Assembly: GCA_949290385.1 (NCBI GenBank)
Contig: CASERY010000039.1
Location: 1 to 64,000, forward strand
Length of the DNA stretch: 64,000 nt
DNA from: an uncultured bacterium
GTDB lineage: Bacteria > Verrucomicrobiota > Lentisphaeria > Victivallales > UBA1829
Reading direction: 5' to 3'
Below, in pieces: positions 1-64,000 of the stretch. Position 1 is the first letter of the stretch. The number at the start of each line of letters is the position of its first letter. The translations under genes and the position numbers were made by a program. A model generated the notes under the pieces. The model searched no databases, was not told where the DNA came from, and worked only from the letters and a program-made list of their open reading frames with translations.

Positions 1-130
1 CTGTATAAATTATGAAAATATTATAGAACCATATAGATTTTAGTATATTAAATTTATAAGATATTTTTATTTTTATAAAATAAAAGAACAAAAATCTTAT
101 GAATTTTTGTGAGAATAAAGTTAAAACATA

Positions 131-159
131 TTGCTTTTCAAAAAAGAAAAATGTATAAT
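131..159 (+). promoter_or_regulatory. Sigma-70-like promoter of the receiver/kinase gene
   Basis: TTGCTT at 131-136 and a perfect TATAAT at 154-159 are separated by 17 bases, in a very A+T-rich leader about 50 bases upstream of the start codon. The upstream 130 bases are almost pure A/T and no gene is visible in them. Confidence 0.6.
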
Positions 160-206
160 TAAAATAGAGATGAAACCACCTTTAAAAAGGGAGCTTGTCT
201 ACGTTC

Positions 207-1652
207 ATGAATTCCAGCGATCCTGTCTTTGAAAAAGAGTCTGTGCTTTCAGATTTCGGAACGGAAAAAAACGGCAAGCTTCAAATGCTCGCAGATCCTG
301 CCTGGATTCCTGAAAAACCGGGAGTGCGGATCCTGGTTGTCGATGATGATTCTGCTGTCCGGCAGATGCTTTGTCAAATGTGCACTGCAGCCGGATATAC
401 TGCCCATGGAGCTTCCGGCAGCGGAGAAGCTCAGGAGAAACTTATTGCATCGGATTATGAACTGATGCTTCTGGATGCAAAGCTGCCCGGCGTTTCCGGA
501 TTGGAATTACTGCGTTTTTGCAAACATCACCATCCTCTGATGGAAATTATTATGATTACCGGCAATCCAGAACTGTCTGACGCAGTTTCAACTGTAAAGA
601 ACGGGGCATTTGATTATCTGGCCAAACCCTTTTCCATGAAGCTGCTGCTTTCAAGAATCAGGGAGGCTTTGATTCACCGAAGCGGTCTTTTGAAGGAACA
701 GGAAACGAAAGAGGCTTCTACGGAAGAAAAAGAGCCGTTATCCAAAACTCAGCCTGTTCATCCGGATCGGATCAGGATGGTTTTCCCCCTGCCGGGATAC
801 CGGGCTGTTCGTTGTCTGGGATGCGGAGAGAATGGTGTCGTTGTCCTGGTGGAAAAAGACGGCCAAAAATATGCTCTGAAGCTTATCCGGCGAGGCAGAA
901 ATTCTCAGGCATGGGAGCAGCAGATCGGCAGATTCCTGAGAGAAGCGGAAATCCTGCAAAAAATGAATCATCCCAATATTGTGAAAATTGTCCATGCAGG
1001 TTTTGCAAAAGAAACAGAGATGCCTTATCTGCTGATGGAACATTTGGAAGGAGTTCCTTTATCAAGACTGATTTCAGCAGACAGTTTGACTGTTATGGAA
1101 CGGATTCATATTATCCGGCAGATCGCACAGTCTGTAAAGGCGATTCATGCTGTAGGCGTGCTGCATCGGGACATCAAGCCCGAAAATATTATAATTACCT
1201 CTTCCGGAAGAGCTGTCCTGACAGATTTCGGTATCGCCAGGGTGGAGGATTCAGCCTTGACTATGACCCATGAAACCCTGGGATCTCCTGCCTATATGCC
1301 TCCGGAGGCTTTCGATATTCATAGACCTTATACGGAAGAGTCGGATTTGTTTTCTTTGGGAGTCCTTTCCTATGAATTGCTTACGGGGAAGAGACCTTTT
1401 ACAGGAGAAAATATCCCTGCTGTGATGGATTAGATTCGTTATGGCAAAGTAAAGGATCCCTGTAAAGTCAACCGGGCAGTTCCGGCTGCTATCGGAAGAA
1501 GCGTACAGAAACTGCTTAGAAAGCGGCCGGAAAATCGCTACCGGTCTGCAGAATCATTTATCCAGCACCTGGACCAGTGGGAATCAGCTCCGGATGGCTT
1601 TGTTCAGAAAATGTACTTGGTTTTTGCCCAGATGCTGGAGATAAAACGTTGA
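207..1652 (+). CDS. Receiver domain fused to a Ser/Thr protein kinase
   Basis: A 481-residue protein. The first ~165 residues are a CheY-like receiver with the acidic VVDDD pocket, phospho-acceptor Asp in LLDAKLPG and conserved Lys in LAKPF. A complete eukaryotic-type kinase follows: glycine-rich GCGENGVV, YALKLI lysine, HRDIKPEN, DFG (LTDFGIAR) and PPEAF. TAG at 1431 comes just before the last subdomain. The frame continues through KRPENRYRS, the conserved end of such kinases, to TGA at 1650, which shows the TAG is read through. ATG 207 is preferred over TTG 195 because AAGGGAG (187-193) would abut the TTG. No transmembrane segment, so it is probably a cytosolic phosphorylation switch; its targets are unknown. 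Confidence 0.88.
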
Positions 1653-1903
1653 TGGATTTCAGAATATTTTTTTGAAGAAAACCCTACTTTTTCCGATGGT
1701 TTCGTGTATATTGTATGAGGACTGGGGCCGAAGGAGTTTTTTCGGCTGAAACAGGTCCGGTGAACATGATTGTACAGCAGAAAACCTGCATGCCGGAGAA
1801 TGGGATTTGCAGAATCGTTTTTGTTTTTTTCTCCGAAGACGCATTCAGAGTGCTGTATTTCATGACGGCTGAAGCTGACTGATGATTGCGGAGAAGAATA
1901 GGA

Positions 1904-3040
1904 ATGAAATCTGAGGACCGGAATGCAGATATGCATGTTAAACAGGAGAAATCCAGAAACCGCTCGCTGCTTATACTGATTGCAGGAATTCTCCTGGTTC
2001 ATTTTATTGTACTGTTTCTCTTTATTCAGAGCGGAAGCTCAGATTCATCGGTTTTTGACAGGGACGGCAGCAGCAATCTTTTTCCACGTTCTGCTTCCGG
2101 CAGCGGAGATCCCTATTCTTCGGATCCCGGTGAATTCTTTGGAGATCCTTCTCTGGCTATGTACGGACGGGATGGCAGAGGTGCTACCAAAAGAATTGAA
2201 TATTTGACTCTGGATTATTCCGGAGCACTGAAAGACGCCCTCCGCAACATGCCTGGCAGCAAGATCGCTTCCGTTTCCGGAATCCTGATTGACATGAATA
2301 CCGGCAAGGTTATTTGGCATAAAAATGCAAAGAAAAAAAGATCGATTGCCTCTTTGTCCAAGATTATGACCTTGCTGTTGGCATATCAGACTGCATCGGA
2401 TCCAAGATCTGGAATTACCTTGAAGTCTCCGGTTACATGTGACCGGATGGTGCTTCAGATTCCTCCCAGTAAAGTCGATCTGCAGCCCGGAGAAATTTTC
2501 CCGCTGGAAGATTTGATGCGTGCAGCAGCAATTCGCAGTGCGAATGATGCGGCTTACCAGATTGGTGCTTTTATTGGAGGCGGAGATGTAGATCAGTTCG
2601 TTGAACGGATGAATACTTATGCGGCTTCCATCGGCATGGACAGTACCACTTATTTCAATCCACACGGCCTTCCCGGAAAAACCGCAGCGCTGGACAATTC
2701 AAGCACTGTGGAGGATATTGCAAAGCTGTGCTATATCTATGCACAGTATCCGTACCTAATGGAACTTGCAGGAACTCGCCGCGGAGATTTCCGTATTCCG
2801 GGTCATCCGGATTATGTGCCGCTGGTCAATCATAATAATCTTCTTCCCGGAGCCAAGTACGGAACAGAAGGTGTGAATGGCATTAAAACAGGATTTACAA
2901 ATCGTGCAGGATCCTGTCTGGCGGTTACCTGTATCCGGGGAGACAAACATCTTCTGGCTGTCCTGGCAGGATATCCTTCGGCCTAGGACCGGGATCGTTT
3001 TGCCAAACAGCTTCTGGAATGGGGTTTTACCAGGATTTAA
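1904..3040 (+). CDS. D-alanyl-D-alanine carboxypeptidase (low-molecular-weight penicillin-binding protein)
   Basis: Peptidase S11 family; trims the terminal D-Ala from peptidoglycan stem peptides outside the membrane. One N-terminal membrane anchor (about residues 17-40) precedes a linker of about 45 residues. The three active-site motifs are present: SLSK (catalytic Ser), SAN (in IRSANDAAY) and KTG (in GIKTGFT). TAG at 2984 comes right after GYPSA. The frame then gives DRDRFAKQLLEWGF, the usual last helix of the family, and stops at TAA 3038. Start chosen at ATG 1904 with GGAG ten bases upstream. A 38-codon ORF at 1765-1881 in the gap before it is not convincing. Confidence 0.87.
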
Positions 3041-3632
3041 TTCACCAGACCTTCCATATTTTCATTCAGAAAAGATCCACAGAAAATGTGGCGGCAAAGG
3101 GGTGCATCTGAAAAGCAGAGAAAAAGAAGAGAATGGGAGATGAAGGGAGGACAGAAAGGCTTTCATATCCTTTCTTTAGAAAGAAGTCATACCTTATTTT
3201 AGAACAGTATCTGCTTGATTGATTGAAGGTTCTTTTTTTATCGACGGGACAAAATTGGAAACGGTATTTTTTTCAAGACGGAAGATTCCGTGCAGCATCT
3301 CTTCCTGATATGCTTATGTCTGCTCTATTAATATACAACATAACCAAGCCGATACACAGGCGCATTTCTTTCCAACACACTCATGACGGTTTGTTCTGCC
3401 GTTGAACTTGCCCTGCAGAAGACAGCTCTTCACTAGACCAGAGTCTGTTGAAACAGCATTTATTGTTTCCGGCCCCCTGATCGACAAGATCAGAGATTCC
3501 GCAGACACGGATCCTGTAAGATACAGCGTGTGGGAAAACAACACATGAGGAAGAAGAATCTGTTTCTCGGACAGTGCAACTCATTCTCTTCCTCCTGTCA
3601 GACCTTTTTCCGGTTTCCTCCGGCTGCTGCTG
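3041..3632. other. Intergenic, about 590 bases, no gene recognised
   Basis: This lies between two convergent genes. Short ORFs occur on both strands (including one of about 45 codons from 3085 if TAG is sense), but none has a ribosome-binding site or a family resemblance I can name. A weak stem (AGAAAGG...CCTTTCT, about 3156-3178) followed by a few T residues could terminate the carboxypeptidase mRNA. Confidence 0.4.
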
Positions 3633-4865
3633 TTATGGCAAATGCAGTTCCCGGACTGCCGGATCTGCAAGATAGGCCTCGGCATAACGTCTGAGCTTTG
3701 CTTCTTTTTCTCCAGGAACTTTTTCGACACAAGTTCCTCCGATTTGAAACAATGCAGCTCCGCCGGATGCGGCTCCCCATGCTGCGGCATCAACCAGAGA
3801 AAGAGATCCTGCAGGACATCCTTCATAGAGCTGTCTGGCAAGAGAACTGACAATGCCACCGGCGAAATTGTCTCCACATCCGGTTGTGTCTCCGCGGAGT
3901 TCAGGGTGTTCCGCAAGATCGGCATCTGCAAGGGCTGAGACAGGGCAGGAAACCGGGCTCAAGGAGCCTGATGAAGCAAAAAGCCGTCCGTCTGACCACA
4001 CATAAAAATTTTTAGCTCCATAGGTAATAAAGAAGGAAGAAACACCATGAGTTCTGAAGAAACAGGCGGCATCCTCTATTGTGTGTTTCCCACTGAGGCG
4101 CAGGGCTTCTTCAAAATCCACGATCAGCAGGTCGATAAACCGGTAGGAATCAACAGATTCTCCCAGCGGCCAGGGGCCGACAGGATCTTTTTTTTCGTTG
4201 CGAAAGTCAAAAACCGTGCTGACTACGTTGATTCGGCCTGCCTGTTTGGATTTTCTGAGGAGCGTTGTAAGATGGTCATGAAGATCCGGTACAAGCGCTG
4301 TGGCCGCATACCAGTGGATGTCTGCATCAAAAAAACCGTTTTCCAGATGCTGTACAGTCATTCTGACTGAGGAGCCGATCCTGTTTAGAAAGGAGCGTTC
4401 ACCTTTCCCGTTGTGGGCAGATGGATCAGAAAGAACATCTGTGCAAGGGGTGGGATCTCCCGGGTAAACTTCATAGTGTGTACAGTCCAGGGGTGTTTTC
4501 TGAAGGATGGATTCAATGAACCGTCCGGATGGGTCATCTCCCCGTATGCCGTAAAAAGAAAAACGGGCTTCGCCCCGGTGAAGAATCTGGGCTGCATTGA
4601 CGGCTCCGACAATGGCTGGTCCACCCAGATTGACGGCATCAGGAGAAGAGCCTCCTGAAATTTTCTGAAGAATGTCGGCATATGGAACCCCTGAAAATTT
4701 TTCCAGGTCTTCGGCAAAGACAAGTTTTCCGGGAGAGATTCCTCCGTCTCCGTCCAGAACAGACAGAAATGGCTTGATTTCATCCGAATCAAAACGGATT
4801 TTTGTGTAGAGACGATCGGCCAGCGCACAGCCGCAAACGGAAACAGTCTGGCATTTTTTGCTCAT
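3633..4865 (-). CDS. PfkB-family carbohydrate/nucleoside kinase
   Basis: A ribokinase-fold kinase of 410 residues. The diagnostic C-terminal signature DTTGCGDNFAGG is present (usual form DTxGAGD), with its Asp as catalytic base. N-terminal substrate-binding motifs NLGGPAIVGAVNAA and GIRGDDPSGRF are typical. The start at 4865 (MSKKC) follows CTGGAG by 8 bases. It ends in TAA and has no TAG. Substrate cannot be read from sequence; it is longer than typical ribokinases (about 310 residues), with extra N-terminal residues and a central insertion. It stands alone between + strand genes. Confidence 0.82.
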   Translation of the reverse strand: MSKKCQTVSVCGCALADRLYTKIRFDSDEIKPFLSVLDGDGGISPGKLVFAEDLEKFSGVPYADILQKISGGSSPDAVNLGGPAIVGAVNAAQILHRGEARFSFYGIRGDDPSGRFIESILQKTPLDCTHYEVYPGDPTPCTDVLSDPSAHNGKGERSFLNRIGSSVRMTVQHLENGFFDADIHWYAATALVPDLHDHLTTLLRKSKQAGRINVVSTVFDFRNEKKDPVGPWPLGESVDSYRFIDLLIVDFEEALRLSGKHTIEDAACFFRTHGVSSFFITYGAKNFYVWSDGRLFASSGSLSPVSCPVSALADADLAEHPELRGDTTGCGDNFAGGIVSSLARQLYEGCPAGSLSLVDAAAWGAASGGAALFQIGGTCVEKVPGEKEAKLRRYAEAYLADPAVRELHLP

Positions 4866-5410
4866 ATACTTTTTACTCCAGCTTGATAAAATCAAAAACA
4901 ATGTGAGGGGAAAACAGTCAACTGTCTTTCTTTAAAAGAAAAACAGGTTTCCTGCTCCAGAAAATCCTTTATGTGAAGGAATCTTTTTTCATGGAGCTTT
5001 CCTGAAAGATTTTTTCAGCTGAAACAGGGGAGATCTTTTTTCCCGGGTTCATCTACCAGAAGGTCTGCCGATGAAGAAATGGAACGGGAGATTATGATTA
5101 TTCCGCTGCTGAAACTGAAAAAAGAACTCTTTTCCTTCAGAATTCCGTCTTCCACTCAATCCAGCATAATAAATACCCGGGAAAGAAAAAAATCAACCGG
5201 TCTGCTGGAGTCCCGTACTCAAAAATAGAGGAAAAATGGCGTACAATTCAAAACCGCTGAACCCGGAAGCATCATTTATTTGAATTCATTTTAAAATTAT
5301 GGAAACCATACTTGTTTCATTGAAAAAACTATGCTATAATAAACTGTTAGGTAAAATAAGATTAAAAACGTGAATGAGATTTTCCGGATGATCCTGAGGA
5401 GACCCTTAAA
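4866..5410. other. Divergent intergenic region with promoter for the zinc-ribbon gene
   Basis: The right half carries a strong + strand promoter: TTGTTT at 5312-5317, a 17-base spacer, TATAAT at 5335-5340, about 70 bases before the ATG at 5411. The left half must hold the promoter of the PfkB gene (a TTGACT lies near 4915-4920 on the minus strand, but its -10 is poor). Small A+T-rich stem-loops occur around 4960-5030. No coding frame recognised. Confidence 0.5.
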
Positions 5411-6130
5411 ATGATGATCAAATGTATAAAATGCGGGCATGAAAATCAGCTCGGTTCCATTTTCTGTCATGAGTGTGGCGAAAGAATTGACATGGATTAG
5501 CTCAGTCCTGAATATATGAAAGATGTCAATTAGGCAAAAAAGGCGAAAAAAGCACGAAGAGATTTGATTAAGAACGTGGTAGCCTTGGTTATTTTTATGA
5601 TTTTATGCGCAATTGTTCTCGGTGTCCTTCTTCCTCAGGGACAGTAGAAATTCAAGCGCGTGGATGATGCCGCAATTCAGGAGGCAAAAATCAAGCTCGC
5701 CGCAGTCAAAGTTGGATAGCCTGGAATGGAAGTGCCTTTTACTGCAGATGAATTGTCAGGCTTGTGGCTTGGAGGGCTCAGCACACCTTACGGCATGAAT
5801 GCGGAAGATGTATTCTTTTCTCCGAATAATGTTTCTTTTGAGATACCAAAGGATAAAAATGTGATCCGGGTTTACTATTATTCCACAGTACTGACTCAAT
5901 TTGATGTGACCATCATTGTGGAATGTGTTCCTGTTAAGACTGAAGATCCGGAATATCCAGTAACATTTGATTGTTCTTATGCTAAACTTGGACATATTCC
6001 ATTTTACTTTTTGCAGGGAAAGGTTGCAAACTTGATCAAGTGCATGGTCAGTTCTCCGGATATCAATAATGCTTTTAAAGCTGCAAAAGAAGTGACCGTG
6101 CAGGATCAGCAGCTGATTTTCAAATTCTGA
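5411..6130 (+). CDS. Zinc-ribbon, single-pass membrane protein with four internal TAG codons
   Basis: A 239-residue protein. A CxxC...CxxC zinc ribbon (Cys5, 8, 19, 22) opens it, followed by a lysine/arginine-rich stretch, one transmembrane helix (about residues 54-73) and a ~160-residue extracytoplasmic domain I do not recognise. TAG occurs at 5498, 5531, 5645 and 5717, i.e. codons 30, 41, 79 and 103. With the standard code only a 134-codon fragment from 5726 would be called, and the zinc ribbon and membrane helix would be missed. All four contexts are hydrophilic and suit Gln. Promoter at 5312-5340; stop TGA at 6128. Function unknown. Confidence 0.8.
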
Positions 6131-6261
6131 TGGGTGATTACGGCAAATTTTGTCTCCGGACGAATTTTGCCGCATTCATTTCCGTCGCTGCCGCTGAACA
6201 GATTTGCATGAAAAGTCTTTGAACGGAGAGATCGGCAGGAAGAAATCAGGGAACGGCAACA

Positions 6262-7209
6262 ATGAGGGAAGCAGAAAACATCCCGGGAAAAGAGGCGGTA
6301 GAGCCTTTCCGTAAACTTTTTCCTTTCAAATCCAGATATTTGGATGTAGGAAAAGGGCGTCTGCATTATGTTGATGAAGGCAAGGGCCCTGTGCTGTTGC
6401 TGATGCATGCATGTCCTATGTGGTCCTTTTCCTTCCGGAGAATCATTGCAGAATTTTCCAGACGTTACCGTGTGATTGCCGTCGATCAGATGGGGTTCGG
6501 CCTTTCTGATAAACCGGAAAACTGCGATTACCGTCTGGAAGCTCACATCGATAATTTGGAAAAGCTGGTGGAGGAGCTGGACTTGAAAAATCTGGTTCTG
6601 ATCATGCAGGGAAGAGGCGCAACAATTGGCATTGCATTTGCGATTCATCATCCGAACCTGATTCGAGGGTTTGTGGTTTTTAATTCCATGGCGTTTTCCG
6701 ATTATTCACTTCCGCTCCGTCTTCAGCTGTGCCGGGTGTGGTGGCTGGGGGCCAAGCTGGTGCTTGGGTTGAATTTCTTTTCGAGAGATTTAAAAAAACT
6801 CGGCCCTGAAATAGCATAGGCCTATGAATATCCGCTGAAACAGAAGAATGCGTACTACTCTCTGCTGCATTTTATTGAGGATATTCCTTGTGCTCCTGAA
6901 GATGATTCCGCTCAAACCGTCTATGAAATTGAATCCAGCATGTGGCTTCTGCGGGAGAAGCCTGCCTGCATTATCTGGGCATAGAAGGACTGGCTTTACA
7001 GGAATAAGTATCTGGCTAAATGGAAACAGTATTTCCCGTCTGCGGAGGTGCATATTCTGCGCAATGCCGGGCGGACTGTACTGGAAGATTCTCCTTATGA
7101 GATTTCCTTTTTCCTGGAGAAATTCCTGGATCGTCTGGACCGGCAGGATGCAAAATCCAGAGAGAATGCTGATGGCGATGATGTGTTCGGGGAGCAGGAA
7201 GAACCATGA
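6262..7209 (+). CDS. Alpha/beta-hydrolase-fold protein without the catalytic residues (pseudoenzyme), coupled to metF
   Basis: A 315-residue relative of haloalkane dehalogenases and epoxide hydrolases. It keeps the fold markers LHYVDEG, CPMWSFSFR (usual HGxPxWSF), VIAVDQMGFGLSDKPE and the acid-loop IIWAxKDW, where x is a TAG (6982). The nucleophile elbow reads MQGRGATIG where active members have QDWGGxIG, so the nucleophile Asp is Gly. The catalytic His position reads NAGRTVLEDSP instead of AGHxxxED, so His is Arg. A second TAG is at 6817. Its TGA overlaps the ATG of the next gene (ATGA), so the two are translationally coupled. It is probably a binding or regulatory partner rather than a hydrolase. 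Confidence 0.75.
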
Positions 7210-8660
7210 ATAAGAGAAACTGTATTCAGCTGGAAATGAATTTTGACGGATCTTTTGGAAACCGCTTGAAAGACCGTCTGGACAATGGAGAATTTCAGAT
7301 ATTTGCTGAGATCTCAGCTCCTTCTGCGGAGACGAGGGTGGAAGATGCGGTATAGCGTTATGGAGATTTTGAATATGTAACGCTTTCCCGGACGTCTCAT
7401 CCTACAGCGTTGGCTTTTCTGGACATGGATGAAGGCGGTGGCAGTCTCATGGATCCTGTGACATTCGCAGATTGTATTTGCCGGAGTTCCAGAGATTCCC
7501 ATTTGCTGTATGCCAGCGGCAGAAACAGGAATAAAGCACAGCTTTTTGGAATGGTGAAACATGCTATCGCGGAAGGTTTTAAGAACTTTTGTCTGGTGTC
7601 CGGACACACAAGGATGGATGAGGATATTCAAAGTGTTTCAAGGACTCTTTTTACAGAAAGTTCTGACAGCATTAGAACTCTGCGGGAAGCCTGTGACGGC
7701 AGTATTCTTACAGGAGGAGCGGTTAATCCGTTTCAGTATACACCGCAATGTGTGTATACGCAGTATTTCAGTCTGGTAAAAAAAATTGCAAGCGGAGCAT
7801 CGTTTATTGTAGCCCAGTTCGGCTGGGATATGAAGAAACTGCAGGAGATGCGTTGGAATCTTTTTCGTCGTTTTCTGGAGATTCCGTCTTTTGCAAGGAT
7901 TCTTTTTATGACTCCGGAGCTGGCGGAGAAAGTTTGTAGCGGAAAAATTCCGGGAATTCGGATTTCTCCGGATCTGGAAAATGTCCTGACAGAAGAAATG
8001 CGCCAGGGGGCATCGTAGTTTCAGGCCGCCCAGCAGAGGAGAATTCAGCTTCATGCTGCAGGGGCAAAACTTTTAGGCTTCAGCGGTATTCAGCTGGGTG
8101 GAATAGAGAATCCTGAACTTCTGGACAGAATTCTTTCTAAAATAGATGAGGCATTTGAAGAATTCCAGTCTTTTGAAGACTGGTTGAATGCTTACAAGGA
8201 ATATTTCGGACGACTGGAAATGGCTCCGTATCCTTATCGGTTTTATATGTTTGAGGGTCTGCTGAATTCCTGTTATCCCGAAGAGACTCTGCGCATGCGT
8301 GAGGCTCCTTTGGAAATGTGTAGCCGAAGTGAGCGTTTTCGTTATCGCTTAAGCCGTTGTCTTTTCCGCCATGCCGATGAGCTGCCCCCTTCGGAAAAGC
8401 TTTTGACAAAAAAAATGTTGGCTTCCTGCAAGTCCTGTGAAAGATGCCGTTTACCACAAACTATGTTTGTGTGTCCGGAAGAGTGCCCAAAGGGGCTTGC
8501 GAATGGTCCGTGCGGAGAACCCCTTCCATCCGGGAAATGTCCGTTTATGCCTGAGAAGGACTGTATTTATGCTCTGCGCATGCGGCTGGCACAGACCTAT
8601 AATAACTATTCCTCGCTGGAGGAAACGATTATTCCATCTCTGGACGAACGTAAGAGATGA
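7206..8660 (+). CDS. metF: Methylenetetrahydrofolate reductase with cysteine-rich MetV-like C-terminal domain
   Basis: 484 residues. The N-terminal ~290 residues form the MetF TIM barrel (EISAP start, FLVSGH-type strand read as FCLVSGHTR, QFGWD, GFSGIQLGGI). The C-terminal ~190 residues hold a cysteine cluster (CKSCERC, CPEECPKGLANGPCGE, KCPF, DC), the hallmark of the MTHFR_C/MetV domain associated with iron-sulfur binding in the Wood-Ljungdahl methyl branch. TAG at 7353 (after VEDAV) and at 8016 (after RQGAS, before FQAAQQRR) lie inside conserved barrel sequence. It reduces 5,10-methylene-THF to 5-methyl-THF, probably with a MetV-type electron-input domain in the same chain. TGA stop at 8658. 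Confidence 0.85.
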
Positions 8661-9094
8661 AGAAAAAAACGGCATCTTTTAAAATGGGATGACCACTGGC
8701 AGTTGAATCCAGATAAGATCATTGAGTCGTAGTGACATCTTTTCATAAAGGGATGTGGCGCTTGATAAACTGAGCCTGTGTAATGTTTTCTTCAAAGTGA
8801 CATCTTTTCATAAAGGGATGGTGCAGGATGATTTTGTGTTTTCAGAAAGACCTGCAATAGCCTCCATCCTTCTGGCCCGGAAAAATACGCTCAGATTTTC
8901 TATGCTCTATGTGGCTTTCAAGGCCGAAAACAGATCAGAACAAAGAGCCCAATCCTGTTGTTCATAATTTCTTCTGCTGCATATTTTTTTCAAGACTGGA
9001 AATAGGGGGAACAATTCGACTTGGAACGATAATGAGGGGATCAGCATAAGGATAAAGCCCAGATACGCTTGCAACTTACCTTGATATGTTAACA
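8661..9094. other. Intergenic, about 430 bases, mostly non-coding
   Basis: Contains the three-copy short repeat described at 8671-8820 and, beyond it, no frame I can support. The stretch 8821-9094 has short ORFs only. Confidence 0.45.
8671..8820. repeat. Three spaced copies of a short hairpin-forming repeat
   Basis: Two identical 25-base copies lie at 8731-8755 and 8796-8820. The shared core is CATCTTTT-CATA-AAGGGATG, which can fold as an 8-bp stem (two G-U pairs) with a 4-base loop. A degenerate copy (catcttttaaaatgggatg) lies at about 8673-8691, directly after the metF stop. The spacing between copies is 63-65 bases. They look like small palindromic intergenic repeats or structured 3' RNA elements. 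No cas gene is near, so a CRISPR is unlikely. Confidence 0.55.
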
Positions 9095-9156
9095 AAATAA
9101 AAACGACAAAGAAATCCTTTCCTAGAAGGATGGTGTTTCTTTGCCGTCTTTTTTAT
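9095..9156. terminator. Bidirectional rho-independent terminator
   Basis: Outer stem CAAAGAAA (9107-9114) pairs with TTTCTTTG (9136-9143); inner TCCTT pairs with AAGGA. A T-run (9149-9154) follows on the + strand and an A-rich stretch (9094-9103) flanks the other side, so it can end both the metF-side transcript and the minus-strand epimerase transcript. Confidence 0.6.
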
Positions 9157-9210
9157 GAATTTTTACGAATAACGGATGGAAAAATCCTGCCTGAAACTTG
9201 TTGAAGTCTC

Positions 9211-10140
9211 TTAGATTTTACCGTTGTCAATCAGCCATTTGAGTGAACGCTCAAGACCTTCACGGGTGGAGACTTTGGGATCATATCCAAAGGTCTTGCG
9301 AGCTTTTGAAATATCGAAGCACATGTGTTCCATAAGGAAGTCCATGCCAAAATGCCAGCGGACATCCGGATACATCTGACAGATATCCTTGGGCGGAACG
9401 CGAATGATATTGGACTTGCTTCCCAGAAAATCAACGGCAGTCTGCAGGAACTGGCCCAGGGTTATGGCTTTTTCAGAAGAAATAATGAAAACTTCCCCGC
9501 GGACGGCCTCCGGGAAATCCAGAGCTTTTACAAAGGCGCTGGCCAGATCCCAGTTGTATCCGGACTGGACCATAATAGAATCACAGGCAGGAATTACAAG
9601 GGGTTCATGATTTTTGAGCTTCTGATAGAAAAGAATATTTCGTCCGCCCCAGAGTTCCAGCGGTACACGGGTTTCTCCAATGATGTTGGTGGGACGGAAA
9701 ATTGTGACAGGGAACTGTTTTTCCTTCCAGTCATTCAGAGCCTTCATATCCCACTGGGACTAATGGTAGAAATTGACCCCGGTATCTTTCTGCCAGGGAT
9801 GATTTTCATCTGCCGGAAAATACTGAAGAGGTACATAAGTGCCAGTGGATGAGCAGAAGAACACATTTTTTGCATTCGGAAAATACTTCTGACAACGGTC
9901 GATAACCCGGTCATTCGGAATGGTATCAATAACAGCGTCAAATTCTTTGCTGGCAAGGGATTCCATAAAAGAATCGTTGTATTTATCTCCATAGATGAAA
10001 TGAACACCTTCCATATTGATTCCGGTGTCGCGAGGCGTACGGCATACGCCTGTTACTTCATGTCCGGCCTGTACTGCCAGGTGGGCAATCCGTCCGCCGA
10101 TTTCTCCAGTGGCGCCGAATACAATGACTTTCCGTTTCAT
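9211..10140 (-). CDS. NAD(P)-dependent epimerase/dehydratase family protein (extended SDR)
   Basis: 309 residues. An N-terminal Rossmann motif VFGATGEIGGRIA binds the dinucleotide; FCSSTGTYV and the FRPTNIIGE motif are typical of extended SDRs. TAG at 9760 falls in the middle, between GVNFYH and SQWDMKALNDW, where the active-site helix is expected; a standard reading would give two half proteins. Start ATG at 10140 has AAAGGAAA about 6 bases upstream. Stop TAA. The exact substrate (a nucleotide sugar or related) cannot be told from sequence. It stands at the 3' side of the cobalamin operon but has its own 5' leader. Confidence 0.82.
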
Positions 10141-10178
10141 AATCGTTTCCTTTCGTTTACAGATGAAGAGACTGGATT

Positions 10179-10220
10179 TCAGAAGAACAGGAGAGAAATC
10201 CGGGTCAGAAATATCAGCAT
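10179..10220 (-). CDS. Possible 13-residue leader peptide upstream of the epimerase gene
   Basis: In the leader between cbiB and the epimerase, a 13-codon ORF (MLIFLTRISLLFF) starts at 10220, with AAAGGAG four bases upstream, a better ribosome site than many genes here. A candidate promoter (TTGATT at about 10255-10260, TAGATT 16 bases on) lies just upstream. It could be chance; no attenuator-like stems were identified. Confidence 0.25.
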   Translation of the reverse strand: MLIFLTRISLLFF

Positions 10221-10281
10221 TATTCTCCTTTAGACAATCTATAAGAAAATATTTGAAAATCAAGCATTCTTTTTATAAACT

Positions 10282-11280
10282 TCAAAAAAAACAAAGAAAG
10301 AGTGAAATTGTTAAAAAAATCTAAAGTGTTGAAATAGAGAGATATATTCCTTTGCTTAACGTCTATGCATTCATAGGCTTTTTTCCCCCGTTCCAGTCCG
10401 GGTAATTTTCTATGTCCTTTTCATGATAGACGGTTCTTCCGCCAAGACGGATTCCGAGTATGGCTGCGAAAGGAACCATACCCCAGCATGAATTCGGGCT
10501 TGGATGGTCGTGACGGTGGATCCAGGTCATTTGAAGTGTATGGAAAGGATTTGCTGCGAAGAAAATTCCGCCGCAGAAGGCCAGCAGGAGTGCTGTGAGA
10601 CGCTAGGGAATCCAGTGAAGCAGATCATCGGTGCGTGCGGCGGTTCGGCCGAAGAACAGGTACTTTTCATCCTTGTACCCCCAGCATGCATCCAGGGTGT
10701 TGATTGCGCGAAGAAAGACCGCTGAGACAGCGGCCCACAGCAGGGATCCGCCGGAAAGCATGAATCCGGCAATGGCCCAAAAGAATGCACTGTAAACACC
10801 GTCAATAAGGTTTTCTCCAAGACTTTCAATGGCACCACGGACGATCTGTTCTTCCGGAAGGTTGTCTGTTTTACGGCTGACAATCATGGAAAGAGCGTGT
10901 CGGGCTTCCGGGAGATTGCCTGACTTAAGTTGCTGCCGGATACGGTTTACATGTTCGATCAGGCTTCTGGGAGCTATTGTTATATAGACGCACAGTGCAG
11001 CACAGACAAGTTCTCCCCAGGATCCTGCGAGACGCTTTCCCAGAAGACAAAACAGAGCCGTCAGGAAACAGGCAGAAAAGCAAAGAAGTGAACACGCACA
11101 GAATCCTGAAAAAATAGTGTTTCCAAGATATTTTCTGCAGAAATTTTCAACAACTGCCGCTGTCCGTCCGAAAAGTGCAACCGGATGCAGACAGCTGTGG
11201 GGATCTCCCAGAATGAGGTCTGCGAGAAAAGCCAATGCAATCAGGGAAAAGAGCGTATGTTGGAAAATGAAGTCCGTCAT
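10282..11280 (-). CDS. cbiB: Adenosylcobinamide-phosphate synthase
   Basis: Membrane enzyme that joins aminopropanol (or its phosphate) to adenosylcobyric acid. 332 residues, with the family start LADLILGDPHSCLHPVALFGR, the central NLIDGVYSAFFWA and INTLDACWGYKDEKY. Three TAGs occur: 10603 after LLHWIP, 10363 and 10321. After the first, the frame gives NPFHT, HPSPNSCWG and LGIRLGGRTVYH, the expected conserved end of CbiB. The last two lie in the final hydrophobic helix, which ends at TGA 10282. Read with the standard code the protein would lose its last ~107 residues. Its ATG overlaps the cbiA stop (ATGA). Confidence 0.87.
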
Positions 11281-12914
11281 TGAGCTGTTCTTTCTTTCCG
11301 TCTGTTTTGGATCGTATAATGTGCTTGCTGAAGTTTCAAAATAAACTGGTCGAGTGCCTCCGGGTTGGATGCAAAGTGTACATGAACATAAGATGCGCAG
11401 ATTTGATCGGATGCGTATCCGGCAGCAGACGGAACTTCTTTCATACGACTGTCCAGAGCATTCCAAAGGACCTGTATCTCATTATCTTGGCAGGTGAAGT
11501 TCTGCGGCTGTCCGGAAGTTTGCGTATTGGCTGGAAGAATTGAGGAATAATGGAATTCATGGCCGTGAATGACGGTGCCTTTTTTAAAAAAGGCATGGTT
11601 GGAAACACACGTTGCAGTACGGTAGCCCAGGGCGGAAAGCTTTTGATTCATTCTGGCGTTCCGTGGAATGAATCCGGCCATGGGGTGAATATGGCAATGC
11701 GTTTGCGTGGTTTGTGCGGATTGTGAACTTTGCGAACGGTTTGTTATGACAGAATCGTCTGTTTCCAGTTGATTGAGGAGATAAAGATACCCGCCGCATT
11801 CTCCGTACAGAATTCCGCCCAGTCCAACCAGATCTTTCAGGGACTGTTTCATGGAAAGATTGGCGGAGAGTTCTTCAGCGAACATCTCGGGAAAACCTCC
11901 GCCAAGCCAAACTCCTGCAGTGTTTTCGGGGAGTTTTTGATCATGAAGCGGGGAAAAGAATGCAATTTCCACTCCGCGATCCCGGAGCATGTCCAGATTT
12001 TCACGGTAATAGAAGTGAAATGCCTCATCCATGGCGACGGCAAGGCGCAGCGAAGTGTGTCGGGGAGATGATGTGCTGGAGATATTTTCCGGAAGAACCG
12101 GCCAAACAATGTCCGTATGATCAGAATGAGAGAAAGGGGGATGAGTAAATGGCTTTTCCTGAAAACGGCAGAGCTGAAGAAGATCATCCAGACGGCTGTG
12201 TTTTTCAAGTTCATCGGCAAGAAGATTGAGAAGATCTTCGGACAAGGGATGTTCCAGGGTTGGAATCAGGCCCAGATGTCTTTCCGGAAGAGTGAAGCGG
12301 CAGTCTCTTGGAAGCGCTCCGAGAAGAGGTGGAAGATGGGCTTTTTCCAGAGATTCACGCAAAATTTGAATATGTCTGAAACTTCCTGTCTGGCTTGCGA
12401 AAACGCCTGCAATCTTGAGCGAAGGATGCCAGCGTGTGAAGCCGGACACCAGTGGAGCAATGCTTCCTCCGATGCCTCTTGCATTGACTGTCAGAATTAC
12501 CGGAAGGTCAAGCAGAATGGCGCATTCTGCAGAGCTGCTTTCAATAGAATGAGGTGATTTTCCGTCAAAAAGCCCCATGACGCCCTCTATGACTGCAGCA
12601 TCTGCAGATCCGGCATAACGCGCAAAGGCGTGCTTCATGCCTTGAGGTCCCTGCAGAAAGGAGTCAAGATTGACAGACTGTATGCCACAGGCCATCTGAT
12701 GAAATTCCGGATCAATGTAGTCCGGGCCACATTTAAACGGCTGTATGCGGAGTCCGCGTTTATGCAGAGCGCGCAGCAGTGCAAGAGTCATGGTTGTTTT
12801 GCCGCATCCGGAATGAGTGCCTCCCAGAAGAACGGCATAGCGAGGGCCGTTGGATACTGCGGGCCCGGCAGCAGGAATGTCAGAGAAACAGGATTTTTCC
12901 GGCTCACAGGTCAT
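11277..12914 (-). CDS. cbiA: Cobyrinate a,c-diamide synthase
   Basis: Amidates the a and c side chains of (cobalt-)cobyrinate using ATP and glutamine. 545 residues. The N-terminal dethiobiotin-synthetase-like domain has the P-loop GTHSGCGKTTMTLALL and KCGPDYIDPEFH. The C-terminal class I glutamine amidotransferase domain has its nucleophile in YGECGGYLYL. It is somewhat longer than usual (about 450-460) because of a linker and a Thr/Gln-rich insertion near ITNRSQSSQ. No TAG; TGA stop. Both ends overlap neighbours by ATGA, typical of this operon. Confidence 0.92.
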   Translation of the reverse strand: MTCEPEKSCFSDIPAAGPAVSNGPRYAVLLGGTHSGCGKTTMTLALLRALHKRGLRIQPFKCGPDYIDPEFHQMACGIQSVNLDSFLQGPQGMKHAFARYAGSADAAVIEGVMGLFDGKSPHSIESSSAECAILLDLPVILTVNARGIGGSIAPLVSGFTRWHPSLKIAGVFASQTGSFRHIQILRESLEKAHLPPLLGALPRDCRFTLPERHLGLIPTLEHPLSEDLLNLLADELEKHSRLDDLLQLCRFQEKPFTHPPFSHSDHTDIVWPVLPENISSTSSPRHTSLRLAVAMDEAFHFYYRENLDMLRDRGVEIAFFSPLHDQKLPENTAGVWLGGGFPEMFAEELSANLSMKQSLKDLVGLGGILYGECGGYLYLLNQLETDDSVITNRSQSSQSAQTTQTHCHIHPMAGFIPRNARMNQKLSALGYRTATCVSNHAFFKKGTVIHGHEFHYSSILPANTQTSGQPQNFTCQDNEIQVLWNALDSRMKEVPSAAGYASDQICASYVHVHFASNPEALDQFILKLQQAHYTIQNRRKERTAQ

Positions 12915-13711
12915 ACTGAAAATGTCTCCTGTTTTTCAATTGGATACCCTCGTTTGCAGTAGAAGCGTCCGTTTCGGACCAGCGTGTCGGAATTGCCGAT
13001 GATTACGAGGGTCGTCATATTAATTTCGCTGTAAGGGAAATGGTCCAGATCGGAAAGGTGTACCAGTTCGTTGATTCTGCCGATATCATGAAGAACCAGA
13101 ACCGGCAGGTTTTTCCCGGCGGATTCCCGGAAAATACGAATGGCATGTGTCATCATGGCAAGTCTGCCTTGTCTTCCCGGATTGTAAAGTGCCGTCACGA
13201 AATCTCCGCATGCCGCAGACTGAACACGCTTCAGAATTTTCTCCTGAGGAATCATGAGATCGGAGAGACTGATACAGCAGAAATCATTCATCAGGGGTGC
13301 TCCGGCTAAAGCGGCTCCTGCAATACAGGCGGTGATACCCGGAATGATCTGAATGTCGACGGAGGCATATCTGGGAATTTCTGTGAGTTCCAGCAGAAGT
13401 CCGGCCATACCGTAAATGCCGGCATCACCGGATGAGATGACTGCAGTTTTTTCTCCTTCGAGGGCGGCTTCAAGGGCCGCTTTACACCGGTCAATCTCAT
13501 GCGTCATGCCGCTTTCGATGATCTTTTTTCCTTCCAGCAGATCCGGGAAAAGTTTCAGATAGGTACTGTAGCCTGCAATAACAGTACAGCTTTTCAGAAT
13601 CTCTTCCGCTCTTGGCGTGAGCAGATCTCTTGCACCGGGGCCGAGGCCGACGGCATAGACAACAGGAGAATGGTTGAATGCGGCGGCTTTTGTTTCTGTT
13701 TTCTGTTTCAT
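12911..13711 (-). CDS. cbiH (cobJ): Precorrin-3B / cobalt-factor III C17-methyltransferase
   Basis: SAM-dependent tetrapyrrole methylase that methylates C17 and drives ring contraction. 266 residues, standard length. Motifs: YAVGLGPGARDLLTPRA at the N-terminus, VISSGDAGIYGMAG, and TALYNPGRQGR with VLHDIGR toward the C-terminus. No TAG; TGA stop overlapping the cbiA ATG. The start follows the previous stop by six bases, with AAAGGAG about 12 bases upstream. Confidence 0.92.
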   Translation of the reverse strand: MKQKTETKAAAFNHSPVVYAVGLGPGARDLLTPRAEEILKSCTVIAGYSTYLKLFPDLLEGKKIIESGMTHEIDRCKAALEAALEGEKTAVISSGDAGIYGMAGLLLELTEIPRYASVDIQIIPGITACIAGAALAGAPLMNDFCCISLSDLMIPQEKILKRVQSAACGDFVTALYNPGRQGRLAMMTHAIRIFRESAGKNLPVLVLHDIGRINELVHLSDLDHFPYSEINMTTLVIIGNSDTLVRNGRFYCKRGYPIEKQETFSV

Positions 13712-13717
13712 GAAAGA

Positions 13718-15754
13718 TCAGGACTCCTTTCCGGATTTTTCGGAAGAAGGGGAATTTGGTATGTGGTTGTGGTGAAGTTCGGCGGCAGCTACGGTAACGC
13801 TGTCCGTTTTCTGCTTGAAAAGAATCAGTTTTTCCGTATGGGCTCCAGCCATGGCGGCAGCTTCACAGACAGAGTGAATCCCGAAATGTTCCCAGGCCTT
13901 TGGAGAAGGATGAGGAACGTCTTTGAGATTCAGTTCATCTGCGGAGAATCCGCAGAGTTCAATGTTGTGTCTGGAGCAGAATGCTTTTAAAGCCACTTCC
14001 GAGCATTTGAAATCGGCCGTGGCGATCCGTGCAATATTTTTGATTTCAAAGGATCCAGGAAGTTTCTGCAGAGCAGTTTTTAGTGCGGTTTCAATCTGCT
14101 GCTCGGAAACACCCTTGCGGCAGCCGATTCCAAGAACGATGTCAGGAGGTGCCGCAAAAAGAATTTTTTCTGAAAAAGGCTTTCCCTTGAAATTCTGAAA
14201 ATCTTTCTGCGTTTTCAGAAGAGCAAATCCCGTTTCGGAACGGATATCCTGAACAGAATCAACTCGCCGGAACTGTTTGGAGAAAGATGCAAAGACACGG
14301 GAGAAAATCCTTTCCGGCACGGCAAGATCAAGTTTTTGACCGCTGAGAATACTTTGCGCAGTTTTCCCGATGACTTCCGGATTGAGTATCCTCCAGAGAT
14401 TTCTTGCTGCAATATCATCCAGTGCCGGCAGGTTCCGGCAGTCGCTGGCCGTGGAAAGGACGGCTTGTCCGCCGGTGAGCTCAGCCGTCTGACGAGCCAG
14501 AAGATTTGCGCCTCCAATGTGTCCGCTGAGAAGGCTGACCACATACTTGCCTTCTTCATCACAGACAATCACAGCAGGATCCTGAGTTTTGCTTCCGCAC
14601 AGAGGCGCTATCGCACGAACTGCAATGCCGGATGCACAGATAAAAACAAGCCCGTCATAACGGTTCCAGATGTTCTTCACCGTTTCTGCAAGGGATCCTC
14701 TGCGGATTCTGAAAACTGTATGACTGAAATTTGCACAGACCTGGAGACTTTCAGGAACATAGATTTCTGCACATTCAAATTTTTCTGCGATGCTGGAAGC
14801 CGTGCGGAATCCCTGGTCTGTAACAGGGAGAAGCGCAATGCGTCCACGGAAGGAGTATTTCTCATGGCTCGAAGGCGCAGACAGCGTATTTTTTCCTGCG
14901 ATGCCGTCGGTTCCGCAAGAGGCCGGAATACTGGACTGGGCATTGGCTTTGAGCTGATGTCTTGAATCCGGCGAAGAAATACCTGCACGATAGGAATGGG
15001 AGAAACTGGGACTGTAGAGACAGGAATTGCCGCCTTCTTTTCTGAGGACCTCTCCAATAATAATCATCGCCTGGCGTGTGATATGCTGTTCCGAGGCTTT
15101 TTGAGCAATATTCTAAAGCGTTCCGCGCACAATTTTCTGATCCGGCCAGGATGCTTTCCAGACTACAGCGGCAGGGGTTTCCGGCGATTTCCCAGATTGA
15201 AGGAGCTCTCTGCATAGACTGTCCAAGGAGCCGGCACTGAGGAAAAAGCAGAGTGTAGCGTTTCCGAGGGATGCAAGAGCAGGGACATTTTCCGCTTCCG
15301 GAACAGGAGTCCTTCCTGCGAATCTTGTAAGAATGGCCGTCTGGGTGACATCATTCATGGTAAATTCTGTTTTCAGCGCAGCAGCTGCGGCAAAAACACT
15401 GGAAACACCCGGAATGACTTCATAGGGAATCTGAAGACGGTCAAGTTCCCGGAACTGTTCCGCCACAGTCCCGTAGATGGCCGGATCTCCTGTATGAAGG
15501 CGTACTGCACGGCGTCCCTTGTAATAAGCTTCAGCAAGAGACTGTATCACTTCCTGGAGTGTCATGTGTGCGCTGTTCCGCAGTTCGGCATGCGGCGCTT
15601 CCTGAAGAAGTTCCTCATTGACAAGAGAGCCCGCATAAATAATGAGATCCGCCTGACGCAGAGCATTCTGTGCACGGATTGTAATCAGGTCCCGGGCTCC
15701 GGGGCCTGCACCTGCAAAAAGAATGGGGTAGTGTCGGCATTCAGAATCAGACAT
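13718..15754 (-). CDS. cobM-cbiG: Fusion: cobalt-precorrin-4 C11-methyltransferase (CobM/CbiF) + cobalt-precorrin-5A hydrolase (CbiG)
   Basis: 678 residues. Residues ~1-240 are CobM/CbiF: FAGAGPGARDLITIRA, HTGDPAIYG, VIPGVSSVFAAAA, and the end ITRQAMIIIGEVL...YSPSFSHSYR. A Ser/Ala-rich linker leads to CbiG (from about residue 280): ALLPVTDQGFRTA, FICASGIAVRAIAPL, VVSLLSGHIGGAN, VLGIGCRKGVS and GFSADELN. TAG at 15113 lies in the last CobM helix (RGTL-x-NIAQKASEQ), so a standard reading would split CobM and start a false CbiG at 15067. The two activities act consecutively in the anaerobic route around CbiD. Start 15754 has GGAG about 9 bases upstream. TGA stop. Confidence 0.88.
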
Positions 15755-17051
15755 GCTGTTTTTCTCCATTTCCGGGAAACATTTTTTTATGAAATACGGC
15801 CAGAAAAACAGGATTTTCGGCTTTGCGCATGTGTCCGGAAGAACCAAGTTTTTCTGTTCTGGCAATATTGACTGTAAGAAATTCTGCCCGTTCAAGATCC
15901 TGCAGACGGTTTGGCATGGCGTTTAGGCACTGTTCCGTTTCCATCAGGATGGCTGTGGCTGCAAGAACTCCGCCTGGGTTCAGGCGACGGAACGTCTGAG
16001 GAAGAAGGTCCGAAAGAGCCTCCGGTCCACCACCGCCAAAAAAGACTGAATCGGGAGCTGGAAGGGTTTCCCAGAGATCTTCCATGCGCCCGGAATGAAG
16101 ATGAATATTGGAAAGTCCCGCCTCACGAATATTTTGCAGAATATCTTTACAGCGTTCGGGATTTTTTTCGACGGAATGAACTTCCAGTGCTTCACAAAGG
16201 GAGGCCGCTTCCAGTCCGACAGATCCGCTGCCTGCTCCGAGATCCCAGAGAACACCCCGGCGCAGACGAAGTTTGGATAATACAAGAACCCGGGTTTCAG
16301 GATGTGTAATCATATGATTCTGATGATGGTAGGTTTCATCAGGCAGCCCCAGGGCAAGAGCAGGAGAAAAGCCTGTTCCCTGTTCCGGGAGAATCAGCAT
16401 GGAAAGTCCGGAACAGGCGGGAAGTTCAGACAAATTTTTTAAAGTATCCGCCTGCAGATTTTCGGAAGGAAGTCCCAGATCTTCCGCAAGAAATGCTTCC
16501 CTTTGGCCGGCATCCGGAAATGCGTCAACGAGTTCTTTTGCCAGGACGGATGCACTGCGATGCGGGTCGCCGTAGACCACCGCACCGGGCGCCGTGAGTA
16601 CAGCACGGGCGTTCAGGATTTTGTCTGTACCGTGAACGCTGAAGAACCTGGTTGCAGACCAGGGGAGTTTCAAGCGTGCAAATGCCGTTTGAAAAGCGGT
16701 GGGAGCGGGATCTATGCGTACATGTTCGGGATTTGCCATAGCCAGTACCGTGGAGGCTATGCCATGGAAAAGCGGATCGCCGGAGGCAAGAATCAGCAGA
16801 TGCCGGCCCGGAGACAAATGCCGGAGAAGGTTTTTCAGCGTATCTTTCAGATTTGCTTCCAGCGGAATCAGCTGCGCATGCAGATCCTGTGGAAGCAATG
16901 CAAGCAGACGTTTTCCTCCGGCAATGATCTGTGCATGGCGGATCTCCGGGAAATCCAGTGGACCGCTGTCCGGAGGGATTCCTTTCAGAAGAATGGGCGC
17001 CTCTGAGAAATCTATAGAGGAAGAAGAGGATGTTTCTGTAAGAGGATTCAT
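15747..17051 (-). CDS. cobL: Precorrin-6Y C5,15-methyltransferase (decarboxylating), CbiE-CbiT fusion
   Basis: 434 residues. The N-terminal half is the CbiE-type methylase (LLILASGDPLFHGIAS, ILPEQGTGFSPALALGLPD). The C-terminal half is CbiT, with the SAM-binding motif LWDLGAGSGSVGLEAA and VFFGGGGPEALSDLL; CbiT methylates C15 and decarboxylates the acetate side chain. No TAG; TGA stop. Overlaps the next gene by eight bases, and the start lies two bases after the cbiD stop. Confidence 0.92.
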   Translation of the reverse strand: MNPLTETSSSSSIDFSEAPILLKGIPPDSGPLDFPEIRHAQIIAGGKRLLALLPQDLHAQLIPLEANLKDTLKNLLRHLSPGRHLLILASGDPLFHGIASTVLAMANPEHVRIDPAPTAFQTAFARLKLPWSATRFFSVHGTDKILNARAVLTAPGAVVYGDPHRSASVLAKELVDAFPDAGQREAFLAEDLGLPSENLQADTLKNLSELPACSGLSMLILPEQGTGFSPALALGLPDETYHHQNHMITHPETRVLVLSKLRLRRGVLWDLGAGSGSVGLEAASLCEALEVHSVEKNPERCKDILQNIREAGLSNIHLHSGRMEDLWETLPAPDSVFFGGGGPEALSDLLPQTFRRLNPGGVLAATAILMETEQCLNAMPNRLQDLERAEFLTVNIARTEKLGSSGHMRKAENPVFLAVFHKKMFPGNGEKQHV

Positions 17052-17053
17052 GC

Positions 17054-18316
17054 TTAAGTCCTGTCCGTTTTTCCTGATATTTTTAAATGAACGCCGGATT
17101 CGTCGGCATTTAGAAGGTTGGTCCCGTCTTCCTGGAATACGAGAATTTGAAGATGGGTGTCCTGAAGATTTTTACCGCATTTTTCCATGATGCGCCAAAG
17201 TGATTTCCAGGCTTCTTCAGCAAAAACTGTTAAAGAAGCTGAAAGTGTTTCCGGAGGAATTTTCTGGAGGAATTCTCCCACAGTGTGGCAGGTCACCGGA
17301 TCAAATCCATCCGGAAGCGGAATTGGAAAATCCCGGATCCGTGCAAGATCCATTTCACGGAGATGGGCATGGGTATTGTCATATCCGCAGGCGTATTTGA
17401 AGAGTTTCCCGGGCATGCAGGCAACTGTGATTTCCTGATAACGAAGCATGACGGCACACCGGAGGGCATGTCCGATAAAATCTGCGATGCGAATGACAGG
17501 TTCATTGTCCTGAAACATAGCCTGTACCGCCTGATCCGTCCTGGCTCCGGTTGTGAAACAAACTCGTTTTTCTCCGCGGAGAGCTGCAGTTTTTAACTCC
17601 AGACGAATCGTTTCCGCATAGGCTGCGTTGGAATAGGGTGTTACAATGCCGGTATTGCCCAGAATGGAAATGCCACCAATAATTCCCACCTTGGGGTTGA
17701 GTGTACGGAGCGCTGTCTCTTCGCCGTTTTCTGCAGAAACGCCAATCCCCAGTATGGCGGGACTTTTCAAAGTACCAGAGGAAAAGGAGGAATTTCTGGC
17801 GTAGAAAAGTTCCAGATTGTTCAGAAGAATGCGGCACGGTCCCGGGTTGATGGCCCACTTTCCCGGAGTTGCTGAAAGCCCCGGACTCTTTACAAGACCT
17901 ATGCCGGAATCGGCGTGAAGAATCACTTTGAAATGAGGGCCTTGAAGCAGAATGTCTCTGGGATCCGCCGGATTGTTTTCTGCATTGTCTGTAAAGGCCG
18001 GGGTGAAAAAGCGGACATGAATCCGAATGCGGTCGGTAACATCCGGATCATCTCCGGCATCTTTGACAACAACGGCTTCTTCATCCGTCCTGGACGCAAT
18101 GGCAATGCAGAGTGTGCGTCCTCCCGGAAGGCACAGATTCACGGTATCCTTTTTTTCGAGAAGGGCCAGAACTCCAGCAACCATGGCAGAGCCAGTGGTG
18201 AATCCGTACCGAAGAGGTCCTTTTTTTCTGCTGGGAAGGGGCTATATCGTACTGGAAGAAGATTCAGTCCCATGCTGTTTTGCTTCTTCGAGTGGGAGTG
18301 GCACATTTCTGTTCAT
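17054..18316 (-). CDS. cbiD: Cobalt-precorrin-5B C1-methyltransferase
   Basis: 420 residues; a marker of the oxygen-independent cobalamin route. The family N-terminal motif LRYGFTTGSA lies just after a TAG (18242, codon 25), so the true start is ATG 18316, whose ATGA overlaps the cbiC stop. A standard reading would begin at the internal Met of SAMVAGV and lose the motif. Also seen: GIGLVKSPGLS, GKWAINPGP, IGGISILGNTGIV and FTTGARTD. Stop TAA at 17054. Confidence 0.9.
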
Positions 18317-18972
18317 AAGGCGAAATCCTCCATCACGGCATGGAGTGCTGCCACGGCCAATGGACTTCCGCCGCGGCGACCGTTCAGCCTGATCCACGGA
18401 ATATCTATCTGATCCATGAGTTTTTTGGATTCAACAACATTGACAAATCCCACGGGCATTCCGACAAGGAAGGCGGGACGAATGATTCCTTCTGATGTCA
18501 GTCGAACTGTTTCAGCCAGGGCCAGAGGAGCATTCCCGCACAGGAAAATGCCTCCATCAATTTGCTTCTGGTGCAGTCTGACTGCTGCAAGTGCCCGCGT
18601 GATGTGCTCCCGGGCAGCAAGTTCAGCTGTTTCATGATCGGCTACAGGACAGACAATGGATTCTCTGGAATAGATACTATGATATTTCCGAAGCTTAGGA
18701 ATGGAAAGTCCGGCTTTGATCATATTCGAATCGCAGTAGATCACGGCTCCGCGGCTCAGTGCGTTCCGGGCGGCGGCAACGGGATTCCCGTGGAATTCCA
18801 GGTTTTCCGCAATCGAAAAATCCGCGGTTGTATGAATCAGACGGCGCACGATGTGCCATTCTGCAGGGGTGAAGCGTTTTTTCAGAGCGGGACTGGCTTC
18901 CGCATCGATCCGGCGGAAACTCTCCGCTTCGATTTCCGCACCGGACAGATTCCAGGTGATTTGGTCAAACAT
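18313..18972 (-). CDS. cbiC: Precorrin-8X methylmutase (cobalt-precorrin-8 isomerase)
   Basis: Moves the C11 methyl to C12 to form (cobalt-)hydrogenobyrinate. 219 residues, standard length. The catalytic His is in RRLIHTTADFSIAENL; further on VIYCDSNMIKAGLS, NAPLALAETV, PAFLVGMPVGFVNVVESK and the end RGGSPLAVAALHA. TGA stop overlaps the cbiD ATG; the start abuts the cobO TAA. No TAG. Confidence 0.93.
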   Translation of the reverse strand: MFDQITWNLSGAEIEAESFRRIDAEASPALKKRFTPAEWHIVRRLIHTTADFSIAENLEFHGNPVAAARNALSRGAVIYCDSNMIKAGLSIPKLRKYHSIYSRESIVCPVADHETAELAAREHITRALAAVRLHQKQIDGGIFLCGNAPLALAETVRLTSEGIIRPAFLVGMPVGFVNVVESKKLMDQIDIPWIRLNGRRGGSPLAVAALHAVMEDFAL

Positions 18973-19592
18973 TAGAAATCAATTCCTTTCCTGGCCGGAA
19001 TTCCCCGGTCATAGGGGTGACGCAGTGAATGTATGTCGGAAACAAGGTCGCAGATATCCAGCAGTTCCTTTTGCGCATAGCGTCCTGTTATGCAGACATT
19101 GAGTTGCGGACTTCGTTCAAGCAGTGCATTGCAAACCTCCTGAAACGGAAGAAGTTTTTTCCAGAGGGCAATATTCAGTTCATCCAGCACCAGCAGGTTC
19201 AGTTCGGATTGTTGAAGAAGTTCTTTCGTTCTCTGAAAGGCTTTGGATGCACATTCCTCCTGAACTTCCCGGGAGGCTTGTCGCCCCGGCCCGAAGGGCT
19301 CAAAGGAAATTCTTCCAGGAAAGATTTTTGTGAAAAAATTCAATTCTCCGGTTTCAAACAGGGAACTTTTGACAAACTGCAGAACAGCTGCTTTGCCGCC
19401 CCAGCCAAGGGTTCTGATGACCATGCCGAACGCAGATGTGCTTTTTCCTTTGCCGTCTCCAGTTATATTGATCAGAAGTCCCGGGAGGTGGTTTTCCTGC
19501 GTATTGCTGCTGCCTGATAAACGGCTTTCCGCGTCGGAAAAAACGTTCTTCAGAGAGATGCTGCGTTTTTCATCAGAGTTGAGTTGACTCAT
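18972..19592 (-). CDS. cobO: Corrinoid (cob(I)yrinate a,c-diamide) adenosyltransferase, CobO/CobA/BtuR type
   Basis: 206 residues. P-loop-like GDGKGKSTSAFGMVIRTLGWGGKAAVLQF, then GPGRQASREV and VLDELNIALWKKLL are typical of the CobA/BtuR family, which transfers the adenosyl group from ATP to the corrin cobalt. Start at 19592 is preferred over the ATG at 19607 because it forms the same ATGA overlap with the upstream cobD-cobQ stop seen elsewhere in this operon. TAA stop. Confidence 0.92.
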   Translation of the reverse strand: MSQLNSDEKRSISLKNVFSDAESRLSGSSNTQENHLPGLLINITGDGKGKSTSAFGMVIRTLGWGGKAAVLQFVKSSLFETGELNFFTKIFPGRISFEPFGPGRQASREVQEECASKAFQRTKELLQQSELNLLVLDELNIALWKKLLPFQEVCNALLERSPQLNVCITGRYAQKELLDICDLVSDIHSLRHPYDRGIPARKGIDF

Positions 19593-22204
19593 TTTAATCC
19601 CATCCACCGGTAAATCTGTTTCATATTGATGCGTTCACGGACATGGTCCGCCAGACGGTTGAGCGATATTTCCGGATTGTAGGATGCTGTCCTGTCGCCC
19701 GGCAATGCCTGAAGTCCGGACCGGAGACGAACTTCATTTAAGAATATACGACGGAATGCGTCGTCGTCAAAGATTCCGTGCAGATAACAGGCGAAAAGGT
19801 GACTTTTTTGAATTCCAAGAAGACGTCCATCCGGGCCTGTCATGCAATCTTCTGCAGAGATTGCTTTCCCGTTAAGAGAGCTTTCTCCATGATGTATTTC
19901 ATAACCGCGGAGAAGATGATGACGGAATTCAAGAACGGTTTGACGAAGTATCTTTTCTTTTTGGAGCTGTGTTACCAGCGGAAGAAGTCCAAGCCCGGCT
20001 GTTTCTGCTCCGGGGGCCGATTCAATGCCGTAAGGATCCTGCACAAGGAGCCCCATAAGCTGCATGCCTCCGCAGATTCCTGCAATGGAGGTACCTTGTG
20101 AGGCGGCCTGGAGAATTTTTTCATCCAGATGGGTTTCCCGCAGGAATTCCATGTCGGAAGCGACTGATTTGCTTCCGGGCAGAAGAATGAGATCCGGATT
20201 GCCGAATTCCTCTGCCGAATGAATTTTTCGGAGGATTACGTCTGCTTCCAGTTCCAGAGGCGTGAAGTCTGTAAAGTTGGATATATGAGGAAACGCAATC
20301 AGCACACAGTCTATGGTCTGGTCCAGTTTCGGCACCGGATGAATCCAGCTGAAATTGACGGAATCCTCTTCAGGGAGAATCAGATCTTTCAGGTAATCTA
20401 CAACTCCGACAACAGGTTTGCCCGTATAACGAAGCATATCCTCATGGGCAGATGAAAGCAGGGATGGATCTCCCCGGAATTTATTGACGATGAATCCTTT
20501 TAGTAAATCCCGTTCCCATGGCTCAAATGTTCCGTAAGTTCCCAGGAAGGATGCATACACGCCTCCCCGGTCAATATCGCCGACCAGAAGAACGGGAGCC
20601 TGGGCATATTCCGCCATACGCATATTGACGATATCCGATTTTTTCAGATTGATTTCCCCGGGACTGCCAGCACCTTCCAGAATCATGGCATCCACTTCAG
20701 AACTCAAGGAATCATACGAGGCCTTCACCGTTTCAAAGAGTTCCCTTTTCCGGGAAAAGTATTCACGAACACGCATATTTCCAACCGGTTTCCCGGATAC
20801 AATAACCTGAGATCCTGTTTCTGAACTGGGTTTAAGCAGAATCGGGTTCATTCGCACATCCGGATCCAGACGGCAGGCTTCCGCTTGAAGAATCTGTGCT
20901 CTTCCCATTTCAAGTCCGTCTGCGGTAACTCCTGAATTTAGTGCCATATTCTGAGCTTTGAAAGGGGCTGCCTGATAGCCGTCCTGGAGCAGAATCCTGC
21001 AGAATGCTGCAGTGAGAATGCTTTTGCCTGCATTGGAGCAGGTCCCCTGAAGCATCAGGGCAGGAGTTTTTTTCTTCCGCATGACAGCCGGGAATTTCAG
21101 CGTTTTTTCAAGGACTTTCTGACTGGGATGGAGAATCTGGTGCAGCGCTTGAAACAGCCGATCCTGATCCTGTTCTTTTCTTACAACTACACGGATCCAC
21201 CGAGGAGAGGAGAGCCCCGGATAATTGCCACAGTCCCGGACGCAGATATGTTTTTCTATCAGAAGACGTTCTGCCAGCGGAACAGAGGTGTCGTTCCGGA
21301 TCAGAAAATACGGCGCTTCCGATGGAATACTGTAGAGCTCCGGAAAGGAATCCAGAAGAATCCTGCGGAAGTGCTGCTTCAGCTTTTGAACGTATATTCT
21401 TGACTGTTCTGCATAATTTTCTGTATTTGTACAGAGAAAAATTCCACATTCAATCTGTGCGGATCCAAGAGGCCAGGGGGTCTGAAAAGCACGGAGTTTA
21501 TCTATGACAGAAGGGGATCCGGCACAGAAGCCAAGACGGAGTCCGGCGGAGGCATAGAACTTTGTCATGGATTTGACCACAAGAAGATTGGGCGGCATAC
21601 TGTTTTGAATCAAAGAAATTTCCTGAGGATTTTCACAGAAATCGGCAAAGGATTCGTCCACAGATAGAAAGATTTCCGGATGCCTTTCCGCAAATATTCT
21701 CAGATCCTATGCCTTGATGCAGCGTCCGGAAGGATTGCATGGATTCCCGAGAAACACCAGGTCCCCTTCTTTAAGAATCTATTCAAAGGCCTGAAGATTC
21801 AGCAGAAAATCATTTTCCGGCAAGAGAGGATATCTGAGAATCTCCATCTTTTCCATACGGCAGACTCTTTCGTATTCCAGATAGGCCGGAACAGGAATAA
21901 CCGCCCGTTTAAAGGAAAAAATTTTCGGGATCAACGAAAGGATCTCTCCGGCGCCGTTTCCTGCAAGAACAGATCCGGATTCAAGCCCCCATGTCTGTTC
22001 GAGTTTTTCACAAAGTCTTTCCCCATGGGGATCCGGATAGGGAGAAATGGCGTCAAAGGCGTGGAAATAAGCCTGAAAAAGTCCGGGGGGCGGCCCGAAT
22101 GGATTCAGATTAATGCTGAAGTCCAGCAGATCCGACGGACTGCAATGCGCTTTTTCCGCCAGAACGCGCAAATTTCCTCCATGAAAATAATTCAGGTCTG
22201 TCAT
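19589..22204 (-). CDS. cobD-cobQ: Fusion: L-threonine-O-3-phosphate decarboxylase (CobD-like) + cobyric acid synthase (CobQ/CbiP)
   Basis: 871 residues. The N-terminal ~375 residues are a PLP fold-I aminotransferase-like domain: FHGGNLR, DFSINLNPFGPP, GNGAGEIL, FLGNPCNPSGRC, VDESFADF and the PLP-lysine region VVKSMTKFYASAGLRLGF. TAGs at 21779 and 21707 bracket the FLGNPCNPSGR segment, so a standard reading cuts this domain in two. From about residue 380 comes CobQ: MLQGTCSNAGKSILTAAFCR, NMALNSGVTADGLEMGRAQ, LVGDIDRGGVYAS and the amidotransferase core GICGGMQLMGL. The first half makes aminopropanol phosphate and the second amidates cobyrinate, and both products feed CbiB. ATGA overlaps at both ends. 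Confidence 0.9.
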
Positions 22205-23034
22205 GATTCTCCTCCCTGATTTTTCTGAACTGTTTCGGAATCCGCACATCCAGGACGGTGAAGCAGAGGTGGAATCCAGCAGGGAGGTTCATCCTGAACA
22301 GGAAGAACGGAACCCCGGGTAATGCCGAATACGTCGTGAAGAATTTGTTTACACCCGAATCTTTCAGGGGAACCGTCAAAGATCATGCGGCCCTGAGCGA
22401 AGGCAAGAATTCTGTCTGAACAGCGCATGGCAAGATTCACATCGTGGAGAACCTGGATGACGGTCATTTTTCTGGACCTGTTCCAGGAACAGACCAGTTC
22501 CATAATTCGGATTTGTTCTGCCGGATCCAGAAAAGTTGTCGGCTCGTCCAGAAACAGGATGGATGGATGCTGAGCGAATGCGGCAGCAAGTCTTGCTTTC
22601 TGGCGTTCGCCGCCTGAAAGACGGTTGATCGGGCAGTTCCGGAAAGACTGAAGGCCCGCAAGATTCATGGCTTCCTCAACGGCTTCTTTGTCTTCTGCAG
22701 TCAGAAATCCATGCCAGCGACGGAACGGGAAACGACCGGTACTTATCAGCATTTCCACAGTCATATCTCCGGGAACAGCGTCACGCTGGGAAAGAAACGC
22801 CATGTGCCTTGCCCGCATGGCCGGGGAAAGAGCAGAGAGGTTGGTTCCGTTGAGAAGTACCTTCCCTGAAAGAGCTTTCAAAAGGCCTGCAGCAGTTCTG
22901 AGCAGAGTGGATTTTCCACATCCGTTTTTCCCAAGCAAGGTAACAATGCTCCCGGAGTCGACATGAAGAGAGATGGATTCAAGAACAGGGTGCCGGATGG
23001 AATAGCCGACAGTCAAGTTGGAAAGGTCAAGCAT
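22201..23034 (-). CDS. btuD: ABC transporter ATP-binding protein, FecE/BtuD family
   Basis: 277 residues. Walker A GKNGCGKST, ABC signature LSGGERQKARLAAA, Walker B ILFLDEPTTFLD and the H-loop VLHDVNLAM are intact. It energises the permease encoded upstream. The gene overlaps btuC by eight bases and cobD-cobQ by ATGA. The corrinoid substrate is inferred from the operon; the family also serves iron siderophores. Confidence 0.9.
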   Translation of the reverse strand: MLDLSNLTVGYSIRHPVLESISLHVDSGSIVTLLGKNGCGKSTLLRTAAGLLKALSGKVLLNGTNLSALSPAMRARHMAFLSQRDAVPGDMTVEMLISTGRFPFRRWHGFLTAEDKEAVEEAMNLAGLQSFRNCPINRLSGGERQKARLAAAFAQHPSILFLDEPTTFLDPAEQIRIMELVCSWNRSRKMTVIQVLHDVNLAMRCSDRILAFAQGRMIFDGSPERFGCKQILHDVFGITRGSVLPVQDEPPCWIPPLLHRPGCADSETVQKNQGGES

Positions 23035-24088
23035 TTAAACGCATCCTCCTCCGCAGGAGATACAGAAAAAATGGCGCACCGAGGAGTGCAAGGATCACAC
23101 CAGCCGGGATTTCCATAGGTGCCGCGATAACGCGTCCTGCGGTATCGCAGAGCAGAACCATGGCTGCGCCGAAGAGGGCGGATCCCGGAATGAGAATGCG
23201 AAAATTACTTCCAAGCAGAAGTCTGGCTATATGAGGCGCAATGAGCCCTGCAAACCCCAAAAGTCCAGCAATGCTGACTGCACAGGCTGCAAGCAGCGCA
23301 CAGGCTGCAAGCAGAATGAAACGCCTTCGTTCCACACGAAGCCCCAGAGAAGCTGCCGGATCATCTCCGAGGGCCAGGATATTGAGACTGCCGGCCCAGG
23401 TACACAGTAGGATGAATCCTGCAGCCATATAGGGCAGGGAAGGTAGAATATTCTTCCAGGATTTTGCAGAAAGACTGCCAAGTGTGAAAGCAAGAACCGC
23501 TCCTGCATTTTCAGAATGAAAAAGCATCACAGCACTGATTGCCGCCCCAGCAAGACTGCTGACAGCCACTCCGGCAAGTACCAGATTTTCCGGACGCATT
23601 CCCTGTCTCCATGCAAGCATGAAAACAAACATGGCTGCCAGAAGTGCCCCCGCAAAGGCTCCGGGAATAAGCAGATGGACAAAATTCGGGAAAATCAGCA
23701 CCATGCATACGGCCGCCAGACCTGCTCCTCCGGAGATTCCGATAATACCGGGAGATGCCAGCGGATTCCGCAAAACCCCTTGAAGAACCGCTCCCGATAA
23801 AGCCAGTGCCGCCCCTGTAAGACAGGCTGCTGTGATTCTTGGAAGCCGAATCTGCGTAAGGATCAGAAAATCCCGTTCAGGTTTTCCAGTGCTGAGCACC
23901 TGGAAAATTTCGGAGAAGCTCAAGTCCAGCGATCCGAGCCGAATGGACAGAAAGATCGATAGAATCAGAAAAATCAGCAGAAACAAAATGCCCCGAAGAT
24001 GGCGGAAAAAGATCATGCGGTTTTCAGCCGTAGCTGTATCCGCGGTTGTTTTTAAGCACGGATTCGGGGCGCTGTCAGGGTTCTGCAT
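23027..24088 (-). CDS. btuC: ABC transporter permease, FecCD/BtuC family
   Basis: 353 residues with about ten predicted transmembrane segments. FecCD signatures: RLPRITAACLTGAALALSG, LRNPLASPGIIGISGGAGL and LLGFAGLIAPHIARLLLGS. Forms the membrane channel for corrinoid uptake with the BtuD-like ATPase and BtuF-like lipoprotein. No TAG; TGA stop. Overlaps both neighbours. Confidence 0.9.
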   Translation of the reverse strand: MQNPDSAPNPCLKTTADTATAENRMIFFRHLRGILFLLIFLILSIFLSIRLGSLDLSFSEIFQVLSTGKPERDFLILTQIRLPRITAACLTGAALALSGAVLQGVLRNPLASPGIIGISGGAGLAAVCMVLIFPNFVHLLIPGAFAGALLAAMFVFMLAWRQGMRPENLVLAGVAVSSLAGAAISAVMLFHSENAGAVLAFTLGSLSAKSWKNILPSLPYMAAGFILLCTWAGSLNILALGDDPAASLGLRVERRRFILLAACALLAACAVSIAGLLGFAGLIAPHIARLLLGSNFRILIPGSALFGAAMVLLCDTAGRVIAAPMEIPAGVILALLGAPFFLYLLRRRMRLNA

Positions 24089-25133
24089 GATTCGGTTCCT
24101 CTTTGAGATTGAAATCTGCAGGGACAGTCTGTTCCGGATACAGGAGATTTCTGAGAATTAAAAAAGCTTCCGGATATCTCAGTCCCGGCAGATACAGAAA
24201 GAGCTCATTGGGAAGAAAATGAACCCGTTTGTTCTGTACAGCAGAAAGTTTCTGCCACACAGGAAGCTCCAGAAACTCTCCGGCAAGCCTGCGCTGTATT
24301 TCTTCGCTTTCGCCCATGGTTACAAAAAAAATAACGTCGGGATCATCAAGTACAATCTGTTCCAGACTGAAGGGAATACGGGGCTTTGTAAACTCTCCTG
24401 CAAGATTTTTCCCTCCAAGCATTTCGGCCATGCAGGCAGTATTGGCGGAGGGGCCTTCTACATAAATACCGCGTCCCGCCGCGAATAGAACATAGAATCG
24501 CGGGGCTTCTAGCGACTTCGGAACTGTTTTCAAAATCCGGTCCACCTGATCCTGAACCTCTGTACAGGAGGAGGTTCCGTTGATTCTGGAAAATGTCTTC
24601 ATCAGTTCCAGAAAGTCGTGGTAATTGCGGTACTGCACGCGCAGAGCCGGAATCCCGAGCTGTTTCAGAATTTCTCCGACAGAGCGATGATTTTCCAGCC
24701 GGTCCATCAGAAGAACAAAGTCCGGGTTCAGAGATAGAATTTTTTCCATATCCAGAGAGGAAAAAGATCCGATTCTTGGGAGATTACGGAGTTTTTCGGG
24801 AATGGTGTCTTCATTCAGTAGATTCGGGAACCCGATAACATTGCCTCCGGACGCATCCCAGAGCTGGACGAGCGAACTGTAGCAGACAAGAGTCCGCTGC
24901 GGACGAAAAGGCACTTTCAGTTCTGTGCCATCCGGCTGATGGACTGTGACTGTTTCAACGGAAGAACGTGTCTGCCTGTCTGTACTTTCTGAGCCATTGG
25001 ATTGTTTCCCGCAGGCGGATAAAACGATCATCAGAAGAAACAGCAGCAGAATTGAAAGAAAACAGGCAGAAGCCCGTTTTCCACCCTCCTGCAGATGGGG
25101 CGAAAATGAGCACATGAAGAATATTCTTTTCAT
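24075..25133 (-). CDS. btuF: Corrinoid-binding lipoprotein of an ABC transporter (BtuF/FecB-like)
   Basis: 352 residues. A long positively charged N-terminus and hydrophobic stretch end in the lipobox LSAC, so it is likely a lipid-anchored binding protein. The body is a TroA/BtuF-type cluster A-2 binding fold (RTLVCYSSLVQLWDAS, LSLNPDFVLLM, MAEMLGGKNLAG, LDDPDVIFFVTMG). The start at 25133 has only a weak AAAAG upstream; ATG 25115 is an alternative. Only 49 bases separate it from the upstream pseudopilin gene, and no cobalamin riboswitch could be recognised there. Confidence 0.85.
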   Translation of the reverse strand: MKRIFFMCSFSPHLQEGGKRASACFLSILLLFLLMIVLSACGKQSNGSESTDRQTRSSVETVTVHQPDGTELKVPFRPQRTLVCYSSLVQLWDASGGNVIGFPNLLNEDTIPEKLRNLPRIGSFSSLDMEKILSLNPDFVLLMDRLENHRSVGEILKQLGIPALRVQYRNYHDFLELMKTFSRINGTSSCTEVQDQVDRILKTVPKSLEAPRFYVLFAAGRGIYVEGPSANTACMAEMLGGKNLAGEFTKPRIPFSLEQIVLDDPDVIFFVTMGESEEIQRRLAGEFLELPVWQKLSAVQNKRVHFLPNELFLYLPGLRYPEAFLILRNLLYPEQTVPADFNLKEEPNHAEP

Positions 25134-25182
25134 AAATGATGTCTTTTCAATCCAGGTTAACTGATATTCTTCTGCTTTTGCT

Positions 25183-26022
25183 TTAATTGGCAGATGAACG
25201 TCCGCGGGGATGATAGTAGGAGATATCCCCCTGTGCACCATTGCCTGGAAGAATAAAACCTATGATCTCATGTGGAAATGCTGTCATAGCCGTGGTTCCC
25301 CGCTGAAAACACTGAACCGAAGAGACATGTCCGTCTGCCCAGGAGACGTTTGCCTTGCCATTGTGCCTGAAATGGGTGTATCCCAGTTTTGCATTGGTGG
25401 GCGGATAGATTGTTGGAAAACATTCGAGGGTTCTAGGGGTTCCCATGCCGCCGCCATTGGCGGAGTCTGAAAACATAATCAGCGTAGATGGAGCAGAAAT
25501 CATGGATTCGTTGACGGAACAGTTCTACTTTTTTCCATTGTAAAAGTAGGTGGAGCCCACTCCATACTGATTGTATCCATAGCACAAACCTGTATAAAGT
25601 GTTGATCTTTTTGCCTGATTTGAGAAGGTGCGGCAGCTCAGAAGATCCGGTTCATTCACATAGGGCGGAAGAAAGCCTCCCTGGTTGATGACGTCTGTGC
25701 CATTGACCGTTTTCCCATACCATTTGGTTCCATCCCCGCGGGATACGGTTGTTGCCGGACAGTAATACCCGTCAAAATCAATGGCGTATTGAAGATTTGC
25801 CATACCAAGCTGTTTCAGATTGTTGGCACAGAAAATAGATTGCGCTTTAGCTCTTGCCGTCCCCAGGGCCGGACTTAGAAGACTTGCCAGAATGGCAATA
25901 ATGGCAATGACGACCAGCAGTTCAATCAGCGTAAAGTATGCGGATTCCCTGCTGCGGACAGCGGACAGACTGTTCCTGTTGTTCAAGAACAGATCTCTCT
26001 TCCATACATGAGGATGTTTCAT
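25183..26022 (-). CDS. Type II secretion pseudopilin-like protein (prepilin N-methylation signal)
   Basis: 279 residues. After about 40 charged residues comes the prepilin helix [17 protein letters not shown], cleaved and N-methylated by prepilin peptidase. The globular part has [25 protein letters not shown] and ends near [13 protein letters not shown], the arrangement typical of the very numerous pseudopilins of Lentisphaerae and Planctomycetes. TAG at 25525 sits between FYNGKK and NCSVNES; beyond it the frame holds the DGH motif, so the TAG is sense. AAAGGAA lies 8-10 bases before ATG 26022. TAA stop. It may be co-transcribed with btuF. Confidence 0.85.
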
Positions 26023-26482
26023 GGTGAAATTTCCTTTCTTGTGTGACGCGCACAATAACCATGGTTGAAAAAAAGAAACAAAACAATTCCGGGATCTGAC
26101 TTATTCGTTTTCTGCTGAAGAAGCTGAAAATGAACTCACAGTTGCGCGACAGTTCATGATTTGCACATGATTCACCGGTCTATTGTTTCGATAAGTCCTT
26201 AATATACTTTCTTTATCCAGAAATACCAGTGAACCCGGCAAACTGTAAAGGGCAGGAAACTTCCATCGTTCCTTTCTTTTTGCCTTTTCTGAGAGGCATC
26301 CATTTTTATGGTAATACAGTTGGAAATACAGCAGAATAATCTTTATACCGTATTGCATGCAGCAAACATCCGGAATAGAAGTCGCATTCCGGACAAAAGA
26401 GAGACAAAGGAAAATGCCGGAATATTCCAATTCTTTTATTCTGCAGCATTGTCCTGAATCAGGGTGTTTCTGGAACGGATCT
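26023..26482. other. Intergenic, about 460 bases, with leader of the pseudopilin
   Basis: A weak promoter for the minus strand (TTGTTT, 17 bases, TTATTG around 26050-26080) precedes the pseudopilin. A 109-codon minus-strand ORF at 26101-26430 has no ribosome site and no recognisable family; I do not accept it as a gene. Confidence 0.4.
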
Positions 26483-27064
26483 TTATTTATGGATAAATTT
26501 TTCCGGATAAGCCATTTCTGTTAGCTGTGCCCCTTTCTGCTGAATGCGGCGCTTCCAGAGAATAATGGCATTGGCGCAGCTGAGCTTCATTTTCAGGGAA
26601 ACCAACAGATAAACCGTGATAATTGCAGCCAGTAGAAGACCGGAAATTTTTACAGGGATAAAAGAAAAAGCTGCAAGCAGAATGATATAAACTGCAAAAG
26701 ACAAAAGATTGAGTCGGTCATTGGCCGGCAGAGGCGTATTCATAACTTCGCTTCGGAATGTCTCAATTTCTGCTTTATCGCTGGCATAGGTTTCCAGCAG
26801 ATCCGCTTCCTTGAGCTAAATATTCCGGTAAACGACGCTGATTTTGTTGAAATTGCGGACCTCTACATAGGAAAGAACTCCGTAAATGGCCGCTACAAGT
26901 TTAATAATCCAGTTGAAGTGCATAAACCATCCCGCAACGCAGAAAAGCAGGATGAAGAACAGGCACTGAAGTTTAATGGAGGAACGATAGCGTACGATCT
27001 GAAAATCAGATCCGGACTTCATGTAGAGTTTCTTTTCAAACTCATTGAGATTTAACTATTCCAT
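26483..27064 (-). CDS. Four-helix integral membrane protein of unknown function
   Basis: About 193 residues. Two hydrophobic hairpins (about residues 33-68 and 128-163) are separated by an acidic soluble loop (LKEADLLETYASDKAEIETFRSEV in the middle). TAG at 26816 falls in that loop and joins two halves that would be called as separate 68- and 86-codon ORFs. An extended start at ATG 27064 puts another TAG (27056) at codon 3; ATG 27022 is the alternative start. Neither has a clear ribosome site. TAA stop. I do not recognise the family. Confidence 0.6.
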
Positions 27065-27106
27065 AGGTGTAATAAGGGGGGTTAAAGGTTTGTGTTGGAG
27101 TCCCGC

Positions 27107-27125
27107 AATTCTGCGAAACAGAATT
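27107..27125. repeat. Short perfect hairpin (AATTCTG-CGAAA-CAGAATT)
   Basis: A 7-bp perfect inverted repeat with a five-base loop, in the intergenic region between the FAD oxidoreductase and the membrane protein. The same core sequence ATTCTGCGAAACAGA recurs at 47775-47789, where it is one arm of a larger inverted repeat. Confidence 0.5.
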
Positions 27126-27178
27126 CCTGGTGAAAATCAGGCTCTTATCAAATAGGAATAAGTTGCACGTTCCTTTTT

Positions 27179-27222
27179 AAAAAAAAGATCATAACCGGGA
27201 TCCGGAAAGATCCAGATCCCGG
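27179..27222 (-). terminator. Rho-independent terminator of the FAD oxidoreductase gene
   Basis: On the minus strand, CCGGGATC (27222-27215) pairs with GATCCCGG (27202-27195) and is followed within about ten bases by a run of eight T residues, some 20 bases after the gene's TAA. Confidence 0.7.
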
Positions 27223-27242
27223 GAATCTGGAAGACGCATATT

Positions 27243-28451
27243 TTATGCGTTTTCTTTTTTATCGCAGACCAATCCCACATCTTCCAGATGAAGCGGAATA
27301 TTCAGTTTTCCAAGCTCCTTCTGGAGCAGGGAAACGGAAAGTTCCGGCGGATTAACATTGTTTTTGACACATAGGGCCGCTGCAAGTCCGCAGGCTTGTC
27401 CGGTAAGGGCAGCTGTCGGTATGACGCGCGTGATTTCCCATGCGTCTCCGGCTGCTCCGGAACAACGGCCTGCAGCGAGAAAACCACCCATGCCGTTTGC
27501 CGGATAAAGACTGCGGTACGGAATTTCCCAGACCGGTCCTGGTTTACGCCAGTCTGCAGCAATACCGATGGAGTCATCAAAATGGAAGTTGTTTTCCCCG
27601 GTATTCAGAACTCTGGCAGCATCGATACTGAAGATTTTGCGGAACTGAGGCATAGCGGGAACTGTAATCGGAAACAGATTCTTTCGGGAAAACTTTTCCG
27701 GATGTTCATGCTGAGCCAGAGAGTAATACTTGCGCAGAAGTCTTCTGCTCTTGAATGTGAATTCTGAAACCATTTTTGCATTAAGTCCTCGGAAAAGAGT
27801 TCCTTCCGGTGCTGTTTCCGGATTCCAGGGAACCCCATCGAGATACATTTGAATGCAGGGAGCGCTTTCTGTATTTTCCCAGGTGATTTCAGGATTGTAC
27901 TGAATTGCCCAGATGGACAGGAAATTAAAGTCATCGTGAACAGGAATGCCTGCATGTCTTGCTACCTTGCAGGATCCGCTGGCGTCGATGACACATTTTG
28001 CACGAATGCGTCCGCGTCCATCCTCATTTTCTGTAATGACAGCAGTTACTTTTGAACCATCGGTTTCTGTATCGCAGACCAGGGTGTCAAACCATGTGTC
28101 GACTCCATTCTTTTCCAGAATTTCATCCAGTGCAACGATAAAAGAGGCTGGAGAAAAGATACAGGAGTAACGGCCTTTGCCGTTTTTCCAGTCAGGCACC
28201 TGTCCGGGACCATATTTCAGGCTTTCCTGAAGAAGCTCTTCAGCGAGTCCGAAAGTAACCTGTTTGCCTTTTCCGTCGCACAGGGGAAGGTAAACCCATA
28301 CAAGTCCGGAAGTTGCAAGGCCTCCAGTCAGGGTGGATTTTTCAATTAAGGCTGTTTTTACGCCGCTTCTAGCCGCTTGAACTGCAGCTGCAACGCCGGC
28401 GATACCGGCACCGACTACAACAACATCGTATTCCACATCGTATTGAAACAT
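27243..28451 (-). CDS. FAD-dependent oxidoreductase (FAD_oxidored family)
   Basis: 402 residues. The N-terminal dinucleotide-binding motif DVVVVGAGIAGVAAAVQAARSG is followed by ALIEKSTLTGGLATSGLVW, and the second FAD contact CVIDASGSCKVARHAGIP. Near the C-terminus GMGGFLAAGRCSGA and ALTGQACGLAAALC are typical of this large family, which is expanded in polysaccharide-degrading PVC bacteria. Substrate unknown. Start at 28451 (MFQYD) is preferred over 28466 because GAGG lies 5-6 bases before it. TAA stop, no TAG. Confidence 0.85.
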   Translation of the reverse strand: MFQYDVEYDVVVVGAGIAGVAAAVQAARSGVKTALIEKSTLTGGLATSGLVWVYLPLCDGKGKQVTFGLAEELLQESLKYGPGQVPDWKNGKGRYSCIFSPASFIVALDEILEKNGVDTWFDTLVCDTETDGSKVTAVITENEDGRGRIRAKCVIDASGSCKVARHAGIPVHDDFNFLSIWAIQYNPEITWENTESAPCIQMYLDGVPWNPETAPEGTLFRGLNAKMVSEFTFKSRRLLRKYYSLAQHEHPEKFSRKNLFPITVPAMPQFRKIFSIDAARVLNTGENNFHFDDSIGIAADWRKPGPVWEIPYRSLYPANGMGGFLAAGRCSGAAGDAWEITRVIPTAALTGQACGLAAALCVKNNVNPPELSVSLLQKELGKLNIPLHLEDVGLVCDKKENA

Positions 28452-28565
28452 AAGAACCTCGTTCATTTTGTGAATCGATCAAAATAGTTTCTCCTGAAAA
28501 TATAAAATTTCTTTTCTGAAATACAATAACTTCTTCTGAAAAAAAGGGGATTTTCGGGGGTAAAC

Positions 28566-28593
28566 TTGACTTTTCTGCGGATCAGGGTAAATT
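28566..28593 (+). promoter_or_regulatory. Promoter of mcsA-mcsB
   Basis: TTGACT (28566-28571), 16-base spacer, TAAATT (28588-28593), about 40 bases ahead of the mcsA start. The sequence lies in the divergent region with the FAD oxidoreductase. No CtsR box was recognised. Confidence 0.45.
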
Positions 28594-28633
28594 GACCTAG
28601 GAAATAAGGAGTTTGAATCCAGGAGACTGTGTG

Positions 28634-29302
28634 ATGCTGTGTCAGATCTGCAAAAAAAATCCGGCAACCATTGAGTTGCATCTGCAGGGAAACGGCGGGG
28701 GAGATCAGAAGGTGCTCCTGCTCTGTCCTGAATGCGCCCGGAAAAAATCTGCGGTAGGCGAACTGCTGAAAGAATTCAATATGCCTGAAGTCGTCAGCCG
28801 GATTACAGAGGATCTGGCCCGGTCCGTGCAACATGCTTCTGACGGTTTTCCGGATGCTTTGAAGGCTCTGCATGAAATGCTCCGCCAGGGCGGCCGTGAC
28901 ACTCAGGATCAGAATACTGCGGAAGAGGAGCCTGCACAGGATCCTTTGAAAAAGTGTCCATGCTGCGGCTGGACTCTGGAACGGCTGAATATGACTGAAA
29001 AACTCGGGTGCGAAGAATGTTATCAGACGTTCCGTGAGGAAATCCTGGAACGGCTTCCCAATGTGTCCCGCAGCCGTTTGCATGTGGGGCGGGTACCCCC
29101 TGTTGTTCATCAGAATGCGAGCCGGGAGAAGATGGCTTTTATTTCACGGACAGAAGAGGAATTCTATCTGAGACGCGAACTTGCAGATTTACGAAAAAGT
29201 CTTCAGGAAGCTGTCCGACGCGAAGAATATGGCCAGGCAGCAGAGCTTCGGGACAAAGTTCGGGATTTGGAACATGAGCTTTCAGAAGGGTATCAGGCAT
29301 GA
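28634..29302 (+). CDS. mcsA: McsA-like zinc protein with UVR motif
   Basis: 222 residues. Four Cys pairs, CQIC, CPEC, CPCC and CEEC, form two treble-clef-like zinc sites, followed by a C-terminal UvrB/UvrC-type coiled motif (LRKSLQEAVRREEYGQAAELRD). In Firmicutes McsA activates the protein-arginine kinase McsB and both feed ClpC; its position directly ahead of mcsB supports that role. Start ATG 28634 has AGGAG eight bases upstream; the TTG at 28613 is not needed. The TGA overlaps the mcsB ATG. Confidence 0.88.
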   Translation: MLCQICKKNPATIELHLQGNGGGDQKVLLLCPECARKKSAVGELLKEFNMPEVVSRITEDLARSVQHASDGFPDALKALHEMLRQGGRDTQDQNTAEEEPAQDPLKKCPCCGWTLERLNMTEKLGCEECYQTFREEILERLPNVSRSRLHVGRVPPVVHQNASREKMAFISRTEEEFYLRRELADLRKSLQEAVRREEYGQAAELRDKVRDLEHELSEGYQA

Positions 29303-30510
29303 GTCTTTCTCCTGTAGTTGCAAGTATAGCTGCATCCCCGGTGTCGTTTCTGGATGCCGGAGCTCCGGATGCCGATGTGGTTTTGTCCTGCCGGATTGCA
29401 TTCATGCGGAATCTGACGGGGCTGCCTTTCCCGGTAAATGCCCCGAAGTCCATTCGTTAGAAAGTGACGAACCTGGTGCAGGATGAACTGAAAAGACTGA
29501 TGGAAGAGGGAGTCTGCCCTCTTTATCGAAAAATCCCCCTCTCAGAAATCGGCATGGAAGATCGGGAGATCCTTTAGGAACGCAGAATGATTCCTCCGGA
29601 TGCTGTAAAAAGTCATTTTGACAAAGGTCTTTTTATCCCGGCAGATTCGGATTGGAAGGAAGAGGAAAAGGATCAGACAGAATTTGTTTCTGCATATCCT
29701 GCAATCCTGACCAATGCAGGAAGTCATATTCGCATTTTCGGAACTTGTGGAGGATTTTGTCTGGAGGGAATCTGGAAAAGAATTGCTCCTTTTGAAAGGG
29801 CTCTTTCTGAAAAAGTTTCATTTGCATTTCATCCGGAGTTCGGGTACTTGTCTGAGCGTCTGGATGGTATCGGGACGTCTTTGACGGTTTCCGCAATGGT
29901 GCATCTGCCGGCAATATGCCTGAGCGGAAAGGAAAAAACACTGCTGCGGGGACTGGAGGCCCTGCGTTTCGGGGCTGTTTCGTTTATGAATCGGAAAAAT
30001 GAGTTTCCGGGAGCTTTGTTTTTAATTTATAATGAGGGTTCCTTGGGAGAGTCCGAAGAAGATCTGATTCTGCGTTTTATCAAGGTAATTCAGGCTGTTG
30101 TTCGGGAGGAACGGCTTCTGCGAAGAAGAATGCTCGAAAAACAGAAAGAAATGCTTGAAAATATTTGCGGTCGTGCCTACGGCTTGCTCCGTTATTCTCA
30201 TCTGATTTCGCCGGAAGAAGCACTGACGGCTCTTTCTCCTTTGAAGCTTGGAATGGATACAGGAATTATCCGCGGAGTGGAAAAGAATACGTTTTATAAA
30301 ATGCTGATCCGGATTCTGCCGGGACATACACGGTTCTATGCGGAAAGAGAATGCGGGAAAAGAGGTATCTCCGGAGAAGGAGAAAAATCGGAGGACGAGG
30401 GGGCGGAGAAAAAAATTTCGGCTGCGGACTGCTCTGGAATCCGAGCGGCATGGATCCGTGCCGCAGTGTCGGGGACGGAAGACTGTCCGGCAGGGCCTGT
30501 CACAGAATGA
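29299..30510 (+). CDS. mcsB: McsB-like phosphagen-kinase-fold protein, probably altered in catalysis
   Basis: 403 residues. The family track is clear: ADVVLSCRIAFMRNL (usual SSRIRLARN), ERRMIPP (usual EKHLISP), FAFHPEFGYLSERLDGIGTSLTVSAMVHLPA, and the regulatory tail region with LLRYSHLISPEEALTALSPLKLGMDTGII. TAG at 29458 and 29575; the second is directly before ERRMIPP. Where active members have the NEED box (VMLNEEDHIRI) this protein reads ILTNAGSHIRI, so the acidic residues used for guanidino activation are gone. It may be a pseudokinase adaptor for Clp proteolysis. The C-terminal ~45 residues are charged and unconserved. TGA stop. Confidence 0.78.
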
Positions 30511-30536
30511 CTTGCTGATAAAAGGTTTTGAATCAC

Positions 30537-32546
30537 ATGGAATTATTGTTCGGTTGCGGACTGGCTCTCCTGGAAATGACTTTTATTTTCGTAGGACTGC
30601 TGATTTTTCATGGATTGAGAAAAGTCATCGGGTACAGTCCCTTTTATATCGCTCTAGGAGCGCTTTTCGTTTTCCTGCAGCTGGTTGGTACTGTGGGGCT
30701 GCGGATTTCTCCGGGAATCCCGGGGTTTGACCTGGAAATTTCCACTGGAATTCTGCTTCTGCCGATTCTGGTGTCTCTGCTGGTGGTGTATCTGGCGGAT
30801 GGAACACTGGAAACGCAGCGCCTGATGATAGGCCTGATGGCGGCTTTGGGAATTTACGCTTATCTGGCTCATTTAACAGGAGCGCAGATCTCCTGGGGAA
30901 GAACGTTCTTCATGAATGATTCTTCCGAAGTGCTGTCGTCCATGATGACGGACAGCATTCGGCAAATGGCTGCTATGGTGATTGCCTTTACACTGGATAT
31001 TTTTCTGCTGCCGATCTTTTTCCAGCGTCTGCGCAATATGAAGATGCCCATGATGATTTCGATTTGCATTTCCCTGGTTGTAGTGCAGGCTGTAGACAGT
31101 GTGGTTTTTGCTTCGGTATGCTACTGGGGGGAACCCCGTTGGTGGAGCGGGATTTTTTCCAGTTGTGTGGGCAGGGCAGTGCTTTCCCTGTGGCTGGGAG
31201 TTATTGCAAGTTATTATTTATCCCGGATCGATCTGGAGTCGCCAGGACGTGGAAGAAGAACCCTGGATATTATTATTGCTTTTTTTGGAACCTATGGACG
31301 GGCAAAGGCTCTGGAACAGGACTTGAAGCAAACGGAGGAACGCTACAGGCTCCTTGTGCAGAATGCGGCGGATATGATTCTGGTGATGGACAGAAATGGT
31401 TCCATTGCGGAATGCAATGATGCGGCTGTGCGGATGCTCGGGGTATCCAGGGAGGATCTGAATCACCAGCCGTTTCAGATGTTTACAGATACAGAAAAAA
31501 ACATCTGGAGCGGATTGTATACTGAAAAGGAAAATGGAGAAATTGCAGCGACAGCTGGAGATGACGGCGAAAAAATTTCTGTGCAATGCAGCTGCTGTGC
31601 AAAGAATACCCGTGCACAGATAGATTTAACTCTTTCTGCCGTAATGATTTCAGGGGAACCTATGGTGATCGTTTTCGGACATGATGTTACAGAACGTCTC
31701 CGGTTTGAAAAAGAACGGGAGGAATTGCGGACACAGATTTCCCACAGCCAGCGTCTGGAGTCCATTGGTCGTCTGGCGGGAGGTATTGCCCACGACTTTA
31801 ATAACTATCTTCAGGCTATTCAGGGAAACCTGGATATGATCCAGTATATGCACCCTGTGGAGGATGATGATGTCAACCGCTATCTGGGAAAAATCGATAA
31901 AATCACCTCCAAAGCCGCAGTTCTTACCCAGCAGCTTCTGGGATTTGCACGAAAGGGAAACTACAATGAAATGGATCTGTCTTTGAAGGACCTGGTGGAT
32001 TCCGCAGTGGAACTGTTTATGCCGGACGCATCCTCTTTGTGCACTGTTCAAGTCATGGATCCTCCTGCTGGTGAGGAAGATCTGATGATCCGGGGAGACC
32101 TGATCCAGCTTCAGCAGACACTTCTGAATATTATGTTCAATGCCCGCTATGCAATGCGTGATATTCCTGAGCAGGAACGGATCATCAGAATAGTATACGG
32201 CAGCACTCGCAGTTTGAGAATACCATTCAATCCCCCCTCCGAGGCAAAGATTATGGCAGGACGCAATTACTGTGCGATCAGTATTCAGGACAGGGGGCCA
32301 GGTATTCCGGAGGCAGCTTTGAACCGGATTTTTGAACCATTCTATACAACGAAACCTATCGGGGAAGGAACCGGAATGGGGCTCTCCATGGCTTATGGTA
32401 CAATGCTGTCCCATAAAGGATGGATTCAGTGCAGAAATGCCGAAGAGGGTGGTGCGGTATTCAGTTTGATCTTCCCGATTCGAGATGAAGCTGCGGGGAA
32501 AGAAGGTCTTCATATTGAAGACAATATTCGCATGATGGGTGTCTGA
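30537..32546 (+). CDS. Membrane sensor histidine kinase with PAS domain
   Basis: 669 residues. Six or seven hydrophobic helices span residues ~1-235; a PAS domain follows (about 265-385: RYRLLVQNAADMILVMDRNG). HisKA has its phospho-acceptor in GGIAHDFNNYLQAI; the HATPase domain has LNIMFNARYAM (N box), QDRGPGIPE, FEPFYTTK and GTGMGLSMAYG. No receiver domain is attached and no response regulator lies next to it. ATG 30537 chosen, with AAAGG 12 bases upstream; TTG 30528 is an alternative. No TAG in 669 codons; TGA stop. Confidence 0.87.
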   Translation: MELLFGCGLALLEMTFIFVGLLIFHGLRKVIGYSPFYIALGALFVFLQLVGTVGLRISPGIPGFDLEISTGILLLPILVSLLVVYLADGTLETQRLMIGLMAALGIYAYLAHLTGAQISWGRTFFMNDSSEVLSSMMTDSIRQMAAMVIAFTLDIFLLPIFFQRLRNMKMPMMISICISLVVVQAVDSVVFASVCYWGEPRWWSGIFSSCVGRAVLSLWLGVIASYYLSRIDLESPGRGRRTLDIIIAFFGTYGRAKALEQDLKQTEERYRLLVQNAADMILVMDRNGSIAECNDAAVRMLGVSREDLNHQPFQMFTDTEKNIWSGLYTEKENGEIAATAGDDGEKISVQCSCCAKNTRAQIDLTLSAVMISGEPMVIVFGHDVTERLRFEKEREELRTQISHSQRLESIGRLAGGIAHDFNNYLQAIQGNLDMIQYMHPVEDDDVNRYLGKIDKITSKAAVLTQQLLGFARKGNYNEMDLSLKDLVDSAVELFMPDASSLCTVQVMDPPAGEEDLMIRGDLIQLQQTLLNIMFNARYAMRDIPEQERIIRIVYGSTRSLRIPFNPPSEAKIMAGRNYCAISIQDRGPGIPEAALNRIFEPFYTTKPIGEGTGMGLSMAYGTMLSHKGWIQCRNAEEGGAVFSLIFPIRDEAAGKEGLHIEDNIRMMGV

Positions 32547-33248
32547 GCCCAAGTGAAAGGTCTGGAGACTTGAAACTGTACCCGCAGGCGGATCGGTTAC
32601 AGCAGTCTGCGAACCCAAATGGAAGGCTGAGAGGCGGTTTCCGTGCGAATGTGCGTGGGGAGGGGTGGTATGTCCTGTCTGAGCAGAGTATGGAAAAGGC
32701 AGGAGGACTCTTTAAAAAAATGATGTCGAGATGCTGGATTCCGGGGTATGATACGGCAAGTATTTTTTTGACTTCCTTTTTTATAAAGAAATTGCAATTT
32801 ACGGAATCTTTTCTTTTATGGGAGAACCCTTTGGGATGCAGCTGTTTTTTCCCGGACTAAGATATCGTTCTGCTGGCTGGCGGGGAGAGAAAGCAGGAGA
32901 TAGGGGGAAAAATAAAAATCATCCGCAGGATTTTTTCCTTTGTATTCAGATCATTTTTGATGAGAACGTGTCCTTCTTGCAATTGTAATAGCGGCTTGGA
33001 AATTCCCTGTTTCTCTGAGGAGACTTGGATCCTTCCGGAAAAGATATCCATGGAGGTGGAATTTTTGGGTGTATCCGGGAAATTTTATTTTGCTGGAATA
33101 GTTTTCAAATCATGTCGGAATACAATTGCAATCTGGCGATATTGCACAGAGCTGCATTCAAATTCCAATGATTTGCGGATATTAAGCAGAAGCCTCATTC
33201 TGGAAGGGTTATTCTGTAAAAATAGGATCGCTCCAGAAAGGAGTGTCT
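32547..33248. other. About 700 bases between convergent genes; no supported gene
   Basis: A structured segment at about 32565-32610 can pair AGACT..CTGTA with TACAG.AGTCT and may end the histidine-kinase mRNA. A + strand frame from 32960 starts MRTCPSCNCNSG and stays open to 33286, overlapping the next gene's end on the other strand; its second half does not look like protein, so it may be a gene remnant. Nothing else recognised. Confidence 0.4.
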
Positions 33249-35099
33249 TCAGTTTTTGCGAAGCTCGCTCATACTCAGAGGCTTGAAATTTTTCCGGTCC
33301 AGCATGCGTTTTTCCGGATCAACAGAGAGATATTTCCATCGGTTGAAGGCGAAGTCATGGGGCATGTAATTATGCATCCAGGCATGTTTCAGAACAAAGG
33401 CCATGGTATAGGTTTCGAAAATCCATGGGCACTGATCCATAAGATAACGGGACATGGCTTCATATTTTGCGGTCCGTTCCGGAGAGTCCGGCATGGACAG
33501 AATTTCTTCATACATGGCATCATAGGCGGGATCTCTGTAAAGAACACGGTTGCAGGAGCCTGCATTTGGACCGTAGAAGAGCTGAAGAAAATTTTCCCCG
33601 TCAGGATAGTCCCCGGTCCATGAAAAACGGAAGAGCTGAGTGCTCCCGTTCCGGACTTTCTGAAGAAAACGGGGGCGGGTGTTGAATTCAGGACGAATCC
33701 GGATGCCGATTTTGCTCATGTCTTCAGATAGGAGTTCTGCAATTTGAGTATAAAGAGTTCCGGAGCCAGTCTGATCGAATGTCAGAGTCAAAGGTTCTCC
33801 AGTTTCCGGATCAATGCCGTCGGGATATCCGGCTTTCCGCAGGTATTCCCGTGCAAGGTCAAGATTTTTCCTGCCGAACTTCCCTGGATCGGCAACATAG
33901 CCGGGGGTTCCTGGAGGAATGGGACCTGATGCCGGTACAAAGCGGCCTCCGGAATGAATAACGCGCAAGTCTTTGTCAAAGGCCAGGGAAATAGCTCTGC
34001 GCAGGTCCGCATTTTCAGCAAGGAGCGGATCGGCGAAGTTGAAGCCGATATAGTTGGTCTGCAGTTCGGGCGCTTGAAGCATTGAAATCCCGCGTTTGAG
34101 AAGCGCCGGAGAAAGTTGCAGGCTGTCGCTGACAACCGCTTCAAAATTATCTCCGTCCAAGGCGTAGAAATCCAGTTCTCCCTGGAGAAACATCAGCCAA
34201 CTGGAGAGAGGTTGTTTCACAAAGTAGATGGTGATTTTTTCAGACAGAGGAAGTTTTCGGCGGGTTTCATCGGGCGTTTCTGCCCAGGAATAATATTCCT
34301 CTCTGAAATCCGGATTGGCTTTAAGAACCATTTGATAATCCTTTTCCCAGAGCTCCAGTGAGAAGGGTCCGCTTCCGCAGGGATGGTCCTGAAAGTCGCT
34401 GCCAAAATATTCCAGCGCACGTCTGGAGACAACAGAACAGTAGGGAAGCGCCAGAGAATAAAGCATCCGCGGATTCGGTGAAGAAAGATGAATTTTAAAA
34501 TGATAATCATCGAGAATTTCAAATCCGGGACAGGGGGCGTCATAAACAGAATAATCTCCTGCAGGGGCTTTCTCTGTGGCCTTGTAAAAATCCTCAATGC
34601 CCAGGATTCTGTCCCGGACAACCCAGTAGCCTGGTGACTGGAGGCGGGCATCAGCCAGGCGCAGCATGGAGAAAACAACATCTCTGGATGTGATGTGTCT
34701 GGCTTCTTTTGAGAGTCCTGCAAAGGCCGGTGATTCCTGGAAATAGAGGTCTTTCCTGAGTGTGCAGAGAAGCTCTGTCTGATCCGGGTTGACTTCAGGC
34801 ATTTTTTCAAGCATGGAGGGAATCAGGGTATATTCTCCTGGACGGTATTCGTATTGCAAAAGGGTGTCATAGAGTGCTGCTGCAACGTATTGACTGGTAC
34901 TGTCAGCTGCCAGTGCAGGATCCAGTGTGGTAACGCGTTTGGACAGACTAGCATAAACATGCCGTTCCATTGGCTCGTCTGCTGATTTTTCCCGGGTGCA
35001 TCCTGACAGAATGATGGCAAAAACAGTCGTGCAGAGAATCAGAAGAATTCCTGCAGCAGATCTTTTTCTTGTCAGAAGGCGGATGATAAGTGGAAGCAT
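33249..35099 (-). CDS. Extracellular peptide/oligosaccharide-binding lipoprotein (SBP_bac_5, OppA/DppA-like)
   Basis: 616 residues. Signal sequence with lipobox LSGC (CTTVFAIILSGCTREK). Family landmarks: TLDPALAADSTSQYVAAALYDTLL near the N-terminus, DYHFKIHLSSPNPRMLYSLALPYCSVVSRRA, NPDFREEYY, and DLRRAISLAFDKDLRV. It binds oligopeptides or similar ligands for an ABC importer whose other subunits are not in the window. No TAG; TGA stop. Confidence 0.87.
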   Translation of the reverse strand: MLPLIIRLLTRKRSAAGILLILCTTVFAIILSGCTREKSADEPMERHVYASLSKRVTTLDPALAADSTSQYVAAALYDTLLQYEYRPGEYTLIPSMLEKMPEVNPDQTELLCTLRKDLYFQESPAFAGLSKEARHITSRDVVFSMLRLADARLQSPGYWVVRDRILGIEDFYKATEKAPAGDYSVYDAPCPGFEILDDYHFKIHLSSPNPRMLYSLALPYCSVVSRRALEYFGSDFQDHPCGSGPFSLELWEKDYQMVLKANPDFREEYYSWAETPDETRRKLPLSEKITIYFVKQPLSSWLMFLQGELDFYALDGDNFEAVVSDSLQLSPALLKRGISMLQAPELQTNYIGFNFADPLLAENADLRRAISLAFDKDLRVIHSGGRFVPASGPIPPGTPGYVADPGKFGRKNLDLAREYLRKAGYPDGIDPETGEPLTLTFDQTGSGTLYTQIAELLSEDMSKIGIRIRPEFNTRPRFLQKVRNGSTQLFRFSWTGDYPDGENFLQLFYGPNAGSCNRVLYRDPAYDAMYEEILSMPDSPERTAKYEAMSRYLMDQCPWIFETYTMAFVLKHAWMHNYMPHDFAFNRWKYLSVDPEKRMLDRKNFKPLSMSELRKN

Positions 35100-35263
35100 C
35101 TGTTTTTAATCCCCGATTTTTTTAGGACCGATTGTTTTCCCCGGCAGAAACCGGGATTCGAATCAATATTTTTATTGAGTAGTGGTCTTGGACTTGTATC
35201 CTTCATTTTTTCCCGCAGCTGAAGATGTCGGGCGGCATTCGGATTTCCAAAAAAGAACTGAAT

Positions 35264-35809
35264 TCATGAGAAGGAATCCTCTCCCTGGATATCCGGATCC
35301 CAACTGTCGTGAGGAGATAGGCTCTGCATCCAGATCCGGACTGCATCCCAGGACTGAATCCGTGAAAAACCTCTGCAGGAAAGCATGCGAAGGGCTTTGG
35401 CTTTGCGTTTCAGAGGATCTTTTTCCGAAAGAAGACGCTGGGTGCGGCTTTGCAGAAAATCCAATGCGGGATTTTCTCCGGATTGGTCTGTTTCTTCTTC
35501 AAGGTCCTGCATAAGTCTGGCAATGATTTCCTGAGGGATTCCTTTTTCCTGAAGTTTTCTGCGGATCCGTATCGGACCATACCGACGGGTTTTATAGACG
35601 TGTATGCAGTCTTCTGCATAACGAAGATCGCTGATGCAGCCCATTCGTTCGAGGGAGGCTATTGCCTGTTCAACATAAATGCGTGGAAACTGTTCACGGT
35701 CGGAAAATTTTCTGCGCAACTCCATTTTACTGTAGTTGCGTCGACTTAAAATCCGGATCATGCGTTCAAGAATTGCTTTTGATGTGGTTTGTTCCTTTTG
35801 TATCTGCAC
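35264..35809 (-). CDS. recX: Regulatory protein RecX
   Basis: 181 residues. Three RecX three-helix repeats: ILSRRNYSKMELRRKF, GCISDLRYAEDCIHVYKTRRYGPIRIRRKLQEKGI and a third near FLQSRTQRLLSEKDPLKRKAKALRML. It modulates RecA filaments. GTG start at 35809 preceded by AAGGAAAGG. recA is not adjacent in the window. TGA stop, no TAG. Confidence 0.85.
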   Translation of the reverse strand: MQIQKEQTTSKAILERMIRILSRRNYSKMELRRKFSDREQFPRIYVEQAIASLERMGCISDLRYAEDCIHVYKTRRYGPIRIRRKLQEKGIPQEIIARLMQDLEEETDQSGENPALDFLQSRTQRLLSEKDPLKRKAKALRMLSCRGFSRIQSWDAVRIWMQSLSPHDSWDPDIQGEDSFS

Positions 35810-36203
35810 GGCTCAGTTTGGCCTTTCCTTTTTTCATCGGGCTGTCATGGAAAATGAAATGTTTCGTGTGGAAAAAGAGAGAAGGTTTCTGCGTGTTCAC
35901 ACATGTCCTGGATGAATCATTTTCCGCTGATGAGATAATATGATGTTTTTCCTGGAATATCCAAATGGGTTTTGCAAAAAATTTGAAAGATCCAGCTTTA
36001 ATAAGATCCCTTTTATTTCTTGAAACAAATTTTTTGAAAGATCTTCTTTTCACAAGATATCAATCGTTTCCTGTACAGACAGGATTTTTCTGTGATTTCA
36101 TTCCACAAGGGATGTCATTGGCTGGTTTTCACAGAAATGCGTTTTATATTAACAGAAAAATTTTTGAAATAATTCTTCTGTTCAAAAGGGAAAGAGGTGT
36201 TTG
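35810..36203. other. A+T-rich divergent intergenic region with a direct repeat
   Basis: Two similar stretches, TTTGAAAGATC-N9-AAGAT at about 35982-36006 and TTTGAAAGATC-N9-AAGAT at about 36033-36057, are 51 bases apart. The second overlaps a candidate -35 TTGAAA (36034-36039) with TATCAA 18 bases on (36058-36063). They could be operator half-sites for the Sel1 gene. No coding frame recognised. Confidence 0.35.
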
Positions 36204-37607
36204 GTGAAGACGGCAGGATTCAGAAGACTTGAAAAATCTTTTATCCGAATTTTGGGAATGATTCTTCTCCTGCTGTTGATCGCACCGACGATATGCCATG
36301 CAGCAGCAGAAGAAGAGAGTGAATTCAATCTTCTGCGTGAAAAAGCCCATGCCGGGGATCCCGCAGCCCAGTTCAAACTGGGAAATTTATACTTTTATGG
36401 AAGTGATTCTGTAAAATCGAGTCCGGAACTTGCTGTTTACTGGTATAAGAAAGCTGCAGCACAGGGAATCCCGGAAGCTCAGTTCAATTACGGCCTTTGT
36501 TTGGAAGAAGGATTCGGAACTGAAAAAAATATGATAGAGGCCATTCATTATTATGATCTTTCCGGAGAACGGGGTTTTGTTCCTGCTTTGTACCGGAAGG
36601 CCATGCTGCTGATCCATGGGAAACCCCGAACCCCGGAAATGCTTAAAGGCATGACTCCGGAAGAAATTCAAAGAGTCAACTCTTTTATGAATCCTTCTGA
36701 AGGAGCAGCTCTTTTGGAGAAGATTCTTGAGAAAACAGACCTTCCGGAAGGAAAAATAGAACTTTGTGACTATCTTTTGAAAACGCTTCCGGAAGACATT
36801 TCAGAGCGGGAAAAACTTTGTACCAGAATTTATACGCTCCTCCGGGAGGCGGAAGCTGCCGGTTCCGGATAGGAAAATCCCAAGCTCTACCGTTTGCTGG
36901 CAGACTGCTTTTTCGGAGGATTTGGATGCAAAACGGATGAGAAAAAGGCGGTTGAACTGCTGAAGAGAGCTTCTGAAGCTGGAGATACGGAAGCCATGGT
37001 GAAGCTGGCCTTCTGTTTGGAACATGGCGCAGACAGTCCTCCCGATCGGAAACAGGCCTTTCAATGGTATCGGAAAGCGGCTTTTGCCGGATTCCCATAT
37101 GCTCAATTCAAGTATGGAGAATATATCGCTGCCGGATATGAGGAAGGACAAGGTCTTTCCGAGGCTGTCCGCTGGTACCAGAGAGCTGCAAACTATCAGT
37201 GTCCTGAAGCCCTTTACAGAATGGGGGTCTTGACTGCTGAAGGAATTGGCATGGAAAAAAATCTTGCCTTGGCGTCTGAAAATTTTCTCCGGGCTGCCAA
37301 ACTGGATTATGCCCCGTAGCAAGTCGCTCTGGCTGTTTATTTTTTAAAAGGAAGCGAGGTGATTCAGAAGGATGAATCTGCCGCATATTACTGGTTCAAA
37401 CGGGCTGCCGATTCAGGAGGATCCCTGGAGGCTTAGAAATGGACATAGCTATGTCTGGCATATGGTGTTGGATGTCCTATGAATATGGAACAGGCACTTC
37501 ATTATATGGATTCTGCAGCGATAGCCGGAGATCTGCAGGCTGCGGAACTTTCCCGGAAAAATCCTTACGACTGGCCGTCTCCGGAAGTTTTCAAACCTGA
37601 GCCTTGA
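36204..37607 (+). CDS. Secreted Sel1-repeat protein with four internal TAG codons
   Basis: 467 residues. Hydrophobic signal peptide with likely cleavage after CHAAA, then Sel1/TPR-like repeats: GDPAAQFKLGNLYFYG, GIPEAQFNYGLCLEEG, GDTEAMVKLAFCLEHG, GFPYAQFKYGEYIAAG. TAG at 36870, 37317, 37434 and 37446. In the last full repeat the sequence is GSLEA-x-KWT-x-LCLAYG: the first TAG takes the place of the Gln of 'AQ' present in three sister repeats. That is direct internal evidence for Gln. GTG 36204 is six bases after GAGG. Such proteins act in protein-protein contacts; the partner is unknown. Confidence 0.85.
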
Positions 37608-37830
37608 ACATTTCCTCCGACCTGTGCCTGTTTCCAAACAGCAGATTCCAGAGGATAAAATCTGTAAATAGAAAAAAGATCTTGTTGTTTGGGGAGAAGT
37701 TTTCTGTAAGACCGTCTTGTATTTTATCAAGGAACAAAAAAAAGAACATCTCTTCCCGGAATTTTTTCCCGGGGAAAGTTTGGAACCTATCAATTAGGTA
37801 AAAGTCAAGTGTGAGAAAAAATCCTTTTGA
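37608..37830 (+). pseudogene. Frameshifted tail following the Sel1 gene
   Basis: In the +1 frame relative to the Sel1 gene, a protein-like stretch with no ATG runs from inside its 3' end (reading SLEHFLRPVPVSKQQIPEDK) to TGA at 37828, with two more TAGs (about 37670 and 37795). The TGA touches the terminator hairpin at 37829. This suggests that the Sel1 protein once ended here and a one- or two-base indel near 37600 truncated it. A separate short gene with a non-ATG start (GTG near 37616) is the alternative. Confidence 0.4.
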
Positions 37831-37850
37831 AGCAAGGTGCTTCCTTTTTT
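37829..37850 (+). terminator. Rho-independent terminator
   Basis: GAAGCA-AGG-TGCTTC (37829-37843) is a 6-bp stem followed by CTTTTTT. It closes the Sel1 transcription unit. Confidence 0.6.
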
Positions 37851-39038
37851 GCTCTCCTCCTTTTTTCAATCCAGCTGTTTTGATCCACATGGAACCAGCT
37901 GGTATGCCAATATTGGATTCATACGTTTTTGAAAATTCGATCCAGAAACAAAGTAAGTACCTTCTTTTGTTTCCAAACATCAAACCCGGCAGCAACAAGC
38001 CAAACATCATATCCTGTTCATCGCATGGCTGATTATGATCCTTTTGGAGGTATCTATATTGAAAAAATCCTTTTTGATTTTTTTTCTTGATAAGGTATTC
38101 ATATTGTATAGATTATAGTTTTTATTGAGCCTTTTTGCATCATTCCGGATGGAGAGTCGCCTGTTATTTGTACAAAAAAAGAGCTTTCAATTCGTCTTCA
38201 AAACTTTTTCAGAAATTGTATCGGAACATTTTACGATCGCGTGGTATTTGGAAACAATCTTTGCAAGGAAAGTAGAATAAATTGCGTCGCCTATCTTCCC
38301 GGATATAATTCTTTTTCATCCTTTCGCAAGCATTCTTCCGCTTTTGTATAAGTTTCCAACGAGAAAAGAGATTGCAAAATTTTATGTGTTTCCTGATATT
38401 TAAATAGTTGAATTCTTTTTGTTATTGTCTGGATCATTTCTTTCCCTTGACAATACTTTGAAAAAAAGAATGCATAATGCCAGCAAGGAAAGATCCATTT
38501 CCTCCCTTTATCAAACTGCAGACTTGAAGGATGTAGGTAGTCCTGAATCGTGCCTGGTTTTGAAGAAAGAAAAATCATATTTTTGTAGAAATTTTCAGAC
38601 CTGGAAAGAAGTGCCGAATATTGCCCTTTAGATGAATCTGGTATCTGGCGGGATTCACGGGAAATGCAAAAAGACATGGATGTCTTCTTTGGACGAGATG
38701 ATGAGAAGCATTTGGAAAATCCTTCGTCAAAACCTGCAAACTTTATTTGAAATCCAGCGAAAGAGGGCTACTGTTCTCAACCGGGCAGCGATACAACATT
38801 GTTGAGACGATTCATAAGAATGCTTGTCTCTGCAGGAGATAAATGAGATCCGGGACTTTTTACTTTCCCTGAAGGAGGGGAGGATTTTGCTTTTGCGTTG
38901 TCCGAAAAATGCTGACTCTTTTATCGTATTTCTGGTTTGAACTGCGGGGATGTTTTTATAGAAAACGGGTGAAGGGGATTGAAAAAGGAAAGAACGGTCT
39001 TTGTTTTTCATAAGAATTTATTGGAAAGTGTAAGCTGA
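37851..39038 (+). pseudogene. Decayed coding region (frames broken several times)
   Basis: This 1.2-kb gap holds protein-like + strand fragments in changing frames when TAG is read as sense. One begins MEPAGMPILDSYVF near 37891; one runs IEPFCIIPDGESPVIC...GTFYDRVVFGNN near 38110-38350; one is SAEYCPLDESGIWRDSREM near 38610-38740; one is LSLQEINEIRDFLLSLKEG near 38830-38940. The last fragment ends at TGA 39036, directly before the next ATG. Minus-strand ORFs over the same bases (38291-38677, 38727-39011) compete but are interrupted too. I read it as a remnant of a hypothetical gene; family unknown. Confidence 0.35.
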
Positions 39039-40568
39039 ATGATGAAAGATATTCCTGTACATTTTTGTCTGAAAGCGGCTATTCTGGGTGCGTTTACGGC
39101 AATACTCAGCAGTTATGAAATTCTGTTTTCCCAGGCATTGGTGTTCGCCGGACTGGCTTTTTTTCTCTTTTGTTTGAACCGAAGCCGGGAGGCTGAATAT
39201 GCTTCAGAAAAAATCGATGCTTTGCAAAGGAATGCAAATGACAATGCTCATGAAATGACGGATATAAGAAAAATGACGGGAAAACAACTTCGTCATTTTT
39301 TCGTCAAAACATAGATAGGAAATGCTATCTTCTTGATTCTTATAGGATTTGTCGGAAGTTTGCCTGTTCTTTTGCAGCCGGATGGATATTTCAACGGTGT
39401 ATAGGCTAAAATATGGGCTCTGTTAGGGAGCCTGTGCTTTGCATTGTTAACAGGCAAGTGCGTGCAATGGGTTTGGAAAAAGCCTGAAATCTCGGCAGAA
39501 TACTTTTTCCTCCTCCTTTGTGCCGCCTCATTTCCTGGATTTCTGATTGCCCGGATTCCAGTCTTTGTTTCCCTGTTTCCTTATGTATGGAACGGGCTTT
39601 TGTAGGGCGCGGTGTGGAATGCTTTTTTTCAGGGCCTGTGTTTCTTCATTGTATAGACAGGAATCCGCAAGGTCCCTCTGGCTCAGGGACGGAAAAAATG
39701 GATTCCTCAATGTGTGGTTATTCTACTTGTCTGTACGGGATTGTCCCAGGGAGGAGTGTACTGGAACTACCTGCTGATGCGTTAGCCTGAAGTCGCAATC
39801 CTGATGAAGAGTCCGGCGCATGGAAGCATTCCGGAGGATCTCCGTGGGAAAATTCCTATGCTTGATGGAGACTTGTTTTTTACGGATGAGGGGATATTCT
39901 GGAATGCATGTGCTTCAGAGTCAGAGGTGGAAAAGCGAATGCACGGGGAAGGCGTCTGCCGTGTAACCGAAGAAAAAAACGAAAATGGCATGATCCGCTA
40001 CAAGCTGGAATATCCGGAATCTGAACCATTAGAACCTTTTATTCTTGTGGAGACTTCCTGTACAGAGAAATCCATGTATTGCTGGGCTGATCCTGAGAGC
40101 TTTTATTACTGGAAAAATCCGGAAACGGGGACCGTAAGCAGTTTGAATATTCGTGCAGGCCGGCGTCGGGACCTGGCTGTGGCGCCTGAACAGCATGCTT
40201 TGCGCCGGGATCAGCATGGAAATGTGCTTCTGGTGGATGGAGGTCGTTTCTACCAGGAAAACCGGGATGGAGAAATATCTTCATTGAATGTCCAGATAGA
40301 AGATCTTCCTGCAAAGTCTTTCTGCAGGTTTGCATCTATGTCTGAGGATCAGCGTTATATTGTATGCGATTATATTCTGCTGAAAGGAGGAAGAATTCCA
40401 TTCCGGATGTTTATATGTATTCGGCTTGAGGATAATGCTGTTTATTATTTTGCATTTTTCCAAGGAAAGCCTTACGTCGGGAAAAACACAAAAGAGATGG
40501 CCTCAACTCCGGCAGCTTTTTCAGAAGAAGGGGAAAATATTGAAAAGAAAGATTCAAACCTGCTCTGA
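39039..40568 (+). CDS. Polytopic membrane protein with soluble C-terminal domain and five internal TAG codons
   Basis: 509 residues. About seven hydrophobic segments fall within residues 8-245 (CLKAAILGAFTAILSSYEIL, FLILIGFVGSLPVLL, FLLLCAASFPGFLIARI, VVILLVCTGLSQGG); a ~255-residue soluble domain follows. TAGs at 39312, 39402, 39603, 39654 and 39783 all lie in the membrane half, between or at the ends of helices. The standard code would yield only a 91-codon piece and the soluble part from 39804. No family recognised. It lies among other accessory, poorly conserved genes. TGA stop. Confidence 0.72.
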
Positions 40569-40579
40569 TAAAAATATTT

Positions 40580-40813
40580 CAAGCTGAAAGGAAGTCCTGT
40601 CTTCTGATCCTCCGGGATACCCCGGCGACTGGTCTGACTTGGCATACGACAGAATCCGGTAAATTTTTTAGATCCCTGTATCTTATCCTTCTTCATTTTT
40701 TGCGAACAATTCTTTTCTGGACATAATAATTGGACCAATGAAAAAGGCTTTTTCATTGGATATCAAGAAGATCCGTATATCAATACTTCTGAGCAGTATT
40801 TCTGGAAGGAGTA
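40580..40813 (+). pseudogene. Remnant of a coding region
   Basis: Protein-like fragments in two frames: SSDPPGYPGDWSDLAYDRIR near 40608-40665, then, in another frame, SGHNNWTNEKGFFIGYQEDP up to a TAA at 40811. No start codon or ribosome site. It looks like the 3' end of a lost gene downstream of the membrane protein. Confidence 0.3.
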
Positions 40814-40837
40814 AGGGGGAATGCGCCGTCAAAAAAA

Positions 40838-41440
40838 TTAGAGTTTTTCTTCCTGAAGAATATTCTGAACATCAAAAGAATGGATAAGACCTGCAACACC
40901 ATTTAAATTTTTCTTATTCTCAAAAAGATTATATTCGGAACAGGTTACAGAAAGATACCAGGCCAGAGGATTTTCGTCTTTTCCCTCCTGACAGGAATTC
41001 TGACAGAAGCGAGGGCTCAGTTCCAGTTTGATCATGAATTTTCGGGCAGAAGAAAGATCCTTGAAGATTTTTTTAAGCTGTTTATTTTTTATCACCTGAT
41101 ATGTCCCGTTCCTCAAATGTTTTAAATCTCCTGCAGTTATGGTACAGCTCTCGTAGGAAAGTGAATCTTCGCCAGGTGGAAGAAAATCCACAAAAACTGT
41201 GCCTATTTTCTAGGAATTGACAAACGAATGCGGATTCAGAGATTCAGGCATTTCGAGTTGGAGTTCAACACGGGAAGCCCGCAGCATGGGATTATTGGTG
41301 AAAAAACAGCACAAGCCGTTTTCATCGGGCTGGGATTTAACCCGGAAAGTCGATCCGCTCATCAGGATCTGCCAGGCTATTGTGGCACTGAAAAGCAGAA
41401 GTATCAAAAGTGTAAAGACTGTTTTCCAGACATTTTTCAT
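40838..41440 (-). CDS. Hypothetical secreted or membrane-anchored protein
   Basis: 200 residues. A hydrophobic N-terminal segment (VFTLLILLLFSATIAW) acts as signal or anchor. The rest is soluble with no motif I recognise (MLRASRVELQLEMPE; GTVFVDFLPPGEDSL). TAG at 41210 joins the two ORFs that a standard reading would report (76 and 117 codons). TAA stop. It is convergent with the membrane protein genes and upstream of nothing obvious. Confidence 0.65.
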
Positions 41441-41568
41441 GATCCGTGAAAATTCCCCGCTTTTTCATTTTTTCTTTCATGAAGTCCCCGTTCATTATTA
41501 ATTATAAAAAATTTGTTTAAAAAAAGCAACAGGTTTTATCTGTCTTTGGAAATGAATTTTTATTTTTC

Positions 41569-43782
41569 TTAAAACCTTTGACGCTTTATCTATGGATCAC
41601 ATTGAAATTGAAAAAGTTTTATTTCATTCGATCTGCCCATGACAATGTAAATTCCCCAGGCAGCCAGAACACTGAAATAAGGAAGAACACAAAGATGAAA
41701 ACGGGGAAGCGGCAGGATCCCCGGTATGATTAAATAGTAGCCGGCAAAAAGCAGAAAAACAAGGAATGCCAGAAACTTTCTTTTCAGAAGCATCCATATT
41801 ACAGCCGAAACTGCAAGCAGATCACAGAAGACTGTAAGAATCAGCAACGGCAGGGTAACCAGGAAGGGCCCCCAGTTCCCACGGAAGTAATGCAAAGCTC
41901 CGGCAAGGATCCCTTCACGGTTGATAATATCCAGTGTGTTTCTGCCATGGACCGTAATGCCCAGATTTTCCAGGAACGCCGGAATATCCGGCAGTAGAAT
42001 CAGCGGCTGAAAATGCATGAAGAGAAAATGAAAAGGATATTGGAGAAGAATTTTTTTCATGGCATTTTCCTGCCAGGAGAAACGGCTGTCAGGTGACTGG
42101 TAGAGTTCCGGATGTTCTGCAAATTCCCTGTTCATATCTGCCATGTACTGATTGCGCAGTTCATCAAGGGACTGATTTTCCGCTCGTGCCTGAACCGCAG
42201 CTGCTTCATGTTTCAAACGGTCTGCAGAAATGCCGTCGATTCTCCACCCTGCACCTAGTGTGTGGTTTCTGAGGATCCAGGGCGCAAGCAACTATGCGGT
42301 TAGGACCAGTGCACAGACTCCAAAGCGGATTTTTTCCCGGAATGGCGGCTTCGGAAGAAAACACAGGACAAAAAGACAGGGAAGAATCCATGCAATATTG
42401 ATAGGCCGTATATAAGTTCCTGCGATGGAAGTCAGTACCGCTGCAAAGAAGAAGTATCCGAATCCGCTTTTCATAAACTTCAGGAAGAACAGCATCTGGA
42501 AGGCCACAATCCAGGCGAAAAGTGCATCTGAAAGAAACATGGGCGTATATGCAATTGCTGTGGGATTCAGCGCAAAGAGAAAAGCTGAAATCCAGGAAAC
42601 TTTCCAGTTTGCATAAAGTCTTGCCGCCCGATAAACAGGAAGAACAGCCAGTCCTCCCAGAATACAGGAAATGATGATACAGAACTGCAAACTTCCTCCA
42701 CTGAGCAGAAGAAGAACTGCCAGATAAAGCGGATAGCCCGGAGTTCGTATCAGAGCCGCTTGTCCGGATCCGGGACCTGTGCTGAATGTTCCGTCATGCG
42801 CCAGAGAAAAAGCCGGCCCGAGGTATGTGGCTGAATCGGGTCGACACAGAAGATCTGGATTCATAAGCCCGGGAATGCTGTAGAGCAGGCGGATTGCAAC
42901 TGCGGCAAAAACCAGTAGAAGGATAGCCCGTTCCGCTTTCAGCGCAGATTTTTGAACTTTGGCGAGATCTGGAATCTGCTCCAGACTAGCCCGGATGTCT
43001 TTTAAAGGATGCCATTTCCATTTCAGACAGGTCCATAGGCTTTGAATGCCATCCTTCCAGCGGATTTTTTTCCCTTCCTTCTTTTTCCGGGGATGATATG
43101 CAATGGGCACTTCATAAATTTCAAATCCCAGCCTCAGTATTTTGGCGGTGATTTCGCATTCCCAGTCAAACCTGTTTCCCTGAAATGGAAGATTTCGGAT
43201 CAGATCTCCTCGAAATGCCTTGTAACAGGTCGGTTCATCTGTGAGTTCCGCATGGAACAGAAGATCGATACAGAATGTCAGACTCAGGGCCCCCAGATAA
43301 AAAATGGGAGAGGAGTGAAGGCGGTTTTTCCCCGATTCCTGCCGGGATCCGTAAACGGCAGCATATTTTCCCTGCAGAATTGGTTCAATACATTGAAAAT
43401 AATCCTGAGGGTCATATTCCAGATCTGCATCCTGAATTATGACAACATCTCCATGAGAGTGCCGTATGCCCGTCCGGACCGCGCTGCCTTTGCCCTGATT
43501 GGACTGCGTGAAGACCTGCGGCCTGATTTTCAGCGTTTCACTGAATTCTTCCATCCATTTCTGAATGATTTCAGAAGTCCCGTCTGTGGATCCGTCATTT
43601 ACGACAATGATTTCTTTGCAGATATCGGGCAGGGAGGTCTGTCGAACCTGTTCCAGAAGTTTATAAAGTGTAGCTTCCTCATTGAAGACCGGAATAATGA
43701 TCGAGAGAACTTTTTCTTCAGCAAGAAGATCCTTTTTCTCCTATCCTTCCTGAGCAGACAACAATTCAGAGGTCGTCTGCAT
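41569..43782 (-). CDS. Fusion: family 2 glycosyltransferase + multi-pass (GT-C-like) membrane domain
   Basis: About 737 residues. The N-terminal GT2 domain, of the dolichol-phosphate-sugar/polyprenol-phosphate type, has LSIIIPVFNEEATLY, VNDGSTDGTSE, SNQGKGSAVRTGI, the metal site QDADLEYDP and YKAFRGDLI. From about residue 270 a membrane part of some eight or more helices has an N-terminal loop rich in acidic/aromatic residues, like ArnT/PMT enzymes that use lipid-linked sugars. TAGs at 43741 (codon 14), 42292 (inside a helix after ALVLTA) and 41590 (seven codons before TAA 41569). Start uncertain; ATG 43782 lacks a good ribosome site. Confidence 0.78.
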
Positions 43783-44268
43783 AGGGGCACGGCAGGTGCC
43801 TGCAGATTTTTTTGTTCCCGGGAAAACAGCCGGATTTTCAGTAGAAACGTTCACGTTCAGCAGTTCTTTCCTGAATGGTTGCAAAAGCGGCGCCGTCGGG
43901 GAAAACCGGTTCCGGTACCGTAATGATACTATGATGCTTCCGGAATCTTTTTCAATGAATTCGTGTAAATTATGGATAAGTTTTTTTCTGCCTGACCTCG
44001 CAGGTATGTCTGAAACCTTCAGAAAAGGTGGCAGGACTTCCTGGATTTTTTCCTGCTGAAACGTTCTTTTCCGGAAAGAAATGTTCCAGTCAGACCTTAA
44101 ATACCTGAGAGTTGCATGTTTTTATGTCTCCCAAATGGAGCAGAACAGTACTTCCTGTGTATCGGCAGAACAGGAATCCGGGAAAATGAAAACGGCATCC
44201 CGGATTTTTTTAATTCAGGATGCCGCAAACATCTTAAACAAAAAGTTTATGCAAGGTCATGAAAAAAA
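43783..44268. other. Intergenic region between the glycosyltransferase and argS, about 490 bases
   Basis: A minus-strand promoter for the glycosyltransferase may be TTGAAA followed 16-17 bases later by TAGTAT (about 43925-43957). The right part has the argS terminator at 44181-44225. No supported coding frame, though the frame upstream of 43782 stays open for about 45 codons. Confidence 0.4.
44181..44225 (-). terminator. Rho-independent terminator of argS
   Basis: CGGCATCC (44225-44218 on the minus strand) pairs with GGATGCCG (44200-44193), followed by TTTTCATTTT. It lies about 45 bases after the argS TAA. Confidence 0.6.
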
Positions 44269-46071
44269 TTACATGGCTTCTGGTATTTGAATGGTCAAGG
44301 CCCGAAGACCGTCGGAGAGAATGTCGCGGACCGCAAAGCATAATGCAAGACGTGCTGTCCTCACATTTTCATCTTCTGCATTAAGAACTTGCTTTTCTCT
44401 GTAGAAACGGTTGAAGCATTTTGCAAGATCCAGAAGATACGCAACTAGGACTGAACAGTCCATTTTTTCTGCGGAACTGCGGAGTGCTGTCTGGTAACGG
44501 AGGGCCATCACTGCAATCTCTTTTTCTTCCGGAGAATCCAGAAGAGACCAGTCGACTTTTTCTGGCGCTGCGTCAATTCCGCGCTCCTGCGCCTTTCGGG
44601 CAATGGAATTGATCCGGGCACAGACATACTGGACATACGGACCGGTATCACCTTCAAATTTCAAAGATGCCTGGGGATCGAACATAATGGTGGTTTTAGG
44701 ATTGAATTTCAGAAGCATGAATTTCAATGCACCCATTCCAATAATTTCAGAGCGTTTTTCCAGGTCTTCCGGGATTTCAGCTGTATCGCCCAGGCGTTCC
44801 AGAGTGGCCTTTTTTGCCAGTTCATGCATTTCGTCAAAAAGATCATCGGCGTCTACAACTGTACCTTCCCGGCTTTTCATTTTGCCGGAGGGGAGGTTTA
44901 CCATGCCATAGGAGAGATGGTACAGACTGTCTGCCCATGGACAGCCCATTTTTTTCAGAATGGTGAAAAGCATCTGGAAATGCAGAATCTGTTCATCGCC
45001 CACGACCCAGATCATGACATCCGGATTATGCTCTTTGTGCTTCAGAAGAGTGGTTCCAATATCCTGCGTAATATACACACTGGTTCCGTCTTTGCGCAGA
45101 AGCACTTTTGTTCCGAGTTTGCCAAGGTCTGCAATGACGGCGCCATCCTCCCTGCGGGAGAAAATACCTTTTGCAAGGTTTTCGGAGACCGTTTCCTTGC
45201 CCAGAAGATAGGTGTTACTTTCCAGATAGGTTTTGTCAAAGTGAACGCCCATGCGTTCATAGGTCTGTTGGAATCCTTTGAAGACCCAGCTGTTCATGGT
45301 TTTCCAGAGGGAGACGGTTTCAGGATCGCCGTTTTCCCAGTCCCGGAGCATTTTCTGAGCGGCCTGTCCGATTTCTGTTTCCAGGAAAAGTTCGTCGGAC
45401 GATTGATCTGCAAGTTCAGGTCTAGCTTCCTTGAGCTGTTTAATTTCTTCAGACAGCATTTTGTTGAAGAGCACGTAAAAGTCTCCCACAAAATGATCTC
45501 CTTTTTTCCCTGCCTGTTCCGGAGTGATTCCGTTTCCGCAGCGTTTATAGGCCAGCATGGATTTGCAGATGTGAATACCCCGGTCATTGACCAGGTTTAC
45601 AGGAATGACCTGATGACCGGCGCGCTGCATTACAGAAACCAGCGACATGCCCAGAACGTTGTTGCGTACATGTCCAAGATGCTGCGGTTTATTGGTGTTC
45701 GGGGCGGAATACTCCACCAGAATGCGTTTTCTCTGGTTTTCCGGAAGAACGGCATCCTTCATAAGTCGATCCATATTTGCGATGGAATCGCGGAACAGCG
45801 CCTGAGGTTTCAGGCTTACATTTACAAAGGCTTTGACTTTAGATACGGCTTGCACATCTTCGTTATTCTGAAGAATGTCTGCTGCTTCCTGGGCGAGCAC
45901 ATCAGGAGCGCATCCGAAATTGCGGGCAAAACGGAAGCAGTTGACCGTGATATCCCCATCCATGCCGGCGGGACACATTTCCCACGGAATGGCAAAATCG
46001 GACGCAAGTTTTGCTTGAGGATGTTTTTCAGAGAGAGCCTTTTTCAGTTGTTCTAAGCATTTCAAATTCAT
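44269..46071 (-). CDS. argS: Arginyl-tRNA synthetase
   Basis: 600 residues, class I synthetase charging tRNA-Arg. N-terminal additional domain, then VEYSAPNTNKPQHLGHVRN with the HIGH-type signature HLGH. The anchoring signature region reads SGKMKSREGT, and the C-terminal DALR anticodon-binding domain follows (CFNRFYREKQVL, RLALCFAVRDIL). It is a long, conserved gene with no TAG in 600 codons. TAA stop. ATG 46071. Confidence 0.95.
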   Translation of the reverse strand: MNLKCLEQLKKALSEKHPQAKLASDFAIPWEMCPAGMDGDITVNCFRFARNFGCAPDVLAQEAADILQNNEDVQAVSKVKAFVNVSLKPQALFRDSIANMDRLMKDAVLPENQRKRILVEYSAPNTNKPQHLGHVRNNVLGMSLVSVMQRAGHQVIPVNLVNDRGIHICKSMLAYKRCGNGITPEQAGKKGDHFVGDFYVLFNKMLSEEIKQLKEARPELADQSSDELFLETEIGQAAQKMLRDWENGDPETVSLWKTMNSWVFKGFQQTYERMGVHFDKTYLESNTYLLGKETVSENLAKGIFSRREDGAVIADLGKLGTKVLLRKDGTSVYITQDIGTTLLKHKEHNPDVMIWVVGDEQILHFQMLFTILKKMGCPWADSLYHLSYGMVNLPSGKMKSREGTVVDADDLFDEMHELAKKATLERLGDTAEIPEDLEKRSEIIGMGALKFMLLKFNPKTTIMFDPQASLKFEGDTGPYVQYVCARINSIARKAQERGIDAAPEKVDWSLLDSPEEKEIAVMALRYQTALRSSAEKMDCSVLVAYLLDLAKCFNRFYREKQVLNAEDENVRTARLALCFAVRDILSDGLRALTIQIPEAM

Positions 46072-46122
46072 AATTCATCCAGTCCCGTAATTTCGGGCGC
46101 TTCTATCATCCGGCGGTAAAAG

Positions 46123-47139
46123 TTACAAGGTGGTTTTGATTACTGTGGTGGTGATGCCGGGAACCACTACAATGGAATAGCTGCCGAAACAGGCAGGAAT
46201 CAAAACCGAATGGCCAAAAGGTACTTCTGTACGGAAGTGATCATTTTCAACAGCAATAGGCGCATTGACTGCAGTAAGAATATGACAGCTGCGGGTCGTT
46301 TCTGTGTTGTCTCGCCAGGGTTCCACGAGTTTCAGATCATCGCAGTGGAAATTCAGACAGCGGTTAGTCAGCGGATATTTTCTGTTGTGATCGGTAATAT
46401 TGGTTGCTCCGGAGACTCGGGAGGCTGTTCGGTCCATAAAGTCCATGCACAGCGTAGCCTCTTTGATATGGAGCGGGCGCATTTTCCCGGTGACAGGATC
46501 AATCCGCCCCCAGTCAGTTACACGATAAGTTGTGTCGCTGTTGGACTGGATTTCCAGCAGCAGATTGCCTGCCCCGATGGAATGGATGCGTCCTGCATTG
46601 ATAAAGTAAGCGTCTCCCGGGATGCCATCGAATGTCTGGAGAAGGTTTTCCACATCCGGAGAATATAAAAGATCCAGGAACTGTTGTTTTGTGGCAGAAC
46701 TTTTCAGCCCTGCATAAATTTTAGAATGGGCATCCGTGTCAATAAGGTACCACATTTCTGATTTGGGTTCGGCATTATTCCTGAGCTTCTAGGCGGATTC
46801 TTTTCCCGGATGTACTTGAAGAGACAGCTGTTTGCCTGCATCGATGATTTTTACAATGATCGGGAAACGCGACTCTCTGAATTGTGCACCGACAAAGTCC
46901 TGTCCGAAAACCTGAACCAGTCTGTGAATGGACGTCCCTGCAAGAGGTCCGTTAATGACCGTGCTTTCGAGTCCGGGACGGTCACAGATATCCCAGGCTT
47001 CTCCAATGGGGCCGGCATCCAGAGGAAGCTCCCGGTTCAGCACGGAACTGAGTTTGGTTCCTCCCCAGAGGACTTCCTTGTAAAAAGGTTCAAAAAGCAG
47101 GGGGTACAATTCCTCCCGCTCCATTTGCTGTGTAGCCAT
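46123..47139 (-). CDS. manA: Mannose-6-phosphate isomerase, class I
   Basis: 338 residues; interconverts mannose-6-P and fructose-6-P. Zinc ligands and active site: LSLQVHPGKE, EMWYLID, GRIHSIGAGNLLLEIQSNSD and YRVTDWGR. TAG at 46789 lies right between LSLQVHPGKESA and KLRNNAEPKSEMWYLID; a standard reading would cut this enzyme into two non-functional halves, which makes it one of the clearest read-through cases. Start ATG 47139 has AGGA seven bases upstream. TAA stop. Confidence 0.9.
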
Positions 47140-47610
47140 ATTGCATCCTGTTTCAGGGTTATATCTTTCTGAGACAATATATAACGGAATCATGAGATTT
47201 ACAGCTTCTGTATTTGAAAATACAAAAAATTTCAGAAAAAAAGCATTTCGTAAAAAAGCAGGATTAGTTTTTCTCCCGTGAAAATCTTGTCTTTCATGCG
47301 TAAGATTTTCGCAGCTTTGCGGGAGGAATCTTGTAAGGAAAAAGGCGTTTTCTGCGTTCCTGCGGAACTTCGGAGAGAAAAAGCTGAATTTACTTTTGAG
47401 TACAGACGAAAGACAGGATTCCCTTCCGGGGACAATATTAAAACTGGGATTTATTTTCAAATGGATTTATGCAGATCATTTTTTTGAATGAAAGGGCGGC
47501 TGAATACCTTTCTAAAAGCAAAGTTTTCTTTTTTTTGAATGTTGCTCCCGTGCGAGAATGACTGCATAATGAATGGAAAAGGGAAGGGTGCGGCTGTTTT
47601 GTTTCACTAA

Positions 47611-47741
47611 CCGGAAGAAGGTTTGGATAGAGAAGGGGCAGAAAGAAAGAGATCCTTGTGCGAAGATGACTGCCGTCTATGCCGGAAGAAAGGTTTGGAT
47701 AGAGAAGAGGCAGGAAGAACGCGGTCCTTGTGTGAAGAAGA
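47611..47741 (+). repeat. Two imperfect tandem copies, about 60 bases each, period about 72 bases
   Basis: Copy 1 begins at 47611 and copy 2 at 47682. Both read CCGGAAGAA(A)GGTTTGGATAG and share TCCTTGTG 72 bases apart (47653, 47725). Seventy-two bases equal 24 codons, so the repeat is in frame in the small ORF at 47573-47857 (RKKVWIEKGQKERDPC / RKVWIEKRQEERGPC). Confidence 0.6.
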
Positions 47742-47774
47742 TCGAGTCTCTGGTAAAATACTTTAAAAAATGGA

Positions 47775-47820
47775 ATTCTGCGAAACAGAGAAGTTCCGGC
47801 AGTTTTCTGTTTCGCAGAAT
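47775..47820. repeat. Perfect 15-base inverted repeat
   Basis: ATTCTGCGAAACAGA (47775-47789) and its exact reverse complement (47806-47820) flank a 16-base loop. No T-run follows, so it is not a classic terminator. One arm is also found at 27108-27122. Confidence 0.65.
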
Positions 47821-47913
47821 GGATATAGTCTTCAGAAGCGCTGAAAAAAAAGACTGATTCGGGATTATTTTCCGTGGGACAAAATTTTTGCTTTATAAAC
47901 GGCCCCCCTCCAA

Positions 47914-50091
47914 TTAAAGCTGTTCCGAAAGCTTGTCTGGATCTTTGTAAATAATCAGTTTTCTGCGCTCGGGCCTGCTTTTTTTCATGGCCTTTTCAAG
48001 ACGTTTCTGGTAAAAACGGTATAAAACCTACTGACTGCGTGTCCGTTCTCTGGCAGGAGTCGGTTTTGCCTCATCGGTCCGGGAATAACGATTGAACCCT
48101 GTCATTCGTCTGCCTTTTCTCCGGTCGGAAAGCGCTGTACGAAGAATGAAATCGAGCTCTTCCTGGAGATTTTTGCGGTCCACAGGAAACAGAATCTCAA
48201 TTCTGCGGTCCAGATTGCGGGGCATGATATCCGCACTGCCGACAAAGTATTCCGGAGCTCCGTTGTTGCGGAAATAGTAAATACGGGAGTGTTCGAGAAA
48301 ACGGTCCAGAATACTCACAATGGTGATGCGTTTTGCTGCATCTGAACGAAGCGCAAAGGGATTCAGACCACAGATGCCCCGTACGACCAGTTCAATTTTA
48401 ACATGGCGTTCAGCCGCTTTGTACAAGTGTTCAATGATTTCATAATCAATGATGGAATTGCATTTCATGCGGATATGCCCGGGATTTTCCTGGCTGGAGA
48501 GCGAGGCTTCACGGTCAATGAGATAAATCAGACGTTCCCGCAGGTTAAATGGAGCTACAATAAGCTTATTCCAGAGCGGAGGATCGGAGAATCCTGTAAT
48601 GACATTGAAGAGTCCGGCTACATCCTCAGCCAGAATCTTGTCATCGGAAAAGAAGCCGAGATCGGTATATTGTCTGGCTGTTTTGTCATTGTAGTTGCCC
48701 GTGGCCAGATGAACATATCGACGGATTCCGTCCTCTTCCCTGCGCACAATCAGAAGCGCCTTGCAGTGAACCTTCAGCCCGGCAATGCCGTAGACTACAT
48801 GAGCACCTGCTTCAGCAAGATCCCGTGCATGGCGAATGTTGTGCTCTTCATCGAAACGGGCTTTGATTTCGAAAAGTACTGTAACTTGTTTCCCGTTCCG
48901 GGCGGCCCGGATCAGGGCCTGGACAACCGGAGAATTGCCGCTGACTCTGTAAAGAGTCTGCTTGATGGCCAGGACATTCGGATCTTCCGCAGCCTGCTCC
49001 ATAAGCTTGATGACAGGATCAAATGACTCATAAGGCAGATGAATCATAAAGCGACCGTTTTCACGAATGTGTTCAAACATGCTCTTTTTCTCCAAGCAGT
49101 ATATGCTCTGGAGCGGAGGCATGGGCGGATCTTTCAAGTCAGGTTTGGAATCAATGGATGCAAGTTCAAAGAGGCTTTTCAGATTCAGCAGTCCATGAAT
49201 GGAATAGATTTGCTCTTTTGCGACCTGCAGTTTTTCAGAAAGCCAGCTGCAGGATCGCCGGGTCATGCCTGAAGATATTTCAAGGCGGATGACCTGTCGA
49301 TGAGTTTTTTTCTGCAAAGTTTCCTGCATTTCAGTCAGAAGATCGGCTACAGAATCATCTTCAATGGAAAAGTCCATGTCTCTTGTAATTCGGAACGGGG
49401 AGCATTCAAGAACCGGATATCCGCTGAAAAGTGTACTTAGATTGTGTGCTATGATTTCTTCTGCCGGCAGAAACAGTTTAGAGCCGGAGCCATCCTCCAT
49501 TGGAAGAAAACGCGGAATCACTTTGGGTACTTCAATAACGGCAAAGCGTTCCTGATCAGCCTTCTTGTGGTCCTGAAGACGCACCAGAAGTTCCAGTTCC
49601 AGATTCGGCAGTAGCGGAAAGGGATGTGATGTGTCAATGCCGATCGGTGTGAGAACGGGCAGTATATTGTGTTCAAAATATTCTTCCGCCTGGACCTGCA
49701 GCGCTGCGGGCAGATCAGCCCAGGAGACAATCCTGATTCCGTGCTCTGCGAGTGCAGGAAGAACTTCTGAATAGAGACAGCGGTACTGACGTGTGACCAG
49801 TGAACGAATTTTTCCAGTCAGTTCATTGAGCAGATCCAGAGGCAGAAAGGTATAGTCTTTGTACAGTTTTCTTGGAACGAGTCTGGGCTGACGATTGATT
49901 CCTGCAATCCGGACCATGAAGAATTCATCCAGATTGCTGCTGAAGATAGCCAGAAACTTCAGTCGTTCCAGCAGCGGATTGGCTTCGTCCATGGCCTCTT
50001 CCAGTACACGGGTGTTGAACTCAAGCCAGCTGACATCCCGGTTTACGAATATTTCCTGTTCTTGTTTGGCTTTTTCCGGTTTGGTTCTCAT
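47914..50091 (-). CDS. ppk1: Polyphosphate kinase 1
   Basis: 725 residues; reversible synthesis of polyphosphate from ATP. N-terminal NRDVSWLEFNTRVLEEA and SNLDEFFMVRIAG; head domain; catalytic phospholipase-D-like domains with VLFEIKARFDEE, the phospho-His region YVHLATGNYND and the second motif SADIMPRNLDRRIE. TAG at 48028 lies 38 codons before the TAA at 47914; the extra tail is basic (KRLEKAMKKSRPERRK). Transcribed after ppx and the ROK kinase with a 62-base gap, which points to one polyphosphate unit. Confidence 0.92.
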
Positions 50092-50153
50092 AGTGTATCC
50101 TGATCCTGATAAATATAATTGGGGACTGTTTTGAGGGACTTTTCACTTACCTG

Positions 50154-51725
50154 TTACTTGAACAGCAGCGGAACGGCAAAAACCCGGCTGAAACATTCCT
50201 GCACGCTTTCATCGGGGAACAGATCCTGCAGGGATGCATACTGGCTGCTGCTGAGAATGACTTTATCCGGACGCCATGAGATTTTCAGCTTGTCCGGACT
50301 GGCATTTCCCTGAGCCAGTGCACAGGCAATGCGCAGAATCGCGGAAAGTTTCAATACCCGTGTACGGTTGTCCGGTGTCAATGCGGCAAATTCTGCATGC
50401 TGAAGGCCCGGAAAGGATTTTCGGTGATACCGTGCAGTTAAAGCTGCCACTTTTCGGTCGGAATCCACAATCCCGGGTATTTCCGTGTTGCTGATGATGT
50501 AGAATGAATGCTTATGATAAGCCTGATTGTTGATGAACATTCCGGATTTATGCAGAAGCGCAGCAATGCGCAGAAGAATTAGATCCTCATTCTTCAGTCC
50601 GTGAAGCGGGATCAGCTGCCGGAAGAGCTTTTCCGCCAGCGACCAGGTCAATTCTCCATATGCGGCATCCGTATGGTATTTTTCTGCTGTGGTTTTAATG
50701 ATATTTTCAATCTGCTGTGCAAAACGGTCCTTGCTTCCGGTCAGTCCCTGAATGAAGTCCTGCATCAGCACATCCTTTGTGGAAATCATGGGAACCAGCA
50801 GTTTCTGGGCTCCTGTAATGCGGAAGAGATTGCTGATGATCAAGGCACAGGGAATGACCGCTTCTGAAAGATCTTTTTCCATGCCGTAACGGCTGCTGAT
50901 ATCCTCAAAGGTGAGATCCGTAAGATGTTTCATCAGAAGATCGAAGTCTGAGGCGGAAAGTTCTGCGGTTCTGCTTTTGGAGAAATCTTTTCCGGACAAT
51001 GCCAGAAGAGACCTCACAGAAGAACCCATGGCTATGAGCAGGCGTGAATGAACTCTTTCTGCCAGATTCTGGATCTCACTGAATGATTTATTGACAATGG
51101 GGGTCAGATATTTGCGGACCCCGGAAGCGGACATGGTGTCCGGCATGAGCTCCAGTACACGGAGGGTTCCGATTTTAATGGTTTCAGTGAAGTGAAGTTT
51201 TCCACTGTCATAGGCACTGACCTGGCAGGCGCCTGTGCCGATATTGGCAATGAGGGCATTGCCGGAGGAGAAACGGTATTTTGCCGGAACGGTGTCCATA
51301 ACAGTAAAATAGTCAAGTCTGGCTTCGTCGGATCCCTCAAAGATTGTAACACGGATGCCGGTGGCATGATAGATCCGTTCCAGAAGAATATCTGAATTGG
51401 ATGCCTCCCGGGCGGCGCTTGTAGCAATGGCACGGTATTGTGTAATGCCGTATTCATCCATTTTGGAACGGAAATTTTTAAAGATATCACAGAGCATGCG
51501 GATGACGGCATTGCTGATTTTACCATGTCGGAATACGCTGGATCCCAGCGGAACAGCTACTTCCAGATCTTCCAGCGGACTGGTTTTGCCGGAAATGGTT
51601 TCATATTCAGCAATAAGCATCCGAACGGAATGGGCGCCAAGGTCAATCGTGGCGGCAAGAGCTTTCTGCGGGTATTTTTTTTGCGGACAAGATGTTTTCA
51701 TGGATGACGAAAGAACCGAATTCAT
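50154..51725 (-). CDS. ppx: Ppx/GppA-family exopolyphosphatase-like protein
   Basis: 523 residues. Actin-like ATPase fold: TIDLGAHSVRMLIAEY (usual DxGSNSxRL), AIATSAAREASNS, FEGSDEARLDY (usual GxEEA, carrying the catalytic acid) and then NIGTGACQVS where most members have DxGGGSxE, so the second phosphate loop is altered. A C-terminal HD-like helical domain follows (LLRIAALLHKSGMFI, HKHSFYIISN, ARYHRKSFP). The ATG overlaps the ROK kinase stop. Probably degrades polyphosphate or senses it, with reduced or altered activity possible. TAA stop. Confidence 0.83.
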   Translation of the reverse strand: MNSVLSSSMKTSCPQKKYPQKALAATIDLGAHSVRMLIAEYETISGKTSPLEDLEVAVPLGSSVFRHGKISNAVIRMLCDIFKNFRSKMDEYGITQYRAIATSAAREASNSDILLERIYHATGIRVTIFEGSDEARLDYFTVMDTVPAKYRFSSGNALIANIGTGACQVSAYDSGKLHFTETIKIGTLRVLELMPDTMSASGVRKYLTPIVNKSFSEIQNLAERVHSRLLIAMGSSVRSLLALSGKDFSKSRTAELSASDFDLLMKHLTDLTFEDISSRYGMEKDLSEAVIPCALIISNLFRITGAQKLLVPMISTKDVLMQDFIQGLTGSKDRFAQQIENIIKTTAEKYHTDAAYGELTWSLAEKLFRQLIPLHGLKNEDLILLRIAALLHKSGMFINNQAYHKHSFYIISNTEIPGIVDSDRKVAALTARYHRKSFPGLQHAEFAALTPDNRTRVLKLSAILRIACALAQGNASPDKLKISWRPDKVILSSSQYASLQDLFPDESVQECFSRVFAVPLLFK

Positions 51726-52702
51726 ATTTTTCCTTTGTTTCTGGCATAGACGGTGGCCCCAACGGCTACGGCATTGTCGCCGAGCTTTGCAAAACGGATG
51801 CCCACCTTGGCGGGATCGAGTCCGAAGAGATGGGCGTCGAAACTGCGTTTGAATGCAGGATACATTTCAGTGCCCAGCTCTTCTATGACTCCACCTCCTA
51901 GAATGATGCAGTCCGGCGCTACAATGGCTGATGCTGAAGCGGCTGCAACCCCCAGCATGTAAGCTCCGTCATTAACAACGCGCCGGACACTGGCATCCCC
52001 GGCAAAATAGGCTTTGGCCAGCTGCTTGCTTTTGATATTCTTGCTGCAGATATTGAATTTATCGGGAGGCAGGAGAGTGTGCTGGCCCTTTTTGAAGATT
52101 TCTTTTTTCAGAGCTTTGACAAAGGCGATTTTGCTGCAGTAAGCCTCTGCGCATCCACGGTGGCCGCATCCGCAGCGGCGTCCGCCCTTCCGGATAATGG
52201 CGTGTCCGAATTCCCCTGCCAGACCGGAGTTGCCGCAGTGAAGATGACCGTTGATGATGATGCCGCCGCCGAGACCTGTGCCGACGTAATAGCCAATCAC
52301 GGTTTTAAATCCCTGTGCAGCTCCGTAAACATATTCGCCAAGAGTGCCAAGATTGCCGTCGTTGTTCATATATACTTCACGGCCGAAGAGTTTGTGGAAG
52401 GTGTTTTTAAGAGAAAAATTTTTCCAGCCGAGGTTGGTGGCGTGAAGACAGTCTCCTGTTTCCGGATCGACCGGTGCGGGGATGGCAACGCCTACTGGCT
52501 GAATGTCATCCAGAGAAACGCCGATTTGCGAGGCGGCGGTTTTGCCGAGCTCAAGAATATCTGAAGCGATTTTTTCCGGGCCTGCGCCGTTGTCTGTTGC
52601 GTTTTTGGCTTCAGAGAGAATTTTGCCGGAAGCGTCTGTGATGACTGCATAAATTTTGGTTCCGCCTAAGTCAATGCCGAGAGCCAGTCCGTTGTCTGCC
52701 AT
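51722..52702 (-). CDS. ROK-family sugar kinase (glucokinase-like)
   Basis: 326 residues. ALGIDLGGTKIYAVI (phosphate 1), VGVAIPAPVD, NNDGNLGTLGEY, GYYVGTGLGGGIIINGH, and the ROK zinc signature GLAGEFGHAIIRKGGRRCGCGHRGCAEAY. Its stop overlaps the ppx start and ppk1 follows, so polyphosphate rather than ATP could be a phosphoryl donor; polyphosphate glucokinases belong to the ROK family. Ribosome site CTGGAGGA ahead of ATG 52702. TGA stop. Confidence 0.88.
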   Translation of the reverse strand: MADNGLALGIDLGGTKIYAVITDASGKILSEAKNATDNGAGPEKIASDILELGKTAASQIGVSLDDIQPVGVAIPAPVDPETGDCLHATNLGWKNFSLKNTFHKLFGREVYMNNDGNLGTLGEYVYGAAQGFKTVIGYYVGTGLGGGIIINGHLHCGNSGLAGEFGHAIIRKGGRRCGCGHRGCAEAYCSKIAFVKALKKEIFKKGQHTLLPPDKFNICSKNIKSKQLAKAYFAGDASVRRVVNDGAYMLGVAAASASAIVAPDCIILGGGVIEELGTEMYPAFKRSFDAHLFGLDPAKVGIRFAKLGDNAVAVGATVYARNKGKI

Positions 52703-53201
52703 TTTGTGAGTCCTCCAGGGATAATCTGAATGTGCGGATAGAAGAATGTGTGTTCATACGTATTTTCTTTTCAAATGAAACTCTAGCTTTTTTCTTTGTA
52801 AAATGCAAATTCTTTTTACTCGGAACCGTGTGATTTAACGGATTTTTCATGCCCCGGGGAGCAAGATGGAATTGTCTGTGCTCTTTTCCGGAAAGGCCAT
52901 CTGCAGCAGTCCGGATGAATTGGTCCTTCTGACATGATTCGAGCGTTCAGAACTGACGGTGAAAACCTTGCCGGGATACAGATGCTGTCGAGATCTGGGC
53001 TCAGAACTGACTGTGAACGCATTGTCGAGCGCTCTGAAGCTGCCGGCAGACTGAGATGCAATTCTGCGGCATGTCCGTTCAGATATTTATTTTCATCTGA
53101 AAAAACGGGAGAGCCGTCGAAACGGTTCTCCCGAAAACATGCGGAATGGAGAAGGTTGCAGCAGCAAGGAATATAGTTTCCTGAGAAATTCAATATTCCG
53201 T
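52703..53201. other. Intergenic, about 500 bases, with terminator of the decarboxylase gene
   Basis: Left part is the leader of the ROK-ppx-ppk unit. Right part holds the terminator at 53100-53133. Short ORFs on both strands (52816-53229, 52934-53176) are not supported. Confidence 0.45.
53100..53133 (-). terminator. Strong rho-independent terminator of the decarboxylase gene
   Basis: On the minus strand CGGGAGAACCGT-TTCG-ACGGCTCTCCCG forms a 12-bp stem with one mismatch and a TTCG tetraloop, followed by TTTTTT. It lies about 70 bases after the TAA. Confidence 0.8.
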
Positions 53202-55502
53202 TTACAGCACACATTCCTTTTTCAGGCACATGACCTGATAGACTCCATCCACTGATTTGGTTCCTTCTGTAACATGTTCAAAGCCGGGGAATTCACGATC
53301 CCAGGATTCCAGCGCTTTGAGGTACTTGATCTGCGGACTGTTTTCATCGCCGAAGACTTCTCCGGACATGAGCATGGGAATGCCGGGAGGATAGGGAATG
53401 ATAGAGTTTGCACTGACACGTCCTGCCAGCTTGGAAGAAGGCACGAATTCAACTTCATTCCTGACAATCTTCTAGTATGCGTCATGGGGCGATACCACGG
53501 GTTTTGGAATGGAGGAAAAGGCTGCATTGAGAAGTTCACCCGGTTGATTTTCACGAATATATCCAAACATGCGTTCCCCAAGATCTTTCAAGCCGCACTT
53601 ACCGTAATAAGCGGGATATTTTTCTGCAAGATCCGGGAAAATTTCGGAGATTGGAGTATTTTCCTGATAGTGTTTGCGGAAATTCAGCAGAACATTGACC
53701 AGTGTTCCCCATTTGCCCTTGGTAATGCCCATGGAGAACAGGAACATAATCTGGAAGTCTGTTGTCCGGGTCGGTACAATGCCGTGCTGATACAGGTAAC
53801 TTGTCACGAGAGCGGCAGGAACGCCATGATCGGCAATTTTTCCGTTGACATCCATTCCCGGTGCAAGAATACTGACTTTGATAGGATCCAGCATGACCCA
53901 GTTTTCCTCCCCGAGATCTTTGAAGCCATGCCATTCATCCCCGTCTTCAATACGCCAGCAGCGCTGGTCATGGATCAGCAGATCTCTGGGGGCGTCTTTG
54001 AAATCATAAGTCTTGCCGGTTTTGTGGTCAGTGACCTTTTCTGCGTTCCAGGGCTTGAAGAACCAGGAACCTTTTTTCTGGGCTTCATCGTAGAGTTTTG
54101 CCATGGTTTGACGGAAGTCCACAGCTTCTTCTATGACTTCTGTGGTGAGGGATTCGCCGCTGCGGTACATCATCATGCTGGAAATGTCGTTGGATGCACA
54201 GATGGCGTAGAGCGGGGAGGTCGTGGAATGAAGCATGTAAGCCTGATTGAAACGGTCGAAATCAATAGCGCCTTTCCCATTGCGTACGTGAATGTAGGAG
54301 GCCTGCGACAGGGCATTCAGCAGTTTGTGCGTGGAATGGGTGGCAAATACTGTGGGACCCTGATGACGGGCTGGATCTCCCCGCATGACGTAATGGTCTT
54401 CGTACATGGGATTGAAACGGGCATATCCGTACCAGGCTTCATCGCAGTGGATGCGGTCACAGCTTTCCGCAAGAATTTTTTCCACTTTCGCGGAATTGTA
54501 GCAGAGGCCGTCATAGGTGCAGTTGGTGAAGACGGAATAAACAGGTTTGCCGTCGTTATGTTTCAGAGGAAGGTCCTGAATTTTCTTGGCAATAGCGTCT
54601 TTTGTCATTTCCGACTTCCGGATGGGGCCGATAATGCCGTAGCTGTTGCGGGTGGGGATCATGTATACGGGAACAGCGCCTGTAAGAATCAAACCTTCTT
54701 CGATGGACTTGTGGCAGTTGCGGTCGCAGATCACAAGATCATTTTCTGCAATACAGGCCTGCATGATGGTCCGGTTGGAGCCGGACGTGCCCACAACAAT
54801 GGAGTAGGACTGGTGAGCACCGAAAACTTTTGCTGCAAATTTTTCGCTTTCCCCGAATGCTCCTTCATGATCCAGCAGAGATCCGATGGAACTGCGTTCG
54901 ATACCGGTATCGGTGCGGAAGAGATTTTCCCCATAGAAATCAAAGAATTTCTTGCCGGCGGGCGTCTTGGTGAATCCGATACCGCCTTGATGACCGGGGG
55001 CAGCCCAGGAATATTCATGATTGTGTTCATTGTATTCCCAAATGGCTTTCATGAGGGGGGGAAGAAGGGTTTCACGGAAGCGGATAATAGCGCCTTCAAT
55101 GCGTCCGGCAATGAATTCCGGACTGTCTTCAAAAATCCATACGAACTCATTGGCCAGTTCCATGAGTGCAAAGGATATGTGTTCCGAGGTACTTTCCCGG
55201 TCGGCCCGCAGAAAGACTGGACCGGATGCCTGGCGTTCCCGGATTTTTCGCAGCAGCTGGACTTCAGAATGTTCTCCCTTGTGGTCCTGGTTCATGCTGC
55301 TTGCCACCAGAATGGCATCGAGATCCATATTGGTTTCAATGAGCGGTTTTGCTTCCAGACTGCAGGCAGCACGGATTACCTGAATATGACGATTTTCCAG
55401 CGATTGTGCCACACGGTCAATGGCTCTTTCCATGATTTTGCTGGCATCACTTTCAGAATCTCCAACAATGAGCACTTGTCTGGACTCGAGTTCATTATTC
55501 AT
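53202..55502 (-). CDS. Orn/Lys/Arg decarboxylase, closest in motif to inducible lysine decarboxylase
   Basis: 766 residues, PLP fold type I. N-terminal response-regulator-like wing (VLIVGDSESDAS), then the PLP core with WAAPGHQGG, GTSGSNRTIMQA, HCDEAWYGYARF and the Schiff-base lysine in ATHSTHKLLNALSQ, and the C-terminal domain GRVSANSIIPYPPGIPMLMSGEV. TAG at 53472 lies in PHDAY-x-KIVRNEVE; in E. coli CadA/LdcC, as I recall, this reads PHEAWQRQIKGEVE, so the TAG aligns with Gln. Removing the carboxylate consumes a proton, giving acid resistance with the neighbouring antiporter. AGGAG is nine bases ahead of ATG 55502. TAA stop. Confidence 0.9.
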
Positions 55503-55838
55503 GAATAAGATCTCCTGTAAAAATAGTTTCTGTTCAGCTGTTTTTTTGAATCGGTTGCATCTGAAAAACAGCACACTGTCCCGGGGAAAGAAGAAGGAGA
55601 ATCCGGCGAGTTCCAGAAACCCGGGGACACTTGCGGGCTTGAGGCCCGAATTCCCTTCTGTTTCTTCTGTTTTTAACGGAATATGCCGAGAGAGGATTGA
55701 AACCGGACCGGCAGGAAAAAAGTCTGCGTCGAAAACGTTTCAGACGCATCCCGTTACTTTCTCTGAACGGCACTTAAAGTTGATTTGATTCACAGAAAAT
55801 TTCGTGATGTTTTTTCAACATTTCCAGAATCAAATTTC
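55503..55838. other. Intergenic between antiporter and decarboxylase, about 335 bases
   Basis: A small GC-rich stem (CGGGC-CTCAA-GCCCG, about 55633-55647) is present without a T-run. The decarboxylase could be expressed from its own promoter here or by read-through from the antiporter gene. No gene seen. Confidence 0.4.
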
Positions 55839-57344
55839 TTACAGCTTGACTTTATCTGTAGCAAACAGCACAATTGCAATAACTGCTACAATGACGATGC
55901 AGATCGCTCCGGCAAGCTCCATTTTAGTGAAATACTTCTGATTCGTCTGGCCGGCCGGATGATCTGCGGATGCGGCATTTTCCTTCTGTGCCTGGAAGCT
56001 ATCATGTCTTGCCCAGATATACACAGGAATGCCGATCATCAGGAAAATAAAAGCCATCAGCAGGTAAGTGAGTCCGGCTGCATAAATCATCCACAAGGCA
56101 TAAATGCTTCCTGCAAAACCACAGAAAGCCGCAAATTTTTCCCGGACCGGAAGATTCTGCGGATACTCCTTGCGCAGACAGATTTTCCACAAATAGGCTG
56201 TACAGGCAAGGTAAGGCGGAAGAATCATTACGGTTGTTACAGACAGCATTGTATTCCAGGCATTGTTTGCAAAATAAACCAGAATCATTGTCAGCTGCAT
56301 AATTCCGCTGGTAACCCACAGGGATACACTGGGGCTTTCATTTTTATTTTCCCGGCAGAAAATTTTGGGGAAGGTTCCGTCCTGCGCCGCAGCATACGGG
56401 ATCTGGGCGATCATGATTGTGAGAGCGAGCCAGCTGGTCAGCAGTGCCACCACCACGCCCAGATTCATGACCCATCCACCCCAGGTTCCTTTGACGACAT
56501 CGGCCAGAAGCGGAGCCGTGGAAGGATTTTCCAGACCGGCCAGTGTGCTCTGAGGCATACGCCCATAGGGGAGCAGGGAAAGAAGCACGTAGATGACAAG
56601 ACAACCTATGAATCCCAGAATGGTGGCTGTTCCTACATCTTTGGCGCTTCTTGCTTTCGCAGAAATCACAACGGCGCCTTCGATACCGATGAAGGCCCAT
56701 AAGGTAACAAGCATAGTGGATTTGATTTGTCCGAGAACGCTTCCCAGCGGTTTCAGGTGTTCCGATGGAATTGTCTGTGCACCCCAGAAATCCGTGGTGA
56801 ACATTTTGAATTTGAATACAAAAATCATGATAACGATAAAGAGCAGCAACGGAATGAGTTTGAAGATGGTTCCCGCCACGTTTAAGAAGGCTGCCTGTTT
56901 GACGCCACGCAGCACTGCCCAGTTCATGACCCAGATGACAATGGAGCCGCCGATAATAGACCAGATGTTGTTGCCGTCGGTGAACACGCCGGGGAAGAAG
57001 TAATCAAGTGCATCCATCAGCAGAACGGCGTATGCAACATTGCCAAAGATATTGCACAGCCAGTAGGCCCAGGCCATTTGAAAGCCGGCAAAACGTCCGA
57101 ATCCCAAACGAGCATAAGCATAGATGCCGGTGGTCGCATCGGGTCTTGCGGAGGAGAGAATGCGGAAGGTGTTTGCAATGAAAAACATTCCGAGTCCTGT
57201 AATGATCCATGCCAGGATCACGGCTCCTGCCGAGGCACCCTGCGCCATATTTTGCGGCAGACTGAAAATGCCTCCACCAATCATGGCGCTGATCACAATG
57301 GCGACCAGCGGAATGACACCAAGTTTTTTGTTTGGATCTGTCAT
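55839..57344 (-). CDS. Amino acid/polyamine antiporter, APC superfamily (ArcD/AdiC/CadB-like)
   Basis: 501 residues, about twelve transmembrane helices. N-terminal KKLGVIPLVAIVISAMIGGGIFSLPQNMA carries the substrate-binding GxG kink of APC exchangers and is very like arginine:ornithine antiporters. FAGFQMAWAYWLCN and FIGIEGAVVISAKARS are further family marks. Downstream lies the decarboxylase, so the likely job is to import the amino acid and export the decarboxylated amine. AAGGGAC before ATG 57344. TAA stop, no TAG. Confidence 0.88.
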   Translation of the reverse strand: MTDPNKKLGVIPLVAIVISAMIGGGIFSLPQNMAQGASAGAVILAWIITGLGMFFIANTFRILSSARPDATTGIYAYARLGFGRFAGFQMAWAYWLCNIFGNVAYAVLLMDALDYFFPGVFTDGNNIWSIIGGSIVIWVMNWAVLRGVKQAAFLNVAGTIFKLIPLLLFIVIMIFVFKFKMFTTDFWGAQTIPSEHLKPLGSVLGQIKSTMLVTLWAFIGIEGAVVISAKARSAKDVGTATILGFIGCLVIYVLLSLLPYGRMPQSTLAGLENPSTAPLLADVVKGTWGGWVMNLGVVVALLTSWLALTIMIAQIPYAAAQDGTFPKIFCRENKNESPSVSLWVTSGIMQLTMILVYFANNAWNTMLSVTTVMILPPYLACTAYLWKICLRKEYPQNLPVREKFAAFCGFAGSIYALWMIYAAGLTYLLMAFIFLMIGIPVYIWARHDSFQAQKENAASADHPAGQTNQKYFTKMELAGAICIVIVAVIAIVLFATDKVKL

Positions 57345-58271
57345 AAAAAGTCCCTTCTTTCTTTTTCCGGTTATGGTATTGATTCAAATCTCATATGAGA
57401 AAAAAAAGACGTTGGATGATGAACCTGACGGTGCGGGAGAAGTTGAGGAAGAAAACATTCCTGACCGTATTTCAACGGGCTACTACACCTGAGAAAATGC
57501 TATCTGTTGAATGCATAAAATTTTGGGGTATGAAAATCGCAGAGTTTCCGTAGGGATGCAAATATTTTTTGATGCAGAAACAACTTCATATTCATACCAG
57601 TTCTCCCTGAATGCGTACATCCCTTGTTTTCCTGTGTGGAAGACTTGGGACTTACTTGGGGCCTGAAAAACTGAAAAATAAAACGGTCAAAGTAAAGCAA
57701 AGGCTGAATAGAATAAAGGCATTGAAATTCTTTTGTTTCAGGAAGTATGAAAATACGATTCATTCAGCTACGCTGGATAAAAACGTTTTTTCAGAAGAAA
57801 ATTCCTGAAATCTGACCTAAGGATAGTGCAAAGGTATTGAAATGTCAAGGATAAATTGAGTTGTAATAGATTAATTATCAATAAGATGTTATACGAATAA
57901 ATATGCGTGCTGCAATTTTCCTGTATTTTATTTTGAACCTGAAAAAACTGCTAAAAATTTGTATGAATTCATCGGCTTTGTAAGGCCCAAAAGAATTGAA
58001 AATATTTTTGATTTATATTCCCTTCCTGTCCTGTTCCAGCCAGGAATGCTTGAAGAAATCACGTCAGGGACAGAACAAGAAAGCCGGAAACAGGAGCAAG
58101 GAAGAAACAGAAAGTCTTATAAGATCTGTGTAATTTTACAGGAAAGACGGACAGACGTTGCTGTTCTTTATCCTGATCGGGAGATAAACCTGCAGCATTT
58201 TCTGCAGGAGCGTTTTATGATGTTTCACAGAATGAAAAATCCACCTGTTCAAGCGGTGTGTTTTCCTGTCT
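57345..58271. other. About 930 bases without a supported gene
   Basis: Very A+T-rich in the middle (57820-57960). A + strand frame stays open from about 57880 to 58309 and is protein-like in part (FIGFVRPKRIENIFDLYSL; VAVLYPDREINLQHFL). It lacks an ATG and a ribosome site and runs into the antisense of apbE, so it may be a gene remnant. A + frame at 57611-57808 is similar in quality. Confidence 0.35.
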
Positions 58272-59612
58272 TCATGCTCTGCACTATAAGTCGACCGAAT
58301 CTATCATGATTGCGGTGTTCCATAAAATTCCAGAGCCTGTCAAACCGGGACCTGTGGAAGCTGCGCGGATAGAGGGGATTTTGTCTTCATGATATGGCTG
58401 AGTTTTAATCTCTTCCTGTGCTGGAGAGTCAGGTCTTTCCTGTTCCTGTCCGGTGGATGCTTCTGACTGAGGAACGGGCACTTCCGGCACACTGAAGTCG
58501 AAGCCTTCTCCGATCACAAAGGACTGTACTTTGGATGGATCCTGCGGATTCAGCTGGAAGATCAGGGCACGAAAATCCGGATTCTTTTCATGAAATTCCA
58601 GAGCGAATTCCGGTCCTGCCACAAAGATGGCGGTGGAGAGAACATCCGAATCCATCCCGGAGGGCGCTATGACTGTAACGGAAAGCATGTTTTCCACCGG
58701 ATAGCCGGTTTTCGGATTGATGATATGGGAGTAACGTTTACCATTGATCATCAGGTAACGTTCGTAGCTGCCGCTGGTGGATATGGCTTCATTCTGCAGC
58801 GTTACAATGCCGCAGATGGAAGATGGATCACTGCTGAAAGGGTTGCGGATGCCTGCTGAATAGGGAGTCTCCCGAAGGCCCATGCGTGTGAATAGATTCC
58901 TGAACGAAAATGGTTGTCCCGCGGTTTGTTTAGGCGGTGGCGGTTCCGGGAGAGCCAGGGCATTGCCTCCGATATCAATAAAACCGCGTTCAAAGCCGAA
59001 ACGCTGTTTCAGTTGTTTGGCGGCATAGTCCAGGGCATAGCCTTTGGCGATTCCGCCAAGATTGATGGACATGCCGTCGACGGTGAAGAAAACGGTGTGA
59101 TTCTAGTCGTCAAAGCGGACTTTGTCCAATCCGACTTTCTTCAGGGCTTCGGATATCTCCTTTTCCGAAGGCAGCTCCTTGCGCTGTCTGCGGTAATCCC
59201 AGATCCGGGTCAGGGGGCCCACTGTAATATCGAAGGCTCCGTGGGAAAGACGGTGCATTTCCCGGGCCTTGGAAAGAACTTCCCAAAGTTGGTCACTGCA
59301 GTGGAACGGTTCTTTTGCGGCAGTGGCATTGAGCTTGGCCAGTTCGCTTTCCGGATTAAATATATTGAAGCGTTTTTCCACTTCCCGGATGGCATCCTGA
59401 ATGCACAGGAAGGCTTCATTGAACTGATTCTCCTGCGGCAGATACAGTCGGGCTGTTGCAAGTGTGGACATGGTTGAAAAAAGGGTTGTCTGTGTATAGA
59501 CGGTTTTGCCTTTTGCAAAAAAGGCCATGTAGACAACCAGAAGAATCAGGGAAAGCGAGACAACTTTCAGGATTCTGCGAACATAGGGATTTCTTAAGAT
59601 TGTTGAATTCAC
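58272..59612 (-). CDS. apbE: FAD:protein FMN transferase (ApbE)
   Basis: 446 residues. Single N-terminal membrane segment (VVSLSLILLVVYMAFFA), then the ApbE core: FNPESELAKLN, GAFDITVGPLTRIW, LGGIAKGYALDYAA, GFIDIGGNALAL, SHIINPKTGYPV and VIAPSGMDSDVLSTAIFV. TAG at 59103 (RFDD-x-NHTVFFTVDGMSINLGGIAKGY) sits in the middle of the domain; a second at 58284 lies three codons before TGA 58272. It attaches FMN to Thr of Rnf/Nqr-type electron-transfer proteins. The ~80-residue Pro/Glu-rich tail is unusual. Confidence 0.9.
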
Positions 59613-59738
59613 AGTCGGAACTCCTTCTTTGATAGATCGATCCTTTTGGATTTCTTTGATTCTTTTCTTTTTGTCCTGCCTTGTTCATGCTTCTTTGCAA
59701 AATGTCCGGCAGGACAGTTTTCTGTCTTTTCTGCCTTA

Positions 59739-60635
59739 TTATGCTCTCGGATGAAACCTGTGATGAACTTCCAGCAGCTGCCGTTCATCCACATGGGTAT
59801 AAATCTGCGTTGTGCTGATATCGGCGTGCCCCAGCATTTCCTGAATAACACGCAGATCCGCACCATTTTCCAGCAGGTGGCTGGCAAAGGAATGACGCAG
59901 CGTATGCGGATGAATGTTTTTCTGTATGCCGGCAAGAAGCGCCGCTTCCTTGACGATGCCCCAGATACGCTCCCGGTCAAGACGTTTGCCATGACGGGAA
60001 AGGAAAACATACGCACTGGAGACATCTTTGAGCAACAGGGGTCTGGCCTGTTTGAGATAACGCTCCAGCAGATCCCTTGCAACACTGCCGACCGGGACGA
60101 TACGTTCTTTGGAACCTTTTCCAAGCACTCGGACAGTCCCCTCATCGAAGTGAAGCATTCCCAGCTTTAGATCGGCGCACTCCGAAACCCGCAGTCCGCT
60201 GGAGTACAGCATTTCCAGAATACAGCGGTTCCTGAGAAGGAGCGGATCTTTTGCGTTGTCCGGATAGGCATCCAGAAGGCGGATGACTTCCTGACCGGAG
60301 AGATAATCCGGAAGAATGCGCCAGAGTTTAGGCGATTCCATGACATCCGTAATATTGGCCGGAATGATGCGTTCCCGTGCAAGATAACTGAAAAAGACTT
60401 TGATGGATACCAGACGTCTTGCCAGACTGCTGGTTTCCATGCCGCGGTTTTTCCGGGATTCCAGATAACGGAGAATGTGTTCGCGTTCGACTTGACGCAA
60501 ATCAATAATCTTTTCATCGTCCCGCAGATATGTGATAAAGTCCAGCAGGTCGGAACGATAGGCCTTGACGGAGTTTTCTCCGAGCCCGCGTTCAATGGCG
60601 AGATATCCGCTGAAATGATTGAGAATCCGTTCCAT
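59739..60635 (-). CDS. xerD: XerD-like tyrosine recombinase
   Basis: 298 residues, standard Xer length. SAM-like N-terminal domain (FSGYLAIERGLGENSVKAYRSDL), catalytic Arg in YSSGLRVSECADL, Lys in GKGSKERIVPV, HTLRHSFASHLLENGADLR and the Tyr nucleophile in DISTTQIYTHV. Its length and lack of extensions fit chromosome-dimer resolution rather than an integrase of a mobile element; no att-like repeats were seen nearby. TAA stop, no TAG. Confidence 0.9.
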   Translation of the reverse strand: MERILNHFSGYLAIERGLGENSVKAYRSDLLDFITYLRDDEKIIDLRQVEREHILRYLESRKNRGMETSSLARRLVSIKVFFSYLARERIIPANITDVMESPKLWRILPDYLSGQEVIRLLDAYPDNAKDPLLLRNRCILEMLYSSGLRVSECADLKLGMLHFDEGTVRVLGKGSKERIVPVGSVARDLLERYLKQARPLLLKDVSSAYVFLSRHGKRLDRERIWGIVKEAALLAGIQKNIHPHTLRHSFASHLLENGADLRVIQEMLGHADISTTQIYTHVDERQLLEVHHRFHPRA

Positions 60636-61337
60636 GGTGTGGCTTCTGCCGGTTCCTTTCTCCGGACCGAAATGACTGGCTGGGTCATGGTCCGTATGAA
60701 TTGTGCTGAAAAAGATTTTTGTCCGACGGATTTCTGAGCTTTTTTGTTTTTTCTTTTCCGCTTCCGAAAAAGAGTTCTTAAAAGCATGTAAATTGTTTCT
60801 GCCGGAACATCTCAGAAAGTTTCAAAGTCTTTCCGGATGAAAAGAGATCTGTTTCAGATGCCGGATTGAATATTTTCATCTCCGGACAGCTGATACTGTA
60901 GCTTTCAGGCGGAAAAATGCAAGACTTTTCGGCAGGGATTTTGCAGAAAACGGGGGAGGTTCAGGCGTTTTATGTAAGAGTATGGCCTTTCCAGTATTCT
61001 GAATGCAGGAAAAGTGAGGAACAAAAAGAAAAATCTGCTTTTCCCTTCAGAATTTTCCGAACAAGGTTCCGGAAGAAAGGTTGTTCCCTGCAGAAACAGG
61101 ATTTCTGGCATGAGATTCTTTTTCTCTTGAAATGTTTGTCTGGTCATGTATGGTATTATTTCCCTGCAAAAAATCGTGTTGGAGGACAGGGAAAACACAG
61201 AAAAGGTTCTCTCTTCTGTCGGGTTCCTGTGTCTCGTTAGGGACAGTGCCGAAGTACGGGGGATCCGGAAAAAAGGCAGGAATGCCGCCCCGTACCGTCT
61301 GGTTCGGATTGTTTCAGGAAAGGAGCATTTCTTTAAA
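60636..61337. other. Divergent intergenic region, about 700 bases
   Basis: Between xerD and mazG. A candidate mazG promoter is TTGAAA 61127-61132 with TATGGT 16 bases on (61149-61154). The mazG frame is open upstream to 61146, but a good ribosome site (AAAGGAG, 61319-61325) is found only before ATG 61338. No other gene recognised. Confidence 0.4.
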
Positions 61338-62117
61338 ATGAAGGAAATGGATGAACTGGTGGAAATTATGCGTCGCCTGCGCAGCCCGGACGGATGTCCA
61401 TGGGACCGGGAGCAGACGCATCGCTCTCTCATGAAAAATATGATGGAAGAAGCTGGAGAGTTTCTGGACGCCGCAGATGAAGACAATTCCGATGGCATGC
61501 TGGAGGAACTTGGGGATCTTCTGATGCATATAGCACTTCATTCCGTGATTGCCGAGGAAGAGGGACGTTTTACATTTCAGGATGTAGCCCGCCTGAGCGG
61601 TGAAAAAATGATCCGTCGTCATCCCCATGTATTTGGATCGGAGAAAGTGCACAATGCGTCAGATGTTCAGCAGCTGTGGGACCGGATTAAATCCGGAGAG
61701 TAGAGTCACTCCGGGCGCAAATCCATCCTGGATGGCATTCCCCGGCATTGTCCGGCGCTTCTGCGTGCGGAAAAAATTCAGAAGAAAGCGGCAGAGGCGG
61801 GTTTTGACTTCCCTTCCGCGGAGGATGCTTTGAATAAAGTGGAAGAAGAACTTCAGGAAGTCCGTGAAGCTTATAAAACCGGCAATGTGGAGAAAATCCG
61901 GGAGGAGCTGGGAGATCTGCTTTTTTCCATTGTGAATTTCAGCCGTATGACCTGTGCATGCCCGACAGAGGAGATTCTGGCGGAAGCCAATGGAAAGTTT
62001 CAGCGTCGTTTCCGCAGCATTGAGTCAGCCCTCGCAGAAAGACACATGGACTGGAAAGAGGCCGATGCAGAACTGCTGGATGAACTTTGGAAGGACGCTA
62101 AAGAAAAAGGACTGTGA
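61338..62117 (+). CDS. mazG: Nucleoside triphosphate pyrophosphohydrolase MazG
   Basis: 259 residues, two MazG domains. First: LRSPDGCPWDREQTHRSL, EEAGEFLDA, EELGDLLMHIALHS. Then the linker with LDGIPRHCPALLRAEKIQKKAAEAGFDF and the second domain KVEEELQEVREA, EELGDLLFSIVNFSR. The acidic EExxE...ExxD residues for Mg-NTP are intact in both. TAG at 61701 lies between WDRIKSGE and SHSGRKSILDGIP, in the middle of the conserved linker. TGA stop at 62115 overlaps a possible downstream GTG. Confidence 0.92.
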
Positions 62118-62278
62118 AGAGATTTTTTTCTGAAAATTTGCTGTCCGGACAAACTTTGCTGCTGGAGGGAGGACTTTGCCAGTCAGGGGAGTTTTCTTGC
62201 TGGAGTCTGCGGAAATCAGGGCAGCATGAGTGGAAAGGGGTGGAGTTCCCCTTGCATTGCTCTCCGAATGGTCCGTGA
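62114..62278 (+). CDS. Short ORF coupled to mazG; possible truncated RsmE-like gene
   Basis: GTG at 62114 overlaps the mazG stop (GTGA). The 54-residue product begins MKRFFSENLLSGQTLLL, which resembles the first strand of 16S rRNA m3U1498 methyltransferases (RsmE), but ends at TGA 62276. If that resemblance is right, it is a truncated or decayed copy. Low certainty. Confidence 0.3.
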   Translation: MKRFFSENLLSGQTLLLEGGLCQSGEFSCWSLRKSGQHEWKGVEFPLHCSPNGP

Positions 62279-62601
62279 CAAGATATGTCTCTGACGGGGA
62301 AAAGGGGGGATTGTCCTGCCATCTGATGCTTTTTCTCTTTTCAGTGTACAAGATCAGACAGACGCATCTTTTCTCCAAGGTCTTCCGCCCAGACTTTCTG
62401 TGTATTGTTTTTCGTTTGGAGCGGATTCCCGGACAGAGCACAACAGGCAGACAGTTCCTCTTTTTTAGAATCTTTTTTTAAAAAAGCCTTTTCTGAAACT
62501 TGATTTTTACGAACGGAAAGTTATATTGAAATGCTTTACAAGCAGTTGATTTTCTGAAAACACAACAGAGTTTTTAACATAATTAACCTTTGGAGTTTAC
62601 G
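62279..62601. other. Intergenic region with promoter of the small basic protein
   Basis: Contains TTGATT (62500-62505), 16-base spacer and TATATT (62522-62527), about 70 bases before ATG 62602. No other gene seen. Confidence 0.5.
62500..62527 (+). promoter_or_regulatory. Promoter of the small basic protein gene
   Basis: TTGATT / 16 bases / TATATT in an A+T-rich leader; the gene also has its own strong terminator, so it is an independent unit. Confidence 0.5.
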
Positions 62602-62760
62602 ATGTCAAAACATCCGAGCCTCAAAACGGCAAGTTAGATCCGCAAAAAAAGAAATGTTCTCAAAAGATTTGAGCGCGTGAACCTTCTCAAGGCCGATGGC
62701 CGCTGGAAAGATGGACAGAAAGTTCTCAGCGGACTTCCCAAAACCAAACCTATCGATTGA
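62602..62760 (+). CDS. Small basic protein of the PVC type
   Basis: 52 residues, rich in Lys/Arg: MSKHPSLKTAS-x-IRKK, RNVLKRFERVNLLKADG, RWKDGQKVLSGLPKTKP. This matches my memory of the 'small basic protein' family (TIGR04137-like) of Verrucomicrobia, Chlamydiae and Lentisphaerae, with conserved HPSL, KRNVLKRFERV and GLPKTK. TAG at 62635 is codon 12. Standard annotation would miss this gene altogether. TGGAG is seven bases before the ATG; TGA stop. It may bind RNA or the ribosome; the function is not known to me. Confidence 0.8.
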
Positions 62761-62787
62761 TTGGTTCTTTTCTTTTTGCGTATTCCT

Positions 62788-62827
62788 GCGGGGAGTCCGC
62801 TTTTGCGGAAGTCCCCGCTTTTTTTTT
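62788..62827 (+). terminator. Strong rho-independent terminator
   Basis: GCGGGGAGTCCGC (62788-62800), TTTT loop, GCGGAAGTCCCCGC (62805-62818), then nine T residues. It ends the small basic protein transcript. Confidence 0.85.
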
Positions 62828-62895
62828 ATAACAGTTATGGCATTTTTCAGTTCGCATTTAGCTGAAAATCTGCCGCATTTTTGGAGTTCCCTGAA

Positions 62896-64000
62896 ATGGC
62901 GAAGAATACCGTTATCCAGAAAATTCTTGCGAATCACCTCGTATCCGGCAGCGGGATCCCGGGAGAACCTGCCGCCATCCGCATTGATCAGACTCTGACA
63001 CAGGACGCTACCGGCACCATGGCTTATCTTGAATTGGAGGCCATGGGCATAGACAAAGTTAAAACGGAACTTTCCGTTTCCTATGTGGACCACAACATGA
63101 TGCAGAACGGCCCTGAAAACCGGAACGATCATTTGTATCTGCAAACGGTTGCCGCATCCAAAGGCGTAACCTTTTCCCGTCCGGGAAACGGCATTTGCCA
63201 TCAGGTTCATCTGGAACGCTTCGGAGTGCCTGGTAAAACGCTTCTGGGGTCGGATTCCCATACTCCAACCGGTGGAGGAATCGGCATGATGGCCATCGGA
63301 GCCGGCGGCCTGGATGTGGCTCTGGCCATGGCGGGTCAGCCCTTCCGGCTGGCTTATCCGAAAATTATCGGTATCAAGCTGACAGGCCGTCTCCGTCCTT
63401 GGGTCGCGGCAAAGGATATTATCCTCAAGGTCCTGAGCATTCTTACAACCAAGGGCAATGTGGGGTGTATGGTGGAATATTTCGGAGAGGGCGTGGAGAC
63501 TCTGACTGTTCCTCAGCGGGCAACTGTGACCAATATGGGAGCGGAATTGGGAGTAACCTGTTCTGTATTTCCTTCCGATGAGATGACACGTCGTTTCCTG
63601 GAAGCGCAGGGACGCGGCAATGTATGGGTTGAACTGAAAGCTGGTCCGGATGCGGAATATGACAAGGTTATTGAAATTGATCTGAATGCGTTGGAACCCA
63701 TGGCTGCTTGTCCATCAAGTCCGGATAATGTACAGCCGGTACGTGAACTTCGCGGGAAAAAAGTCGGGCAGGTGATTATCGGTTCCTGCACCAACAGTTC
63801 CTTCCGCGATCTGACCATGGTGGCCTGCATGCTGAAGGGGCGCAAAGTTCATCCGGATGTTACGCTTGCCATTGCTCCGGGCAGCAAACAGGTGTTGGAA
63901 ATGCTGGCCAGGGACGGGGCTTTGGCGGATATTATTGCAGCTGGAGCGCGTATCCTTGAGTGTGGATGCGGTCCGTGTATCGGTCAGGGTCAGAGTCCGG
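62896..64000 (+). CDS. acnA: Aconitate hydratase (Aquifex-type),  3' end outside the window
   Basis: At least 368 residues seen. Converts citrate to isocitrate with a [4Fe-4S] cluster. RIDQTLTQDATGTMAYLELEAMG, SVSYVDHN, SRPGNGICHQVHLERFG, LLGSDSHTPTGGGIGM, AIGAGGLDVALAMAG and the cluster ligands in IIGSCTNSS and LECGCGPCIGQGQS. The sequence pattern fits the short single-chain bacterial type rather than LeuC. GGAG lies about nine bases ahead of ATG 62896. No TAG in the visible part. Confidence 0.93.
   Translation, partial: MAKNTVIQKILANHLVSGSGIPGEPAAIRIDQTLTQDATGTMAYLELEAMGIDKVKTELSVSYVDHNMMQNGPENRNDHLYLQTVAASKGVTFSRPGNGICHQVHLERFGVPGKTLLGSDSHTPTGGGIGMMAIGAGGLDVALAMAGQPFRLAYPKIIGIKLTGRLRPWVAAKDIILKVLSILTTKGNVGCMVEYFGEGVETLTVPQRATVTNMGAELGVTCSVFPSDEMTRRFLEAQGRGNVWVELKAGPDAEYDKVIEIDLNALEPMAACPSSPDNVQPVRELRGKKVGQVIIGSCTNSSFRDLTMVACMLKGRKVHPDVTLAIAPGSKQVLEMLARDGALADIIAAGARILECGCGPCIGQGQSP

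Follow-up and report, generated by a model that had tools for sequence, protein, structure and literature searches.

The gene at 5411-6130 of the window (the whole 64,000-nt stretch of DNA analysed here) probably encodes a conserved Lentisphaeria membrane protein with a putative TULIP-like domain outside the membrane. The bacterium that carries it probably uses an altered genetic code, with RF1 lost and UAG most likely standing for Gln. The features on which this reading is built are listed in Table 1.

A conserved gene with four inner TAG codons

The gene opens at ATG 5411 and closes at a TGA (6128-6130), and it is whole only if its four TAG codons are read through, as the preliminary description had proposed; none of the homologues in the 32 matching relatives contains an inner stop. 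The start codon lies nine bases downstream of AGGAG and has a good ribosome site. The strong promoter claimed upstream consists of a perfect extended -10 element (TGC-TATAAT, 5332-5340) and a -35 element matching at only 3/6 positions; a consensus scan lists no + strand promoter in 4900-6300. No Rfam family matches were found in the window.

Table 1. Features of the zinc-ribbon gene and of its conserved neighbours (window coordinates)
Feature	Position	Strand	Basis or detail
Zinc-ribbon/TULIP-like membrane protein gene, TAG = sense	5411..6130	+	239 codons
TAG codon 30 of zinc-ribbon gene	5498..5500	+	
TAG codon 41 of zinc-ribbon gene, within basic linker	5531..5533	+	
TAG codon 79 of zinc-ribbon gene	5645..5647	+	
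TAG codon 103 of zinc-ribbon gene	5717..5719	+	
Promoter-like site TTGTTT, 17 nt, extended -10 TGC-TATAAT	5312..5340	+	Read directly
Shine-Dalgarno-like GAGGAGA	5396..5402	+	Read directly
Zinc ribbon CxxC-x10-CxxC (aa 1-26)	5411..5488	+	Pfam E 1.9e-5
Transmembrane segment (aa 56-74, hydropathy 3.36), within helix aa 33-73	5576..5632	+	
Outer domain (aa 76-239), TULIP-like alpha/beta fold	5636..6127	+	Predicted structure
Alpha/beta hydrolase gene, 2 TAGs, conserved neighbour	6262..7209	+	Pfam E 9.8e-24; synteny
MTHFR-like gene (MTHFR + DUF5981), 2 TAGs, conserved neighbour	7206..8660	+	
TAG codon 271 of MTHFR	8016..8018	+	Relatives 29/29 Gln (CAG 23, CAA 6)

Frame length alone is poor evidence here; random sequence of the same composition yields, per 64 kb, 0.65 frames of at least 239 codons with TAG read through and 0.15 such frames that also hold at least four TAGs. 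Rather, 5411-6130 is regarded as a gene because of its homology, which is strong evidence. A search with the 239-residue product, proposed earlier as a check, returned matches in 33 of 61 genomes (its own and 60 relatives), and the protein can be aligned over its whole length with homologues from Lentisphaeria and Victivallales that have no inner stop. Loci were assigned to 30 of the matches, 29 of them in relatives, where 27 are full proteins and the other two run off their contigs. All 27 full homologues (233-390 residues) open with the same zinc ribbon; the start is at 5411 and not at 5726. A wider scan collected 64 loci. By record title most belong to Lentisphaeria and Victivallales, some to Kiritimatiellota and Verrucomicrobia, and two are of firmicute type. 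In 15 of the 64, the zinc-ribbon gene is followed, as here, by the alpha/beta hydrolase and then MTHFR.

TAG must also be read as sense in neighbouring genes, including those for the hydrolase and MTHFR (Table 1), a kinase (one TAG), an epimerase (one TAG) and cobalamin genes. The TAG at codon 288 of CobD aligns to an Ala column, which counts against Gln. No PDB relative of the MTHFR protein was found at an E value of 0.01. Three frames of the window were recorded in passing: a fusion of a receiver domain with a Ser/Thr kinase (195-1652, +), whose TAG aligns to Gln in both relatives; a Sel1-repeat protein (36201-37607, +) with four TAGs, as many as the zinc-ribbon gene; and a CbiF-type methylase and CbiG that share a single frame running through a TAG at codon 261 (13718-15895, -), which looks like a fusion rather than two genes, as a relative's protein aligns across that codon.

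TAG as a sense codon across the genome and loss of prfA

The assembly (2.7 Mb, 78.5% complete; GC of the window 47%) was sampled by comparing 808,340 of its own bases (30% of the assembly) with the genes of relatives. Alignments were retained only if mismatches were most frequent at the third codon position, a filter introduced after the first-pass result. The 72,625 aligned codons that remained hold 74 TAG, 3 TAA and 11 TGA, with aligned TAGs present on 20 of the 27 contigs examined. Genes with TAG include those for AlaRS, MreB and RF2. The inner TAA and TGA codons lie mostly in misframed alignments: four TGAs fall in a single alignment of 36% identity, three in one short alignment, and four TAA/TGAs at 7005-7181 of the window lie outside the hydrolase frame, leaving three without explanation (L276, L283 and L412). 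The TGA in L276 (~16197, -) comes early in a protein of 769 residues that shares 58% identity with a relative; the relative has Arg at that position.

Two earlier lines of evidence were put aside. The first-pass count, made against the longest ORFs of relatives, gave 36 TAG, 16 TAA and 42 TGA inside alignments; we ascribe its TAA and TGA codons to antisense shadow frames, because the aligned residues (Gln, Gly, Arg) fit. A comparison of ORF lengths with each stop codon in turn read as sense was also dropped as evidence; it does not single out TAG, as ORFs lengthen with TGA or TAA as sense too.

At conserved gene ends (n=184), TGA occurs 91 times, TAA 89 times and TAG four times. Three of the four TAG ends are followed by a further stop 2, 6 and 7 codons downstream, a pattern expected of former TAG stops that have come to be read through; the fourth belongs to an alignment with three inner TGAs. 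Probable ancestral TAG stops with a TAA or TGA within 2-7 codons were noted at L294 4208, at L295 16292 and at 41590-41592 of the window. Judged by these alignments, TAG has a sense meaning in genes throughout the genome, while TAA and TGA, both read by RF2, mark the gene ends. The recoding put forward in the preliminary description stands for the gene at 5411-6130; its genome-wide extent and the loss of RF1 had not been stated there.

RF1, encoded by prfA, is the release factor that reads UAG, while prfB encodes RF2. A class I release factor search of the whole assembly (78.5% complete) did not recover RF1; its only finds were RF2, which has the SPF motif, and a GGQ protein of 192 residues. 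The prfB gene is intact (L061 1408-2505, -) and itself carries a TAG at codon 42. The release-factor-like GGQ protein (L062 1177-1755, -) might rescue ribosomes at UAG, and the genome also has tmRNA.

Absence from the assembly is weak evidence by itself, since the assembly is incomplete and several of 40 relatives likewise show only one full-length release factor; the site that prfA would occupy is the stronger evidence. Among the prfA regions of ten relatives, rpmE adjoins prfA in nine and the same ABC transporter lies on its other side in three; in two relatives prfA has both of these neighbours. Contig C43 of the present genome carries rpmE (944-1135), then 414 nt, then that ABC transporter (1550-3352; 60% identity with its counterpart in relative G008). 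The intervening 414 nt show no similarity to RF1 above chance (best E value 0.07), and we conclude that prfA was deleted. On this synteny, RF1 has been lost from its usual place. In this reading, the gene at 5411-6130 is whole only because the bacterium appears to have lost the factor that terminates at UAG and to decode that codon as an amino acid.

The residue inserted at UAG

In plain codon-wise tests Gln scores best at 15, 43 and 74 columns, and at 74 columns it is ahead of Lys by 9.9 nats and of Ala by 16.1. Controls with known codons returned the right residue in nearly all subsamples; the exception was TGG in the 43-column test, where Trp cannot be modelled once its single codon is removed. 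Gln is thus the best-fitting residue and most likely the one for which UAG stands, yet the fit is unlike that of an ordinary Gln codon. The Gln score for TAG is -5.9, compared with a mean of 59 and a minimum of 32 for CAG samples of equal size, and TAG columns are far more variable than those of any sense codon tested. Where at least four relatives are aligned, conserved Gln is found in 1 of 11 TAG columns versus 53 of 228 CAG columns. Across the 808,340-base sample, TAG was much rarer than CAG at conserved positions.

The check proposed earlier, for CAG at the four TAG sites in relatives, fails for the zinc-ribbon gene, because these columns are variable and hold few Gln. The same check succeeds when applied to the neighbouring MTHFR TAG 271. 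A solved AlaRS chain, which we take to be that of E. coli, has Gln where the AlaRS of this genome has TAG, while the best-scoring AlaRS structure, 1riq, has Arg. We read the placement of TAG at variable positions as a sign that the change is young or the decoding poor, with TAG kept out of sensitive positions.

Decoding as Gln could rely on a tRNA that the assembly lacks or on near-cognate reading by tRNA-Gln(CUG). None of the 46 tRNA matches in the assembly (78.5% complete) has a CUA anticodon, and a class I pattern search likewise returned no CUA tRNA among its six matches, one of which is tRNA-Arg(UCU) and the rest not tRNA-like; the pattern excludes tRNAs with long variable arms, which the Rfam tRNA model finds. 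The missing CUA tRNA is not surprising, given that tRNA-Ile(GAU) and several tRNA-Ser species are also absent from the 46 matches. The anticodon arm of the genome's own tRNA-Gln(CUG) is as in relatives and its anticodon stem has five pairs, with no sign of the altered tRNA-Gln with a 4-bp stem described in PMC13092985, a mechanism we rejected.

The same observations bear on the alternative that UAG has no dedicated tRNA at all. A natural bacterium would then have deleted RF1, and UAG would be read ambiguously by near-cognate tRNAs, mainly tRNA-Gln(CUG), which insert mixed residues, with no suppressor tRNA and with TAG surviving only where the residue hardly matters. We hold this to be possible but somewhat unlikely. 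The unaltered tRNA-Gln(CUG), the failure to find a CUA tRNA and the avoidance of conserved Gln columns by TAG are all consistent with it, as is the behaviour of RF1-less E. coli, in which, according to PMC6207430, Gln and Tyr, as well as Asp and Val, are inserted at UAG, and frameshifting and rescue also occur. However, a CUA tRNA may be missing simply because the assembly is incomplete and lacks other tRNAs, and both MTHFR 271 and AlaRS have TAG at Gln sites.

Assignment of UAG to another amino acid (Ala, Lys or pyrrolysine) is improbable. Its best candidate is Ala, the commonest residue aligned to TAG (17.6%) and a rival to Gln in a variable-site mixture model (Gln 2.14, Ala 1.64; bootstrap wins Gln 68 and Ala 57 of 200), in which dropping MTHFR 271 puts Ala ahead; this model often mislabelled the controls and has little power. 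The codon-wise margins over Lys and Ala and the invariant Gln column at MTHFR 271 argue against such an assignment.

It is very doubtful that TAG is still a stop and that the affected genes are pseudogenes or cases of regulated readthrough. Most called ORFs are indeed free of TAG (182 of 310), but decay would yield TAA and TGA too, at odds with the counts above, and the rival must also accommodate TAG within AlaRS, MreB and RF2 and a syntenic site from which prfA has gone. Finally, a chimeric bin in which only some contigs belong to a TAG-recoding element, for example a phage, is scarcely credible: phages with TAG as Gln are known (PMC9523058), but here the TAG genes include housekeeping genes, are spread over most of the contigs examined and have their relatives in the same bacterial order.

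Predicted fold, role and significance

Returning to a protein translated with Gln at UAG, the layout first described for it (zinc ribbon, basic linker, one helix, outer domain) is seen in the predicted structure. The AlphaFold model (mean pLDDT 89) consists of a zinc ribbon, a long helix (33-73) that includes the membrane segment, and an outer domain of alpha/beta type, which has a pLDDT of 87 when modelled alone. The ribbon scores 24.7 bits against Zn_Ribbon_1 (PF13240), just below the curated cut-off of 25, and the cysteines of its two CxxC pairs (C5, C8, C19 and C22) are invariant across 45 sequences. By the positive-inside rule, the basic linker places the ribbon on the inner side of the membrane.

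Structure comparison of the outer domain gave Z scores of 6.9-4.3 in the top 24 rows, all below 8, and nearly all of these rows are what we take, partly from their names, to be TULIP-type proteins. The best were YceB (Z 6.9, rmsd 4.3 over 125 residues), SPLUNC1 (6.6), JHBP (6.5) and CETP (6.2), with LBP, BPI, P47, Takeout and an SMP domain among the others; Foldseek returned no match with an E value below 0.001. The DUF2140 profile matches four of 45 family members (best E value 6.7e-6), the window protein itself giving no match at 0.01; DUF2140 is described as a bacterial TULIP in PMC6791001. DUF2140 and YceB proteins are likewise membrane-anchored with a similar predicted outer fold, whereas the window protein adds a cytosolic zinc ribbon. 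TcaA (NF053815) shares the N-terminal ribbon and helix (residues 2-74), but the window protein reaches only 21.5 bits against a cut-off of 550 and its outer part has no match.

Less firmly than UAG is assigned to Gln, these models suggest that the zinc ribbon faces the cytosol and that the outer, TULIP-like domain may bind a lipid or other hydrophobic ligand. Such binding, on the outer side of the inner membrane, would be the likely role, and the ribbon would serve as a cytosolic partner site. A sensor, as the 'sensor-like' layout of the preliminary description hints, is unsupported; the outer domain resembles a TULIP lipid-binding domain. A literature search on zinc ribbon, transmembrane and Lentisphaera found no paper.

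The recoding can be set beside several known systems. Phages with TAG as Gln (genetic code 15) share both the codon change and the likely residue, but there a phage recodes inside a standard-code host, whereas here chromosomal housekeeping genes are involved and RF1 is gone. Mycoplasma, Absconditabacteria and Gracilibacteria likewise turned a stop into a sense codon in a bacterial genome; in these, however, UGA became Trp or Gly, while the present case concerns UAG and RF1. Recoded RF1-less E. coli similarly lacks RF1 and a stop meaning for UAG, but it is engineered and its UAG was left unassigned, in contrast to a natural genome with UAG inside genes. According to a 2021 screen of more than 250,000 genomes, every bacterial code change known earlier was a reassignment of UGA (PMC8629427). 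We found no report of a UAG-recoding bacterial chromosome in the literature in PubMed Central, to which our search was confined.

Should UAG prove to be read ambiguously, the bacterium would count as a living 'ambiguous intermediate' of code evolution, with TAG only at residue-tolerant positions. Annotation with code 11 would split its TAG-containing genes. A bacterial chromosome without RF1 and with UAG as sense would show natural capture of the amber codon, and such a bacterium would make codon-capture models directly testable.

Follow-up and report, generated by a model that had tools for sequence, protein, structure and literature searches.

Probable reassignment of the UAG stop codon to alanine in an uncultured Lentisphaeria bacterium

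The window analysed here, i.e., the whole 64-kb stretch of DNA under study, lies on contig C39 of a MAG of 2.68 Mb (168 contigs, 78% complete, 47% GC) and carries a gene for a Sel1-repeat protein whose reading frame contains exactly four stop codons, every one of them TAG (Table 1). With these codons translated as either glutamine or alanine, the product is recognized as a Sel1-repeat protein by Pfam PF08238 with 176.9 to 179.6 bits (gathering score 30.7), and alanine scores 2.7 bits above glutamine at the TAGs. The family's other genomes encode Sel1 homologues with sequence identities between 35% and 44%, none of which contains an in-frame TAG. Moreover, when TAG is read through, the window holds 48 in-frame TAGs across 49 ORFs of at least 100 aa—a number which, together with the TAG-free state of the Sel1 homologues in the family, argues that the TAGs of the Sel1 gene are not there by chance. 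Between 10282 and 22249 lies a cobalamin biosynthesis cluster whose genes include those for CbiB and for two fusions, one of the tetrapyrrole methylase/CbiG type and one of the aminotransferase/CobQ type. The named loci closest to a window protein include an uncultured Victivallis and other Lentisphaeria, and on this ground we take the lineage to be Lentisphaeria.

Table 1. Coordinates of the Sel1-repeat gene, its in-frame TAG codons and other TAG-containing genes of the window
Feature	Position	Strand	Description
Sel1-repeat protein gene	36204..37607	+	467 aa; start GTG or upstream TTG; stop TGA
In-frame TAG	36870..36872	+	residue 223; variable column; homologues include D 13, K 7 of 29
In-frame TAG	37317..37319	+	residue 372; repeat-motif Ala position; homologues A 15, C 8, S 6
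In-frame TAG	37434..37436	+	residue 411; repeat-motif Gln position; homologues Q 21, M 4, A 3, L 1
In-frame TAG	37446..37448	+	residue 415; repeat-motif Gly/Ala position; homologues A 23, G 6
MTHFR-like gene	7206..8660	+	two in-frame TAG; residue 271 Gln in three relatives
CbiB/CobD gene	10282..11466	-	three in-frame TAG
In-frame TAG of CbiB	10605-10603	-	residue 288
Tetrapyrrole methylase/CbiG fusion	13718..15895	-	one in-frame TAG; A 7, S 5, E 5 among 24 homologues
Aminotransferase/CobQ-type fusion	19589..22249	-	two in-frame TAG, both columns variable
Membrane-protein-like ORF, without Pfam match	39039..40568	+	five in-frame TAG
Glycosyltransferase gene	41569..43884	-	three in-frame TAG; residue 531 Ala in two relatives
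Phosphomannose isomerase gene	46123..47460	-	one in-frame TAG; relatives A 2, R 1
Orn/Lys/Arg decarboxylase gene	53202..55574	-	one in-frame TAG, within C-terminal domain
ApbE gene	58272..59612	-	two in-frame TAG

The columns occupied by the four TAGs were compared against 29 homologues of the same family, and their places in the repeat register were read by eye from the printed repeat segments. Just one of the three informative columns favours glutamine. Residue 372 takes the alanine position of the A-Q pair in the repeat before the last full one, a position occupied by alanine in eight of the nine other repeats. Residue 411 falls on a position that is glutamine in four of the nine, the remainder having leucine, methionine or alanine, and residue 415 on a Gly/Ala position with glutamine in none of the other repeats. 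The first-pass annotation of this DNA had treated the repeats as an internal test identifying UAG as glutamine, on the strength of the motifs AQFKLG, AQFNYG and AQFKYG. All three are present as quoted, and the register does agree that the TAG at 37434 takes the glutamine position of the last full repeat; glutamine is found there in 21 of the 29 relatives, and the column is not consistently any other residue. The further TAG that it pointed out at 37446 is in frame and occupies the Gly/Ala of the motif shared with 37434. That observation was nevertheless selective, the remaining TAGs of the gene having never been set into the register: the same internal test yields glutamine at 37434 but alanine at 37317 and Gly/Ala at 37446, and the homologues concur. 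As detailed below, there is strong support for the proposal of UAG as a sense codon, while the glutamine meaning is drawn from a single column, and alanine appears the better single meaning genome-wide. Elsewhere in the window, residue 288 of CbiB sits in a near-invariant alanine column (A 42 and S 3 of 46, with one gap), and HMM scores there place alanine above glutamine by +2.3 to +4.8 bits depending on the model, Pfam included.

To describe UAG usage beyond the window, we counted TAGs genome-wide in sampled stretches taken in three batches. In-frame UAG occurs in conserved, intact genes throughout: 293 homologue-supported ORFs contain 200 TAGs in 122,446 codons, or about 1.6 per 1000, with at least one TAG in 133 of these ORFs, and each of the 50 large sampled loci (>1500 codons) contains TAG. 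Over all sampled ORFs the tally is 416 TAGs in 628 ORFs, which takes in homologue-less ORFs that are surely spurious in part. Among the genes carrying TAG are rpoA, secY, ruvA, alaS, trpE and prfB. For 101 of 113 genes, the ORF ends, at TGA or TAA, no more than 15 aa from the C-terminus of the homologues. UAG as a sense codon throughout this genome is therefore strongly supported. Near-identical strain copies were also sought within the genome so that TAG could be compared with another allele, and none proved useful.

Several further observations accompany these counts. Of the 111 genomes in the order that gave an rpoC match, two carry an in-frame TAG in this gene: ours, where it lies opposite a gap in the single homologue compared, and one other (G021). 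The latter represents a different genus within the family; its rpoC (C16:344-4417) contains a single in-frame TAG, its rpoB none, and it has an RF1, so that the TAG may be an error or a case of readthrough. A 623-aa ORF (L359) displays two near-identical protein stretches—either two ORFs or two stretches—with a TAG at the same place in both; one of them has a second TAG where the matching site of the other encodes serine. Interspersed repeats, in pieces of about 250–290 bp with 79–88% identity between contigs of the genome, occur at L024, L176, L177 and L183. Finally, over all TAG sites in homologue-supported ORFs, A follows the codon in 44% of cases and T does so in 10%, compared with 29% and 13% for CAG, and the excess of A arises mostly at non-alanine columns.

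A search of the assembly for the RF-1 domain gave two places, corresponding to RF2 and to a 192-aa release-factor-like protein. RF2 scored 524 bits with the RF2 model, and its own gene holds an in-frame TAG, whereas RF1, the factor that terminates at UAG, was not found by profile search of this 78% complete MAG. By comparison, RF1 scored above the curated cut-off in 56 of the 61 genomes searched; the five without a passing RF1 are the present genome, one that falls marginally under the cut-off (G001) and three that are 69–78% complete (G016, G034 and G046). Because the MAG is incomplete, the failure to find RF1 becomes persuasive only when combined with the TAG evidence. The profile match across the RF2 gene (L057 4413-5510 and upstream) crosses one in-frame TGA, possibly the programmed frameshift site that is usual in this gene, as well as the one in-frame TAG. 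The RF1 locus was also approached through synteny in search of a clean deletion, and the neighbour gene found in the genome was not the syntenic orthologue.

The tRNA complement was examined along the same lines. There were 46 tRNA matches in the assembly, with no scores between 39 and 14 bits, and a 5'-truncated match is of the Glu type as judged by its loop. None of the 46 has the anticodon CUA in this incomplete MAG, of which five short sampled contigs (C14, C17, C18, C25 and C35; L273, L275, L276, L347 and L351), all masked as N, lay outside the search. Some essential tRNAs are likewise missing from these matches, namely Ile(GAT), Ala(UGC) and all Ser tRNAs except Ser(UGA); tRNA-Gln(CUG) and tRNA-Gln(UUG) are both present. 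Since the set is incomplete and five contigs are masked, the missing tRNA(CUA) is weak evidence against a dedicated tRNA. A relaxed pattern for a CUA anticodon produced four matches, all rejected: one is a tRNA-Arg(UCU), and the other three yielded no tRNA with ARAGORN, Rfam or visual inspection.

The meaning of UAG was assessed from the residues aligned with it, mainly those of the family genomes G002, G008 and G028 together with cobalamin loci. At a local identity of at least 0.3, this gave 134 TAG columns in 91 genes, in which the commonest residue was Ala in 40, Gln in 14, Glu in 12 and Lys, Asp and Ser in 10 each; the columns are scattered over many residues, and many are polar. In a set of 96 columns, alanine was commonest at 34% of TAG columns, compared with 58–65% for the four alanine codons (GCN) and no more than 17% for any further codon in the comparison. 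Glutamine was commonest at 14% of TAG columns in this set, compared with 30–37% for the glutamine codons (37% for CAG) and about 7% for AAG and GAG. Where the relatives are invariant (at least two homologues), TAG stands opposite Ala 14 times, Gln, Arg and Ser three times each, Lys and Leu twice each, and other residues once; the three glutamine columns, each invariant in three relatives, are those in RuvA, RecJ and MTHFR. The ratio of invariant Ala to Gln columns is thus 14:3 for TAG, as against 20:365 for true glutamine codons (Fisher p = 3e-14) and 1680:4 for true alanine codons (Fisher p = 3e-5), so that UAG columns do not behave like those of glutamine codons, and glutamine is over-represented for an alanine codon. 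In terms of profile log-likelihood, alanine exceeded glutamine by 13.1 bits at a local identity of 0.3 (column bootstrap support 66%), by 23.9 bits at 0.4 (79%) and by 26.5 bits at 0.5 (82%); glutamine was second best, and serine, glutamate and lysine were lower than alanine by at least 25, 56 and 63 bits. In control runs, the method recovered the correct residue for 300 of 300 sense-codon samples at each of two levels. A first likelihood run on up to 67 columns had given glutamine at low stringency and alanine at high stringency, and more columns turned the result to alanine everywhere. The segments compared with relatives were picked by eye as conserved-looking, with some families recognized, so the sample was not strictly blind; an early batch, selected before alanine clearly led glutamine, gave the most equivocal result.

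As a further line of evidence, TAG was translated as alanine or glutamine and the products were rescored against HMMs. Alanine gained 4.9 bits in GT9, 3.1 in TrpE, 2.7 in MATE, 2.5 in RpoA and 1.9 in ChrA; every swap of 2 bits or more was in favour of alanine, and the largest loss was 1.4 bits (UvrC). The sum over a set of 20 genes is weak at about +2 bits for alanine. Some of the genes rescored besides these 20 are illustrations rather than an unbiased sample because they were chosen partly for their alanine-looking columns. For scale, a true CAG read as alanine loses about 0.6 bits, and a true GCG read as glutamine about 0.4 (from at most five genes). Judging from the aligned columns and profiles, alanine thus appears a better single meaning for UAG than glutamine, which comes second.

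Glutamine, delivered either by a tRNA-Gln(CUA) or by tRNA-Gln(CUG) with a first-position mismatch, is on balance an unlikely meaning of UAG. It would account for residue 411 of the Sel1 protein, with Q in 21 of 29 homologues, and for the invariant glutamine columns of RuvA, RecJ and MTHFR; it ranks second in likelihood, both tRNA-Gln(CUG) and tRNA-Gln(UUG) are encoded, and the single transition from CAG to TAG would be synonymous. However, glutamine would then also have to occupy 14 invariant-alanine columns and small positions of the Sel1 repeats, in spite of the 20:365 split of true glutamine codons, and it is the commonest residue at only 14 of the 134 TAG columns, the figure for CAG being 37%, and falls 13–27 bits under alanine. 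We hold it to be just as improbable that UAG is ambiguous, with alanine and glutamine or other residues inserted in a transitional code by, e.g., a tRNA-Ala(CUA) in competition with near-cognate tRNAs. Such ambiguity fits the departure of TAG from both true alanine and true glutamine codons (p = 3e-5 and 3e-14), as well as the A that follows 44% of TAGs but 29% of CAGs, mostly at non-alanine columns—yet many of the polar columns could stem from young TAGs created by single-base changes in CAG, GAG or AAG.

The two other explanations are far less plausible still. That the TAGs are an artefact, whether of pseudogenes, of errors in sequencing or of contaminating DNA from a recoded phage or eukaryote, would sit well with a fragmented MAG (168 contigs, 78% complete), but we consider this very improbable, in that reading through TAG alone extends the frames to the ends of the homologues, rpoA, secY, ruvA, alaS, trpE and prfB are affected along with all 50 large sampled loci, and the nearest homologues belong to the same bacterial family. 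Pyrrolysine or another non-standard residue is the least credible reading, with hardly any weight in our view: UAG codes for pyrrolysine in other organisms, but the PylS profile reaches 20 bits here against a cut-off of 178, twelve ordinary control genomes score similarly below that cut-off, and TAG is spread across all kinds of genes and includes invariant-alanine columns.

Taken together, the data make it quite likely that UAG, a rare sense codon in this organism, means alanine, and that RF1 was lost and a tRNA-Ala(CUA), as yet unseen, now reads the codon. Alanyl-tRNA synthetase reads the G3:U70 pair and disregards the anticodon; a change of anticodon alone would therefore be enough, making an alanine tRNA an easy donor. 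TAG may already have been rare as a stop, in which case disappearance of the codon would have been followed by loss of the release factor and then by capture. The relatives, in which 269 ORFs end in TGA (158), TAA (99) or TAG (12), are in keeping with this order of events, as so few TAG stops mean that few genes would be harmed by the loss of RF1. Once RF1 was gone, a tRNA-Ala with its anticodon mutated to CUA could have taken over UAG, and the TAGs at glutamine or other polar columns might have arisen recently by point mutation, for instance from CAG, and be tolerated as alanine. On mutational grounds we infer that the two excesses are not equivalent: the glutamine excess is explicable if UAG means alanine, since CAG, the commonest glutamine codon, becomes TAG by one transition, whereas the excess of TAG at invariant alanines would be left unexplained if UAG meant glutamine, because a GCN codon is two or more mutations away from TAG.

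It also seems reasonably likely that a bacterium with a 2.7 Mb genome at 47% GC has turned UAG from a stop into an alanine codon after losing RF1, which would represent both the first reassignment of UAG and the first stop-to-alanine code in a bacterium. No bacterial genome with a reassigned UAG came up in our literature search; subscription journals and preprints lay mostly outside it, so that the novelty is uncertain. If true, the case would test the codon-disappearance model beyond tiny AT-rich genomes and indicate that RF1 loss is possible in nature, as a natural counterpart to RF1-less laboratory strains. On the practical side, standard gene calling cuts short almost one in two genes of this organism, whose completeness estimate is probably depressed as a result.

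The closest known parallel is found in the mitochondria of green algae of the Hydrodictyaceae/Neochloris group, where UAG, scarce beforehand, encodes alanine and an alanine-type tRNA(CUA) was found (PMC6821328). The codon is shared with our genome, as is the amino acid on the best reading, but the algal case concerns an organelle genome with the tRNA in hand and an altered mtRF1a, as opposed to a 2.7 Mb bacterium in which neither tRNA nor RF1 was found (PMC6821328). In genetic code 15, UAG means glutamine in crAss-like and other gut phages (PMC9523058), which deploy suppressor tRNAs inside standard-code hosts (PMC10879173); as in our genome, UAG is read as sense in a prokaryotic setting, but code 15 involves phages and glutamine, whereas ours is a cellular genome for which alanine fits better (PMC9523058). 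In the sources cited here, the stop codon described as reassigned in bacteria is UGA: a 2021 survey states that the bacterial code changes previously known concerned this codon, and the bacterial reassignments covered there turn UGA into Trp or Gly or affect arginine codons, UAG figuring in none (PMC8629427). Like the present case, these are bacterial, genome-wide and read from conserved columns, the difference being the codon (PMC8629427). Finally, recoded E. coli without RF1 resembles our genome in the absence of this factor and in UAG readthrough; that strain is engineered and leaves UAG unassigned, whereas in our genome UAG is present in 133 of the 293 homologue-supported ORFs (PMC6207430).
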